64,000 nt of DNA. It comes from Melastoma dodecandrum. Its lineage: Eukaryota; Streptophyta; Magnoliopsida; Myrtales; Melastomataceae. Positions within the stretch are counted from its first letter, which is position 1, and every line of letters begins with the position of its first letter. The notes under the pieces were generated by a model that was given only the letters and a program-made list of their open reading frames with translations, was not told where the DNA came from and searched no databases. Shown in pieces: positions 1 through 64,000 of the stretch. The position numbers and the translations under genes were made by a program. The DNA lies in assembly GCA_029817715.1 (NCBI GenBank), contig JARUPY010000394.1, forward strand, positions 1-64,000, in the 5' to 3' direction.

Positions 1-345
1 ATCTAGATAATTTGTGTTGAATTGCATTAAAGGAAAATTCACTCAAAAGTCTAAAGAAGAAATGATCTACTCGTAGCTCAAAGCTTTTAGAATCATCACT
101 CCCAATCAGTCTGACTCCTCTGGACCTTACCCCCCTACTACCTTATGTAATGAAACAAATATTTTATAACATTCATCGTTGCATTATCCTTCTCGGTTAT
201 GGCTATCTCTTAATTTCATATAAAGAGTGAAGTCAGAAGCTCTTTGACAAATTTAAAGTCTTTAAGACCGAAGTTCGAGAAGCAGTTAGATAAGTCCAAT
301 TAAGGTAGTACGGTCTGATCGTGATGTTGAGTACTATGGTATACA

Positions 346-690
346 TTGATGGTTCTTGACAATAAATGTGACCGTTTGCTTAAGTACTATACAGGAATGT
401 GGGATTGGTTCCGCAGTATACCCCATGTCTTTATTAAACGTCCCGAACAAAATGTGTGTGGCCGAAAGGCGGAATCCGCACCCTTAAATGTGACAAATGA
501 GAACCATGATGAGTTAGGTCTAAAACCAAATCGAGTTTTTCTGTGGGGTGAAGCGCTTAGATCCTGCTTTATACATCCTTAACCGTGTTCGCTCCAAAAT
601 CAGTTCCTAAAACTAGCTTTTGAAATTTGGGTTTCTGATAAACCTAGCCTTAAATAACCTTCGTGTGTGGGGGTGTCCTGCTGAGTGTGA
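346..690 (+). pseudogene. copia integrase C-terminal part (relic)
   Basis: Conceptual translation reads through LWGEALRSCFIHP, then after a shift LNRVRSKSVPKTSFEIW, and ends in LRVWGCPAECE. This is the conserved end of the copia integrase core, where a WGEA block is followed by a LNR-x-PSK-like stretch, a P-E-W block and an LRVWGCPA block. A stop at about 582 and another before LRVWG break the frame. The upstream H2C2 zinc-binding region and most of the DDE core are absent or unreadable. The fragment cannot be functional. Confidence 0.75.
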
Positions 691-1530
691 AAAAATTTCA
701 ATCCCACAGTATAGTAAAAATATATGTATTTGAAAAGACTACTCGGTTGCTTTTTCATTGGATATCCTGAATGGTCCCTAAAGGGTATAGGATCTATTGT
801 CCATAGTCGTGGGGTGAACAGAGGATTGACACTTTTGAATGCTTAAAGTTCTTGAGGAGTTTGATGTTGCAGATGATGTTAGATATTGAAGTTGAATGGT
901 GATGCTTCGAGAGACACTTTTGAGTAGAATGTAGAAGAGTATTTTTCCCCTTTCATCCCCATCGCACGTAAATGAATAGTTATCAATTGTGCCCAGTGAC
1001 GATTGAACATTCGTGTTGTTAATGATGCTTCTGCACAATCCTGCGTCTTCTCTCTCATATAACTCTTCATGATGTTTCTATTAGAACAGGTCAAATTAGA
1101 CCAAAGACGACCCGCTATTAAGTGATGACTATGTTGTTTATCTTGGGGAAATCTGATGTTAATAAGACAAATCATATAAGTTTAGTCGAGGAAGTTGTTG
1201 ATGGTTCCCATGGTATAAAATGTGGGCTTGATGCTATGCGAAGATGAAAAGTTTTCTGTGTCACAGAATAGTAGGTTTGAGACTGTAGATTTACCTGGTG
1301 GACATCGAGTCCAGTTGGGTGTAAATGGGTGTTCAAAACTAAGCGGGCTATCCAATGCAAAGGTAGATCGCTATAATAGGCGACTATAGTGGCGAAAAGA
1401 GTCTACCCAACAACCACAGGCATTGATTAAATCGAGACCTTCTCTCCCTGATTCATTGCTTCGTATAGGTTTGGTTTTCGCATTATAATCGCCTTGATTG
1501 CACATTATGTAATTTTGAACTCACATCAGC

Positions 1531-1620
1531 ATGGACGTTAAGACTGCTTTTCCAAATGGTAGCCTTGAAGATGATGTTTATATGGAGCAGCCAGAGGGTT
1601 TGGAGTAATTGGTAAGGAGA
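1531..1620 (+). pseudogene. copia reverse transcriptase, N-terminal motif (relic)
   Basis: The frame from the ATG at 1531 reads MDVKTAFPNGSLEDDVYMEQ then PEGF, the hallmark copia RT block containing the first catalytic aspartate (normally DVKTAFLNG-x-L). It stops at about 1606, so only this block is intact. The YVDD active-site block expected further downstream is not readable. Confidence 0.85.
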
Positions 1621-1849
1621 ATAAGTCTTTACACATAAGAATGTCCATCAATGGACTGAAGCACGAATCTCATGAGTGGTACTTGAAATTTGATGTAGTG
1701 ACTTCTTTTAGCTTTATTGAGAAACAAAGCTGGATTACTGTATCTACTTAAAGATTCAGTAGGAGCATTGCACAAAACTAAAATGAATGTTGACAAGGTT
1801 TTTTGATATAAAAAACCCTCGGAGGAGGCGTTCGTTTGTTCTCGAGATG

Positions 1850-2715
1850 GGATATTTACACCGAGATAGATCCCTCTGGCTATTGGGACTCTCTCATAGA
1901 GCATATACTTGACCGAGTGCTCAAGCGTTTTGAAATGAAGGTTTGTAAGCCCCAGTTGTTGACGCTTGTACAACAAAAAGGGACACATTCAGATAAAAAT
2001 CAATGTCCCATAGAATGACTTTGAAATGGAGTCGATAGTGAATGTACCTGTTTTGCATAGTGTCGTTGGGAGTTTAATGTATGCACAAGGTATGCACTAG
2101 GCCGGATATTGCATTTGAAGTGAGTGTTCTTGGCTAGATCTCGGTCTAATCCAAGTCCCCTGATCTACTCGATGGCTGCCAAGAAAGTCACGAGGTATCT
2201 GAAGGGGACACGTGATTATATTCTCTGTTGTACATGCGCTCAGAGACAATCATTGTGCAAGTAGTGGGTTATACTAATATTCTGATTTTGTGGATTATTT
2301 CCTGATGATAGGAAATCTACTACGGGAATATTATATTCATCGATGGCCTGAGGGCAAATTTCTATGGATAAGTGTGAAACAAAACTCAAGTACATTCCCT
2401 CTTCCTCCACAAAGCAAGTAAAGTTTTGTGGCATGTTATGGTGCGGTAGATACAAACGTTATTTGGCATGAAACCTTCATATCAGGGCTTGTGATAGCAT
2501 AATAGGTAGACCACTGCGAGAGTATTTTGTGATAGACAGCGCGGCTGTGATTGTTCTTCGCTCGTCAGGGATCAGCTATAAGAAAAGGGATGTTGAGATT
2601 TGAGTCACATCGCGTAGAGACGCGATGAATGCAGACTCATTAACCAAGGGACTACTGAAAAGGACCTACAGATTCCTAAAAGAAAACTCGTTCGACCATA
2701 TTCATAATAATTAGA
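1850..2715 (+). pseudogene. copia RT end and RNase H (relic)
   Basis: The + strand shows HILDRVLKRFEMKVCKP near 1900-1955, VGSLMYAQ and CTRPDIAFEV near 2063-2120 (normally one VGSLMYAQVCTRPD block), MAAKKVTRYLKGTRDY near 2172-2220, a KSTTG RNase H block near 2310, CDSAAV near 2535, and ADSLTKGLLK at 2630-2660. All are signatures of the end of copia pol. Several frameshifts separate them. The sequence after about 2715 no longer resembles pol. Confidence 0.8.
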
Positions 2716-4340
2716 GTGTATTACACAATTTGGCGTTCACAATTGAGATACTAAAAATTTGTACAACGGAAGAAGCTTGTATATCAAACATGAAAAAAGC
2801 ATGCATAGATCGCTTCTATGATATGCCAAAAAGACACAATAACGGTAAATCAAAGACTAAGAACGGCAGCTCAAGCACTAGCGTAGCCAATCGCCCAAAA
2901 CCATCCCTTGACGGATCTCGAAAATGGGGGGGGGGAGATAGGAACCACCGTCTCAAAATTGCGACATACACTGTTGCGTTTTCGAATTTCCATTCAAGTG
3001 ATCGCAAAAAAGTTGTTTCCAATAGCATCCGTGACAACGTCGTATTCCTCATGTTCATGTACTTTCAGCCACACAACATCTCGCTATCATCGGATCAATC
3101 CATCCGGTTGTCTATTAAACCACGAAACCATCCTTCCAGGCCTTAGCTTTTCGCCAAACCTTTCCAGCCAACTAGGGCTGTAAAATACACCAAACAGAGG
3201 GAGGATTCCTCCTGTCTCAAACCTCCTCAATATCCGCCTCATAAGGCAGTCCCCATGGGCGTGTCGAATGTATCGTCGAAGAGCACCATTCCGTCCACGA
3301 TACATGGGTCATTCGGGCACTTTCATTTCAACCATGCCTTTCACACTTAATAAACCCTCCTCTCATCGAGGAATTTCAACGTCCGGACCAGCTATGAACA
3401 ACCATTACAAGTCCCCTTTCATCCTAAGTTCAATTCAATAACAATATCCAATATTCGTAAGTTCGCATACACAAATGTGTCGTACTTGTCCGTAACCACC
3501 TTCATTTCAGAAGTTTCAACCTTTCCTTATTTTTCAACAACAGACTAGAGGACCAGCCCGTCCATCCCAGTTTGTGGCCTATTCTACGGCCTCATTTTAT
3601 ATGCCAGGGTATACACTCCGAATGGGGCAGCCTCGTGACCCACGAAGAACACAATGCAATATTAAGCCATAATTCATCCAATACACACATAAACCGGGAA
3701 AATTGTACTCCAAACAGCCCATATTTCATCACGAGCATTAGCAATCCCATTCATAAGTCAATACAAACCTCAAACATCAAATGCACGACGTAAGAGTTCC
3801 CGCATGGCCAGCGCCCCCGCAAGATTGTCATCATACACATACCAGCATCTCATCCGTCGCATAATAACGAGGGTTCGAGATGCCATCTCCTACCGATTCC
3901 TCAAGTGTCTGGCCAGCCCCGTTCCCTCACCCAACAATACATTCACAGCGACGCAAAACTCAAGGCCAACGAGTTTATATTGCCGATGTTCGCAAGAAGA
4001 CAAAACGAAGGTGGATCGAGTACCGTACTTGCTTCTTTTCTTAGGAGCAAAACTGCTCCAATTCTTTCCTTTTCCTTCCCACTCTCCAATCTCGACGCTA
4101 GCCCTTCCGTTTCACTCCTTTCTTCAATACCGAACTCGCCCCCTTCCTTCTTTCTCTTTCTTTTCCTACTTTTCTCCTTTTTCTTCTTCTTCTCTTTCTT
4201 CCTCACTTATGTGCTGAAGGACGTTTTTTAGACCCTGTCCCCCTCCTAGCCCATTTTCCACCTCTTCCAAGCTTCTTAACTTTAATGATGAAAAGTGGGC
4301 CACACCATCCATGGCTTTGTGGAAGAAATCTTGGCTTCCA
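2716..4340. other. Unassigned, probably repeat-derived DNA
   Basis: No gene or retroelement domain is recognised. Short open frames occur on both strands but encode nothing I know. Visible features are a run of ten G at 2926-2935 and a strongly pyrimidine-rich tract at about 4060-4215. The tract explains the Ser/Phe-rich and Lys/Glu-rich frames there as low complexity. Confidence 0.5.
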
Positions 4341-4379
4341 ATTATCACAAATTAATCGCGTTTAATCTTAGCGCGATCG

Positions 4380-4720
4380 TAAGAGACTTTTGTCTTTCCA
4401 ACCAAATGAGTTTTTGTGTGGATTTCAAGTGCATATTAAGTATAGTGTATCAACCGATGGATGTGTATACTGTATCCTCCGTGCTGTTTGCCTCGCGCTT
4501 GTCCTTCATCAACGTGGAATATCTATAATCCGTGTGACAGATGAGTTCTATTCCGAGTCTTCTTTCAACGGTGGTGTAACTGTATCCGTGGAGTTTGATC
4601 TAAACTCAAAATTCGAATCCCCCCTTCATACCTGTTCTGTTCAACCTTCCCGTCTTATCTAACACCTTTCTACCATTAGACACGTCAAGCTCCTTTCTGC
4701 AGAACCCTTAGATGATGTCC
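4380..4720 (+). repeat. Diverged LTR fragment of the chromovirus-like gypsy family
   Basis: This stretch aligns by eye with the LTRs at about 13440-13740 (+) and 18130-18340 (minus). Shared blocks in the same order are AGACTTTTGTCTT, GGATTCCAAGTGC-like, a CCGAGTCTTCTTTCA-like block, GGTGGTG followed by TGTATCC, and GGAGTTTGATCTAAACTC. It looks like a partial, mutated LTR. No recognisable PBS follows. Confidence 0.5.
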
Positions 4721-7700
4721 CGTATCTGTTTCGATACTTGTAAGCATCATACTCAGTGTCGTTAACCGCATCACTCAATAATCACCAGTAACCATCAAGG
4801 TATTCTTAAAATGAAGGAAAATCCCATTTTCCGATGGCCAGGGCTAAGGTTTAAACATGCACAAAGATTTCTCGTTTTGACCTATTGCACTACTTACACA
4901 GCCAGCCCGACACCAAAGTTTTTAAAAAGATTTTATACGAATTTTAGGTATCCACCAAGCAAAGTTTTTCCCGAGTTCAACGAGAACTTGAGGGAACTAT
5001 TTTCAGGAGTTTGATCACCAAGGTGGTCGGCAAGTTGTGGGTCCTGGGTTTTGGTCCAAGCGAAAGTAATGTCACATCTATATCGGATCGGGCCCTATGC
5101 CCATAAAACATGACATGAGACTTCATCAAGTTTTATGACGAAGATGAGATGACTGATGGAACACGACCTCCATTTAACTCATCAATTTGGAGAAGAGTTA
5201 CAAATAATGGACTTTCTAAAGTTGAGGTTCGTATACCACACTCCTTAACATGAACAACATTCTCATGAGTACATGTCCATCACTACCGAATAAACTCCAT
5301 TGGGGAATTTGTTGGGATATGCAAATCTAATTTTTAAATTGTCTTGCAAGACTTCAGAATGTGAATAAACCATCGTTGAGCTTAGCCGCAAGAACTAACA
5401 ACCAGGAGTAGTCTCGTTTTGAGGTGTGAGAACATCAAGTCTCAGAAGAAGAAATCGTTAATATGTGCTCAAGATGCCCTTGTTCGAGTCGGCTCAAAGG
5501 GCGACCTGACATGAATCTTTATTAAGGGAGGACTCTCAATAAAGCGTTTTCTTACGCAATGGATGTTGCCCACTCTAGAGGTGGGAAGTGACGGAACTCT
5601 GAAAAATAGAATCTATTCATCTTATGAACCAATAAAATACTAATGTCAAAACATCTTAGAGAACTAATTAAAGAAAGAGAATTTACCTTTAATTTTTGAG
5701 AAAAAATTACATGTGAAGTTTTTTTAGATGGTCTATCCTTTGGAACAGAAATGTTAGAATCAAAGTAAAATATCCAGCATTCAAATTCCTGAAATCCATA
5801 AAGGAAAAAAGAACAAGGGTATTGCAAGTGGTATGGATAGCATGACCCACACCACACGAGATTGTATTTACCAATAGAAATGATATCAAGGACCTCATCG
5901 AATTGAAAGAAACTCTGTTCCTAGTCCATAGTACAAAAATATTGCGTATGGATTGGTGAAAGTTTGTTTGAGATTTTATGTGAAACTAATATGTTTGATT
6001 CTAGGTGTGAGTTGAGGTTCAGTTTGACTCACATATGGAGAACATGTCTCCAATCTCGCAAAACTAATCATGGCTTAACTTGCTCCACATTCCTCACGTT
6101 ACGGATTGGTTGAGTCATAACTTCCTTCCTCCTTGTTGAAGCTAGTCAATAGCATGTATTGCCACTAGCAATCGCAGACAAGATTGCACACGACTGACCC
6201 AATTAACCCACAATTTCTAGAAGTTTCTAAGGATCGAAGAAGGAACAAATGGGTGAGCGATTTAGTCAGATATGGAAGAAGCAACACATGCGGATACTCA
6301 GAAGAAGATTTGGCAGCCTCAAAAGGAAAAAGGAGTAGATGTTGTGATTCAGCAGCCAGATAAATGCCAGACGAGCAAAGGAAGGTTGGCAACAACCCAA
6401 TAATAACTCCAACCTATGACGTATTTCCGACCCGTGATCACAGACCACCAAACAAAGCCAGAAAATATGTCCTCTGCCCAAAGAGACTAAAGGTAAAACC
6501 ATTTACACAACAACAACTCACCAAGCCAAAACCAAAATGGAGGCCCTTCAATGCTTCAAGTGTTTGTTTGTGCGGTGTGTAATGGACCTCTTTGTTGTTG
6601 AATTCTGTGATCTAAAGACATGTTATTGCCGAAGGTGAGTAGCCAATTTTTTGAGCAGGAAGTCTTGGTCAAACGAAATGTGTATGGCTTGCAGTTCCGG
6701 GTTTTTGTCCAACAAGCTTATTAGCCCTTTTCCAACATGAGGATTTCTAGAATTCGTCAAAGTATCAAGCAAAGACGTAAGGTATTTCACTGGAATACAC
6801 ATGCAAGTCTTGATCATGGTAACTCAATTTTTGTAGATAAAGAGGATTCTTACACCCCTACGTCAAATGGAAGAGGTTTCCATTTGCAATCAAGGATGCG
6901 TTCTCATCTCCATCATAGGGAAGAACCGGGTGAAAATCCGGGTTATGTAGATAAACCCTTTGAATATTTTAGAAATACTCATAGAAATTTCATAGAGGCA
7001 GTGTTTCCTGGTGAGTCGGAAACGTCGTCCATGAGTGCATTTACACTTTCATTCCTTGTACATTCATTGTCAATCCAAACCATGTAATGAAACATAGTTG
7101 TGAATGAGAATAAAAAAAATTTATTTTTGGGTGGTTTCTTAAGTATTTATGCTTACTCACTTAAGACTTTTGAATCGTCATCTCTTCGCAAGCGAATCGA
7201 TGTTTACCTTTTGCAAAGTGAGGCCACGTCACTGTTGGAACCCTTGGTCGCCATGCTACGTCCCATTTTTTTTTTTGCGGCATTCGAACCCTCCTGTCTG
7301 AGTTCTTTTCTGTCTGCGAGCATAAAGTCCATTAAAGGGTTGGGGTTTCCTGCTCACGGCACTCTGGTATGTCAGATTAGTTCTATCTTCTACTGAGTTA
7401 GTATCCCAATGGTATGACTTAAATACTTTTGTGCGTAGCTTTGGCATCAAGAGAATAAAGCCTTTCCTCTTCATGCTTGTCACAACAGGGTGCTCGATTA
7501 AAGAGGGAAGGTGCGTCCCATGGGGATGTTTCCCCCTGTATGGCCGAGTGTACCCTCAGGCTCGTGCCCAGGTATTAATGTGCTAATACTTATCGTTTGA
7601 TTAGGTTTTTATAATGACAACCCATTTCTGCCAGATTTTTCTCTCCCTCGATGTTGATGACCGTTCCTATTTATCCTCCTCGAGATCAGGGGATGGTCAA

Positions 7701-8750
7701 TGCCCCGCCCAAGCAAACAAGTGTTTGGAGGAGCCCCCCAGCGGAGTGCCACATGAACGTTTACGCCCCCCACCCTCGAGTTATGGGACCCTCCGAGCCT
7801 TCCTCAATAGATGGTGTCGACTGTCGCGCAAGAAACATCACGCGAAGCGACAAGGGTCTTTCAAGTTCACGCGACAGGAGCCCCTTGGGACGAGCAGACA
7901 AGGGTTCCCTTCTGGCCAGGTGAGGGAAGCCATGTCCCATGGTGAGGGCGCCTAGAACTCCCTCCCCCAAGTCCAAGGTGTACGGAAGCCCCCCTAGGCT
8001 TAACAATCAACATGCGCCGTTTGGTTAAGGATCATGATAGTCAGGTCCCTTGCCTTGAGCTCAGATCAATAATAAGAACTTGGGTATGTTTTTCTGGCAG
8101 CCCTTGCGTTCTCTGCTCACCTCATTCATTCGTCATCCTTGAGCGCAGAGGTCGATACTGAAGACATTTTCTTTGCCCAACACGTCCATGACAGATGATT
8201 TGGGTAAAAGAGGGTGCCGCCGCTCCGCTTGAACTATAAGTGTCATCCTCTCGCTTCTTTCGGATGTCATCTTTGGGCGTTCATGTGTTAGAGCTCCAGG
8301 AAAACCTTGCACTTTGGGCGAGGTTGGAGAAGAGAAAGTCGACGACTATCTTAGCTGCTCTCATCCTCTGTTCAGGTGCATACGAGATGTCTCTTGAGGA
8401 GGTGCAACCTTCTCAAGAGAGAGAGAGGACATGTTTACTGCTCTTCAGCGTCTCCAAGACATGTTGGATGCAAACGAGTGCGAGCCTGGGCGCCGCCCGT
8501 GTGCCTAAGAAGAGACTAAGTCGCGTAGCGAGAAACCTTGGAGAGTGGAGATGGTACAAGCCCGCGGTTGTTTGAAGCGCAGAAGAGGTGGATAGCCCCC
8601 CGGGATTGGTGGTCCTTGGCGATAACGCCTATTGTATTCCTGGCTTCCTTCATGAAAAAAGACTATACGTTGTGTGTTTGTCCCTCACAAAAAGTGGGGA
8701 AACGTTTTTGCGATAAATATTTAAGTGCATCTCCCACATCGTTGGCTAAG
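4721..8750. other. Unassigned region with no recognised gene
   Basis: I see no protein domain, LTR pair or RNA gene. Open frames such as 6737-7087 (116 codons) and 7614-8006 (overlapping frames on both strands) have no recognisable motif. A run of T near 7266-7277 and general gypsy-like base composition suggest eroded retrotransposon or LTR sequence. Part of it could be the 3' end of the minus-strand gypsy relic immediately to the right. Confidence 0.4.
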
Positions 8751-8756
8751 ACATTT

Positions 8757-8969
8757 TTAAGTACCCTGCCATTGATTTTGAAGTAATGCACTGATCCATT
8801 CAAGCCCCCCTAGGCTATACGAATTCCCAAGATGGGATTCAACAACATGGAAAAGGGCCCATCCCAATTCACAGTGTCCATTTCCCGTGAAAGTAATCAC
8901 CGGATTCCCTCGGTGCCCTCCTGAGTTTTCCAAACCAATACGCCTTTGTTGAATGATCGAGGAGACCAC
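8757..8969 (-). pseudogene. gypsy integrase C-terminal domain (relic)
   Basis: The frame contains ELGWALFHVVESHLGNSYSL and, after four residues, ISALLQNQWQGT. This matches the usual end of Ty3/gypsy integrase, where a W-x-GPF-x-V block, a G-x-Y-L block and an N-x-x-x-LK-x-YY block line up. The start is an arbitrary ATG inside the domain. Confidence 0.6.
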
Positions 8970-9269
8970 TTTCTTGTTGTAATAATGGATGACATTCCTC
9001 TCTTTGAGGCTTCTAGAAGGTTTGGCAACATTGATCCTGGTGGTCTCCAGGTTCTTCTAGCACAATGTGCATGTCCTCAAAATGATACCCCTCGTGTTCC
9101 CTGAGGTGCTTGCAGGAGTCTAAGGGATCGATGTCGGCCTCTGCTCTATCGGAATCGATCTCGGTCTGTGACTCCAAACAAGGTGGAACTGGGCGATCAG
9201 CTTATGCTTTTCTCTTTTTGTGACCCAGAGAGCCCTTAACGTTTCTTAAGAGAAGGGTATGCCATGTTG

Positions 9270-9375
9270 TGAGGGTTATTACCAATTATCTTCTATATCA
9301 CATCTTTTGATGAGCTTGTTGGACGCTTCCACTTGTCTGTTCGACTGAGCGTAGTATGTGTATGCGTTTTGAGTA
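9270..9375 (-). pseudogene. gypsy integrase core end (relic)
   Basis: The minus strand reads THTYYAQSNRQVEASNKLIK, close to the Ty3/gypsy consensus Y-x-PQ-x-NGQVEA-x-NK. The E of QVEA is the catalytic glutamate of the DD35E triad. The consensus G of NGQVEA has become R. The frame is open only for about 35 codons. Confidence 0.7.
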
Positions 9376-9613
9376 CTTTAAATCCAAAATCTCGCGCGAA
9401 TTCGTTCAGTAAGCTCACCGTGCTAATCAACTTTTTGCATGAGTCTACCACAGATACTTTGGGGGGACAACCCCGTATTCGGTAAACGATGAAGTTTATT
9501 TGATGAATTCAAATTACGATCCTTCTGTTTGTTGGACTTGTATGTTGCGCCACCACATCTACCCGATTTTGTAAAATTAGTCCGTGGCAACAGAGTGATG
9601 ATTAGCATCTCCC

Positions 9614-9904
9614 CTAACTCAAGTAATGAGATAATGTTATCTCCCATAATGGTCCCAACAGCCCACGTCCTGAAAAGGCCATGTTGTTCACTATAACATT
9701 CATGTCAGTCCGCAGGGGTTCGCCTTCACGCGGCCCGCATTGAGTTTGGCGCAAGCCACTCGGCAGGCCTCTGAGCCATTTCAACACAATTCTTGAGGCA
9801 TTGATGGCCAGTAAAAGCCATGTCGTTTGATTTGACCAACTCATCTTAATCCTAGCCGGATGTGCCCCGCACAACCCAACATGGATGCTGGGATATCTGG
9901 TCAC
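9614..9904 (-). pseudogene. gypsy integrase zinc-binding region (relic)
   Basis: The frame reads IHVGLCGAHPARIKM, matching the usual H-E-G-x-CG-x-H block (the two histidines of the HHCC motif). It then reads WLLLAINASRIVLKWLRGL, where the C-x2-C part would follow but the cysteines are lost or shifted. An RGLLGPLW block near 9640-9680 resembles the following GLD-x-IGP block. The two-histidine end is the best evidence. Confidence 0.6.
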
Positions 9905-10601
9905 GAGCTTCTTCCAGATCGGCGCAATCTTAAAGAGTGTAGTCCTCGTTTGGTTTTCCTGTAGAGGACTCCGTCAAGGCACGCGTGGTCTGGCTATTAC
10001 TCGAAATCGTCCTATCAGACTCATTGTGTTGGTATCCTTGAGGAATTGTCATAATGGGTTTCATCGCCAATCCTCTTATCGTTCAAATAGGCTTGGCAGT
10101 ATGAATTCCACGTTCCTTATCTCCCTGCCATCGTTTGTAAAACCCTGGGACGCTTGCTATAACTAAACAAAGTCCATATTTTTTTTGGGCACTTCCAAGT
10201 CATTTATCAACCCCAGAGGCTAATTGTGAGTGCCAAGTAGCTATGCCTCCTAATTTGTCGTCCCGCCTCACGTAAACGTTCCTCGGAGCCTTGCCTAGAT
10301 TATTTCTCCTAAGAAGCCATTTCGCTTCTCTGGCAAGCATTGACCGATGGCGAGGTTTCGAGTGGTCACTCATTCTGGTCACAAGAAGTCTGTTGGTGAT
10401 CACTAGATGGGAAATTGGCCGCTATATTTTTGGGTTTCCCAATTTCCAATCTTGGCGCGAGTTGCAAGGCTAACGTATCAAGGAGCCCACGTACTCTGCT
10501 TTTGTTGTTAGTTCACTTTCCTACCCATTGAGGCGACAAAAGGTGCCTAACCCCCCCCTGGGTTATTCTGCTTTCCCATGGTGGTCTTGATAAGAGACCG
10601 C

Positions 10602-10811
10602 TCAACACCAGCCAGCTCCAAACTTTGTTGGATGACCCGGTACTGAAACCAAATGGTTCCATCGTTTCACACTAACCCCAGAGTGAGACCTCTTCGTGTG
10701 AGTGGATCGAGATTGCCTTTCCTCCATAAATTGGTAGATAAATTCAATAATAGGCGTGGCCTTTAACTGAAACTTTGTGGCCTTGTGGTAAATATTGTAG
10801 GATGAGAGCAC
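10602..10811 (-). pseudogene. gypsy RNase H region (relic)
   Basis: The frame reads NIYHKATKFQLKATPIIEFI, matching the Tat-type block with D-x-x-YKPRTAIK-x-QALADFI. It then reads SHSGVSVKRW and KFGAGW, where the catalytic D of the VDGSS block has mutated. The segment 10200-10403 further left is probably more of the same domain but is too eroded to prove. Confidence 0.55.
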
Positions 10812-11384
10812 TCTAAAGGCTCTACTTGCTTATTCTTCCCATGAGCAAGGGGTTATTCAAAGAAGACCTCGGTCCACAAGGGGTCCTTAGAGACGACTGT
10901 AATAAACAGTCATTAGACCTGATTGTATTGTCAAAGTGTTTTCATCACTCGAGTTGTATACTGACTAGGAAGATCTTCTCAGTTAGAGAGTATATTGTTT
11001 GTTGCTGGTTTTCTAGGTGAGTAACCGTGACCTGGTAAATAAATCGCACTAATCTTTCAATACTCCATCATGTTCTTTTCGCTCTAACATATTAATCCAA
11101 TGGGTAGAGCTATGGGATGATTCAGCCACATAGAGGATTGTATGGCGCATTTATGTTTGGTGGTGCTAGCTAGTATTAGGAGGGTTGGTCAACATTCTTT
11201 TAATTCTTCGAGAATGCTGTTTCGTGTGCCAAATGTCCTAGCTATTTGTTCTGTTCTCTTTCCTTTTCAGGATCGTCGAGAAGACGTATGTTTTAGATCG
11301 CCACATTACCCTATGAAGTAGCGAATATATAGTTTATTTCTCCCCGAGGGAAGGCTTGGAGTTCCTTCTTGTTTCGAGGATTTC

Positions 11385-11828
11385 AAGGAATCTAACTTCA
11401 ATCCCACATTGGTGCACAAGGAATCCCAAGAAATTGTCCCATTTGTACTTCGATAAGCCCGCATTTTAACTGGATTGAGTTTGAGGTTATGGCGCTCGCA
11501 TCATTTTTCAAATGCTTCACTTAGATGAACATGAATGAATCTTGTTTTCCATTTCGAATTTATACCACCACATCTGTCAAATGTATAGTACGCTCAATCT
11601 GTCTTCCCTAACCAAAGTAGCGATAGATTAGGACTTTCCATTGCTCTCATTGATAACGTGGCTCCACCATTCTTTTAAATCCGAAAAGGCTAAACTACCC
11701 ATTGTGAATATCCCATATTGGGCATCTAAATAGCATGTCTTATGCACGTCTTCCCTCATAGTATGAAGATTTGATTATACCCTAGAGTATCCGTCCATAA
11801 AGGACATTAGCTCGTAGCCTTACTAATT
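11385..11828 (-). pseudogene. gypsy reverse transcriptase (relic)
   Basis: On the minus strand, a damaged MPFGLKNAGATYQ-like block (FSLFGFKRMVEPRYQ, about 11640-11690) is followed by a TDVVV block in place of Y-V-D-D-M-V-V. Next comes VKHLKNDAS-like sequence, then the NLKLNP block at about 11480 where R-L-NP-x-K-C is expected. The catalytic DD pair is lost. Homology ends abruptly at about 11828. Confidence 0.6.
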
Positions 11829-12990
11829 GATGATGCGGATGGGTGAAGATGCCGTAGACTTGTGTTGCCTGGAACGTAGGCCTAGTGCTTGCGGACTGGA
11901 GCGGTGGAATCTGATCTCTGGACGAAGTGTGGACGGAATATGGATGAAGGTAGCAATGGAATTTGGAGATACTTAGGACCCCTAAACGAGCTCTCCCTAG
12001 TGATGGGATTGAAAAAAGGTGGGAAAAAGAAAAAAAATTTTTTTTTTTTTTAATTTTGGTTGCCAAGGCTACGGTTGCTCCACACCCGGCTAGATGAAAT
12101 TGATGGACGAAATTTGGTTGTCAAGGCTATAACAGTTGCTTCCCTGGACGATGAAAGTGATTGCGGAATTTGGTTGTCAAGGCTACGGTTGCTCACTCCC
12201 AGACGATGAAGTGATAATACGCAAGGCTACGATTTGCTCACGCCTGGTCTGGACACCTGAGAAATAAAACTAACAGAGGTGACCGATCAATGCACTGTTT
12301 GGCTCAGAAAATGATTGTCGTGTTTTATATTAAATCTTTTACGGGTGCTTAGGGATGATGTGCCACGTTCCACGATTTTATTCAATTATGAATAACTTTT
12401 CAGGTCTCGTGGACCCTACTTAACTAACATCTTTAGAATCTGGGTAGATGCAACCAGATCCTGGTAGACAATGGCTCTTATCCACATCGCTTATCAGTTT
12501 TTAAACTCGCGTATATTGACTTAAACGGGCATTTCCTTGTAGACTAGTACGGATCCACAATCTCCATCTTATCTATTGGGCTCCAACACAATTCATATAC
12601 GGCCTTGATTAATTTAGGCCCAAGATTTTCATTTCATTGTCAATACAAAGCCCCTCTTTTTATTGCTGATGCGTGGACATGATGTCGCCGTGAGCACCCT
12701 GGGCAGGGTTACAAAATCAAAACAAGAGCACAAAAATAAACCTTTTATTTTCCTTCTTTGCATAAGTTTTCTTTCTTTACGCCAGGAAACATTCCTCGTT
12801 TCTTCTCCTCCGCAACAAACCCTAACTTGCTTCTTCTTTCAACCAATGTCAAACTATTAGCCTCTTTCTAATGGCACCAACACCACGGGCTTGTCTCCTC
12901 AGGTGTTTTTGTCAAAAATCGCTGGATTCCCGCGGCGAAGGTTTAACCCTCGATTCCTATCCTTCCCTTCCGTCCGCTCCCTTCTCCAAA
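11829..12990. other. Unassigned spacer with A/T run and tandem array
   Basis: This contains an A7-T14 run at about 12031-12051 and the tandem repeat described separately. Beyond 12260 there is no recognised gene. The sequence to about 12990 could be unrelated LTR or flanking DNA of the chromovirus-like piece to the right. Confidence 0.4.
12056..12255 (+). repeat. Tandem array, about 50-58 bp period, four imperfect copies
   Basis: Copies begin at about 12056, 12114, 12170 and 12219. Each has GGTTGTCAAGGCTACGGTTG (or a close variant), then a CTCACNCCC/CTGG block, then GACGATGAA. The array is non-coding as far as I can see and directly follows the A/T run. Confidence 0.8.
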
Positions 12991-13881
12991 GAACTGGTGC
13001 CTCACAACTTTCCTCATCGTTGCCACACTGCCATATGAGTACTAAGGACCATCGAGCGCAGCCATCGACTAGAGCTGTCAGTTTGCTCGTATCAATCGAC
13101 TAACGTGTCGAACCAAGGTGCCCTGAGTGGCCCGTCGAAGGAAGTCTGGTCGAAGCAGTATGCAAACCTTGCATTGAAGACAGGCATTAAAGGGTTGCAT
13201 TTGATTGTTCCAGAACCAACCCCATCGCCTCCCCTATTCATCTGCCAATTCAATGATTTTGTTGCATTTCCAATTAAGCCATTTATGGTTCGTTCCATGA
13301 ATAGTGGCCATGTCATGCATTGATTTTACATTCTATTGTTATTTTGCATTTTAAGTTCTTGTTCAGGTAATCCCTATATAAATGGGAGACCCTTGTAAGC
13401 ATTTGAGAGAACTTATTATTATCAGTATTAATAAACCCTTTTGTAAGACTTTTGTCTTCTGCCCGATAGTGAAAGATGGGAGATCTTCTCCTTCGACCTC
13501 TGTTCTTCATTTGGTGGATTCCAAGTGCGGACTGAGTCGATAGCATTCAAACCGATGGTGGTGTTTTCCTGTAGTCCTCCGCGGTTGTTCCTCATCCTCG
13601 TCTTGGTTTTGTGGTTCGTGTCTCTTGTATCCAGTGCCCAAAAAAACAAGTCTATCCGAAATCTTCTTTCACCGGAGGTGCATCTGTATCTGTGGAAGGT
13701 TGATCTAAACCCTTCTATATCAGCCTCCTAAGCCTACGACTAGCACACAACATCACCTTTCTGTTCCATGGCGTCCCAGCGTCTACATCCATTCCGCACC
13801 CTTTTCATGTAACGTCGCCCATTTTTGCATTCCGTTTTTCTCGTATTGGAATCATCTATTCCTATTCCGTCCCCGTATGCA
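12990..13881 (+). repeat. LTR of chromovirus-like gypsy element, + orientation
   Basis: This segment is the same family as the LTR at 18030-18771 but in the opposite orientation. Shared blocks in order are AAGGACCATCGA, ACTAGAGCTGTCAG, CCTATATAAATGG-like TATA region, GTAAGACTTTTG, the CCGAAATCTTCTTTCA block and TTGATCTAAACCC. It ends in TATGCA at 13881, immediately before a primer binding site. The left boundary is approximate because the TGTCACGGGA start seen in the other copy is not recognisable here. By eye the two LTRs are only about 80% alike. Confidence 0.7.
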
Positions 13882-13884
13882 TCT

Positions 13885-13896
13885 TGATATCAGAGC
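13885..13896 (+). other. Primer binding site (initiator tRNA-Met type), mutated
   Basis: TGATATCAGAGC differs by one base from TGGTATCAGAGC, the PBS complementary to plant initiator tRNA-Met. It lies three bases after the LTR end, the normal spacing, and fixes the + orientation of this piece. Confidence 0.75.
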
Positions 13897-14220
13897 CCGC
13901 GGTTGTCAATGGCCGGAATATTTTCAATGCCGGCATGACTGCTAGACGAAGCACAAGTTTACTCGGACTTGAGGAACAGATAGCTGATCTTCAGCAGCAA
14001 CTACCAAGTCGTTACGGACACACCAATAGCCGCATCTTCCCGCAGTCTGAATAGACAGCGATTAAGATGTAGAACCCATGGTCGTGAGGAGTCTCAACGA
14101 GGATCTATCACCGGAGTATCGTAGGCAGGAGAGAAGATCCCCGACGATGAATTGTTCAAATTCCAGAGTTGGATCAAAGTAAACTTGGACCTCCAGAGGA
14201 GTTCATCAACCTAGGATTGA
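13897..14220 (+). pseudogene. 5' gag fragment of chromovirus-like element, + strand
   Basis: After the PBS a + strand reading gives an R-R-S-T-S-LLGLEEQIADLQQQL-like coil. Near 14190 it reads PPEEFINL, which corresponds to DPEEFINW in the gag of the opposite-strand relative at 17720. The homology stops at about 14220, where minus-strand integrase begins. The fragment is about 320 bases of a gag that should be far longer. Confidence 0.6.
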
Positions 14221-14480
14221 TGATACGATTGAACTTCGGCACTCCTCATGCAACCGTAGGATTTCTCGAAAAAATACAGATCTGGTTGCATCGTCCGTCT
14301 TCTGACATGGAATGAAATGCACCATCTTCGAGAATCTATCGACCACAACCATGATCGAATCCTTCCTCCTCTGCGTTCCTCGCAACCCTAGCACAAAATC
14401 CATGCTTACATGCTCCCTAGGATGCTCTGGGACGGGCAGTGGACTGTAAAGGCCTTGTGGTTGGACTCGGCTCTTTGACC
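14221..14480 (-). pseudogene. Integrase core, first half
   Basis: The frame reads [20 protein letters not shown], then SMDFVLGL (first catalytic D) and [16 protein letters not shown], and ends [16 protein letters not shown], at the point where the second catalytic Asp (IVSDRD) should follow. The junction with foreign sequence lies right there. Upstream, the zinc-binding C-x2-C region is disrupted by a homopolymer block. Confidence 0.8.
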
Positions 14481-14487
14481 TGTGTGG

Positions 14488-14600
14488 CAAAAAAAAAAGG
14501 GGGGGGGGGGGGGAAAAAAAGAAATAATATAAAAAAAAATATAAAAGAACGAATAAAAAATAAAAAAAAAAAAAATAAAAAAAAAATAAAAAAAAAGGAT
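14488..14600. repeat. Homopolymer block: A run, G run, A-rich run
   Basis: About ten A, about fifteen G, then A-rich sequence with occasional T over more than 100 bases. It sits inside what should be integrase zinc-binding coding sequence. The Phe/Tyr-rich and Pro-rich frames across it are artefacts of this composition. Confidence 0.9.
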
Positions 14601-14959
14601 AGCACAATCTCGAAATAAACCTCACACCTGCTTTTCCATTCGAGGCCAATAGAAATTTTCTTACAGCATTGACAGCGTCTTGTCAACTCCAAAATGTCCG
14701 GCTATTCCTCCTCCATGAACTTCTCGAATGAGTAGCTCTTGAGTCGAATTCCAGGAAATGCATAACTTTGAATCTCGAAACAAGAATCCATTCACCTGAT
14801 AGAATCGATCGACGACCTGATTGGTGCATTCGGATGAAAAATCCTTCCAAAGTCTTAATCGTTCTTATACAGATATTTTTTAGGTACTCAAATCCAATTC
14901 ATCTTTGGTCTACCATCTCGGATAGTAGAGTCATCTTCCTCGATGAGAGAAGAGGAGCA

Positions 14960-15440
14960 TCAGCGAATCTTTTTTTTTTTACAAAAATATTTTTTTTCTT
15001 TCCCCACCCATAAAAATAAATTCTTGGGGGGGGTTTGTGCTTCAAGATAAAGGTGAAAATGCTTGTAGGAAACTAGATTCCACTTCGCGCATGTCGTCGA
15101 TCTGTGCTTGTTGTTAACCGTCTTGATGCATTTGAGAGCTTTGATGAGTCGGTGTGTAAACACGAACTCTCGGGGCAGCAAGTATTGGCTGCCACGTTTC
15201 GAGTACTGCGGACGATGGCTTGGAACTCTTTGTCGTACGTTACGAGTAGTTGAGTTTTGGCACCCACGAGTTTCTCGCTGAAAATATTCAATGGGTCTCC
15301 CCTCCTGCAACAAGGCTCCTCCAATTTCCCATCTCTTGATGCATCACATTCGGACCTCAAACATACTTCGTTGAGTCAGGGTAAGGCAAGAACGGGTTGC
15401 TTCCGCATAGACGCTCTTTTAGTTGCTCGAAACTAGCTTG
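14960..15440 (-). pseudogene. RNase H domain (frameshifted)
   Basis: Two overlapping minus-strand frames together give the Ty3/gypsy RNase H pattern: SECDAS (catalytic D), EGRPIEYF, SEKLVGAKTQL, TYDKEFQAIVRS, a LLPREFVF block and the TDRRHAR block near 15090. A single frameshift in the middle moves the reading between frames. A G8 run at about 15027 and T runs near 14970-15000 mark a further low-complexity interruption at the left end. Confidence 0.8.
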
Positions 15441-15530
15441 TGCGGCTAGAGTCCACTCGAACTTGTCTCCTTCAAACATTCTCGGTGAGTGGGCGGCTGC
15501 GTGAATGAGCTGAAACCTCGAATGAACCTC

Positions 15531-16160
15531 CTATAGAACGATCGCTAAGCCAATGAAAGCTTCAAACGTCGTGAAAACTGTTTGGTGGCGGGCTAGAATG
15601 TCCCCTTGATTGCTTTGATCTTTCGTCGGGACCTTGATTCCTTTAGCAGATACTAACAAAACCAAGAAATACCACACTCGCTGAAAGAACTCACACTTCT
15701 TAAGATTTCCATACAGCTTCTCAACTCGAAAGTGTACGAAACACTGTGCGAAGGTGCTCATCATGTTCATCAAGACTACTGTTGTAGATAAGAATGTCGT
15801 CGAAGTAAGACAACCAAGAACTTCCCCATAAATGGTCGCAAAACATGGGTCATCAGTCGCATGAACGTGCTGGGTGCGTTTGACAAACCAAAAGGCATCA
15901 CCAACAATTCGTACAACCCATACTTGGTCTTGAAGGCGGTCTTCCACTCATCGCCTTCCTTCATCCGAATCTGGTGATATCCACTACGCAAATCCACTTT
16001 CGAAAACACCTGCGCTCCATGCAACTCATCTAACATGTCATCTAGTCGAGAAATCGGAAATCGATACTTCACCGTGATTTTGTTGATCGGCTCGACTATC
16101 CATGCACATTCGCCAAGTCCCTTCCATTTTCGGTACCAATATAGCGGGAGCTGAGTAAGG
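15531..16160 (-). pseudogene. Reverse transcriptase core (frameshifted)
   Basis: The frame 15776-16072 reads [35 protein letters not shown] (first catalytic D), [20 protein letters not shown] and [20 protein letters not shown]. It then leaves frame before the YFDD site. The frame 15531-15947 continues with KLYGNLKKCEFFQ. The remnants cover most of the palm and thumb. The catalytic DD region is lost between the two frames. Confidence 0.85.
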
Positions 16161-16162
16161 GC

Positions 16163-16612
16163 TCAAACTCTCTCGAACCAATCCTTGTTCAAGCAACTCG
16201 TCGACCTGCCTCTAGAGTTTGTTAGCTTCTTCTGGATTGCAACAGATAAGCCGGTCGATTTGGAAGAGATGCTCCTGGAACCAAGTCGATCTGTTTGTTG
16301 AATGCTTCGCATAGGTAGTAATTCGACTGGCAACTCCTCCGGAAACACATCCTTGAACTCTTCGAGTATGGATACAGCTCGGGGATGGCTCGTTCGATTG
16401 ATCCTGGGTTGTTTTGACAAGAACCAGAAAATAAGCCTTCTCACCTTCGTGAATCGGCTCGAACCAATTGAACTCCTTTGAGACGCTGATCGGTAGATTG
16501 ATTCTGCTGTGCTGTCATAGACTGAGTGGTGAGGGCAACAATGTGACCTTCTTCCCGTCGACGCTGATGGACTAGGTATTACGATCCCCGTCATGTTGTG
16601 CGCGTCCATCAA
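16163..16612 (-). pseudogene. Protease-RT linker and RT N-terminus
   Basis: The frame ends in ILEEFKDVFPEELPVELLPM followed by R-S-I-Q, the conserved entry to gypsy RT (EEF-x-DVFPEELPxGLPPxR). The expected proline-rich and DELLEQG blocks follow with errors. The first 80 codons have no clear match. Confidence 0.75.
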
Positions 16613-16723
16613 ACTGTTATGGTCTTCCTAGGAGCTAGTGGCACGCATCCATTGGAATAACGTCGCAAACAACTTCATCCTTGTAGCTTTTCCCAATCGA
16701 GAATGGAACTCTCGCTCTCTGAG

Positions 16724-17248
16724 TCACTCGAACATCACTCTCCTTGTTGAGCCATTGAAGGACGATAGGGGTGAGGATGAGCTTCGATAGGCAACTTCAG
16801 CTTTTCGACCATCGTCCTCGATACGGCGTTGGTGCAAGCTTCCGCTATCCACAATCTCCAAGCAAACTTTTCCTTCGACTGTGTATCTGGTGTGGAAAAT
16901 ACTTTCCCTTTGATTCTCCTCTTTAGCGGGTGTCACGCTTAAAGTCTTTCTTATGACCAACAATTCTCCTTCATCCGGGTACTCCTCAATATCCTCTGCA
17001 TCCCAAGTAGGATCGACGTTCTCCTTGAACTCTTCTTCTCCATCGGACAGCTCTCTAATGACAGCGTTTCTCCTCGTTGGACATTCAGAAGCCATGTGTC
17101 CTAATCCTTGACATTTGAAACATCGTCGATTGATATCTCGCTCGTTCGACTTGACTTTAGGTCTAGTATTCGATGGAGTTTTCCTTGACGTCGTCGACAG
17201 TGGCTTTGCCTGGGAGCTCCTCCCCTTGTTGAAAAGCGGAACCTTCAC
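16724..17248 (-). pseudogene. gag C-terminus with CCHC zinc knuckle, start of protease
   Basis: The 174-codon frame contains RRCFKCQGLGHMASECPTRR, a perfect C-x2-C-x4-H-x4-C retroviral zinc knuckle. An acidic linker and YTVEGKVCLEIVDSGS follow. VDSGS is the aspartic protease active site (D-S/T-G). After that the frame shifts and protease homology is lost. Basic and Ser/Thr-rich sequence precedes the knuckle, as usual for nucleocapsid. Confidence 0.85.
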
Positions 17249-17339
17249 GAATGAGCGGGTACTCTATCTTCTCGCTTGCTGCTGCTCAACCTTGTGGGCA
17301 AGTGCCCTAACATCATCGAAGTTGAAATATTGCTGAAGT

Positions 17340-17777
17340 TCTACAGTATCCGCGATCTGGGGCTTAAGTCCTCGAAGATACCTAGCAATGGTTTGCTCTT
17401 AGGCTTCTTGAACATCACACTGTAGCAAGAGTCTCTCGAATTCCCTCGTGTACCCCGATACACTTGAAACTTGCTGAAGCGACCGCAACTTGAGGTAGAG
17501 ATCCCGTCGATTAATGCTCTAGCAGAAACCTCTTAGTCATAGCCCTCTTCATTTTTCGACCATTGTTTGTATCTGATCATGTCCTTCTCTTCGACGCTGG
17601 TGGTTGGTGTTCTCCCACCATAAACTGGCGTACTTTCTTCCACTTTAATGCAACCAACTTAACCTTTCGTTCCTCGGGCACCTCTTCATAGTCAAAGATG
17701 TGCTCTACTATGTGCATCCAGTTGATGAACTCCTCGGGGTCCAAGTGTTCTTCGAACTTCGTAATCCAAACACTCAT
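17340..17777 (-). pseudogene. gag capsid region
   Basis: The frame from 17777 reads DPEEFINWMHIVEHIFDYEE and ERKVKLVALKWKK, the start of the retrotransposon gag (capsid) domain. After a stop at 17577 the remaining capsid reads in other frames: on the minus strand a Y-TREFERLL-like block near 17430 and a RYLRGL block near 17370 are visible. The same DPEEFIN block appears in the opposite-strand fragment at about 14190. Confidence 0.75.
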
Positions 17778-18014
17778 TGTCGGGGTTCTTCTTTCTAGAT
17801 GACGATAATCTGAAGAAGACCCTCGTGTAAACTCCTCACATCATGGGTTCTCCTTCTGATCGCTATCTTATCGACTGCGGGAAGTCGATGCATGATGAGT
17901 TTGCACCGATTGTAGTTGTTACTGAAGATCGACGATGTACTGATCAAGCCAAGCAACATGTGCTTCATCTAGAGTCATACAGCGTTGGAATCAATCGGCC
18001 ATTGACAACCTTGC

Positions 18015-18026
18015 GCTCTGATACCA
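18015..18026 (-). other. Primer binding site, initiator tRNA-Met type
   Basis: On the minus strand TGGTATCAGAGC matches the plant initiator tRNA-Met PBS exactly. It lies three bases inside the LTR end at 18030. Confidence 0.9.
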
Positions 18027-18029
18027 AGA

Positions 18030-18771
18030 TGATACAGGGACGGCAAGGAATAGATGATTCTAATACCAAAAATGAATGGGGACGTCACTGAAAAGGGTGC
18101 GGAATAGAGTGACGCTGGAATGGACAGAAGGTGTGTAGGGTAGGCGGCTGAATGATGCAAATGAAGGGTTGAGATCAACCTCCAAGGATACAGATGCACC
18201 ACCATGAAAGAAGACTCGGATAGACTCGTTTGGCCATGGATACATAAACACCAATGTGGATAAGACGATGGCGAGGAACAACCCGGACAATACAGAAAAC
18301 ACCACGACTGGTTGAACACTCAACTCAATCCGCACTTAGAATCCACCAAATGAAGAACGAGGTTGAACGAGTTTTTAAGTCTGAATCAAAGTTGTTTTCA
18401 AATTAATTACAAAGGCACCTTATATAGTTGCCTTGGAAAGAAATGAATTAATTGCAACAACATCCAACTAAATGCATGCAGAACTTAATACTAGCCATAA
18501 TGGCTTATTGGGAATGAATGCAACTAAATGCAAGGTAGTTGAGGCGTTAGTGGTCTGGGAATTTAATTTGTCTTCAATTCGGGGTTGCTTCTACTTCGAC
18601 TTGCCTGCTTCGGAGATCCCTTGCTTCGACTGATCAACGATTGATTGAAATGCGAATTAGTCGATGATGAGCAAGCTGACAGCTCTAGTTGATGGTGAGT
18701 CGATGGTCCTTGTATCAGGTGACCTAGGAAGAGGCTACAACGGCGCTGATGTTTGAACCGATCCCGTGACA
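18030..18771 (-). repeat. 5' LTR (742 bp) of the chromovirus-like element
   Basis: Read on the minus strand it begins TGTCACGGGA at 18771 and ends GTATCA at 18030, next to the PBS, so it has TG...CA termini. A TATATAAGG-like TATA box lies at about 18420. Its relatives at 12990-13881 and 4380-4720 are diverged and in opposite orientation. Confidence 0.85.
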
Positions 18772-21700
18772 GTAGCAGTTGAGACAGAAGCATCGATAGT
18801 TAGGATAGCCTCCATAGTTTCAATGGTCACGAGAGCATTACGGGACAGTGGAAGTGATTGAAGTGGAGGTGCGGGTAGAGGTTTCAACCATTACTGCTTG
18901 GGTAGAGCGATCTCTCAGTCGTTTTCTTTGCGGAGTCAATTTTGGCAGCTCGGTACCTTGATTGTGTGAAAAAGAGTTGACTAAGCATCAAACAATGTTA
19001 CACTTTGGATGCATGATACGTAGTGATGCATAATCATGTCTACACAAGGATTGGAATGTGATTACAATGAATTCAGTCTAAGGGAGAGAAAATAAGATAG
19101 CTAAGAGTTGGTTAAACTGAAATTTATTACAAAAAATACTACAAAGTAATAAAGAAAAGATAAAATGGGCTTGCAAGCCCGCCGTGATAGAGTGATCTCA
19201 TTCTTCAAATACAATCCCAAGGGCTGATCAGGCATCGATGTCCTCCTAACAATTTGGAGGAGGTTTGAACTCTTCCTCCATGAGAGTCATCCACACACGT
19301 GCGATGTGTGACATCGACCGCTGAATTATGCCTCTTGGTGGGCGGCTGTTCAAGTCGATCGGGACAAACGGTTCGGCTGGTGGTGCTCTGATTCGCGGAG
19401 CTCCCCCCGTACAGGTGCATGACCCGCGTTGAAAAGTAGTAGGATGTCCTGGCGATCCCGGCGATCGAGATATAATCTCCATCTGGGGAGTTTACGATAG
19501 CCCAGTCCACGTTGAAGCATCTGTCCATCTGGTAGAAGTCTTCTAGCTCCAGAGAGCGAAAGAGAGCTCGGACCCCTGTGAATGTGTGGTTCGGGAGCCG
19601 AGCGCGCTCTGATATGCGTTCGAGGAAATTTGAAAACTACTACCGTTTGAATGACTCTCCAGTGATGCCGATGTGGGTGTATAAACATGCCTAGAGCAAC
19701 GTGAGGCTAAAGGAGAATTGATGGTTTCGAACTCCTTTATTGGCTTTTCGCATTGTCTCGGTGAGGCTGTTAGTTTGTCTCACCAATCAGGCTGGGAATG
19801 AAATGTCTTCTTTCGAGGATCACTTTTGTCAAGTACATTGTTCGCTTGTTAAGTGATGCTTCGGTGTATTGGGAAAAGGATCGTCCCCGTGAACAAAAGG
19901 TTAAACGCCATTGTTGAGCCATTACCGTCTCCCATGGCGTAGTTCGTACGACTTCTTACGTAATTGGAAGTGTCCATCGACGTTGATGTGCCCTTCTCTA
20001 GTTGAAGCGGGGTACAACGGCTGGAGAGATTTGAAGGAGACAAGCGATAGTTCATTGGCTTGTCGTCGTACCGGCTGGGGGGGATTCCCTAGTGACGAGG
20101 GAATGCAAATTAGTTCTTTACAATTTATCACATTCAAAGTATACGTGGGACATGACCATGCACACGTAGTAGTCACTTAGTAACAAACAAATGCACATGC
20201 GTCTTATGGTACCTGTAGTAGGGAAACAATACTACTTCTAATCCTCCCTCAGATAGAGGGAGGCCGCGCCCCGGCAAAAGACCATACCACAAAGAGCAGT
20301 ATTGCTGGGCCTCACGGTTACCCCCCTAACGATCCTAGCCCCCGGGTTCGAGCAATTCTAGAAATGCCTAGTAAGCGGTAAACAAACATAACAATGAGTA
20401 CAACAAAAGGGCACCAAGCCAAACAAGTACATGCGCAAACAAGAATTCCTATCCGCATGTGGATTGAAAATGTAAGAGCGTTCGAATGGAATCCACATGC
20501 AGAGACCCCTGCGGAGTCGCCATTCGGGATGTACTCGCGCCTTCCGATCTAGCATGCGTGTGGCAGTTTCGAACGACCCGAGGATCCGGGTCCGCTCCCC
20601 AAAGGCTCATTCGGTCGTCATCATGACTCGAGCGTCAGACATTGCGAAGGGGAACTAGGTTGGGCCCTGCCTTGATTCCTAAATGGGCTTACAGGGTGTT
20701 TAACTAATCGTTTCCAATTCCTTGTAAGGGAACCGAATGAGACAAGTGAATGTCTGTGTATAGGCCTCACTAGGGACCGTTCGTGAGGACACGTAAACGG
20801 GTCGTGTCGCTAGTCTCTCATCCAAAATGGCTCTGAAAAGATGTTGTTGTTGTTATTGTTTAACATATGAAAACTACTATGGAGTCGCCACCAACTTAGT
20901 TTTGAAAACTGATTTAAGTCGAAAAACCCAGAGTTCGATTCGGAGATTCTTTTCCGGTATCTTCTCTGGGATCGGAGTAGGCCTAACCTTCCTGGGGCGT
21001 CTACGAAGATTCGTGCTATCATCTTCTACAAACTCTCAGAAGATTCACCTCTACTCGTCGATGTTGCCCTAATGATTAGGCTTCTTCGACACGATCAATG
21101 CTGGCGTCCTTTTTCTCTTGATTCTTCCCTTTTCAGTGGGAACCGGCGGTGCTGAGACGTCTAATGCCCTATAGATATTAATTTGTCAAGATCGACGGGG
21201 AATGTTATGATAAGGATTCGACGTTGATACCTGGCATTAGTGCTTTCTCTTGTTTGGCAGTGAGAAATTTGTGGAAGTTTTCCTATTGCAGCATAGCTTC
21301 ATTGGCTTTAATAATTTTGTTGAAGGCCATCTTCCAACAGCAATCGAACTCCCTTGTCGAACTGCATCATTTTGAGGTGCCGGGGAAGGCATGGGCGAAA
21401 ATGCTCGATCCGAGCAGAGAATAACTGCGTGTATTTAGGGAATGTTTATGCTGGTTAAGTAACAAAATGTTTCGTTTGAACCAAGCTTACCCTGCTAGCA
21501 TAACCAAGGTCGATGCTGACATGATCCTCTAATTTGTTTGAAAGAATCGATGAAAGGGAAGGGGCAACTATGAGCGAACCCCAGCTATCGCACCATGAAA
21601 TGGGGATTGTAAACTTCGACAAAAAAGCCTCTGGTGTCGCTAGCAACCAATCTCTGGGAGTTAGCGTATGATCCCAAAAGTGGTGCGACTTCAGGGAGCG

Positions 21701-23990
21701 TCGAAGCTCGTACACCATCTCATTATGAGGAAAAGGTCCCAACAGGGCTTGTCGGCATGCAAGAGTCGATGAAGACATCCCGAGCCAGTATCCCTCTCCC
21801 AGTTTTCATATCGAAAGAAGCAAATAATTTCCAATCCGTTAGATAATGCGGAGTGGGTCGATATTCTTAGACAGTTCGAAGTTGTGTAGTCGAGGGAAGT
21901 ACAAGTTGTGCCCATGCCACGATAATCCACAAAGGGCCTGTTGCTGGTCTCGAAGGGAATACTCCTGATATTCTTCGGATCGATTGCAACTGCCTCGAAG
22001 TGAGCTTCAATAGACCAGACTGAGAAGGAACGGAGACATCGCTACTGGTTCTGTTGCCTTTCACTAAGAAGCTCGCCACTAAGTACCATGTGATTCAGCA
22101 ATTGCTTGCTGCGATTCAAGTAGACGTACTTCGAAAGCCATTCAATCATGAACTGATATTCGTCCTCCTCACCCGTCCTTCGGGTCACTTTGTTAGATGA
22201 GTTTCGATGACGATCCCGAGTCGTTGCTTCTTTTCAAATCTGAAATCATCGTTCACCTCTGATAATCTAACGGGTGTTCCGTAGGGAATAACAGCCCATC
22301 AGAAAAGCCACATCGGGAAATGGTCACTGTCATGGGTCCTTCTCGAAGATAGAAGAAGTTGGTCAATACACACCATAGAGATAGAAGTGTCGCGACTGAA
22401 CGACGATTGCATCTCATTGGCCTCTGTTGAAGCCATAAATCTGATAAATCCCTATGGTTTCCCACTTGCTGCGTTTGAAGATCGGTCCATAAATTTGTCC
22501 ATTCGACGAACACTATCTACACCTGTAGTTGGAAAGCAATGCAAAGTTGAATCGTCGGAGTTAGGGGACCGGACACCAATTTCCTGGGTCAAGGAAACTG
22601 TCTCTGCAGATTGGGATGGACTATAGGGTCAGGGGAGGAGGTAATCGACGTACATATGCTTGTTGTCTACCGAAGGGTTGAAAGAACCGCCTCTAAAGAA
22701 GGGGCCCGGCGTGATTTGCCCGTTATTTTTTGCCTCTTCTTCGGCGAAATCGAAGGTTCTTTTGGCTAGGAATCTATTACATAGCTCCTGAAACCCTTTG
22801 AAGTAAACCCCACAACCATTCAGCGGCGTGCGTATTGTAGAATGCTTGAGTGCCATGACTGGATGCGGCAAGGAAGCACATCGCTTTGCAGAAGAGAGAG
22901 AAATAGACGGATTGATGAAGAGAAAGAGAGTAAAAGTGGCAAATAGGAAGATGACAAAGGTTTTATAGGGGAAGATGGAGAAAGACGGACTGACACATCG
23001 AAGGGAGGTTACAAAATATTTACATGGTAAACGTCATTTCAGGGCTTTGCATATTGGGCTTTGAAGATGCTCGAGATCGATGATGCGTCGACGGCGTTCA
23101 ACATCGATGTTGCGTCAAGGATAATCATCAAGGTATAAAGATCAATGTTGACTCAGGAGCTCATCGATATTACGAGGATCGACAGTGGAGTTCATCGATG
23201 ATGGGATTATCTCAAACAGTTGGTCGATAGTTAGCATTAGGATAATTAGCACGTTTTTAATGTGTTTAGGTCTACAGTTATCTGGTTAATGTCTATAAAT
23301 ATGTCGTCCTTAGTCAATTGTTGAACACAGAAAATTCATTCTATGACCCTGAAGGGCTGCTTGGTTGTCAACTTGACTGCTAGATATCGTGTAAAGTGTT
23401 ACAGGATGGCCGTAAGTTTTCTTTTTCTTATGTTAGTGAAATTCTTAACTTCTATTTGTTCTTTTGTTTTATTGGCGATAACGTTACGTTCAACACTTTA
23501 ATCCCTGTTATATCGCGATGTGTTTCGTCCGCAAAATAGCCTCAGAATTCTCATATCTAGTGGAGGATTGTGATCCCCGCGTCTTAGACTTTTTATTATT
23601 ATTTTTTTGTTTGGTTTTCTCTTGTTCCACGGTATATCACATGATTCTCGAAAAAAAAGGGAAAACGACCTTGACGATTTTCATGTTTTATTTTGACGTC
23701 ATGGGTCATAAAAAAGAAAAAGTATGGGCAATCAAGGAGTCGTGACGGGAACATGTCAAATATATGCAATATTAAGGAGAAAAAAAAAAGAAACGGATGA
23801 TGTGTGAATATGGTTAATTCTAGTTAATCCTAATCGACCATGTGAAATTACCAATTTTTATTGATGATATCATTAATCATGTTTAACGATTACCAAAGCA
23901 AGCATGTTCGACAAATCGTTAATCTAAAAAGCACATCTACAATGGTTGGTTAGTGATTCAATTAATCTAAGCTTAATTGAATGCAATTAA
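18772..23990. other. Unassigned repeat-like region, no recognised gene
   Basis: Short frames on both strands (for example 19205-19688 minus, 21455-21778 minus, 22629-22871 minus) have no family I recognise. Two copies of GGAGTCGCCA (about 20515 and 20881) and the compositional change around 20230-20840 suggest eroded retrotransposon sequence. A promoter-like TCTATAAATA at about 23292, with no coding continuation, looks like LTR U3. ATCGATG-type repeats occur at about 23065-23200. Confidence 0.4.
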
Positions 23991-24007
23991 AACTAGATTA
24001 GTAATGG

Positions 24008-24520
24008 TTAAATAAATGAATGCTCGTCTTGACTAACCTGGTCGGTTTTTGCATAACATTCCGGAGTTAGCCACATGGTTTTCACTATTTGGACAGGATG
24101 ATTCGATTTAATGTTGTAGTGAGGTGATCCGCAATTTAGGGGATCTATAGTTATCTTTAACGATGAAAAGTATTGATTCATGAATGCTTCTTTCATCTGT
24201 TTCCACGGTGGTGGCTAATCCCGCAGGTAAAGAATTAAGACAACTCCATGCTCTATCCTTCAAAGAGAAGGGGGAATAGCTTCAATATGACCGCATCACG
24301 GGGCACATCCATTCTACCTGAAGCTGTCGTAGATACTTAGGAACTTGCTTAAATGCTCATGTGGATCCTCACTTGGTGACCCTCGAAACATCACTGAATT
24401 TTGAATCATTTGCATTACCGATGTTTTTATCTCGTAGTACAGTCCATGAATTGCAAGTGCAATACAGGACCGGCTTAAATGTGGTTCTGCTGAAGTAAAC
24501 TCCACCATCAGCCTAGTATA
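24008..24520 (-). pseudogene. Athila-like gag N-terminal fragment
   Basis: The frame 24314-24508 ends with SVMQMIQNSVMFRGSPSEDP followed by HEHL, the hallmark start of Athila-type gag (x-MVQ-N-x-F-GSPSEDPN-H). A second frame, 24008-24196, contains AFMNQYFSSLK, corresponding to the F-x-x-K-F-F/Y-block further into capsid. Stops and shifts separate them, and the element is truncated to the left of about 24000. Confidence 0.75.
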
Positions 24521-24776
24521 AATAACCTACTCACCTTCAGTTTGTTGTCCGTGAATTGGATTTCCATCCATGTTGCTTTGTTGTGCACGAGCGCTCTCAA
24601 AAAACCAGCTTATGAAATGTCCTTTCGATGTCGGGATCAAAAGGTAAATTTTTTGGATTTTGAGTACGTCGCATGCACCTAGCAAAAAATAACAAAAGCA
24701 AAAAAGAAAAGAAATGAACGACTTGAACATCAAATAGGAAAAAGTGTTCAAAGTAGAAAAATTTTCTCAAAATTGA

Positions 24777-24795
24777 TTCCCCGAAAACGGTGCCA
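24777..24795 (-). other. Athila-type primer binding site (mutated)
   Basis: On the minus strand TGGCACCGTTTTCGGGGAAT resembles the canonical Athila PBS TGGCGCCGTTGCCGGGGA with a few changes. It lies about five bases from the LTR end at 24801. Confidence 0.8.
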
Positions 24796-24800
24796 AAATT

Positions 24801-26703
24801 TGATCACGCTTGTCAAAGGCAGCAAATTAAATACTCTAACAAACTTAACTAACTTGTAGACGAGACAAGTAGAGGTCGTTTACACTAGGGTTGTTAATGA
24901 GCCAGGCCGGCTCGCGAACTACTCGGCCCGGCTCTTCTTCTCGCCCGAGCCCAGATTGACAATAGTCAAATTTTGTCGGGCTCGGGCCTAATTTTCTTTT
25001 AGCCAAGCCAGGCTCGGGCCGATTTACTAGCTCGACAAGCCGCCCGTCCCGGCTTGATAAATTTTATAAATAAATGATTAAATTAATTATAAAAAATTAA
25101 AAAAAGAATGAGAAATGCAAAATGGGCTTATATTTGCAAACGGAAAAGGGGGGAGAATTTTGGATCGGGCTCGGGCTCGGGCTTAGGCCGAAATTTTTTT
25201 TAGCCGAGCTCGGGCTCGGGCTAGATTACAAGAGCCCGATGAGGCTCGGGCCCGGGCGCGAGCCAGATACCTTTTTTAGCGGGCTTGAGTAAGAGAAGTT
25301 CGAGCCCAGTACGGCTCATTAACACCCCTAGTTCCCATAGAGAATCAACAAAGCGGTTGCATGATTAACTAAGCTGAGGTCAAGTCAATAAAGATAAAAG
25401 ATGATGAAACTGGAAATAAAATGCAAAATAAACTATAATTTAATCAAATAAGAAAGCTTAGGACTATCAACTTCCCCAGCAAATTATGTAACTCGTTTCT
25501 TCCCTTCTCCGCTTATTGAATTCTTATGTTATTAACCTAGGCTTTGATTATCTCCTTACGCCTCTCCCAAGTGCTCTAAGGATGTATTCCCTGTGTCGAG
25601 CTAATCACTCTATTCCCAAACAATTAACTAGTGGAACCCATTATGTGTCAACCCTTAATGTCTACCTCAGGTGATTCGGTATATTCCTATACTTCTCAAG
25701 GATTAGCTCTGTGTGCCATTGAGACGCTAACATAGGTATCCAATCCACGGGTTAACCTAAACAAGTTTCTAAGCCGATTAGGTCTCAAGATCAAATTAAT
25801 CGGTGGCCAGTCAATTAACCACATTAAGATCATGATATGGATAAATAACCACACATATTCGAATAACACAAAGAAAGAAATTTACTTGTTAAATAAAATC
25901 GCTAGGTTCCATTGAAGTCCTAAAAAATAAAATTAGTTCATAATGAGAATAACAATCAATCCGATTTCAAGAGAAGGACAACGACAAAGAAATCAAGGGA
26001 CAAAAAGAAGAGAAATGCCTCCCCGGTCTTCCGATCTGGGAAATATTAGCCTGGTTTGGATCTCCGCTTGAGCCCTAGCCGTTACTTCCTTCTCTGTCAC
26101 CTGATCAAATGCCACCTTTCCAAAAGAATTTTCTCTCCCTAGGCTTACACTTAGAAAATATAAGTAGTTTCTCTAAAAGATTTCCTAATATTCTAAAACT
26201 AAAACAAATCTCCTAAGTAAATAAAAATTAAATAAAATAAAGGGATTGAATAAGGTAACTAATTGAATCTTTTCCTTCATATTGCAGTTCGGAGAACACT
26301 TGAAGTGTTCCACGCGGTTCTGTACAGATTGCAGCAGGTCGCGTCTTTCCTACAGACGGACACGTGTTTATCTCTATAGAATCCCCAAGATCACGTCTTT
26401 CATATTAGAAAGATGCGTCCTTCTGCTCTCTGGTTTTGATTGCTCATTTTGTTTTGTTCTCGCCCAAACTCTAAGTTTCCTTTCATTCTCTGGCACCAAA
26501 TTAATATAAATCCAAGAAACATCAACAAGAACATTAATTTATTTCTTAATAGACTCGATATATAAGAAAACAAAAATTACTACAGTAAAACTAAATTAAA
26601 TCGAAATAGAACTAAAACCTACTAAAATCTTATCAAAACTTACATGACTAACTACATAAATCACCGTTTAGATTGTGAAATAACTCTACCTCCATATATT
26701 TAT
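24801..26703 (-). repeat. Athila-like LTR containing a nested MITE
   Basis: The segment begins TGATCACG beside the PBS. Its middle (about 25430-26000) has the same order of short blocks as the Athila-like LTRs at 43248-44439 and 60800-62029: a paragraph of CTT/CTC-rich text, CCCATTATGT, a T-C-A-CC-T-CAGGTG block, then AATTAGTTCATAA. The outer end is placed at about 26703 (TTATCA) by analogy and is uncertain. A 445 bp hAT-type MITE is inserted at 24886-25330. A perfect palindrome GAACACTTGAAGTGTTC sits at about 26294. Confidence 0.65.
24886..25330. mobile_element. hAT-type MITE, 445 bp
   Basis: The left end TAGGGTTGTTAATGAGCC and the right end GGCTCATTAACACCCCTA are near-perfect terminal inverted repeats. 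Flanking eight-base sequences GTTTACAC (24878-24885) and GTTCCCAT (25331-25338) agree at five or six positions, as expected of an aged 8 bp hAT target duplication. The interior carries repeated GGGCTCGGGCTCGGGC and its complement, giving a strongly GC-biased foldback around an AT-rich centre. There is no coding capacity. Confidence 0.8.
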
Positions 26704-26778
26704 CAGCAGACAAGTCATCTTGGACTGATATCACGCTCAACCTCGATAATAGCATTGACGAACAACCCTCCTTGCTCT

Positions 26779-26970
26779 TTACGTTCTCGACAAAGATCGA
26801 GAGCATCCACAGCGGAAGCTCATACAAGTATATGATTTCTTCCCATTCTTTTCGCTTGAAGCTGCTTCGATGATTCTTGTCCTCAGCAGATAGTCCCAGG
26901 AACCCTGGAGACGAGAAATTGAACCCGAGACCCCACCCTTCCCTCCAAGAAGAAAATGGTCGAGAGACAT
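26779..26970 (-). CDS. Candidate small ORF (63 aa) behind a TATA box
   Basis: The frame begins ATG at 26970 and encodes a 63-residue, Ser/Arg-rich protein containing HFLLGGKGGVSGSIS. I recognise no family. A TATA-like CTATATAACC on the minus strand (about 27021-27030) lies 50-60 bases upstream of the ATG, plausible for a short 5' UTR. It sits between the Mutator-type MITE and an Athila-like LTR. It could be the first exon of a host gene cut off by the LTR insertion, or LTR-derived promoter sequence. Existence as a gene is uncertain. Confidence 0.25.
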   Translation of the reverse strand: MSLDHFLLGGKGGVSGSISRLQGSWDYLLRTRIIEAASSEKNGKKSYTCMSFRCGCSRSLSRT

Positions 26971-27020
26971 CGTGAACAGTTTTATCTATTTTTGCTCATA
27001 TTTCACTTCGGGGAAACTTG

Positions 27021-27030
27021 GGTTATATAG
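27021..27030 (-). promoter_or_regulatory. TATA-box-like element
   Basis: Minus-strand CTCTATATAACCC lies about 50 bases before the ATG at 26970. This is the only support for transcription of the small ORF. Confidence 0.3.
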
Positions 27031-27063
27031 AGTTTTTCTCTGTTATTTTAAGATTTGTCGGGG

Positions 27064-27790
27064 GATCCGAATCCTCTCCATTTCAGAAATGGAGAGTGTC
27101 CAGTTTATGGATAAGATCTTCCTATTTTTAATTTAGCGGTGTACATTATTCTTATTTTATCTTATTTTAATTATAGTAAGGGCAAAATAGACATTACTCA
27201 ATATAGTCATTTTTAAATACTTTTACATTTTTAAAACACTATATTTAATTAATAACAAAATAAAAAACATAAACAATAAATTATAAACCCAAAATATTAA
27301 ACTCTAAACCCTAAAAGTTAAACCTTAATTACTAAACCATAAATTACACCTTAAATCCTAAAAATTAAACTTTAAATCGAAATGTTAAACCATAAACCCT
27401 AAAAGTTAATTTTTAAATCGAAATTTTAAACCGTAAACCCTAAAAGTTAAACCTTAAATCCTAAACCATAAACCATAAAAGTTAAACCCCTAAATGTTAA
27501 ATATTGCACCTAAATGTTAAATCCTAAACACCAAATGTAAATAAAATATTAAATATTTAGTCATAAATTATAAACCATAAATGTTACACGATATTAAATA
27601 ATAAATATATATTACAATATTTTATTATTTATTAATATCTTTTAAAGGAAATAACTTCTTAATGTATCAAGGATAGTAAAGTAATTTTATTATACTAAAA
27701 TTAAAAAGACGGTCGAATTAAAAGATGACTAATCCGATCCTTAAAATGGAGACTTCCTATTTCTTTATGAAAACGGAGGGGATCCTAATC
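27064..27790. mobile_element. Mutator-type MITE, 727 bp, with telomere-like core
   Basis: Ends GATCCGAATCCTCTCC (left) and the complement of GGAGGGGATCCTAATC (right) form imperfect terminal inverted repeats. Flanking nine-base sequences TTGTCGGGG (27055-27063) and TTGTTAGGG (27791-27799) match at seven of nine, the target-duplication length of Mutator elements. The interior (about 27285-27545) holds many degenerate copies of TAAACCCTAAAAGTTAAACC, related to the plant telomere unit CCCTAAA. No transposase is present. Confidence 0.75.
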
Positions 27791-27799
27791 TTGTTAGGG

Positions 27800-28941
27800 T
27801 TGGGGAGGTAGTCCACATGGACTCCTACGTCCAGGAGACAACCGACCTGGAGGATTACTCAAACTCCATGTAAGAAATTAAAAAAATAGAGAATATATAA
27901 TACATTAGTGGGTCCGTTAGGACATATTAAAATTTTTGTCTATTAAAAAAAATATCCAAAAAAATAGTTCCTCACTCAAACATATATGATTATAATTGGA
28001 AACACAAGAATATTTTTTATTATTGTGAAAATATTTATCCATCAAGAAGAGAGTTTAAAGCCTCTTATTATTTATTAATAAAGAATTTGATAATATTTTT
28101 CTTATGAAATTTTTTTTATTTATGGAAAATACCTTCTCCAACGTTTGGTAAGAGGTGGGTGGGTAGTTTGGGAAATTGTCTTTGCAGATTTGTAAATTAA
28201 GTCTGATGTGTTACTGGAGCCAGGTTATGGTATTACAAGTCGGTTTTGACTTGTATTTTTTAATGGTAGAATGTATTGGAGAACGTCTGAATAAAATCAG
28301 CTTCTGTAAAATCGTGATTACCGAAATTCACCCAAATTATGAGTTAAGGGAGACATCTCCCCAGGTACTGAATATCGCGTCCTGTCCTTTTATTTTCTAG
28401 TTGTCTTACTAACACTCGCTAGAGAGTACAATCAGGTTCCGAAACATAGAGTAAGAAACCGACCAGCTAGATATGGATTTTGATACATCTCCCTGAACAA
28501 AGCAATGAACAAATCACTCCATAAATTACGTGCTTCAGAAATCAGAAATATACAGAAGACTATCTTTGACTGCCGAAGTTCTCTAAAAGTTGATAAAGAT
28601 CCAAAATTGAACTTTTTTTTAACTTTACCCACTCTTAATGAAATGCAAAAGGTGAGCCCCCCTCCCCACCCCAAAAAAATATAATAATAAAATAGCTGAA
28701 TCTCAAAGCACAACTCAATTCTATGAGTACGGGAACACACTTAAATGGAAAAAAATGCTTAGGAGACCACAGATTGCCAGGGAGACTCAATCTCAAAGCA
28801 CAGCTCAACTAACTTTTTCTTGGATCAGCAACTTCTAGCCCAATAAAAGATTGACAGGATTCTGCCATCTGTTCCTTAATCCCATGCTTATCTGGAAGCC
28901 AGCCAACCATCACTGCATTTTGAACACCCGTTGCCTGTGTT
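27800..28941. other. AT-rich spacer and 3' flank of the methyltransferase gene
   Basis: 27890-28140 is AT-rich with no gene. About 28430-28941 is probably 3' UTR or flank of the gene to the right. It carries a near repeat of AATCTCAAAGCACAACTCAA at about 28701 and 28789, and a T8 run. I see no further coding sequence. Confidence 0.45.
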
Positions 28942-31900
28942 TCACTTGATATTATATGTAGGAACACTGAGATAGAACTTGGTGTTTTTAAAGTCCTCAA
29001 GAAGCGGATTGTATCCATCCTTCGTTCTCGTTTTTGAAGGCAAACCAAATTCTTCCATGAATGAAGAGGTGTCCAACTGCACCAAAGAGAAGATGAATAC
29101 ATATGTACTGTGCTTTGATGAAAATATGTGAGTTAGATCGGACATCGCCATCAAAACCCACAAAACAAGAAACCCAAAGAATATTTCTTTCTGAAAGCAC
29201 ATCTTTGGAGCTGCCATTACGTTCCGTTGTTGATCCATCGAGAACAAGGAAAACTTACTGTTATTGTTCGTCGCTTTCTGCCTTGTGTTGATGACTTATC
29301 CATGTTAAGTTTAGTCCATCCTGAACTGAAATGATCAATTCGTTCCAAAAGCCAAAAATCGGTTGGGAAAAAGATGTCGGCATCCCCCTGATGCATTTGA
29401 AAAACAGATTTTACATTATCTAGCTATAGCATCAGGCAAAGTGTTCAAGTCCTGGCAAGGAAAGCCTTAAGTTCATATAATGGGAAGCAAAAAAATGGGC
29501 ATGCAGCTCTTAAGTCTAGTTTTTAAGATGAAGTTGAAGACAATTCCATGTAAGATGTACAATACTGAAATACATTTACACAAGTAATAATGATCGACAC
29601 ACTTCTGAAAGTTATCACTTATTGGGGAAATCATAGCTTCAACAAACACACTAGTCCGGCAGCGTCTCTTTTTTTAATGAGGTGGTTCATGAAACACTTA
29701 CAGGCTAGGGTGCGGACCACCTAGCCCTGGTTACCAAGATCCACTAATCCCTCTTCAGGCTCCAAGAAGGACCCAACAACCCCTTGGAACCTGGTACATA
29801 CAGGCTGACGACTGGGCCTGACGGCAAGGGAGTTTTTGGTGCATTTACAAGCTAGAGTCCCGGCCCAATAACCCCATACCCACTGAGGGTTCGTGACACA
29901 CTTACAGACTCAAGACCTGGCTCAATAAGCTCTTGTGCTAGTGGTGTGAATGGTCAACATGCTGGGGATGGAACCTGAGACCGAGGATTGCCTTCCAGTA
30001 ATGCAATGCTAATCCTTATCTTAAACAAAGCAAGTAAAAGTTGGAGGTTGAAGCAAACATTTTAAGATGAATAAGTAAAACAGCTCGTCCTAGCTTGCAA
30101 GGTATTGCAGCAGACCTTAAAGGGATGTATTGGGTAAGGGCCAGGGCAAAGCCCTTAAGACAGTCTAAGAACCTCTTAATTATAAAATACAAAATTATTG
30201 CATGAGAATTTTGAGCCAAATTGAATGCAAAACATAGTAAAGATAATCAAAAGAGGAGGAGGTAACCGACCTTTGCATCTAGATAATTATCATAATCAGT
30301 GCTCTTCCCCTCTTTCTACAAGACATGAGAATGAGGTCAAAAGTGGGATGATACCATTATACAATATAAAGAACAATATTCTAATCTAAAGCCAAGAGAA
30401 AATTTTAACAATTTAAATTTGAAGCGGAATGAAAGGATAAGAAAGCAAGATGATATTGAAGATAATATAATAAAAGAGATACCTTAGTTGAGACCAATGG
30501 CGCTCGTTCCCCGGCTATTCTCACATCAGGCAAGTAACTAAAGTCTGACACAATCAAGGACATCTTGGGGAGTGCCTTGTGCAAAACCTCCAGTAATTTC
30601 TAGAAAATTCCAGCATCAGTAGTTTGATCAAACCAAACAAACTTAAAGAAATTGATAGACTTTTGAAAGATCCACAACCAAGCAGCCAGTAGGAAGCCAG
30701 CATTTTCTTGGCCTTGGGAAAACTTTCGACCACATGCGCTTCAATAAGGGACCATTTGAAGCAGTCTCCTTTTCTTTTATCATTTCCAGGCAATGTGCTA
30801 TAAGTGGGTCTGTTAACGGCTTGTATAACTCAAACAACATATCTCTGCAAGATAGCTCTGTGAGTCAAACTTTCCATCTCCGATAAAATAACTATATGGA
30901 GTGGAAGCGAGAAGAAAGTAGCTTCAATACTTAGTCAGATTGTGGAAAAAACAATAGAAGATATTGGACTTTCATTTTTTAAAAAATAAAAGTATCAGTT
31001 CAAATTTACAAATTAAAACACAATTTGATTCATGAGCTTTTCCTGCCAATCCTCTCAATAAGCAAATAAGGTATTGCTACAAAATGTACAGAGAATGTAT
31101 AGAAGCACAAACTTCGAAAAAAACAGGGTCCATGTCATGTACACTTTGTAGTTGATAAACATTGCTTGAGGCTGATTTTCACATTAGAAGAACTGTTTTA
31201 ACCTTTATTGATAGAATCATGAATGCAAACAAAGATTCCGTTGATCTAAAGAATTTTATGCATGGTGACAGCCTCTGCAACTCTCTTAACAGCAGGATAA
31301 ACCAATTTCAAAGCCTGACAGCAGAAAGGCTCCTGACCTGTCTTGTTGTTTTTCAACCCATACTTCCATCCAAGGAGACACTTGATTTTCAGCATAAACA
31401 AGATCGTGTGGAAGATTATCGAGCACCTGCAAGATATTAGAAAAGAGTCCAAGGAAAATTAATAATGTTGTAAAAAAACTTGCACAGAGAGATTAGCATA
31501 TTCACCAGCATGCAGAAACATATTTTCCAAAGCTTGTTCTAAAATAGATGAGGTTTATTTATTAAAAGAACTTAGGGTGTAGAAAATGCTTTCCGGCAGG
31601 TGTGGGAAATGAAAATGGAACCCATATGTGGACAATTTTACTCTTATAAATATTTACAGAAAGGCTTACCACTTCGAAATAATGGTTTGCTAAGCTGTGA
31701 TTTCATGGAGGCTGACCCATAAATGATATTTTATTTATAATACATAAAATTAGATGGGAAAATAGGCTACAGTAAAGAAATTGCACATACAAAGGCAAGA
31801 CTTGTGGGATATTCAAGCATACCTCTAGCATGATAACCCAGCAAGGTTGTTGGTCAGTCTTACCTGGCACAATGAAGCAATTACTGTATCTTAGAAAATA

Positions 31901-34900
31901 ATAAAATTCTTCTTCTCCCAGTCACCAACAGCAGAAAAACTATGAAAAAGTGCTTCACAGTAGGCTTGAAGCACAAAACTGAGAAGAAATATATAAGCGA
32001 GACTAGAACAGAGCAATTTGCATGGAGAAACAATGGAAGCAAAGTCAATGTCCATAGCCCATTAGTTCAGTGGAGGAGGACTTCACTTATTTCTTGGAAT
32101 CAAGCAAAGCAGAAATCGAATAGAATTTACTTGTGTAGAGAAAACATTGTTGATGTTGTTACCCCATCCAAGTTGGTCTGTTGCATCACGACATTCCACA
32201 GTATGTTTCAGTGCATGGCTAGAAACTTCACCAACTGTTGATCTTTGTATGTCTGCTAGAGAAGAGCTGATCTCAACTGAACTACATAAAGAGAGTGAAG
32301 TTAAAAAATAATAATAATCTGTCCAGATGTATAAGACCCTTGTTCGACACAAGTGCTTCTGTAGAACCAGTAGCTTTCAATAGGTAGGTGCTTAAAATGC
32401 AGCCCTCAGGAAAAGAAGAGAATGCAAACGTAGCGCCTACGTGTAAGTCATCGTATTATAAACTCTTTCTGGAGCATTTAACATGATGTAATCCATAATG
32501 CCCTTTGCACAAGTTCCTGATCCACCACCAATCTCAAATATCTGTAGAAAATCGTGGAAATGGAATAATGATTTCCATTTGTAGAGGAAGTAAGTTAGTA
32601 AACTTGTAAGTACCCAACAATAACTCTCATTCGAGTCGGTCAATTTCCATTAATTATACAAGAGCAATTACAAATTCCTTTCACCAAACGAATCCAACTT
32701 TTATTTGATAGATCGCCAGATATTAATATATTGCTATAGAGAACAACTAATAGTCATCTGGGGGAAGAAAAAGGCTTCCTGGCTAGTAGAAGTAGAGAAT
32801 GATGTTCTTATAGGAGCATACCCTTCCAAATATTGGCAATGAAATTATTTCTACAACTTGACACTGTAACAATGATCAGCAAAGAACCTTTGTTTGTTGT
32901 ACTAGGGCTCACCCTCATATCAATTAACTCCATGGATAGGAGACACTCATTAACAGTCAGAGATATTCCATTAGCAGTCAAACCAAATATTTTCTTAAAC
33001 TTCTCAAATTACCATTTTGCAATAAAAATCACTACAAAACAAAATCTTTCATCATGCAATAACATAATTTGTACATCAATCTAAGGACTTGACACTTCCA
33101 GCATCGAATTAAAACAGCAAGCCAGACGTAGGTAAACATATAAGCACTATACAAATAAGAAATGGAATTCCTTACTTTTAGAGGATATGAAAGGTTAGTT
33201 GTTCGCAGTATGGCTTCAGCAATACCATGGGCATACCAAGGCTACAAGAAAGAAAATTATGATCAGAGATGTCTATTTCTTTTAATAGAACAACAACAAC
33301 AATAATAAGAAGGTTAGGGATCATGAATGCTCATTCTGCTAGATAACTTCATTAATACATACAAAGCCATAAATTTGAGGCTTTATGAAGGCGAGTGTTA
33401 TTTCACTTTCCTTTTGTATACCTTGAAAAGCTCCACAGGAGTAAACCATGAGATGTCATTCTGATGATAGATGTTATCCAAGTGCTCCATGTACGCTTTC
33501 CTACCTAAATTATAATCATGTGGGGAATAATTCTATATAAGAAATCAATTCAATAACTTAAAAAGGATGCTTGAAGAGAAAACAAACAAGATGAAGGACC
33601 TCTCCAGAACAAAAATAAAATAAAATAGATACCCTTACAAATCTAGAGAGAATGCTCATAAGAAAAGTATAATACAAGAATATTCTTCCACACTTATTGA
33701 ACTGTAAAACATTTCAAAATTTTACAAAGCACAGAAACAAGCAAAAGGTGGTTTCAACTTCAGTTTGTCATTTAAGGACAAAGATGCCTCTTTTACTTTT
33801 GGTTTTTTCCAGATACAAAAGCAAGCACATGATAAGATTGCAACCAAGACTTAGCAGATTTTTCTGGTATTGTCCTAGAAAACTCAAAATCATGCATTGG
33901 GTCCCAATGTGTTTACGGATTAAATTATTAATCTGTATTAACGGCGGACAATAAGTCTAATTAGAAAAACGAAATCCAATTCCTTCCTAATTAAAGGAAA
34001 GCTCATTCCCTACGATGGAATGGAATGCCTTGTTATTCCATTCCGACCAATTCATTTGCTCGGTTATTTAAGGCAGCCAAAATAGAATGACCATTCTATT
34101 CCATTCCGTCCCTTAATCCCCATACTATAAAGACCAACAGGATACACAAGATTGCACCTTTGCAGTGTTAATGAGATCAAAGACTATAAAATTGAATAAA
34201 TTATATTAAAAGTGCCAATTTGCAAAAACACTTGATATCCTTTGTCAAAGGAGGAGGCTTCAGTACAAGTGCCAATTTCTCAAAGGCAGAAATTGATTCA
34301 TGAGAGTTTCTGCAGAAGAGTCCTCACAATAAGAATCTGTGAGCCAATCATATCGGGGAGATATTATGCTTCCATTCTTATATGATTAAGCTTGATCAAC
34401 ATTGAAAAGAAGTCCCAACACCTTGTAACCTAACCTAACTCAGAAAACAGAGAGCATCCCCCTGCCCCCAAACTCTTAATGAAAACATTCACTTACATCA
34501 GGACCGCACATATTGACTGCGAATTAAAGAATTATGAAATACCCTGGAGCCGATGGAACGGTATGCTCCTATCGAGGACACCAACAGAACCCCATCTTCG
34601 AGAGAAGTAGCCATGTTCGGAGTCATACAGAGCAGAACGTATGAAATCTCGAACCTACACGAAAAGGTGCTGACTAAATCTCCGCGGGAAGAATTCACCC
34701 AAAACATCGTCTAGCAAAACATAACAGAACAGGGATTTTTCCATATTACCAGCACTGGTCTGTCCCCTACAATGGACGATGAGGAAATTCTTCTAGTTCC
34801 CGGTAGAACCACTGCAGAAGCAACCCAAGAAGAAGAGGAGGCAAGGAAAAATGGAACCGGTTAGGAATGAGAAACAAGAGAGGAAGGAACGGGATTGAAT

Positions 34901-35018
34901 CTGAATCGACGGGTCGGGACGGAAAAGAAAGGGACAGGGAGTTGCCTTTCGCGTGGAAGGAACAGCGGCAGAGGACTACTGGGAGACGGTGGCAGCGCGG
35001 GGGAATGCGACAGAGCAT
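28942..35018 (-). CDS. NDUFAF7-like SAM-dependent methyltransferase (DUF185), mitochondrial complex I assembly factor-like
   Basis: Thirteen exons were assembled by homology and splice sites (high to low): 34811-34750, 34654-34543, 33504-33422, 33241-33176, 32541-32441, 32281-32163, 31863-31823, 31426-31338, 30844-30679, 30599-30483, 30315-30271, 29387-29259, 29076-28942 (TGA). All introns are GT...AG and all phases join without a stop, giving about 421 residues. Landmarks are VRDFIRSALYDSEHGYFS near the start, the SAM-binding IFEIGGGSGTCAKGIMDYI (exon 32541-32441), VEISSSLADIQ, DNLPHDLVY, CWLPTGCL, FFPTDFWLLERIDHF and the end EFGLPSKTRTKDGYNPLLED. Animal NDUFAF7 dimethylates a complex I subunit in mitochondria. 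This plant branch resembles Arabidopsis At3g28700, and its exact substrate is not known to me. The likely start is ATG 35018 (MLCRIPPRCHRLP, basic and transit-peptide-like). However, that frame does not join exon 34811-34750 directly, so a short intron ending at the CTGCAG before 34811, or a frameshift, must be assumed. Strong conservation and intact splicing suggest a working gene. Confidence 0.9.
29670..30005. repeat. Intronic repeat with about four diverged copies of a short motif
   Basis: Inside the intron between exons 29387-29259 and 30315-30271. Motifs ACTTACAGGCTAGGG, ACATACAGGCTGACG, TTTACAAGCTAGAGTC and ACTTACAGACTCAAG recur at 50-90 base spacing, each followed by a CC-rich GGCCCAATAA-like tail. 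At the right end GGATGGAACCTGAGACC resembles a reversed tRNA B box, so a decayed minus-strand SINE is possible but unproven. Confidence 0.4.
33979..34118. repeat. Short inverted-repeat element in intron (GGAATGGAATG type)
   Basis: GATGGAATGGAATGCC at about 34015 faces ATTCTATTCCATTCC at about 34094-34108, and a further ATTCCATTCCG lies between. The composition and ends resemble common plant MITEs built on (T)GGAATGGAAT. It lies between exons 34654-34543 and 33504-33422 and does not touch the splice sites. Confidence 0.4.
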
Positions 35019-35440
35019 CGTCTTGCGGCGGTCTTGTTTCTCCCCCTAGATCTAAAACCCCGTACCCTCGTGGGAGCCTTAAATTTTGGGTTTCTTTCCC
35101 CTTCGCACTCGGAGGTTTGTAATCATTTCAAACGACCATAGTTACTTAAATTATTTTACGAAATAAAATATTTTAAATTAAGAATTCATTCATTAATGTT
35201 AAAAAATCGATATATATTTTACAGAATTAATTGTTTTTATCAAAGAATTTACTTTAAAAAAATAGAGAATTCGATGTTTAATCCAACCCCTAGAGAAAAC
35301 TTTGTTTTGTAAATAAAAACTCGTAATTTTTAACATCGAATTATTTACATTAATTAAGAAAATATTATTTTAACACATATTTCACAAAATATTTTATATA
35401 ATAACGTTATAGACATTAAAATTTTGTCATTATAATATGG
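35019..35440. other. 5' flank of the methyltransferase gene
   Basis: 35019-35110 is the GC-richer presumed 5' UTR and proximal promoter of the minus-strand gene. 35110-35440 is AT-rich with no gene recognised. Short + strand frames at 34867-35141 are antisense to the first exon and look incidental. Confidence 0.4.
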
Positions 35441-36175
35441 GCTACCTATCAGGCATAATATCCAAGTTGTATGGATTATAAACGGTCATAAAACCAAATT
35501 CATACAAATGATGACACAAGCCCATCCAAACAAAGCTATTTTGGGCCAAACCAAGCCCGTCAAAACAAAGCTATTTTGGGCCAAACTCCATCTTACAGGT
35601 TTATCTTCGAAAGCCTCTTTTGCAAGTTTATCTCCATAGGCCCATTTGTCGGGGATATCTCCTAAAACCCCTCTAATGGGAATATCTCTAAAGGCGCCAC
35701 AGCGAGACGACGATATTCTCGCGGTGGTATATTCTCCTAGGGGCTATATTATCCTAGTAGTCATCTCTACACACAACGATAATCTTCCCGAGCGATATTC
35801 TCGAATATTATATTCTTCGACGACGACTATATCCCTCTGTCAACAACAACACCTCCCCAAGTTATGTTGGATCAAGCCTATAGGCCCCGACAATTTCATC
35901 AAGTTATCGAAGCTTTGTCAGATCACGCCCATAGGCTCCGACGACTTCACCAAGCTAACGAAGTGCTATCAGATCACACTCAAAGGCCCCGACAACTTCA
36001 ACAATATATCATCCTGAAATTCTGCCAGAGCTCAGGATCACCATCCACAACTGTTATTCTTCGAGGATCGAATCAGATGACTCATGTTTTTTTTCTCTTA
36101 CTAGAGACAAAACACGCTACATCATTCATACGATAATTAGTACGCTAATATTTTCCAACGTGATTTTAGATTTCA
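35440..36175 (+). repeat. LTR of Tat-like gypsy element (boundaries approximate)
   Basis: This lies immediately upstream of a + strand PBS. It contains a 35 bp unit repeated twice (35518-35588, core ACAAAGCTATTTTGGGCCAA) and a 51 bp unit at 35859-36002 in about 2.8 copies (core GATCACGCCCATAGGCTCCG). The right end is placed near ATTTCA at about 36174. The left end is uncertain. Confidence 0.6.
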
Positions 36176-36183
36176 CAAATTTC

Positions 36184-36201
36184 TGGTACGCTTGGTGGGA
36201 C
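36184..36201 (+). other. Primer binding site, Tat/Ogre type
   Basis: TGGTACGCTTGGTGGGAC resembles the Tat/Ogre-lineage PBS (TGG-x-ACGCCCGGTGGGAC). It precedes the gag start by about 40 bases and fixes the + orientation. Confidence 0.65.
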
Positions 36202-36240
36202 AATCTCTACCTCTCATCTCTTTACTTCGAGGAATTCACA

Positions 36241-36898
36241 TGGCGCCAAAGATGATTAACGTCAAGAATGTTGTCGCGTACAATCGACGTGTTGTTTTTC
36301 CTTCACTCTCGTCCGGGGGCTCTTCATCTGCTAAGTTTCCAAAGTTGGTCAACGCTAGGACCATGACAGAATTATATAAAGAGACTGAAGAATTGCTTAA
36401 GGCCATCTCTCCAAGCCATCCCTATCTAACAAAGATGTCGCTGAAAATAATATTCTCAAAGAAGGGGACTCTCCAAAGTAGAATTTCGCCCAGTTTATGG
36501 CCAAGACGTGCAAACATGCTGAGGAGATAGAAGAAATACTCAAGTCTATCTCTTCCAAGGCTTCCCCATCTTACAAGGATGTTCTCAATCAGGGAGGCTC
36601 TCCTAAGTCGACATATGCCCAATATGTGGCTAATACCCGTAAATATACTGAGAAAATAGAGGAAATGCTTATATCCATTTCCACTAAGTCGTCTCAACCA
36701 ACTGGTAGTGACACTCCCTTCGACAAGATTCTGGTATCTCCTATGCCGCAAAAAAATTTTGAAAATATCTCATCAAGCAACTCTCCGTCAGACTCCTCCA
36801 AAAAAGCTTATTCAACTAAAGGCTTTGAAGTCACGCTAGTGATGATGGCGGATATCCTTCACTTGAAGATCAGGTCGCGGCTCTCACAAAAACTATAG
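36241..36898 (+). pseudogene. gag N-terminal region (Tat-like)
   Basis: It starts at ATG 36241 (MAPKMINVKNVVAYNRR) soon after the PBS. A helical, Lys/Glu- and Ser-rich repeat-like stretch follows. Blocks resembling MTELYKETEELLKAIS (36360s) and AEEIEEILKSISSK (36520s) and EKIEEMLISISTKSSQ (36650s) are three diverged copies of one approximately 45-residue unit. A frameshift lies near 36480-36500. Confidence 0.6.
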
Positions 36899-37029
36899 AT
36901 GTTATGATGGTTTTCATTAAAGAAAGAGAGCAGTAAAATGGACTACATCGTCAAAAAGTTGGAGAGCAAAGATGCCGACAAAACATTTATGGAAGAAAGT
37001 TCGCGCACCCAAGATGACGAAGGATTAAT

Positions 37030-37660
37030 TTGGCAATGCATGCTTCTATTGCTGATGATCCGATTCCGGCCAAAGCAATGATGGAACTAATAAAAGAAGC
37101 AGTGAGGGGGAGCTTGAGGGCAAATAATCATCATCTTCGGCATACTGTAAGCCTTACAGTCGGAGGATCGAAGGTCACAATATACCCGTGGGACATCAGC
37201 CTCCATACTTCCAACAGTTCGATGGAAAAGGAATCCATGGCAACATATGGCTCATTTTATCGAAACTTGCAATAACGCAGGCATAGATACGGATTGGATG
37301 GTTAAACAATTAGTTCGTTCTCTGAAGGGAAATGCTTTCGACTGGTATATTGATCTCAGGTCAGGCACCATTGATAGTTGGGAACAATTAGAGAGGGAGT
37401 TTATGAATCGCTTTTACAAAACTCGTCGTGTGGTGAGCATGATCAAGCTGACAAACACTCGCCAATGGGAGGAAGAACCCGTCGTCGACTATATCCAATG
37501 ATGGAGGAATCTAAGCTTGAACTGCAAGGATCGTTTATCAGAGGAAACGTTTATCGACATGTGCATTAAAGGCAAACTCTGGAGGATTCGATATTAACTG
37601 TAAGGGCTCAAGTCACAATCATTCGAGGAGTTGGCGACAAAGGCTCACGACATGGAGTTA
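37030..37660 (+). pseudogene. gag capsid domain (Retrotrans_gag)
   Basis: The reading frame 37247-37501 gives VKQLVRSLKGNAFDWYIDLR, SWEQLEREFMNRFYKTRR and TNTRQWEEEPVVDYI, the textbook plant Tat/Ogre capsid sequence. After a TGA at 37499 it continues WRNLSLNCKDRLSEETFIDM, so one stop codon interrupts an otherwise aligned domain. Preceding codons (37030-37275) carry the expected upstream segment. Confidence 0.85.
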
Positions 37661-37868
37661 AGCTTTGTTGGAACCAACATGAGTACATCCCAATACCCGA
37701 GCCACATTAAAGGACGGGAAGACCAGGAAATAGAACCGGGGGCAGGCTCGCTTCTAAGGATGACAATAAACAGGTGATGACCACATATATAACTCTTGTC
37801 AAAGTGCCAATCGCAAAAGGAAAGGCCCAGGCAAATGGACAACCACCTGTAGAAGCAACCAAGATGGA

Positions 37869-38210
37869 GTGGCAATGCCCAATTATCGAAGAATGGCAAA
37901 ACAAGAAATATCCTTTCCCGATGAAGATGTTGCAAAAATATTTGACTATTTGTTGACTTCCAAGATGACTGAACTCCCACAATCAAGGCAACCACAAGAG
38001 ATAAATTTGGCTAGGAATCCAAACATCTGCAAATACCGTTGCGTCTTAGGGCGTTCTATTGAGAAGTGCTTCATGTTTAAGGAAAAGGTCATGGAGCTCA
38101 TACGTGACAACAAGATTGCTCTAAGTGCCTATATTACACCTTCGAATGTGATCACTTTTGTAGAAAATGATGCTTCTAACATCATATACGGAACTTTCGA
38201 TCCTATTTAG
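37869..38210 (+). pseudogene. gag nucleocapsid-like region
   Basis: The frame includes NICKYRCVLGRSIEKCFMFKEKVMEL, the Tat-type modified zinc knuckle (C-x2-Y/H-x6-H-x3-C is usual; here H is replaced by S). Upstream is FPDEDVAKIFDYLL. It ends at TAG 38208. Confidence 0.7.
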
Positions 38211-38479
38211 ATGATTGGGTTACCAAGTATGGGGATAATGCAACAATATATGGCCAACGTGTCAAGTTGTGTGGTTAGCTCCGAAGAAGCATCTACCAAA
38301 GAAGGTTGGACTTTGGTGACTTACAAAAGGAACCGGAAGAAATCTTCTAAGCCCATTAAGAAAACGCTTTCTATGCGAGCAAAGATTACAATGAGGCCTC
38401 CAATAAAAATAGATTCTAGGAAGATGGCAAAAGAAGAGGGTTCGCAAGATAACCCGACCTTGAAGAAGCCACATTAGCT

Positions 38480-38870
38480 ATGTTATGGGATTTCTTTCCG
38501 GAACGTTTTCAAAAACTTGTAGATTTATATACAAGTTGTCATCCCATTGATGCTGACATGGAAAGGGCTGTTATAACGGTCGACACCCCAGAGAACTCCA
38601 CAGTGATGAACATCGAGATGATGGCGCAACAATTACATTTTCCAATGAAGATCTTCTTATAGGTCAGAAATCTCTCAATCAGCCGTTATTTATATTAGGC
38701 TATGCTTATGGGACGAAGGTTAATCGCATCTTGATCCACCCGGGTTCGCCAGTCAATATCTTGTTATTGAAATCCCTAAAAGAGATTGAGCTAGGAGTTA
38801 ACGACTTATCAAGTAGCCGCCTAATAATACAAGGATTCAATCAGGGGGGAGAGCGAGCTGTTGGGAAGTC
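38480..38870 (+). pseudogene. Aspartic protease remnant with lost active-site Asp
   Basis: After FPERFQKLVDLY the reading shifts frame to a TKVNRILIHPGSPVNI block near 38715-38760. In Tat elements this block is VNRILVDGGSAVNI, with D of D-G/S-G catalytic. Here DG has become HP, so the enzyme is dead. Homology ends in IIQGFNQGGERAVG at about 38865. Confidence 0.75.
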
Positions 38871-40846
38871 GGAGACTTAGCCAAAATCAACCCCTGGACA
38901 AGCAGGATTGTCAGTCAAATGCATGATTGCCAGTCAAATGCATGTTCGAAGGCAATCCGGTCCCTTTCCGAAGATATCAACAACTCTCATCGGATTGCCA
39001 CATTTCAAAGAAATTCGGTAATTCTAAATATAACAGATTACCGATAAACAGCAACTATTTCGCATAAAAAACACATAGAATCTGCAAATTAAAAGCAACA
39101 TCACACAAAATCTCACAAAATCTTATCAAATCTTTCCAAATCCTTTAACCAAATACTTGGACAATCAATGACTTGACTTTGGATTTGACAGGTTGCTGCG
39201 AATTTTTCGTATCGTATAATTTTTTTGCTTAACTTTACAAAAAAAATTTAACAAAATTACGTATCGAACGATTTTTCTGAATCTAAATGCGAAATATAAA
39301 TGAACAAAATTCTACCTGCAAAAAAGTCGTATTTTTTTTTTGCAACGCTAAATAGGTCATATATCCATAATTATTGCATCCAGTTCTCGATAAATATTAT
39401 GGAGAACAGAGCAATTTTTTCGTTTATATTATATTTCCTCTATAAACTGAAATAAATGCCTAAATATACATATTTGTTGTTGTTTCTGTTATCCGAGAAA
39501 TTATCTACGAAATATTTATTATTGAAAAGTTCGGATTTTGGAGCAAAATATTCATAAAAGCAAAACAAATATTTAGTTATACGAAAAATTTTAAAGCAAA
39601 CAACTTGCACCCAATTAAAATTGTATATTTTACGAATTTTATGTTTAAAAATGCGAAAAAATTGTTCCTTTGAAAAATACAAAATAATCGTGTTTTCCAA
39701 AAAAACTCTTTGTTTGTTCGAAACATTTGCAAATTGCTGACACCAAAAAACGTGTAGAAAGAATTCGTGAAGATGAATGAAATATTAATATTTACGAAAT
39801 ATTATTTGATGGACTAATACGTTGTAGTTAAACGACTTAATTGTCTACTTGAATGAAATTCTATATAGCAGAAAATGTGAACATAAATTAGAAATTCATA
39901 AAGTAGGGCATGTTTTTAGCATTACACAAAAAGATAAAAAGGATTCCTCTAATAAGAAAATAGGACTACGAAATTTTTGTAGCACGTGTGTAACATTTAA
40001 TTTATATAGATGTAGCATATCTTATAGTTACAAAGTAATTATAGATATTCACAAACCATTACTTTATAAGTACGCAAAAATATGGATAGGCTTTCTGTAT
40101 TTATTTGCAAAATTTTTGGTTTGTACAAAATTATTGACAAACAGTGAACGCATAAAAACTTCATGTTGAAATTGTTGGATCGTTCAGGAACACTAAGAGG
40201 GGGGGTGAATTAGTGTTTATAACTTTTTCGCCCTTTCTCAGTGTCAGCGGAAGCGTACTGTATCACAGCAGAACGTTTCTCAGAATGAGAACTGCTTTGC
40301 TGTAACCGTTACGACTTAATCGTTGGATTCTCGTACTAGTGTTTACGCGATCGTAAGGGACACAGTAGTTTATAGTGGTTCGGCCTTAATCGACCTACGT
40401 CCACTTTCCACCGTAGAGGTGATTCCACTATTTGAAAATAATGGATGCAAATAGCCCTTGCACTAGGCGTAAGTTTTTCTCACAAAGTGAGATTTAGAAT
40501 CCCGTACAACAGATGATCACTCCTGGCAACGGTCAGCTCCTCACACAGTGGACGTCTGCTCGTGTCCAGCAGAATGATGCTCACGCTCAGCAGTTGATTG
40601 CTCAAAGGATTCGCACACAGCTCGTTGTCGCTTAATATAAACCTGACTATCAAAGCAGAGAGACAACGTTGTGTTAGTATATAAATCCTCACAGGTAATT
40701 CCTTACAGTGGAGAATGGCTTCTCAGAGAGCAGCCCGTTTCTGCTTCACAGCGAAGGAATGCTTCGGCACTTGTTTGCTCAGAAGAGGATTTCCACAAAG
40801 ATTTCGTCCCTTCTCCGGATGATCCTGTCTATAAGCGCAAGAGAGA

Positions 40847-40938
40847 CAACCACAAAGTTGATCAAATAGATCACCACAAAGATCACGAAGAGAAAAACCA
40901 CAAAGACCACAAAGAGAACCACAAAGACCACTTAGAAG
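40847..40938 (+). repeat. 9 bp microsatellite-like array, CACAAAGAY units
   Basis: Units ACCACAAAG and ATCACGAAG/GAC-type variants recur about eight times. In the + frame 40671-41015 they encode alternating H, K, D, N, E residues, but that frame is probably fortuitous within LTR-like DNA. Confidence 0.7.
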
Positions 40939-41472
40939 GTATCCGTCCTACACTCAGTTCGGACGTGCACGGTTACCACAGCCGTGACTCACTGCACTGC
41001 ACACCCAGTGCCTAGGGTGGAATTTTCCGATCCGTTGGCTTCCACGCAACCTGCTTTACTAACCCTCTGTATCAGGCGTTCAAGACTTCTGCACAGCACC
41101 CCTGTGCTCGGGAGGACCTCTTTCCACTCCGGCGGCGTTCCCAACTCCTGCTCTACCCTGCAGGCACGAGACTTCTGGCGCGCACCCGCAAGTGCGTGTC
41201 TAACTGCTCAAACTCCGTAGGCTCGAGACTTCCCTGCGAAAAGACACGACAAGAACGGCTTCTTGCCGATGGGTCAGCAACCGGTTACTGCAATCAGCAC
41301 AGGTATTCACTTAGCTTCCCTCATACGATTCGCCGGCTGCTCGTTGAACGCACCGAGGACACCTAGTCCCTCTCACGACGATCAAGGAATCTGAACTCAG
41401 CCCCTTGACACCCTCGCACGCAGTTTGCGAGCAATAAGAACCAGGAGACACTTAGCACCTTCCGCTCTCCGT

Positions 41473-41518
41473 CGACCACTTAGACCACTCAGACCACTCA
41501 GCCACTCAGCCCACTTAG
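41473..41518 (+). repeat. 9 bp array, ACCACTYAG units
   Basis: About five tandem copies of ACCACTTAG/ACCACTCAG with small deletions, in the same LTR-like block as the CACAAAGAY array. Confidence 0.75.
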
Positions 41519-42469
41519 AAATCGTTCAAAAACGTTGTAGGATTATCTGAGGGTCGTCTGGTATAAAAAGAAACGAAACAAATAATCGATTTCCCAAAAA
41601 TGAATAATTTGTTTCCTAAAATCAGAATACAGGAAGCTGTAATCGTGGATCAGCAACAGGATGCTCAACGGTCATAATGACCAAGAAGGGAAGGAAATCT
41701 TTGATGATATTCCTTGCACGTATAATCTTATCAGATTAAATGATTATCAGAATCAGATATTTAATCATTAAATATAATTAGACTGCAATAAGCAAATCTG
41801 GAATAATAATTATTCTTTCATCAGCGCAATAACGCAGAATAGTTTTGCTGTAATGCAGCAAGGTCTTTCTTAAGTGTAACGACACATTGCTTAGGTTACA
41901 GCGTAACATTGCTGCAGGATAACATTGCTGCAGGATATCCAAGAAATATTTTGTTTCCAAAATTAAACTTGGAAAGCTAATCTCGTAATATTTAGATGCC
42001 TAAATATTATAAATGAGATCAATGAGCCATATTAAATGAACGTGGACACTCAGATAAATATTCTGAATTAGTCCGAAATAAATCATGGATATTAAAGAAT
42101 ATGTTTCCATATTTTTAATATTTATGCGCAATATCACAGTACCGCTTAACTGTAACGCAGCAATCTGTAACTGTTACTTGCTGTGGTCCAGCAACACAGT
42201 TCTCAAGCTCATCACTAAGAATAAGCGAAGTGTTTCAGCAATTATCTTCTCAAGCTCATCATCAAAACCAAGACTAACAGAAATTGACCATTTTTTTACG
42301 AATTATTCGTTCTGCTTTACGAAAAAATTGTGCGAAGATGTTGGATATAGTATTCATACTGTACGATTTCCCTGTTGATGAACTATTGATTAAATATTCC
42401 GTATAATACGACTTTTTTGTTTAGCTTTACGAAATTTCTGTCCCACAAAAAAAAAAGTGAACCCAGGGG

Positions 42470-43247
42470 ACTCCCACCCACAGGACGTAAAAAGCTCCCA
42501 TGCGTCGCACACGCTTTCAAACATCTTAGCGAAGTCAAGAGTGTCAGAATAGGGGTTTCGTACAAACTTTGCTTTAGTCTCTCGAAACTGGTTGAGGCAG
42601 CTACAGTCCACTCAAACTTGTCTCCCATCCGTGAGTGTGGCTATGATCGAACTAAATCTACGAATGAATCTTTTGTAGTACGAAGATAAGTTATGAAAAC
42701 TTCAAACATCGTGAAAGCTCTTGGGTGTAGGCCAATTCTTGATCATAAAGGTTGTCGTTCGACCGGTAGCTGCTTCGGGAATACATCCTTGAACTCAATT
42801 AGGGTCTTTGCTCGAGGATGCTTGGTCGATTGAACCTAGGCTGCTTCGACTAGAACCAATAGGTTGGCTCCTCACTCTCGTGCATCGCTCGAATTAAACA
42901 TGATGTTGACTCTGTGGCGCGTCGATGGGTGGTGTGATCAAGGGCATTAAGGTGATTTTCCCCTCGTCGACGGTGATTGAATACGCATTATGAACACGTC
43001 GTGCTGAGCTTGTTGATCAAACTGTGATGGAATCATATCACAAATGACTTCATCCTTCTAACTTTTTCCGATCGAAAATAAAACTCGCGCTCACTGTTTT
43101 ACTTGAGCATCGCTATCTTTGGTAAGCGATTGAAGTCGATAGGGGTTAGGTTGGCATTCGACGGCCAGCTTGAGCTTCTCAACCATTATCTTTGAGACTA
43201 CATTGGTGCAGCTTCCACTGTCAACAATTACACGACAGACTTTTGTA
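42470..43247 (-). pseudogene. Chromovirus-like gypsy fragment (protease, RT/RNase H junction)
   Basis: This is the same family as 14221-18771. On the minus strand KVCRVIVDSGSC (protease active site, about 43210-43240) is followed leftward by spacer matching 16300-16450. It then jumps to GDKFEWTVAASTSFERLKQSLYE (42560-42625), the start of RNase H, so most of the RT has been deleted. The protease frame breaks off at 43247, where an Athila-like LTR begins, showing that Athila inserted into this older copy. Confidence 0.75.
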
Positions 43248-44439
43248 TGCTGAAACGCACACGCAAGTATACGGGTCGCACAAGTAAAAAAATAATGAGT
43301 AAAAGTCATTCACACGGAGATTGTTCAGAATATTTTATCGATTATCAACTTAACAAGTCTCAATCTAGCCATTAGAGTTTTAATTGGTAAAAGATTTAAT
43401 GTAAGAATGAAAATAGCAACTAAACAAAAACAAGTATAGAATAAATCAATGGATGAAAAACCCAGGACTATGAATCCCCTATCGTTCGTGAACTATCTGC
43501 ACTCTCTCTTCCTCAATTCCCTCGGTTTCACGTTTACTAACCACAATTCTTATAGTTCGTTAGACCTTTCTCGAGTTTGTAACGGTGAATTATAAATTAT
43601 CCGTAAACCTATATCTCTAGTGATGTACGAATAACTATAACCCTTTAAGTGCCAATTGTCGTCTTGGTTACCTACGAGCTTATATCTCTGTACTCCTCTG
43701 AGTTAACCTCATCTGTCAGGCTTAACCTAAGTTATATTCTCCCTCTTCTAACCCTAAGTCCCTCTCTCGAGTCTACTAAAGGATAAGAAATCAAACAAAT
43801 CGGCGATTAACCCAATATGCAAGCATATAGCACAAGAGAACATAACCAACCGTGAAACTTCACGAATTGATTCCGAAAAGAGTTTACACAATCACTACAC
43901 GAGTCGGTTCATCACCGTCCTAGATAAAAGATTTAGCTTTGCATACTAGCCAATAAGCAAAGCAAGAAAAGTAAAGAAAAGAAAATCTTCATCGTCTTTT
44001 CCAATCTCTCTTCTTTACCCGTCGCCTCGTAGCCTCTGTACCTGTCTCAATTCTCACGATTTAAACCCTTTTATAGATAGGGTAAATCTTCCCAAAGCAC
44101 CCAAGATTTTAGGAAATATATAAAAAGATATCTCGCCTCGTGTGGCCATACGACATCTTCGTGTAGCCACACGAGCCTTTCTGTCCACCAGCTTCCCCCT
44201 CGGCAACTCTACCATATACCTTCTTGTCGCTCCTCCTTCAAGATGTCTTCCTCGATATGGATTTCGCGTCGTATCGACCTCTTTTCCTGCAAAGAACCTC
44301 ACAAGCCCAAAAATACCCAAACAAAGCGACTAAACCGAAAATAATAGGCAACTAACCCTACATTCAAATAAATGTCAGATGTCTAATACTCATTTGGCTC
44401 GTAAATGAGATATATAACTCTAATATCATATAGTTAACA
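43248..44439 (-). repeat. 3' LTR (1192 bp) of the Athila-like element
   Basis: Minus-strand ends are TGTTAACTA at 44439 and TTTCAGCA at 43248. It contains the plant Athila R-U5 signature ACGCAAGTATACGGGTCGC (43258-43276 on the + strand), and an internal hairpin pair around GTGTGGCCATACGAC / TCGTGTAGCCACACGAG at about 44140-44175. It is immediately preceded by a polypurine tract. Confidence 0.85.
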
Positions 44440-44452
44440 CACCCCCAAACCT
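44440..44452 (-). other. Polypurine tract
   Basis: Minus-strand AGGTTTGGGGGTG directly adjoins the TG of the 3' LTR, the expected position of the plus-strand primer for reverse transcription. Confidence 0.8.
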
Positions 44453-45531
44453 ATTTTTTGCTAGTCCCGAGCCAAACAGAAAGAAAATAATGCACCTAAA
44501 ACACTCTAATGAAAACTTAATCATAGTATTCGGTGTCATCAACCAAGCGTTTTATTCTCAGATAGTAGCTACTCCACCAGTGAAGTCAGATTCCTGTCCA
44601 TACCCAACTCCTGTTTCGACAACCACATCTTCCTATCCTCCACCATCTTTTCATAAAAACATTTTCAACAACCACATTTTCAGCTTAAAACAAGTCCACC
44701 ACTCAAAGAAAATATTTCAGAGAGATGATTTGCAGAAACCCCAACACGTCGATCTGCTTGCTCCAGGTATCACAACATACCACAAATTTCTCAACTTTTT
44801 TTTTCTCTTGCTCGACTCTAAATGTCTTATCGGTAATAATGGAGACTCGTCTAACGAGCTTTCGACCAATGACTCCCGAACTAGTCGGTCCAAGGCATTA
44901 TGTGATAAAGCACCCCTCGAATCTAATAACTCAAGCCACCACTAGACATTTTATTGATTTTTCATACTTTCTTTCTTCTTCTTTTTTTCGCCTGAACATT
45001 GGTACTCAGAGCCTTGGAAAGATGTTTTGTTTTGTTTTTTTTCACCTACAAGTTCACTTCACAAGGTTGTCTAGGTGGCTCTACTCCTCCCTAACGTCCA
45101 TGTACTCTAAGAGATCTGAACTCGTTTCAGCCATAAAAATAATTTCTCCCCTAGTTTTGGATAGGAACACAATATCACTTCACACAAGCCATAGTTCAGA
45201 CTCTCATCCTCCCACAACTAGAAGCATAACTGATTAATCACATCATTGAACACAATTATACGAACTCCGACTCCCTAGATTGAAAATGCAAATCTAATCT
45301 CATGCAATCCACTAATCTAACCTAAAAACAATGCAAATGCAAATGCAAATCCCCCAAACCTAGATGAAGAATCGTCCCGATGATAAAAGAAATAAGAAAA
45401 ATAAAAGAAACAAAATGAAAAAGGGAAACGCCACGCGCCTTATTTATCATCTTCTGATTCCTCATTCATGTCGTCCTCATTGTTGGATGGGGTATGTGCA
45501 AAAGGGTCTTCAAGATCGGTAATGTCCACAT
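44453..45531 (-). other. Athila-like 3' untranslated region
   Basis: Non-coding spacer between ORF2 and the PPT. The + strand frames at 44490-45237 are shadows. The same sequence, diverged, recurs at about 62900-63170 (block GGTACTC-x-GAGCCTTGG and the tract before it), which identifies the latter as another Athila-like 3' region. Confidence 0.6.
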
Positions 45532-46509
45532 TTAAAGCTGTCGTAAACTGTCGATTGCACTCGACTTGATAACGCATGAATTTTTCCATTTGATGCCATT
45601 GATAGGCGAATTCGGTGCTTCTTGTAGACGAAGACGCAAAACCAGAAGGGTTAGAGATATTTGTTGTGCAGGTCGAGACGACATATTACCTTCATCGTCA
45701 TCATGTTTATGATCAAAATCTTGCAACATCTTGTGCATGGTGGCACCATTAAGTGGCTTTGGAGGATGGCACAACTCTTCCTTGGTATCCCAACTCATAC
45801 CCGCTCGTCTGCATAATTCAAAACTTATAGCGGGGAACCACATCCCGAGCTTGGGATCCTGCAAAGCTTTTGTTAGCATGCGATAAATCAGCGCTCCTAT
45901 GTCAATATGTTTACCTTCCATGATGCAAAATATCAACACAGCCCTTTCCTTGGTGATATGCATCGTGTTCGTTCCAAGAATAAGCCTACTAGATATTGTA
46001 ACCACATGCGAGCCTCGGGATACAAATCACTATTTCTAAGGGCCAAGGGCTTATTCTCTTCTCCAAGTCGAGCCGTTGGCTGTGATACATTCTAGTACAT
46101 CAGCTGAGTTAAAATCTTCCTCCGAGGCTGCTCTAAAATCATCACGTTCGATCCTTGGAAGCTTATTGAGCTCGGCTATTGCAGCAGCACTAAAGCAAAC
46201 CAATTTTCCTCTCACAAAAATAACATCTAGTGGGTATCTGGCATTACCAGCATTGGCATAAAATTCACGCACAATTGGCACTACAATCGAACCCGGTGAC
46301 GCGACCAACTTCTCCCAATGAAATTTTGCAATTAAATTCCTAAACTCGTACATACCCGAATGATTAGCATCAAGGCCTCGTTCCGGGACAATCGTCCGAC
46401 TTATCAAGGCTTGACGGTACCCTTCCTCCACTTCCTCCGACAAACTTCATCTCACCCTAGCCCTAGTGGTGGATTCCTCGATGGATTTCGACTTCTTTTT
46501 AGGTGCCAT
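45532..46509 (-). pseudogene. Athila ORF2 (env-position, putative plant transposon protein)
   Basis: The ATG at 46509 opens [20 protein letters not shown]. After a TGA near 46450 it continues SLSEEVEEGYRQALISR, ERGLD, WEKLVASPGSIVVPIVREFY and VFVRGKLVCFSAAAIAELN. A second frame (46005-45532) gives ITKERAVLIFCIMEGKHIDIG and FPAISFELCRRAGM. This is the plant-transposon protein domain found in Athila between integrase and the 3' LTR. Its function is unknown, and it is often called env-like by position only. At least one in-frame stop and one frameshift interrupt it. Confidence 0.85.
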
Positions 46510-46558
46510 GAGCAACCCAAATCACACAAGCACACAAGAACAAAAAGAAAACCCGAAT

Positions 46559-46797
46559 AGTCATGAAGCATGCGACCGAGGGGTGCGCCAGGACCTGCTC
46601 CCGCGGGCTCCACTGCACGACCTTCCCCTTATTGCCAGCCTTCTCGAGGAACCCCTCCGGAAGGGTCAGGACTGTGTAGCCAGAGTCCTTGTGCGGCGGC
46701 TTCATCACCCAGATGAAGTTCACCCCGGAATTCAGCAGCCCAAAAGCGATCTCATCCCACTGGTCCTGCTTCAAGTACACGACACTACCAAATGAGA
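46559..46797 (-). pseudogene. Captured host UDP-glycosyltransferase fragment (UGT84-like)
   Basis: The frame reads [60 protein letters not shown] and [16 protein letters not shown]. This is the family-1 plant glycosyltransferase region running from the FGS block into the PSPG box ([16 protein letters not shown]). It stops before the HCGWNS sugar-donor residues. The wording is closest to UGT84 (cinnamate/gallate glucose ester formers). About 80 codons are open without a stop. The frame then runs into retroelement leader sequence and terminates at the TAA overlapping the ORF2 start. It has the same orientation as the element. It cannot be active because the N-terminal acceptor domain and the rest of PSPG are absent. 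Confidence 0.9.
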
Positions 46798-47025
46798 CGT
46801 CCCACCACTCCTAGTAAATGGAATCGGGTGGGCTCTTCTTTCGCAATCTGCAGGCATGGGTGGGCTCTTCTGCAACCGGCCGACGTGGATGGGCGTGTGG
46901 GACTTCTTCCTTTTCCCTTGGGCAAGAGCAAGGCAAAAGTAAAGATGCAAACAGTAGATGAAAGAAAGAAAAGATTCGATCTTGCTTTTTATTATTTTCT
47001 AAATTATTATTTTTAAGCAAAATCG

Positions 47026-47200
47026 TGCTGCCACACAAAAGTGTCTTGTGGCCGCACAGAACCGTCTGTGGTGGGGGGTTGTCACTCGTGCGGCCATATA
47101 AAAATGTCTTGTGGCCGCACAAGACATTCTATGGTGGGAGCAACAGTTCGTGCGGCCACACAAAAGTGTCTTGTGGCCGAACAAAACATTATGTCCACCG
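47026..47200. repeat. 62-63 bp tandem repeats, each with a 10 bp hairpin
   Basis: Units begin at 47026, 47089 and 47151 (partial). Each opens with TGCGGCCACACAAAAGTGTC then TTGTGGCCGCA, so TGCGGCCACA and its complement flank an 11-base loop. They lie between integrase and the captured fragment. Related but diverged hairpins occur in the LTR at 44140. Confidence 0.85.
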
Positions 47201-47400
47201 CTTATTACTTACATAAAAAAATAATAATAATAAAATAAAATAAATTAAAAAAATGCATAAATTAAACTGAAACGAAGTATTGGGTTGCCTCCCAATAAAC
47301 GCTTGATTTAACATCGTCGGCTTGACGCTTGACTTCGGTTAGGCGTCTTCCATCATTAGTGTCACCGGGTCCCGGTAAAAAATACCACCTAAGTAGGGCT

Positions 47401-48599
47401 TCACTCGAGAACTCCGTAAGGTAATACCTGGATGATCTTGAATGGTCCGGACCAACGGGATTTAAGTTTTCTTGGAAAGAACTTAAGACGTGAATTAAAT
47501 AAAAGGACGAGCTGACCTGCCAAAAATTTGTGATCGACGATCATGCCACACTTTGGTTTTCTCTTTATAGATTCGGGCATTCTCATAAGCTTCTGAACGA
47601 AATTCTTTCATTTCATTTAGTTGCGTAAGCCTATGTTCTGCTACCGCAATTGGATCCATGTTGAGCTTTTGAATTACCCAATACGCTTTATGCTCTTGTT
47701 CCACTAGCAGATGACATGCTTTTCCGAAGACCAACTTGTATGGCGATGTTCCAGTTGGGGTCTTTAATGCTGTCCGATATGCCCACAGAGCATCATCCAA
47801 TTTGATCAACCAATCTTTCCTGTTAGTGCCCACCGTTTTTTCAGGATCCTCTTTATTTCTCTATTTGACACTTCCACTTGGCCACATGTCTGTGGATGGT
47901 ACAGTAATACGATCTTGTGCTTGACTCCATACTTTCTCATGAGTGTAGTGAATTTTCCATTGCAAAAATGTGCTCCGCCGTCACTAATAATGGCCCTTGG
48001 TTCTCCAAAACGTGTGAAAATCTATTTGAGAAACTTTAATACTGCAGAGCATCATTAGTTGGCAATGCAACCGCTTCAACCCATTTAGATACTAAAATGT
48101 ATATATTCTTAAAAGAGTCAACAAAGGGACCCATGAAGTCTATTCCCCACACATCAAAGATTTTCACTTCTAATATGTTTTGTAAAGGCATCTCATCACG
48201 ACGAGAAATGTTTCCCACACGTTGGCAACGATCACAATGGGCAACAAAATTATGTGCATCTTTAAAGAGGCTGGGCCAAAAGAAACCTGACTGAAGAACT
48301 TTTGCTGCAGTTTTGTGACAGCCGAAGTGTCCACCATATGGAGCTGCATGGCACTGCTCAAGAATCGGCATTATTTCCTCTTCAGGAACACATCTCCGAA
48401 TGACCTGATCTGCACATTTCTTGAAAAGAAGAAGTTCATCCCATGTATAAAACTTAACTTCATATACAAACCTCTTGCGTTGTTGACTTGTGATGTCCGA
48501 AGGAAGAACGTTCGCTACGATGTAGTTTACATAGTCCGCGTACCACGGTGCGGCTGCGTCAACAGTGAGTAGTTTGTTCATCCGAAAAAGAGTCATCAA
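47401..48599 (-). pseudogene. Athila integrase (frameshifted)
   Basis: The frame 48599-48036 carries the zinc-binding HHCC region: HAAPYGGHFGCHKTAAKVLQ then HCDRCQRVGNIS. It continues with WGIDFMGPF (first catalytic D) and SKWVEAVALPTNDA. A shift follows, then ISDGGAHFC (second D) and a [17 protein letters not shown] block (catalytic E) across 47880-48000. The frame 47833-47495 gives [20 protein letters not shown], and 47586-47401 gives SRWSGPFKIIQVLPYGVLE at the C-terminus. All catalytic residues are recognisable, but the frame is broken twice. Confidence 0.9.
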
Positions 48600-49304
48600 T
48601 CATTGTTGAATGTACAGTCACATTTCCCTCTTTCAATCTTGACAAGTGATCTGCCACCTGGTTCTCATTCCCTTTTCTGTCCACAATAGTTAGGTCGAAC
48701 TCTTGCAACAATAACACCCAACGAATTAATCTTGGTTTTGCGTCGGCTTTAGAAATTAAGTATTGTATAGCTACATGGTCAGTATGAACAACAACTACAG
48801 ATCCAATTAGATACGATCTAAACTTGTCAAAAGCAAACACAATTGCTAACATTTCTTTCTCTATTGTGGTGTAATTAACCTACGCTGAATCAAGTGTCTT
48901 GCTAGCTTAGTAGATTGAATGAAAATGCTTATCCTTTTCTTCCCTAAGACAGCTCCTACGATTGTGTCACTAGCATCACACATAAGTTCAAACGGGAGAG
49001 TCCAATCAGGAGCTATGATGATTGGGGCGGAGACTAACCTTCCTTTCAACTCAAGAAATGCTTTCATACACTTACTGTTAAACACAAAAGGTGAATCTTT
49101 CCCCAAGAGGTAACATAAGGGTCTGGTAATCTTGGAGAAATCTTTTATGAATCGCCTATAGAATCCAGCATGGCCCAAGAAGCTTCGTACACCCTTTACC
49201 GATGTTGGAGGTGGTAGTTTCTCGATTGTCTCCACTTTAGCCTTGTCAACTTCAATACCGCTATCAGAAATCCTTTGGCCAAGAACAATACCTTCTCGCA
49301 CCAT
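48559..49304 (-). pseudogene. Athila RT connection and RNase H
   Basis: The frame 49304-48861 gives GVRSFLGHAGFYRRFIKDFS, ELMCDASDTIVGAVLGKK (catalytic D), and [14 protein letters not shown]. The next frame, 48852-48559, gives [37 protein letters not shown] and [11 protein letters not shown]. Together they form a complete RNase H split by one small frameshift around 48855. Confidence 0.9.
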
Positions 49305-49319
49305 GAAATGACATTTTTC

Positions 49320-50425
49320 TCAATTTAAAATCAAATTTGTCTCTTCACAACGATTTAGGACAGCCTCAAGGTTATGTAAACGGTTTTCAAAAGTTAATCC
49401 GAATACAGAAAAATCATCCTTAAATGCCTTAATGGTCTTCTCAATTATGTCAGAGAAGATTATTGTCATGCACCGCTGAAAAGTGGCAGGTGTGTTACAA
49501 AAACCAAATGCCATTCGACGAAAAGCAAACGTACTGTAATGACAAGTGAATGTAGTCTTTTCCTGATCCTCTGGTGCAATTGCTATCTGGTTATAACCAG
49601 AATAACCATCAAGAAAACAATAATAACTTTTACCTGCAAGTCGATCCAACATCTGATCAAGGGAAGTAGGAAGTGGTCCTTGCATGTGGCTGCATTGAGT
49701 TTCCAATAGTCCATGCATACTCTCCAGCCCGTGGCTGTCCTTGTTGGGGGGAGTTCGTTTTTGCTATTTTCAACAACCGTCATGCCTCCTTTCTTCGGCA
49801 TACATTGTACTGGACTCACCCAAGAACTATCAGAAATCGGATAAATAATACCTGCATCAAGCCACTTAATAACTTCTTTTCTGACCACTTCCTTCATGTG
49901 CGGGTTTAGTCTTCGTTGTTGTTCAACTGTGGGCTTTTTGTCATTGTCCAACACGATCTTATGCATGCAAAGTGTTGGACTAATCCCCTTAATGTCCACG
50001 ACTGTCCATCCAATGGTCGTCTTATGCTCTCGAAGCACTTGTAACAACATCTCCTCCTGCTTGTTAGTCAATAATGATGATATGATAACTGGAAGAGCGT
50101 TTTTCTTACCCAAGCAAGAATATCTCAAATGCTCGGGCAACGGTTTTAGTTCTAAATTCGGAGGTTCTTCAATGGATGGCTTTGCTGTCGATGAAGGACG
50201 ATCAAGAAGTTCCATGGATGGCTTTGCTGTCGATGAAGGACGATCAAGAGGTTCCACCCTTTGGAATTGACGTATATATGCTACATCGCCTTTCCCAATT
50301 ACTTCGTCATGTGGTGCATTTTCATGCGGCTTTTCTTCCTCTAACTCCGACTCACAAGATTCTAGGAACGTCTCATAAGCGACTTCTTCAATTATGTCCA
50401 CTGACTTTCCCCTTCTGGACATCAA
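49320..50425 (-). pseudogene. Athila reverse transcriptase (frameshifted)
   Basis: The 280-codon frame 50425-49583 contains the linker, two copies of LDRPSSTAKPS from a duplicated unit (50165-50260), then MKEVVRKEVIKWLDAGIIYP, WVSPVQCMPKKGGMTV and WRVCMDYWKLNAAT. The frame 49718-49320 continues FLDGYSGYNQIAIAPEDQEK, FAFRRMAFGFCNTPATFQ and the active-site block AFKDDFSVFG (usually FMDDFSVFG). The catalytic DD is kept. One frameshift near 49640-49700 separates fingers from palm. Confidence 0.9.
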
Positions 50426-50876
50426 TTAATATTCTCCCCGTGGCTAGGAACGGTCGTCCTAGGATGATGGGGATGGGGATCTCACGATCTTCTTCGTAGT
50501 CCAATATCACGAAATCAGCCGGAAATATGTATTTGTCAACCTTCACCAAAACATCCTCCACAATACATTTAGGATAAGTATAAGAATGATCGGCTAATTG
50601 TAGAGTAAGTGATGTAGATCTTACCTCACCGATATTTAATTTCTCAAAAACAGAGAACGGCATTAAGTTGATACTCGCTCCTAGGTCACATAAGGCATGT
50701 TCGAAAAAATCCTTCCTAATGTTACATGGGATGGTAAATTTACCGGGATCCATAAGCTTGGGAGGGAGTTTCCTTTGTAAAATTGTGCTGCATTCTTCTG
50801 TTAAGAAGATCGTTTCATGAACACCATTCCTTTTCTTCGAGAGATTGTCCTTCATAAACTTTACGTAGCTCGGCAT
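50388..50876 (-). pseudogene. Athila aspartic protease
   Basis: The 162-codon frame includes CDLGASINLMPFSVFEKLNI, where D-L-G takes the place of the usual D-S/T-G, as is normal in Athila. It then gives FPADFVILDYEEDREIPIIL-like and LGRPFLATGRILIDVQKG. It joins gag at its N-terminus by frame change near 50870 and overlaps the start of the RT frame. The domain itself is open. Confidence 0.85.
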
Positions 50877-51424
50877 TTGCTCAAGAGCCTCCGCGAATGG
50901 GTTGTTAATTTGCAGATTTTGAAGACCTCAAAAAATTTCTTAAATTGTTGCACGTCGACAAGTTTTCTGAGTCTTTGTGGACAAGGAATTTTTGGAACTG
51001 TAGGAATAGGATTGGTACATGCCAGTGTCGTTGCAACGAGCTGCTCAGAGTCCTTTCTAGACTCTTCCTCACGTACCTTATTTTGTCGTCTTTCACGAGC
51101 ATGTTCCTTTTCAGCCTCTTGTCTCTCAAATGTTTCTTCAACATCCTTTCCATTTTGTAGAGTTATAGCACTACAATTCTCCCGATTTTCTGGGTTGAGC
51201 TCCGTGTTGCTTGGTAACGCTCCATGCAGTCGCATGACCAAGGTTCCCGCGATTTGACCCATCTGCATCTCTAATTGCTTGATTGAAGTTGCATGGTCCT
51301 TTAACATCAGTTCTTGCTGCTTTCGTGTCTGCTTATGTTGTTTCCGGACTTCTTCATTGCTTGCAAGTACCTGTCTCAACAAATCCTCAACACTAAATTT
51401 GGGCTCAACTATGGGTTGTCGCAT
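50861..51424 (-). pseudogene. Athila gag C-terminal region
   Basis: The 187-codon frame holds VEDLLRQVLASNEEVRKQHK, a glutamine/lysine-rich coiled coil, IKQLEMQMGQIAGTL and LPSNTELNPENRENCSAIT, the standard Athila gag tail preceding protease. After about 51040 a shift moves the acidic/basic repeat into another frame (50905-51153). Confidence 0.85.
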
Positions 51425-51576
51425 TGCAGTTGTAAAGCCAGGTGGTTGGCTTGTTCTTAACTGGCCTGGATCTTGATGGTCTTAGTTATTTCGCCAAGAA
51501 AAATTGGGGTGACTTTGCCATCCTGGATTGTACGTATTGGAGAATGGGTTGTTTCTGTTATTTGCATCTACATAAT

Positions 51577-52356
51577 TCACCTCCTCTGATTCTTGCATTT
51601 CCATAACCTGCAAATTAGTACGAACATTATTAGATGTCTGAGATGAGGGCGTAATGCAGCCATTTCTTTTGTAAGAGTTTCCAATTGAGCATTGTGAGCG
51701 GTTATGGCATCAAGTTGATGATATCTTCCTCCTCTTGCTGGTGTTCTTCTCTGGCCATTAGTTGCCATTGCTTTGAACAATTCCAAAGCATCTTCTGGAG
51801 TTTTGTTCATTATTGTACCCCCAGCAACGGTGTCAATTGTCGATTTATGTTGCTCCGCTAATTCATCATAGAAGCTTTGAACCAACATCCACTTAGGTAT
51901 GTCGTGGTGGAGACATAAACTTTGTAACTCCTTGAATCTGTCCCATGCTTCATACATAGATTCATTGGGTAGTTGGCGAATTGAGGTGATATCATTCCTT
52001 ATTTTTACGGTCCTGCTCAGTGAGTAGTACTTGGACAAGAAATACTTTCTGAGATCTTCCCACGAGTTGACTGATTCACCGGGCAGCGAATATAACCACG
52101 ATCTGGCTTTATCCCGAAGTGCAAATGGAAATAGCCTCAACTTGATTGCTTCTGCCGATACTCCATTGTAGCTGAAAGTTCCACATAAATCTTCAAAACA
52201 TGTTAGATGCCAATGTGGATCCTCATTTATCAAACCACTAAAATTAGAATTTTCAATCTTGTGAATAATAAATGGCTTAATCTCAAATGTGTCTACTTGT
52301 ATTTCTGGACGTAGGAATCCTGCATGATTTTGTGGGTTGGTTGCGCATAATCCCAC
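51577..52356 (-). pseudogene. Athila gag capsid region
   Basis: The 259-codon frame from ATG 52356 has FEIKPFIIHKIENSNFSGLI, NEDPHWHLTCFEDLCGTF, IKLRLFPFALRDKARSWLYS, SWEDLRKYFLSKYYSLSRT and ESMYEAWDRFKELQSLCLHH, a complete plant gag capsid. The start is the family's usual one, following the PBS by about 230 bases. The frame is lost after about 51600, just before the PGWQSHPNFSW block seen at 51500-51530. Confidence 0.85.
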
Positions 52357-52589
52357 ATCGTCCTTCTTTGTTGCGGATCCTCAACATTTAGAAGATTATT
52401 TACGTTCGCCATTAATTTCTTTTGACTTCTTCTCAATATCCGAAAAGTTCGCTCAATCTCAGGGTCAAAAAGTAGCTCGTTTTCACTTCAACAGTGTCAC
52501 ATACACTTGCGAAATGTAAACGAAAATTAGTGACTAAATTTAAGAACTTGATAAATGTAAAAATATAACAAAATAAATTTTGGCAACAT

Positions 52590-52606
52590 CCCCGGCAACA
52601 GCGCCA
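52590..52606 (-). other. Athila primer binding site
   Basis: Minus-strand TGGCGCTGTTGCCGGGG differs from the canonical Athila PBS (TGGCGCCGTTGCCGGGG) at one base. It lies directly against the truncated LTR. Confidence 0.9.
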
Positions 52607-52607
52607 C

Positions 52608-53354
52608 TATCTGTACTCTCTCTTCCTCAATTCCCTCGATTTCATGTTTACTAACCAAAATGCTTATAGTTTGTTAGACCCCACTCGAGTTTGTAACGGT
52701 GAATTATAAATTATCTGTAAACCTATATCTCTATATTGATGTACGAACAACTATAACCCTTTAAGTGTCAATTGTCATCTTGGTTACCTACGAGCGTATA
52801 TCTCTATACTTCTCTGAGTTAACCTGATCTCTCAGGCTTAACCTAGGTTATATTCTCCCTCTTTTAAGCTTAAGTCCCTCTCTCGAGTCCATTAAAAGAT
52901 AAGAAATCAAACAAATCGGCGATCAACCCAATATGCAAGCATTAAGCACAAAAGAACATAAGCAAACGTGAAACTTCACGAATTGATTCCGAAAAGAGTT
53001 TACACAATCATTACACGAGTCGGTTCATCACCGTCCTAGATAAAAGATTTAGTTTCGCATACTAGCCAACAAGCAAAGCAAGAAAAGTAAAGAAAAGAAA
53101 ATCTTCATCGTCTTCTCCAATCTCTCTTCTTTAGCCGTCGCCTCGTAGCCTCTCCAGCTGTCTCAATTCTCACAATTTAAACCCTTTTATAGCTAGGGTA
53201 AATCTTCCTAAAGCACCCAAGATTTTAGGAAATATATAAAAAGATATCTCGCCTCGTGTGGCCACACGACTCTATCCACAAGCTTCCCCCTCGGCAACTC
53301 TACCACATACCTTCTTGTCGCTCCTCCTTCAAGATGTCTTTCTCGGCATGGATT
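52608..53354 (-). repeat. 5' LTR of the Athila-like element, truncated at both ends
   Basis: It matches 43496-44260 of the 3' LTR almost base for base in long blocks, from CTGTACTCTCTCTTCCTCAA to TCAAGATGTCTTTCTCGG. About 245 bases next to the PBS and about 180 bases at the outer end are missing relative to the 3' LTR. The outer break is at about 53354, where CACTA-like sequence begins. Confidence 0.85.
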
Positions 53355-54347
53355 GATTACGGAGAAAGAATATGGATAACTAGACATCAATCTATTGTGC
53401 TTACGGGGTTTATGGGATGCCTTTTTGGATAGTATCATCCCATTACGAAATGATGATGTAGAATCAAATTCGGATGATGATTATTATACTCCTAATGTAG
53501 ATGCATCATCCTCGCATGCAACTCCTCCTGTGCTGAAGAAGTAACATCGACACTCTTGCGAGCCTCGGATATTGAAAACTGAAGGCAAGTCTCCGATGCA
53601 ATCACAACTTACGGACCCAACACTTTTAGTTGATATACAAACCATATGGGCGACGAAGGACCAAGGCTCGTGCCGGTATAAATAGAAATGTTAGTGAAAA
53701 ACTTCGTCTTTTATGTGTACTATAACAATTCTATGTTTTGATGATATTTGGACTTTTATTATGGTTAGACATATTTAGAATTGTTATGAACATTTCTATT
53801 TGAGAATTGCATAATGTTATCTGTGAACATTTTCTTGTTGTGAAATGTTAATCTGTGAATGCATAGGGGTGTAGTATGCTTTCTCCCAAAATCTATCTGT
53901 TGGAAATCGTAACTTCAATTAGCGATTTCCTTGAGTGCTATTTAGAAATTGCTACTTACAGTAGCGATGATTTATTAAGGAACTCGCTGATTGAAGTAGC
54001 GTTAAGGAACTCTCTAATTGAAATCGCTAATTAGAGGCTAATTCCAAAAATTTCACTCTTATTCTATTGGAAATCCCTACTCTAAGTGGCGAGTTCCAAA
54101 GAAATCATTACTTAACGGAATGAAGAGGGCTCATTCCAAATATTTTACTAACTGTATAATTTACCATTCTTGGGAAATCGCTACTCCGAGTAATGATGTT
54201 GATGACTTTTACTAGAAAGGAAATCACTACTTGGAGTAGCGATTAATGTAATTTTGTTGCCATGTCCATCAAATCACTACTTGATGCAGCGATTCTAGTG
54301 GGACGAAGGAAGTCGAGACTTGAAGTAGCGACTTCCTTCTAATAGTG
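53355..54347. mobile_element. CACTA-like transposon end with subterminal palindrome array
   Basis: The right end TTCTAATAGTG (54337-54347) is the complement of CACTATTAGAA, a CACTA-type terminal sequence. Over 53900-54347 there are about ten copies of GAAATCGCTAC and GTAGCGATTTC-like motifs, many pairing as GAAATCACTACTTGGAGTAGCGATT hairpins. CACTA ends commonly carry such subterminal transposase-binding repeats. The left end is missing, cut by the Athila LTR junction. No transposase is readable. Confidence 0.55.
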
Positions 54348-55533
54348 AACTCACAATTTAAAGTAGCGAGTTAAGTAAGGGTATAAAAAAAAAGTTTTCG
54401 TACGAATATATTGTGAGTTTGGAAAAGAATTAGTTATATATGGTTAGAAATTTCAAATATATGGTCCGTAAGACGTTATAAAGAGACATTCAATTTATTA
54501 AAAAAATCCCTATTTTGAACAATGATACTCATAAAAGATTTTCTAAGATTCTTTTGAAATCTCACTTTGAAACTCAACAAATTAATGCTTTCTTTTAAAT
54601 TGCGATCTAGAATAACAACAATTAAAGAAAGTTGTAGTTCAAATATGAATCTGAACCGCGACTTAGGGCTGTAAATTAGTATTATAATTTTATGTTTCTA
54701 AAACTAACTTTATTATGGTACAAACCTTCATGATAAAATATTTAGAGATAGACCATAAAAGCTAAAAACCCATAGTCAAGGAATAAAAAATCTATTATTA
54801 ATATTATTATTATATTTTTATTTCAATTATATTTTAGGTTTATGAAATGAAAATAAATATTGTTTTGTTCTTACAACTTTTAGGTCGATGAGATCCTTAA
54901 ATTTGAAATTTGCTCTCCACATAAAGTTAAATTATTTTTGTATTAATATCCTATTTTACGTAACGCTCAACTTTTGTTTGGGAAATCAAATTTTCAATTC
55001 GTAAATGACTTCAGGATTGCTAAATACTTTTGTATTGCAGGGAACGAGGACAATAATAAACGACACAGTGCATAAACTAACAAATTGTTGCAAGTTAGTC
55101 GTGAAAATATTTTACGAAATTAAGCTTTAAGTTTTAAATTTCTTTGACTTATACTGATAAATAAGTGTTTATAATACCGATTTCGTTTACTAAAGTTTCG
55201 CTCGAAAAAATTTGAAAAAATCGGTGTAGAGAGAAGTTAGTGTTTCAGGTGAAATTGATGTTTGAAACATTAATTTACTTAAACGCCGAAAAGAACATTA
55301 GTGAAAGAATTATGAAACTATAAACCTTAGTCATAAAACAATTTACATACCAATGTTTTAAGAAAAACACCTACTAACAAACCACCATTAGGCCCGTAAG
55401 AGTTGCGGATGGAGCCCAAATGAAGCGGAGGCTGGATTGGGTCGGAAGGAGGAGGTTAGGGGAAGGAAAGGGAAGGGGTGATTTGCCATTCCTCTGCATT
55501 CTTCAAATAAATAAAATGTGAGGTAGATTTGGA
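54348..55533. other. AT-rich spacer and upstream region of the OBERON-like gene
   Basis: 54350-55380 is AT-rich with no gene or clear repeat. 55380-55812 is presumed promoter and 5' UTR: GA-rich at 55440-55480 and pyrimidine-rich at 55640-55680. No strong TATA box is placed with confidence. Confidence 0.45.
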
Positions 55534-55812
55534 TTGGAGGGGTTTGAGTCAAACTCGTCGTCTGGTATCGTGTCGTCCGTCAAAGGCACACGACCAAATT
55601 CATTTGAGTATTGTCCACAGGGAGGGAGAGCGTTGACTGTTATCTCTTCCTTTCTTTACCCCTTTCTTCTTCGTTGTTTCTCCAATCGATCAATCAATCC
55701 TATCCTTCCAGCAGGCACGCCATTTGCACTACCACCCCATCCCCTTCCCCTTCCTCAGGTGGCGGGGGAGGAGATCAATATTGGAGGAAACTGTTGCTTT
55801 GGCTACTCAGTC

Positions 55813-58800
55813 ATGAAGAGGTTTAGGTCCAGCGAGGATATCGACCACTATGCTCCTGACAAGGATAAGGACAAGGACAAAGACAAGCCCCCCTCCCATC
55901 GCCCCTTCTACTCCCCCAACAAGTCCTCCGACTCTCGCGGCAAGTCCCTCCTCTCCTACCGTTTCGAACGCGATCCCCCCGACCCTTTCAGGCTCTCGCG
56001 CAAGCGCTCCGACCACGACCTCCTCCGCAGGAAGACCTCCTCCGGTCCCCCTCTCCCCGACCGCTACTCCGACCGCCGGGCTCACTGCCCCGATTCCCTC
56101 GAAAGGGATGGCGTCGGCTCCTACCCCAGCAGTCGTGGTCTGCCCCACCGATCTGATGGCTTTTCCATCCCCAAGAAGGAGTTCCCCAAGGGTGTTAGGT
56201 CCGACCGCGACAGATCGAGGCGTGAGGGTAACTCCTCCTCTTCTTCTTCTTGGCACAGGATTGGGAACGCATCCAAGGACCTCGATGAGGCTAGGGATGG
56301 AAGAAGCGGGGGGCTCGCACTTGATAGGGAAAGGAAGGTTCTGAGGGACGGGAGGTCTCCTACTTGGTCTAAGGACTCAGGCAGCGATCAATCCAAGAGG
56401 GCTTTCCTCGATGTGAGCTGGAAGGTTAGGGGTAAGGATAAGGAGAAGTCGCCTGGTTTGTCCAGGGGTGATTCAGGCAGTGACCAACAGTCTAAGATGA
56501 GCTCCCCGCTTCTCAACCCGAGTGGTGTGAAGGCCGAGGAGAAGAAGGATGATGCCAAGGAGAAATCACCAAGCTGGTCGTGTGAGCAGTCTAGAAGCTT
56601 TGCTGCGAAGAGAAGTGCTGAGGAGCCCGTTGAGAGTGGGAGTAACAGCGAGATGGAAGAGGGTCAGCTAGAACCAGAAGATGCGGTTAAACCGGGATTG
56701 AAAAGTGATGGGACCACTGGCTATGACTCTGAAAATGGTTCAATGGAATTAACTAATCATGCGGGGCATCCTACTGAGAAGGAGGCAGGGATGGATGTTG
56801 GCAATGAATGTGCCGAAAAAAGTGGAGGCAAGGGGGTTTTTGGAACTGATAATGTTGAGGAAAGCGGGGAGAAAGAAGATGAGGTCATTCCAGATAAGTT
56901 GAAAAATTCTGTTGATGGAACTAGCAGAAGCGTGAGGGACGAAAGTGAAACTGAGTCTGATAGCGTCACAGGTAGGCATGGAGGCCTGCCAAAAGACGAG
57001 GTGGAGAGTTCAGGAATTCATTTTGTGCCCATGGAGGGAACTGATACAGATGCATTTTGCGGGAAGCCCTCAACAAATGAAGAGGGTGTAGAGAAGGATG
57101 CATCCATTGGTATAAAGCTCCCTGAAGAAGGTGAAGAAGCCCGGGAACTGCATCTGGGAAATCTGGAGGTTTCCAGGTTGCTCAAACATCAATCAGGACT
57201 TTCTGGAGAGCGACCAAGGCCTGTCCCCGTGGATAGAGGGAAAAGCGTCACGTTTGTACCAGTCAGTGTTGCTGATGGTGCTGGTGGTAGGGAATTGGTC
57301 AGGACAGATTCTAGAGGCATAACAACCAGTGGGAATCTTGATGAGGAAGGACCAAGTGCTCGGGGATTTGAGTTATTCTCTCGCTCGCCTGTTAGGAAGC
57401 CTGAGAAAGTTGACAATTCAGGTGTCATTGAGCGAAAGGATGATAAGATGGAGATGGAGCCTCTTGATCTCTCTCTTAGCTTGCCGAATGTGCTGTTGCC
57501 TATTGGTGCAAGGGATGTTGTGGTGGCTCCTGCGTCACCTAGTCAAGGACGAAGTTTGCAGTCATGGTCCAGTTTCCGTACCATCTCAGAAGGCTTCACA
57601 GCATCCATCTCTTGCTCGGGCTCCCAGTCGTTTTTCCACAATCCCAGTTGTTCCCTTACTCAGAATTCTCTTGACTTTGAACAGTCAGTTAAAAGTAGGC
57701 CATTGTTTCAGGGAGTTGATTGGCAGGCTCTTGCTCAAAGTGAATCAAAGCATAATGAACCTGCTTTTCAAGGGACGGTGAGCAATGGGAACGGCTATCT
57801 TCACCATCAGTCTCAGGCATTGAAGGTCAATTCAAACAACAGTCAGCCCTCACATGGCCTGAATCTTAGGGTATTGGAAGGGAGCTCTGGAACACCCAAT
57901 GGACTAGATAGGCAGTTGAGCTTACACAGGCAAGCTTCAGATGGCAGGACAAAACTCCACGATGATGAAGTGAAGTCCCCTTCACAGAGTGCTGGGTCTC
58001 ATGAAATGGGAACAATGCAGCCTTTTGAATGGAAGCAAAGAACTGGTGGTAATTATAGTGGTAGCTTATACTGGAGCAGCAGCCAGAATGCTCGTGAACA
58101 AATGTTGAGTAGTTCTGAATTAATTGAGTCGCTCATTGAGAAGATAGTTTCGGAACCGCTGTCAGAAATGGCTGGGAAATTTCATGAAATGCAAGGAGAA
58201 GTTTTAACACGTCTAAAGGAGAGTGTATATGAGATGATGGTCTCTCCCGATAAACGTAGGAGGCTGTTGCTTTTGAAAGAAGCGTTACAAGAGCGGCCAG
58301 ACTTTACTATGGAAATGTTGTTAAAATGCCATCGCTCTCAACTGGAGATCATGGTTGCTCTGAAAACTGAACAGAGTGAATTTCTTCGTCGGCAGACTAC
58401 TTTGTCAACTTCTGATTTGGCCGAGGTCTTTCTGAATATGAGATGCAGAAATGTTGACTGTCGAAGTCCTCTGCCTGTAAATGAGTGCGATTGCAAGGTT
58501 TGTGTGAGGAAAACTGGCTTTTGCAGTGAGTGCATGTGCCTACTCTGCTTCAAATTTGACATGGCATCAAATACGTGTAGTTGGGTTGGTTGTGACCTGT
58601 GTCTTCATTGGTGCCATGTTGATTGTGCTATACGTGAATCTTATATTAGAAATGGACCTAGTGCATCTGGGACACTGGTAACCAGTGAGGTGCAATTCTA
58701 TTGTGTTGCTTGTGATCATCCTTCTGAGATGTTTGGGTTTGTCAAGGATGTTTTCCAAAATTTTGCCAAGGAATGGAGTGCTGAGAATTTTCGCCGAGAA

Positions 58801-60253
58801 CTAGAATATGTTCGAAGAATTTTCCATTATAGCAAGGACGTGAGAGGAAGATGGCTGTATGGATTTGCTGATCAGATGTTGGGGAGATTGGCTGATAAAG
58901 CCAACCTTCCTGAGGTGTACAATCATGTTGTTACTTTGTTGAAAGGTATGCCATCTGCTACAGCTTTGTTTTCTAGGGTCTTGCTTGGCATTTTCTTTTT
59001 AATAGAATATCCTCAATAGATATTATCTTCGTCTTCGTTATGATTTTCATTGCTCATTAATTGGCTTGGAAAATGGCAAAGTCGGGACATACAAAGAGTG
59101 ATTCTGAATGCTAATGACAGCTGCTTTGATTGTCATATTTATGGAGGTACACATTTCTGGATATGAAAAGCCTTAGCCGTTTTGATGTTGCAGTCGCAAT
59201 TTTAATGCATGGAATTAAACTCTATATAAATATTTGTCAGTACATCCTCCAACTTCTGCACCGTCAGGGAAATGCTTTGCTCATTGGGAATCGTGTGAAT
59301 GATTTACTTGGTCGTGTTTGGTCTTTTATATATATGGACATGGAGACATACACAACTATATCTCTGCAAGCACATTATAGGATGATATCCAATGCTTTTG
59401 GAAGTCCTGATCTGAATTCGTATGACATTTGTTACCATTTCTAGTTTATGGTTTTTGTTACTGTGGTTTGACGGATTTTTCAAGCCTCTAATGCATATGG
59501 TGCACTGCCGTGTTTCTTTGTTGCATTTCGTCACTCCGGACGATCAGGCTGGAAGAAGTTAAAGAAAATCTTCTTATTGGGCTTGAATAAAGAAAATACG
59601 ATAGCAATTATGGGTCTCTGTGGCTGCATTTCCTTGCAATTTAGACCAAGTAAACCTTAAACGGCAGAAGGAATGAAATCTCGTTCGTTGTGATTACAGA
59701 AACAGATCCCACAAAATTTGTTAATGAGCTGGACGCCCGCATGGACAGCAGAAAGGAGAAGAACGCAGTAGCTGGACCTAGCCAGGATGTATCGTGGCTC
59801 AAGGCTGTTATTGCAGATAAGAATCTACAAGGGGAGCGTATAGCCATTGATATTCCTGTGAACAATTTGGTTCGAAATGAGCGAATCGTCTTGGATTCAG
59901 TCACACTGAGTGATATGGAAGGACCACTATTCGATGAATTGGAAAGCATTGTGCGAATCAAACACGCGGAAGCGAAAATGTTTCAAGCAAGAGCAGATGA
60001 TGCCCGGAGAGAAGCAGAGGGCTTAAGACGCATCGCGGTTGCAAAGAACGAGAAAACTGAAGAGGAGTTCAGGGCCAGGATTGCAAAATTGCGGTTGACC
60101 GAGGCAGAGGAAGTGCGGAAGCAGAAGTCTGAGGATCTCCAGGCATTAGAAAGATCTCATCGGGAGTATTCGAACATGAAAATCAGGATGGAAGCAGATA
60201 TTAAAGATTTATTGTTGAAAATGGAAGCTACGAAGCGTGATATGGCGCCTTGA
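55813..60253 (+). CDS. OBERON/TITANIA-type PHD-finger protein (1228 aa)
   Basis: The coding sequence joins 55813-58945 and 59700-60253 across a GT...AG intron. AAAG|GTATGC meets TTACAG|AAACAG and restores K-E-T-D-P in frame. The start MKRFRSSEDIDHY is the family's usual N-terminus. An in-frame ATG at 55534 would add 93 residues that look like translated 5' UTR. Residues 16-25 are an Asp-Lys repeat, and about 30-850 are Ser/Arg- and charge-rich and probably disordered. The OBERON PHD finger spans about 877-970 (CRNVDCRSPLPVNECDCKVC to FYCVACDH, Cys/His pattern complete). The C-terminal exon is a long coiled coil (RRIAVAKNEKTEEEFRARIA). Arabidopsis OBE3/TTA2 and OBE4/TTA1 are nuclear proteins of similar length, needed to establish and maintain root and shoot meristems. 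The reading frame is intact, GC-richer at the 5' end, and very likely functional. Confidence 0.95.
58946..59699 (+). other. Intron of the OBERON-like gene
   Basis: Begins GTATGC and ends TGATTACAG. Open frames inside it (for example 59130-59444) have no family and the intron is needed to join the coiled-coil exon in frame. An unspliced transcript would end at TAG 59017, adding 24 unrelated residues after the PHD region and losing the coiled coil. Confidence 0.8.
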
Positions 60254-60790
60254 CAATGTAATAACACCATCTGACTTGTTAGGACCCCAACTCCCCGTTT
60301 TGTGAGGGTAAGTTTGACCAGCTGATGTTGTGATGCATAAAAATGTTCATTGTTTCTTAGTTTAGGATATTGTCATTAGCAGCATCACGGTTTGTCTGGT
60401 AATCGGGCCAGAATCTGTACATCGCTGCAAAGCATCTACTTGTTGTCCACATGCAACTTGAGGGGTTGAGATGTCTCCATCCTTCATAGGCCCGCTTGAG
60501 GCAATATTTATCGCTCTACTTTTTCTAACATGGATCATGTTACATTAATTCAGGTAAGTTGTTCCATTCCGTTTCCATTGGCGTCTGATTTTGTGATTTC
60601 AAGTTTCAACCTACAAGTTAGTTTATGATGATTGTACGGTTAGTTCTAAAAATAATTATCGAAATACAGTCAAAGTTTTAAAAATTACGTATATGCGTTT
60701 CATGTGGCGGGTTTCGAAAACCCATTTTTCCAGTTACACAAGAGACGGCACAATTGGAAAATCCAATTGTTGCGCGTCATCAACGCAACA
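60254..60790 (+). other. 3' UTR and flank of the OBERON-like gene
   Basis: No coding sequence. Gene-like composition continues to about 60560, and AT-richer DNA follows until the Athila-like LTR begins. Confidence 0.5.
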
Positions 60791-62029
60791 AAAATAAATT
60801 CATATTTCAACCTAACTAAAATAGCAAGGGGAAGCAATAGTTGATCCCACCGAGAATTGTATTGACAAATTACTCTTAGTGTCGTTCTCGACAATCGGTT
60901 GAGGTTAAGTAGAAAGGAAAGTTGAATTTAAATAAAAGCAAGAAATAAAAGAAAACAAATAAGATTCTTATGCACCCAATCCCCTTCTTTCTAAACCTAC
61001 CAAATTATTAGAATTGCTAACATAAGTTGTTAGTCTCTCCCCATAGTCCTCCCGAACATCCGGAAACGTACCACCATGTATCGAATTCCCTACTCTATTC
61101 CTAGGCAAGGAACTAGTGTGACCCATTATATTTAAACATTATATAGTTACCTAAGGTGTTCCTGTCTATCCCTATCATTCACACTAAAGCCCAGTTTCCC
61201 AACACGGAGACTTCTTAAGCTATTCAATTCCAAATCTAACCTAGACTACCCTCCCTAGTCTCCCTAGGTTATCAAATCAATGCTAATGGATGATCAATCA
61301 CTTAACATGCATTAAGAACAAAATTGGATAAACAATTAATAAAAATCCTAATCACATAAAGGAAAAATGGTTCACGAATTACATAGAAACACAAGGTTCC
61401 ATCATAGCTCAAGAAAAACGAATTAGTTCATAACTAAAGTAAACGAAAACATAAAATCAAATCCAAAAGTAATCGGCATAAAGTAAACAAAGAAAATAGG
61501 GTTGGTGGAAATTGCCTCCATCGTCGGCTCTTGTCTCCAATAGCCTCCTAGGTCGAATCTCCCTCCAAGGGATTTAACAAAAAAAGTCTTTATATATGTC
61601 CTAAAAGTACCTCTAGAAAATCTAAAAAAATCTGCAAATGAAATATTCTCAGCATCCGTTCTTGTAGTTGCGCAAAAATTTGGTGAAGCTGCACAAACTG
61701 TTCTGTCCCCTGGCTAACCCTTCGCTGTAGCTGCACTGAACTCCGTTGCAGCTGCACCGAGTGTTTGGCCTCCTCTCTTGCGTCTCGTGCAGCTGCAGTG
61801 ATTTTGTTGCAGCTGCATCGACCATTTGGATCCAACTTCTTCATGGCTCCTCCTTCCATCTTCAACTCATCTTCCTCTCATTTTAACTACCAACACAAAC
61901 AAAGTATACAGAAATGAGGAGACATTAAAGCAACCAAAATATATAACAATTAAATGACTAAAATGCCTAAAACTAACCAAAATCAAGTCTAAAACATGAT
62001 CCTTTAACTCTATTTTCATAGAGTTATCA
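60790..62029 (-). repeat. Athila-like LTR (left boundary approximate)
   Basis: The outer end is TGATAACTC on the minus strand at 62029, directly followed by a polypurine tract. Internal blocks (GGAACTAGTGTGACCCATTAT, CCTAAGGTGTTCC, AATTAGTTCATAAC) match the LTR at 24801-26703 in order. A set of GCAGCTGCA palindromes occupies 61650-61825. The left boundary lies somewhere in 60770-60830 by analogy with the other LTRs. Confidence 0.7.
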
Positions 62030-62045
62030 CGCCCACAAACCTAAC
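62030..62045 (-). other. Polypurine tract of Athila-like element
   Basis: Minus-strand GTTAGGTTTGTGGGCG adjoins the TG of the LTR, corresponding to the tract at 44440-44452. It is followed on the right by GCTAGGGCTAGCAAA-type sequence, as in the other element. Confidence 0.75.
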
Positions 62046-63400
62046 TTTTGCTAGCCCTAGAGCAAAATTAATAAAAATAAGCTCAAACGACACTCCTCAG
62101 ACAACCCAGGTTACTCAATCATGTAACATCTTGATCAACCTCTCATATATGACTGCAAACTTCCTGTGTAGTTATATTTCATTCACCACTAGTGTGCTTA
62201 GTCAACACATCTCACAATAAATATTTTCATCTCAGTAAGCAAATCCACACTCCAAATAGTTAATGGCAACCAAATGACTCGAAATGACTACTACGAACCA
62301 CTCTCTCCACTCATCAATGGTTCTATAACTTTTCATTACATAACTTCATTTTTTTTAGGTTGGATGACTCTGGATATTGATGCGGAAACACCCAGCAAAG
62401 TATAACCTAAACAAATTAAGAACAAACCCGAACAAGGTCTGGATAGAACAACCTCGAACCCGGATACAGCGATGGCACCACCGTGAACGAAAAGGCTGCG
62501 AAAACACTCTCAACTCACCACACTTAGATTCTAGGCTAAGTGATACAGAGAAAAGAAAGAACCACTCAATTTTATATCCCCCAAAAAATCTCTCCTTCTC
62601 CTTCAGCATATAACCCTTTAAAAGCCTTTGAAGAGAGAATTCTAGACAAACTGCTCTAAATGCACTAAATGCACTCCCCACTAACCCCTTAATCAATCCC
62701 CCACTACCACCATCCCACTAACTTCATAAATGACTCAATTTAAGACTCTAATGCTTCAAATTCGTCCTTCCATGGGCTGGGTCTTAAGTAGGGGTCTCTA
62801 CTTCTCCAAAATGCTTCAAACTTGCCCTAATGAAGCATTACTTGGTCCAATCCACTCCAGCACATTAGAGGCCACAACTTCCTCATTGATTATAACTTCT
62901 TCGATCTAGTTGTAGTGCGCATAAGATGTATCATCAAATTCTTGTAAAAACTCGTGTAACGAATTCTTGATCAGTGACTCACAGTCCAGTTGGACCAAGG
63001 TATTAGGTGATAGGGCACACCCCTTAGATCGATCACTCAAGCAAGTAGGAAGACTCGCTCAATAAGTACATAATCAGACATTCTTCTTCTTTTTTACGAC
63101 GTATTAAACCTGAACAGTGGTACTCGGAGCCTTGGCAAACCCCTTTTTTTCTTTTATTTTTCAACACATATACCAAGTGTCAAGAGATATTCCAAGTGTT
63201 TCTTATCATCACTAGTCACCATTCATTCTAAGAAGACGTAGGCCTGTTGCAGCTAAGTACGCTTCCTACTGGGACATCTGATAACGAATCAAAAAAAAAT
63301 AAACAAACTAGACTTAGAACTTCATACTTCCACGCATTAGGAGTGCAAACCTTAGCCTCTATTGAAGAACCACCTATGCTAGAGCTCAAATAATTTTCAC
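62046..63400 (-). other. Athila-like 3' region interrupted by an LTR-like insertion
   Basis: 62046-62350 and about 62870-63250 match the 3' untranslated region at 44453-45100 of the larger Athila-like element (for example GGTACTCGGAGCCTTGG at 63119). Between them 62356-62870 has no counterpart there and looks like an inserted solo LTR, perhaps copia: GATGCGGAAACACC near one end, CCACTCCAGCA near the other. Its exact ends and target duplication could not be fixed. No ORF2 coding sequence is seen before the strand change at about 63470. Confidence 0.5.
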
Positions 63401-63499
63401 GACATCTAACGCACGCTTATATCGGTCTTTCTAATACTTTTCATGTCACCACCTCTACAGAGCAAGCAGACCAAGAGGAAGAGATTTAGGTTGGATGAT

Positions 63500-64000
63500 C
63501 GCAGAATTTTGAGGAATTAGCCATTCGGTGTTAATGCACAAGATCATCTTGGAAGATAACTATAAAGTTTCGGCCAAAGTTCAAAGGCAACCTAACCCAA
63601 ATATGAAGGAAGTAGTGAAGAAGAAGATAATCAAATGGTTAGATGCACGTATTATTTTTCCGATTTCTCACAATTCGTAGGTAAGTCCTGTGCAGTGTGC
63701 CGAAAAAGGGGGGGCATGACATTAGTTGCCAATGAGAAGAACGAGCTCATACCAACACGAACAGTGACTAGAAGGTGTGCAGGCAACAAGGAAGGATCAT
63801 TTTCTCCTTCCGTTTATTGACCAAATGATCGACAAATTGGCAAGTAAGAAGTTCTATTGTTTCCTTAATGGGTATTCCAGATACAACCAAATTTTGATTG
63901 CTCTAGAAGACCAAGAGACGACAACCTTTACATGCCCGTATGGGTCTTTCGCTTTTCGTCAAAATGTCGTTTCAATTGTGCAATGCGCCGTCTATTTTTC
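63500..64000 (+). pseudogene. Athila-like RT fragment, + strand, runs off the window
   Basis: The + strand reads HKIILEDNYKVSAKVQRQPN, MKEVVKKKIIKWLDARIIFP, SPVQCAEKGGMTLVANEKNE, IDKLASKKFYCFLNGYSRYN and ALEDQETTTFTCPYGSFAFR. This is block for block the same region as 49480-49970 of the minus-strand element, with several shifts and a stop after ISHNS. It is in the opposite orientation to the Athila-like LTR on its left, so it belongs to another copy or to an inverted segment. Confidence 0.85.

Follow-up and report, generated by a model that had tools for sequence, protein, structure and literature searches.

A UGT84A-type gene piece inside an Athila-like retrotransposon of Melastoma dodecandrum, very probably a repair patch acquired after insertion

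When a piece of a host gene lies inside a retrotransposon, did the element bring it along, or did it arrive once the element was in place? The question is raised by the window (the whole stretch of 64,000 nucleotides analysed here), in which a piece of a plant UDP-glycosyltransferase (UGT) gene at 46560-46800 sits between two LTR stretches (43492-44263 and 52606-53354). A first-pass annotation had read the piece as a recent capture by the retrotransposon.

The UGT piece and the surrounding element

The piece, a patch of 241 bp on the minus strand, encodes about 80 residues of a plant UGT. It has two mismatches to a UGT84A-type gene on another contig (C233:5232497-5232737) and corresponds, by alignment to that gene, to residues about 277-357 of 503. 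It ends inside a region that we take to be the PSPG box. The limits were fixed by the donor alignment together with a native copy of the element on contig C280; the first-pass annotation had located the piece, with borders (46559-46797) that these comparisons correct. The minus-strand frame at 46499-46810 matches Pfam UDPGT (PF00201) with E 1.5e-5 and 24.5 bits, against a cut-off of 19.5 bits, and its best match among solved plant glycosyltransferases is 8inh (E 2.8e-33, residues 5-84). Lack of UGT homology would have counted against a UGT84-like fragment; homology was found to both the Pfam domain and the solved chains, and with the UGT84A-type donor it bears out that identification.

The UGT frame contains no internal stop. 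A stop lies immediately upstream of it, the first Met that it contains is internal to the enzyme, and the donor gene's start is missing; the first few residues and the last ones derive from element sequence. The frame closes with a TAA whose first base is the ninth nucleotide of ORF2, read in a different frame, and this TAA does not overlap the ORF2 ATG as had been proposed. Patch and element are both on the minus strand, so that the piece is in the sense of the element, with pol frames on one side and the PF20167 ORF2 on the other. Sense orientation, the position between integrase and ORF2, and the lack of an in-frame stop had all been read correctly in the first-pass annotation.

From high to low coordinate, the element encodes gag, RT, RNase H, integrase zinc-binding and ORF2 domains, all on the minus strand. 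The gag open frame (51577-52380) matches Retrotrans_gag (PF03732), and the RT, RNase H and integrase zinc-binding domains (RVT_1, RT_RNaseH and Integrase_H2C2) are spread across several frames at 48036-49763. For the two integrase-side frames scanned, Pfam reported the zinc-binding domain only and no integrase core domain. ORF2 (45532-46509), annotated as a 'putative plant transposon protein' (PF20167), is interrupted by a stop after 20 codons and by another frame break; its first frame scores 53.8 bits, above the cut-off of 45 bits, and its second 37.7 bits, below it. An extra ORF after pol is characteristic of the Athila lineage of Ty3/gypsy elements. The extra ORF and the gag-RT-RNase H-integrase order point to an Athila-like element; a search with the gag protein gave 23 matches, none of which carries a lineage name.

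Repeat comparison placed the alignable part of the 3' LTR at 43492-44263, the LTR appearing to reach about 43243, and the 5' LTR at 52606-53354, without about 250 bp beside the primer binding site. Those ~250 bp, absent at 52606/52607, are present in the 3' LTR of the window (43243-43491) and in the C280 copy. Adjoining the 5' LTR is a primer-binding-site-like stretch on the same strand (52590-52606, coordinates counted by hand), presumably of the Athila-type form. Three tandem units of ~62 bp, 79-83% identical to the first, occupy 47023-47200 and have matches in other copies of the family.

The donor gene and copies without the patch

A whole-genome search with 46550-46800, the check that the first-pass annotation had proposed for finding the donor, scored six of six candidates and located the UGT piece at six places: the window, C233 at 99%, and four others at 86-90%. 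The patch and the C233 gene differ at 46564 and 46602 (2 differences in 241 bp, 99.2% identity), a closeness that upholds the earlier claim of recency. The four paralogue places differ from the patch at 25, 26, 27 and 26 (plus gaps) sites and were rejected as donors on that count. On C233 the donor is intact, with an open frame of 503 codons from the first Met and no introns. Identity to the donor gene is 86.5% over about 1400 bp for three paralogues (C439, C182 and C267) and 80.7% for the fourth (C159). The five UGT loci, compared as 3.2-kb pieces with the window outside the 241 bp, have no sequence in common with it at E 1e-5.

Among the best 120 of 2125 protein matches, the donor's four closest relatives are from Melastoma candidum (88%), Punica (86%), Syzygium (87%) and Corymbia (87%). 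The Melastoma candidum protein is named only 'hypothetical protein', that of Punica is gallate 1-beta-glucosyltransferase-like, and that of Syzygium is gallate 1-beta-glucosyltransferase 84A24. We assign the donor to the UGT84A type, with a predicted gallate glucosyltransferase-like enzyme class. Within the same best 120 of 2125 matches it resembles the UGT84A gallate 1-beta-glucosyltransferases of Myrtales at 86-88% identity; the patch, unlike these enzymes, retains only about 80 residues, and a whole enzyme could not be made from it.

The intronless donor leaves room for an RNA source. Because no intron marks the donor, a DNA and an RNA template are indistinguishable, and the gap could have been filled after insertion by cDNA of a UGT mRNA instead of genomic DNA, with the many retroelement copies in the genome as a possible source of reverse transcriptase. 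The patch contains no poly(A) and no transcript end, and the evidence does not point to RNA rather than DNA; we regard cDNA filler as unlikely.

Other copies of the element are numerous. A search with 46800-47300 gave at least 61 matches (best 40 of 86 candidates scored), and one with the left flank gave at least 40 places, the window included (best 40 of 50 candidates scored). We compared 29 other copies, including C280. The left flank extends to 46558/46559 in 22 of them, and 12 of these 22 also resume at 46801/46802, the other 10 having no right-hand match there; in seven of the 29 the left flank does not extend to the site. In all 12 copies with both flanks (C280 and 11 further), the native spacer aligns throughout. 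The GC-rich stretch 46801-46918, considered as a second filler piece, was rejected, as it is native element sequence that resumes at 46801/46802 in 12 of the 29 copies. None of the 29 matches the patch at E 1. The search of other Athila copies for the fragment that the first-pass annotation had called for thus came back empty, and the five other UGT places hold no further copy of the element. Within search sensitivity, none of the other 39 left-flank places is on a contig with any of the five other UGT-piece places, and the six places with the UGT piece include no second element copy. Taken together, the spacer in C280 and in the other copies and the absence of the patch elsewhere show the native spacer to be the ancestral state; the UGT piece took its place later and, as far as these searches are sensitive, occurs in the window copy alone.

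Over window 45153-46559 the C280 copy matches at 98.1% identity, and the match picks up again at 46801 (93.3% over 46801-47231). Exactly between the two junctions it has 90 bp of native spacer. C280:11001-44490 is colinear with window 25340-52607, flanking DNA outside the element included, apart from one insertion in C280 and one stretch found only in the window. Because the colinearity takes in DNA outside the element, sequence comparison identifies the two as the same insertion event, present either as another haplotype or as a segmental duplicate. If C280 is the other haplotype, as it may be, the patch would be heterozygous. Along C280, identity to the window is 98.5% (11001-15000), 98.0% (15001-24999), 91.5% (25001-25715), 96.4% (25709-30000) and 97.9% (39108-44490); the drop to 91.5% covers 765 columns and adjoins the window-only stretch. 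Substitutions number 133 in 10704 sites (window 29346-40174) and 75 in 4246 (window 42280-46559). The ORF2 stop after 20 codons is common to both copies; ORF2 had therefore been broken by the time they separated, and hence before the patch.

The two copies also differ structurally. Window 40175-42279 (about 2.1 kb), outside the 3' side of the element, is absent from C280. C280:30508-39108 is an 8.6-kb insertion found only in C280, at the position of window 47226 and not far from where the patch lies; within it is a 1.2-kb direct repeat (94%), the first copy of which begins close to the insertion's low end. At the 5' LTR the two copies cease to be colinear. There, in C280:44495-46481, the element's 5'-end LTR runs on into 3'-internal sequence of another Athila-like copy, an arrangement as after LTR-LTR recombination or in a tandem array. 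In the distal part of C280, one 1-kb and one 2-kb piece were searched and gave repeat families only. Three contigs (C321, C298 and C280) carry the flanking segment at window 33000-35000.

Junctions, timing and the route of arrival

In the comparison of window, C280 and donor, the left junction (native element to UGT, 46559/46560) and the right junction (UGT to native element, 46800/46801) each have 0 bp of microhomology. Between them the 90 bp of spacer present in C280 are missing, so that 241 bp replace 90. A scripted check found no exact target-site duplication (TSD) of 3-10 bp at the patch, and no inverted repeats were seen by eye at its ends.

Pack-MULEs, Helitrons and similar DNA elements commonly carry gene pieces, and one of them bearing a UGT piece might have inserted into the Athila-like element. 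The insert, however, is donor sequence from end to end, 90 bp of target were lost, and neither terminal inverted repeats with a TSD nor Helitron termini were found (ends judged by eye). We give this route next to no credence.

Two clean junctions 241 bp apart, with the element colinear on both sides, and the two substitutions relative to the donor also speak against an assembly artefact in which a UGT read fragment was mis-joined into the contig. Parts of the assembly are noisy, as contig C298 illustrates with many small indels relative to the window. C298:363017-399966 overlaps window 1-38401 (ends sampled: window 1-1621 and 32487-38401) and stops before the element. Aligned to the window, its right end shows 20 mismatches with 41 gap openings over 5969 columns; at the other sampled end the two are 87% identical, with 83 gap openings over 1624 columns. 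C298 may end where the assembly graph breaks off near a heterozygous stretch. Overall, we consider a mis-join very unlikely.

The timing of arrival can be compared with the age of the element. The LTR pair differs by 51 substitutions at 747 sites (K2P 0.072), compared with 2 in 241 for patch and donor (Fisher p 5.8e-5). If only the patch's own branch mutates, the conditional binomial p is 0.016 and the Poisson estimate 0.008; by itself, the stricter one-branch test (p 0.016) is only moderate. With a substitution rate of 1.3e-8 per site per year, uncalibrated for this plant, the age of the element is about 2.8 million years.

Capture during retrotransposition, by co-packaging of UGT mRNA and template switching before insertion, would account for a fragment between LTRs in sense orientation, and an intronless donor makes an RNA source compatible with the absence of introns. 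Abnormal template switching is among the LTR-element routes described in a 2026 review of gene capture by plant transposable elements (PMC13317346). A piece captured in this way should be in every descendant of the insertion, but C280, the same insertion, keeps the 90 bp of native spacer, and the two LTRs have drifted much further apart than patch and donor have. The piece is also in no other element copy examined, although capture would not require more than one copy without re-transposition. Capture is therefore highly improbable. The first-pass reading holds for the UGT84-type host origin, sense orientation, recency and absence of a stop, and fails, given the C280 spacer, the other copies and the LTRs, in attributing the capture to the retrotransposon.

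Very probably, the piece is an ectopic filler patch from double-strand break repair, pasted in after the element had inserted. This reading is favoured because the loss of 90 bp, the copied ectopic piece and the blunt joins all fit it. A donor copy persists elsewhere (the 503-codon frame on C233), target sequence was lost relative to unpatched copies (90 bp; 12 copies aligned), and the junctions are of the end-joining kind, without TSD or terminal repeats. In the proposed sequence of events, an Athila-like element already resident and with a broken ORF2 would have suffered a break or gap in the spacer between integrase and ORF2, presumably beginning with a double-strand break, and 90 bases of spacer would have been lost. 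The gap would then have been filled by a 241-bp copy of the UGT84A-type gene from another contig, with the donor left intact. Both ends would have been joined bluntly, perhaps by template copying or by capture of a fragment with end joining; blunt junctions are not diagnostic of any one repair pathway. Regain of the native spacer in C280, by conversion from a patched ancestor, would contradict the patch reading.

Precedents, function and meaning

Related repair products have been described in plants. Filler DNA with NHEJ is reported for maize p1/p2 (PMC2686159), the model of Wicker et al. 2010, as cited in PMC3503983, has breaks repaired with foreign gene-bearing fragments, and Vaughn and Bennetzen 2014, as referenced in PMC6097286, addresses patch-mediated repair in rice. 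The maize case and the Wicker et al. model resemble the present patch in target loss, a copied insert, a retained donor and end-joining-like junctions. The maize p2/p1 filler is 50 bp from two nearby sites, whereas here 241 bp came from another contig and lie inside a retroelement. Likeness to LTR-retrotransposon gene capture is confined to the host gene piece between LTRs, which a between-LTR survey could count as captured; in contrast to capture, the piece here postdates insertion and is in one copy only. In the main text of PMC13317346 the term 'double-strand break' has 0 occurrences, and a test of whether a piece arrived before or after insertion was not seen in that review as far as its text was available. 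Among the matches listed for literature on Athila gene capture, LTR capture and templated or patch repair, as far as those sources were accessible, this case was not recognised.

Most likely, the patch has no function. A protein role of the UGT frame does not seem likely from its sequence, and the suggested role as an upstream frame is weak: the gene start is missing and the early stop in ORF2 is the same in both copies. Exact matches to the donor comprise 195 of 221 21-mers and 189 of 218 24-mers, compared with 20-33 21-mers and 14-27 24-mers for the four paralogue loci. Because so many of these words match the donor exactly, the donor gene would in principle be within reach of small RNAs derived from the patch. 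A recent heterozygous patch in a silenced retroelement might, via 24-nt or 21-nt small RNAs, lower donor UGT84A expression and gallotannin synthesis in carriers; we hold out only a slim chance of this. If true, break-repair patches would be a source of new trans-silencing alleles.

With its donor, an unpatched copy and exact borders, this is a clean case showing that a gene piece within an LTR retrotransposon is not necessarily one that the element captured. Pieces of this kind could be miscounted in surveys where every gene between LTRs is scored as a capture. A patch of this age could serve, too, for dating repair events and for estimating how frequently ectopic genes act as templates in plants.
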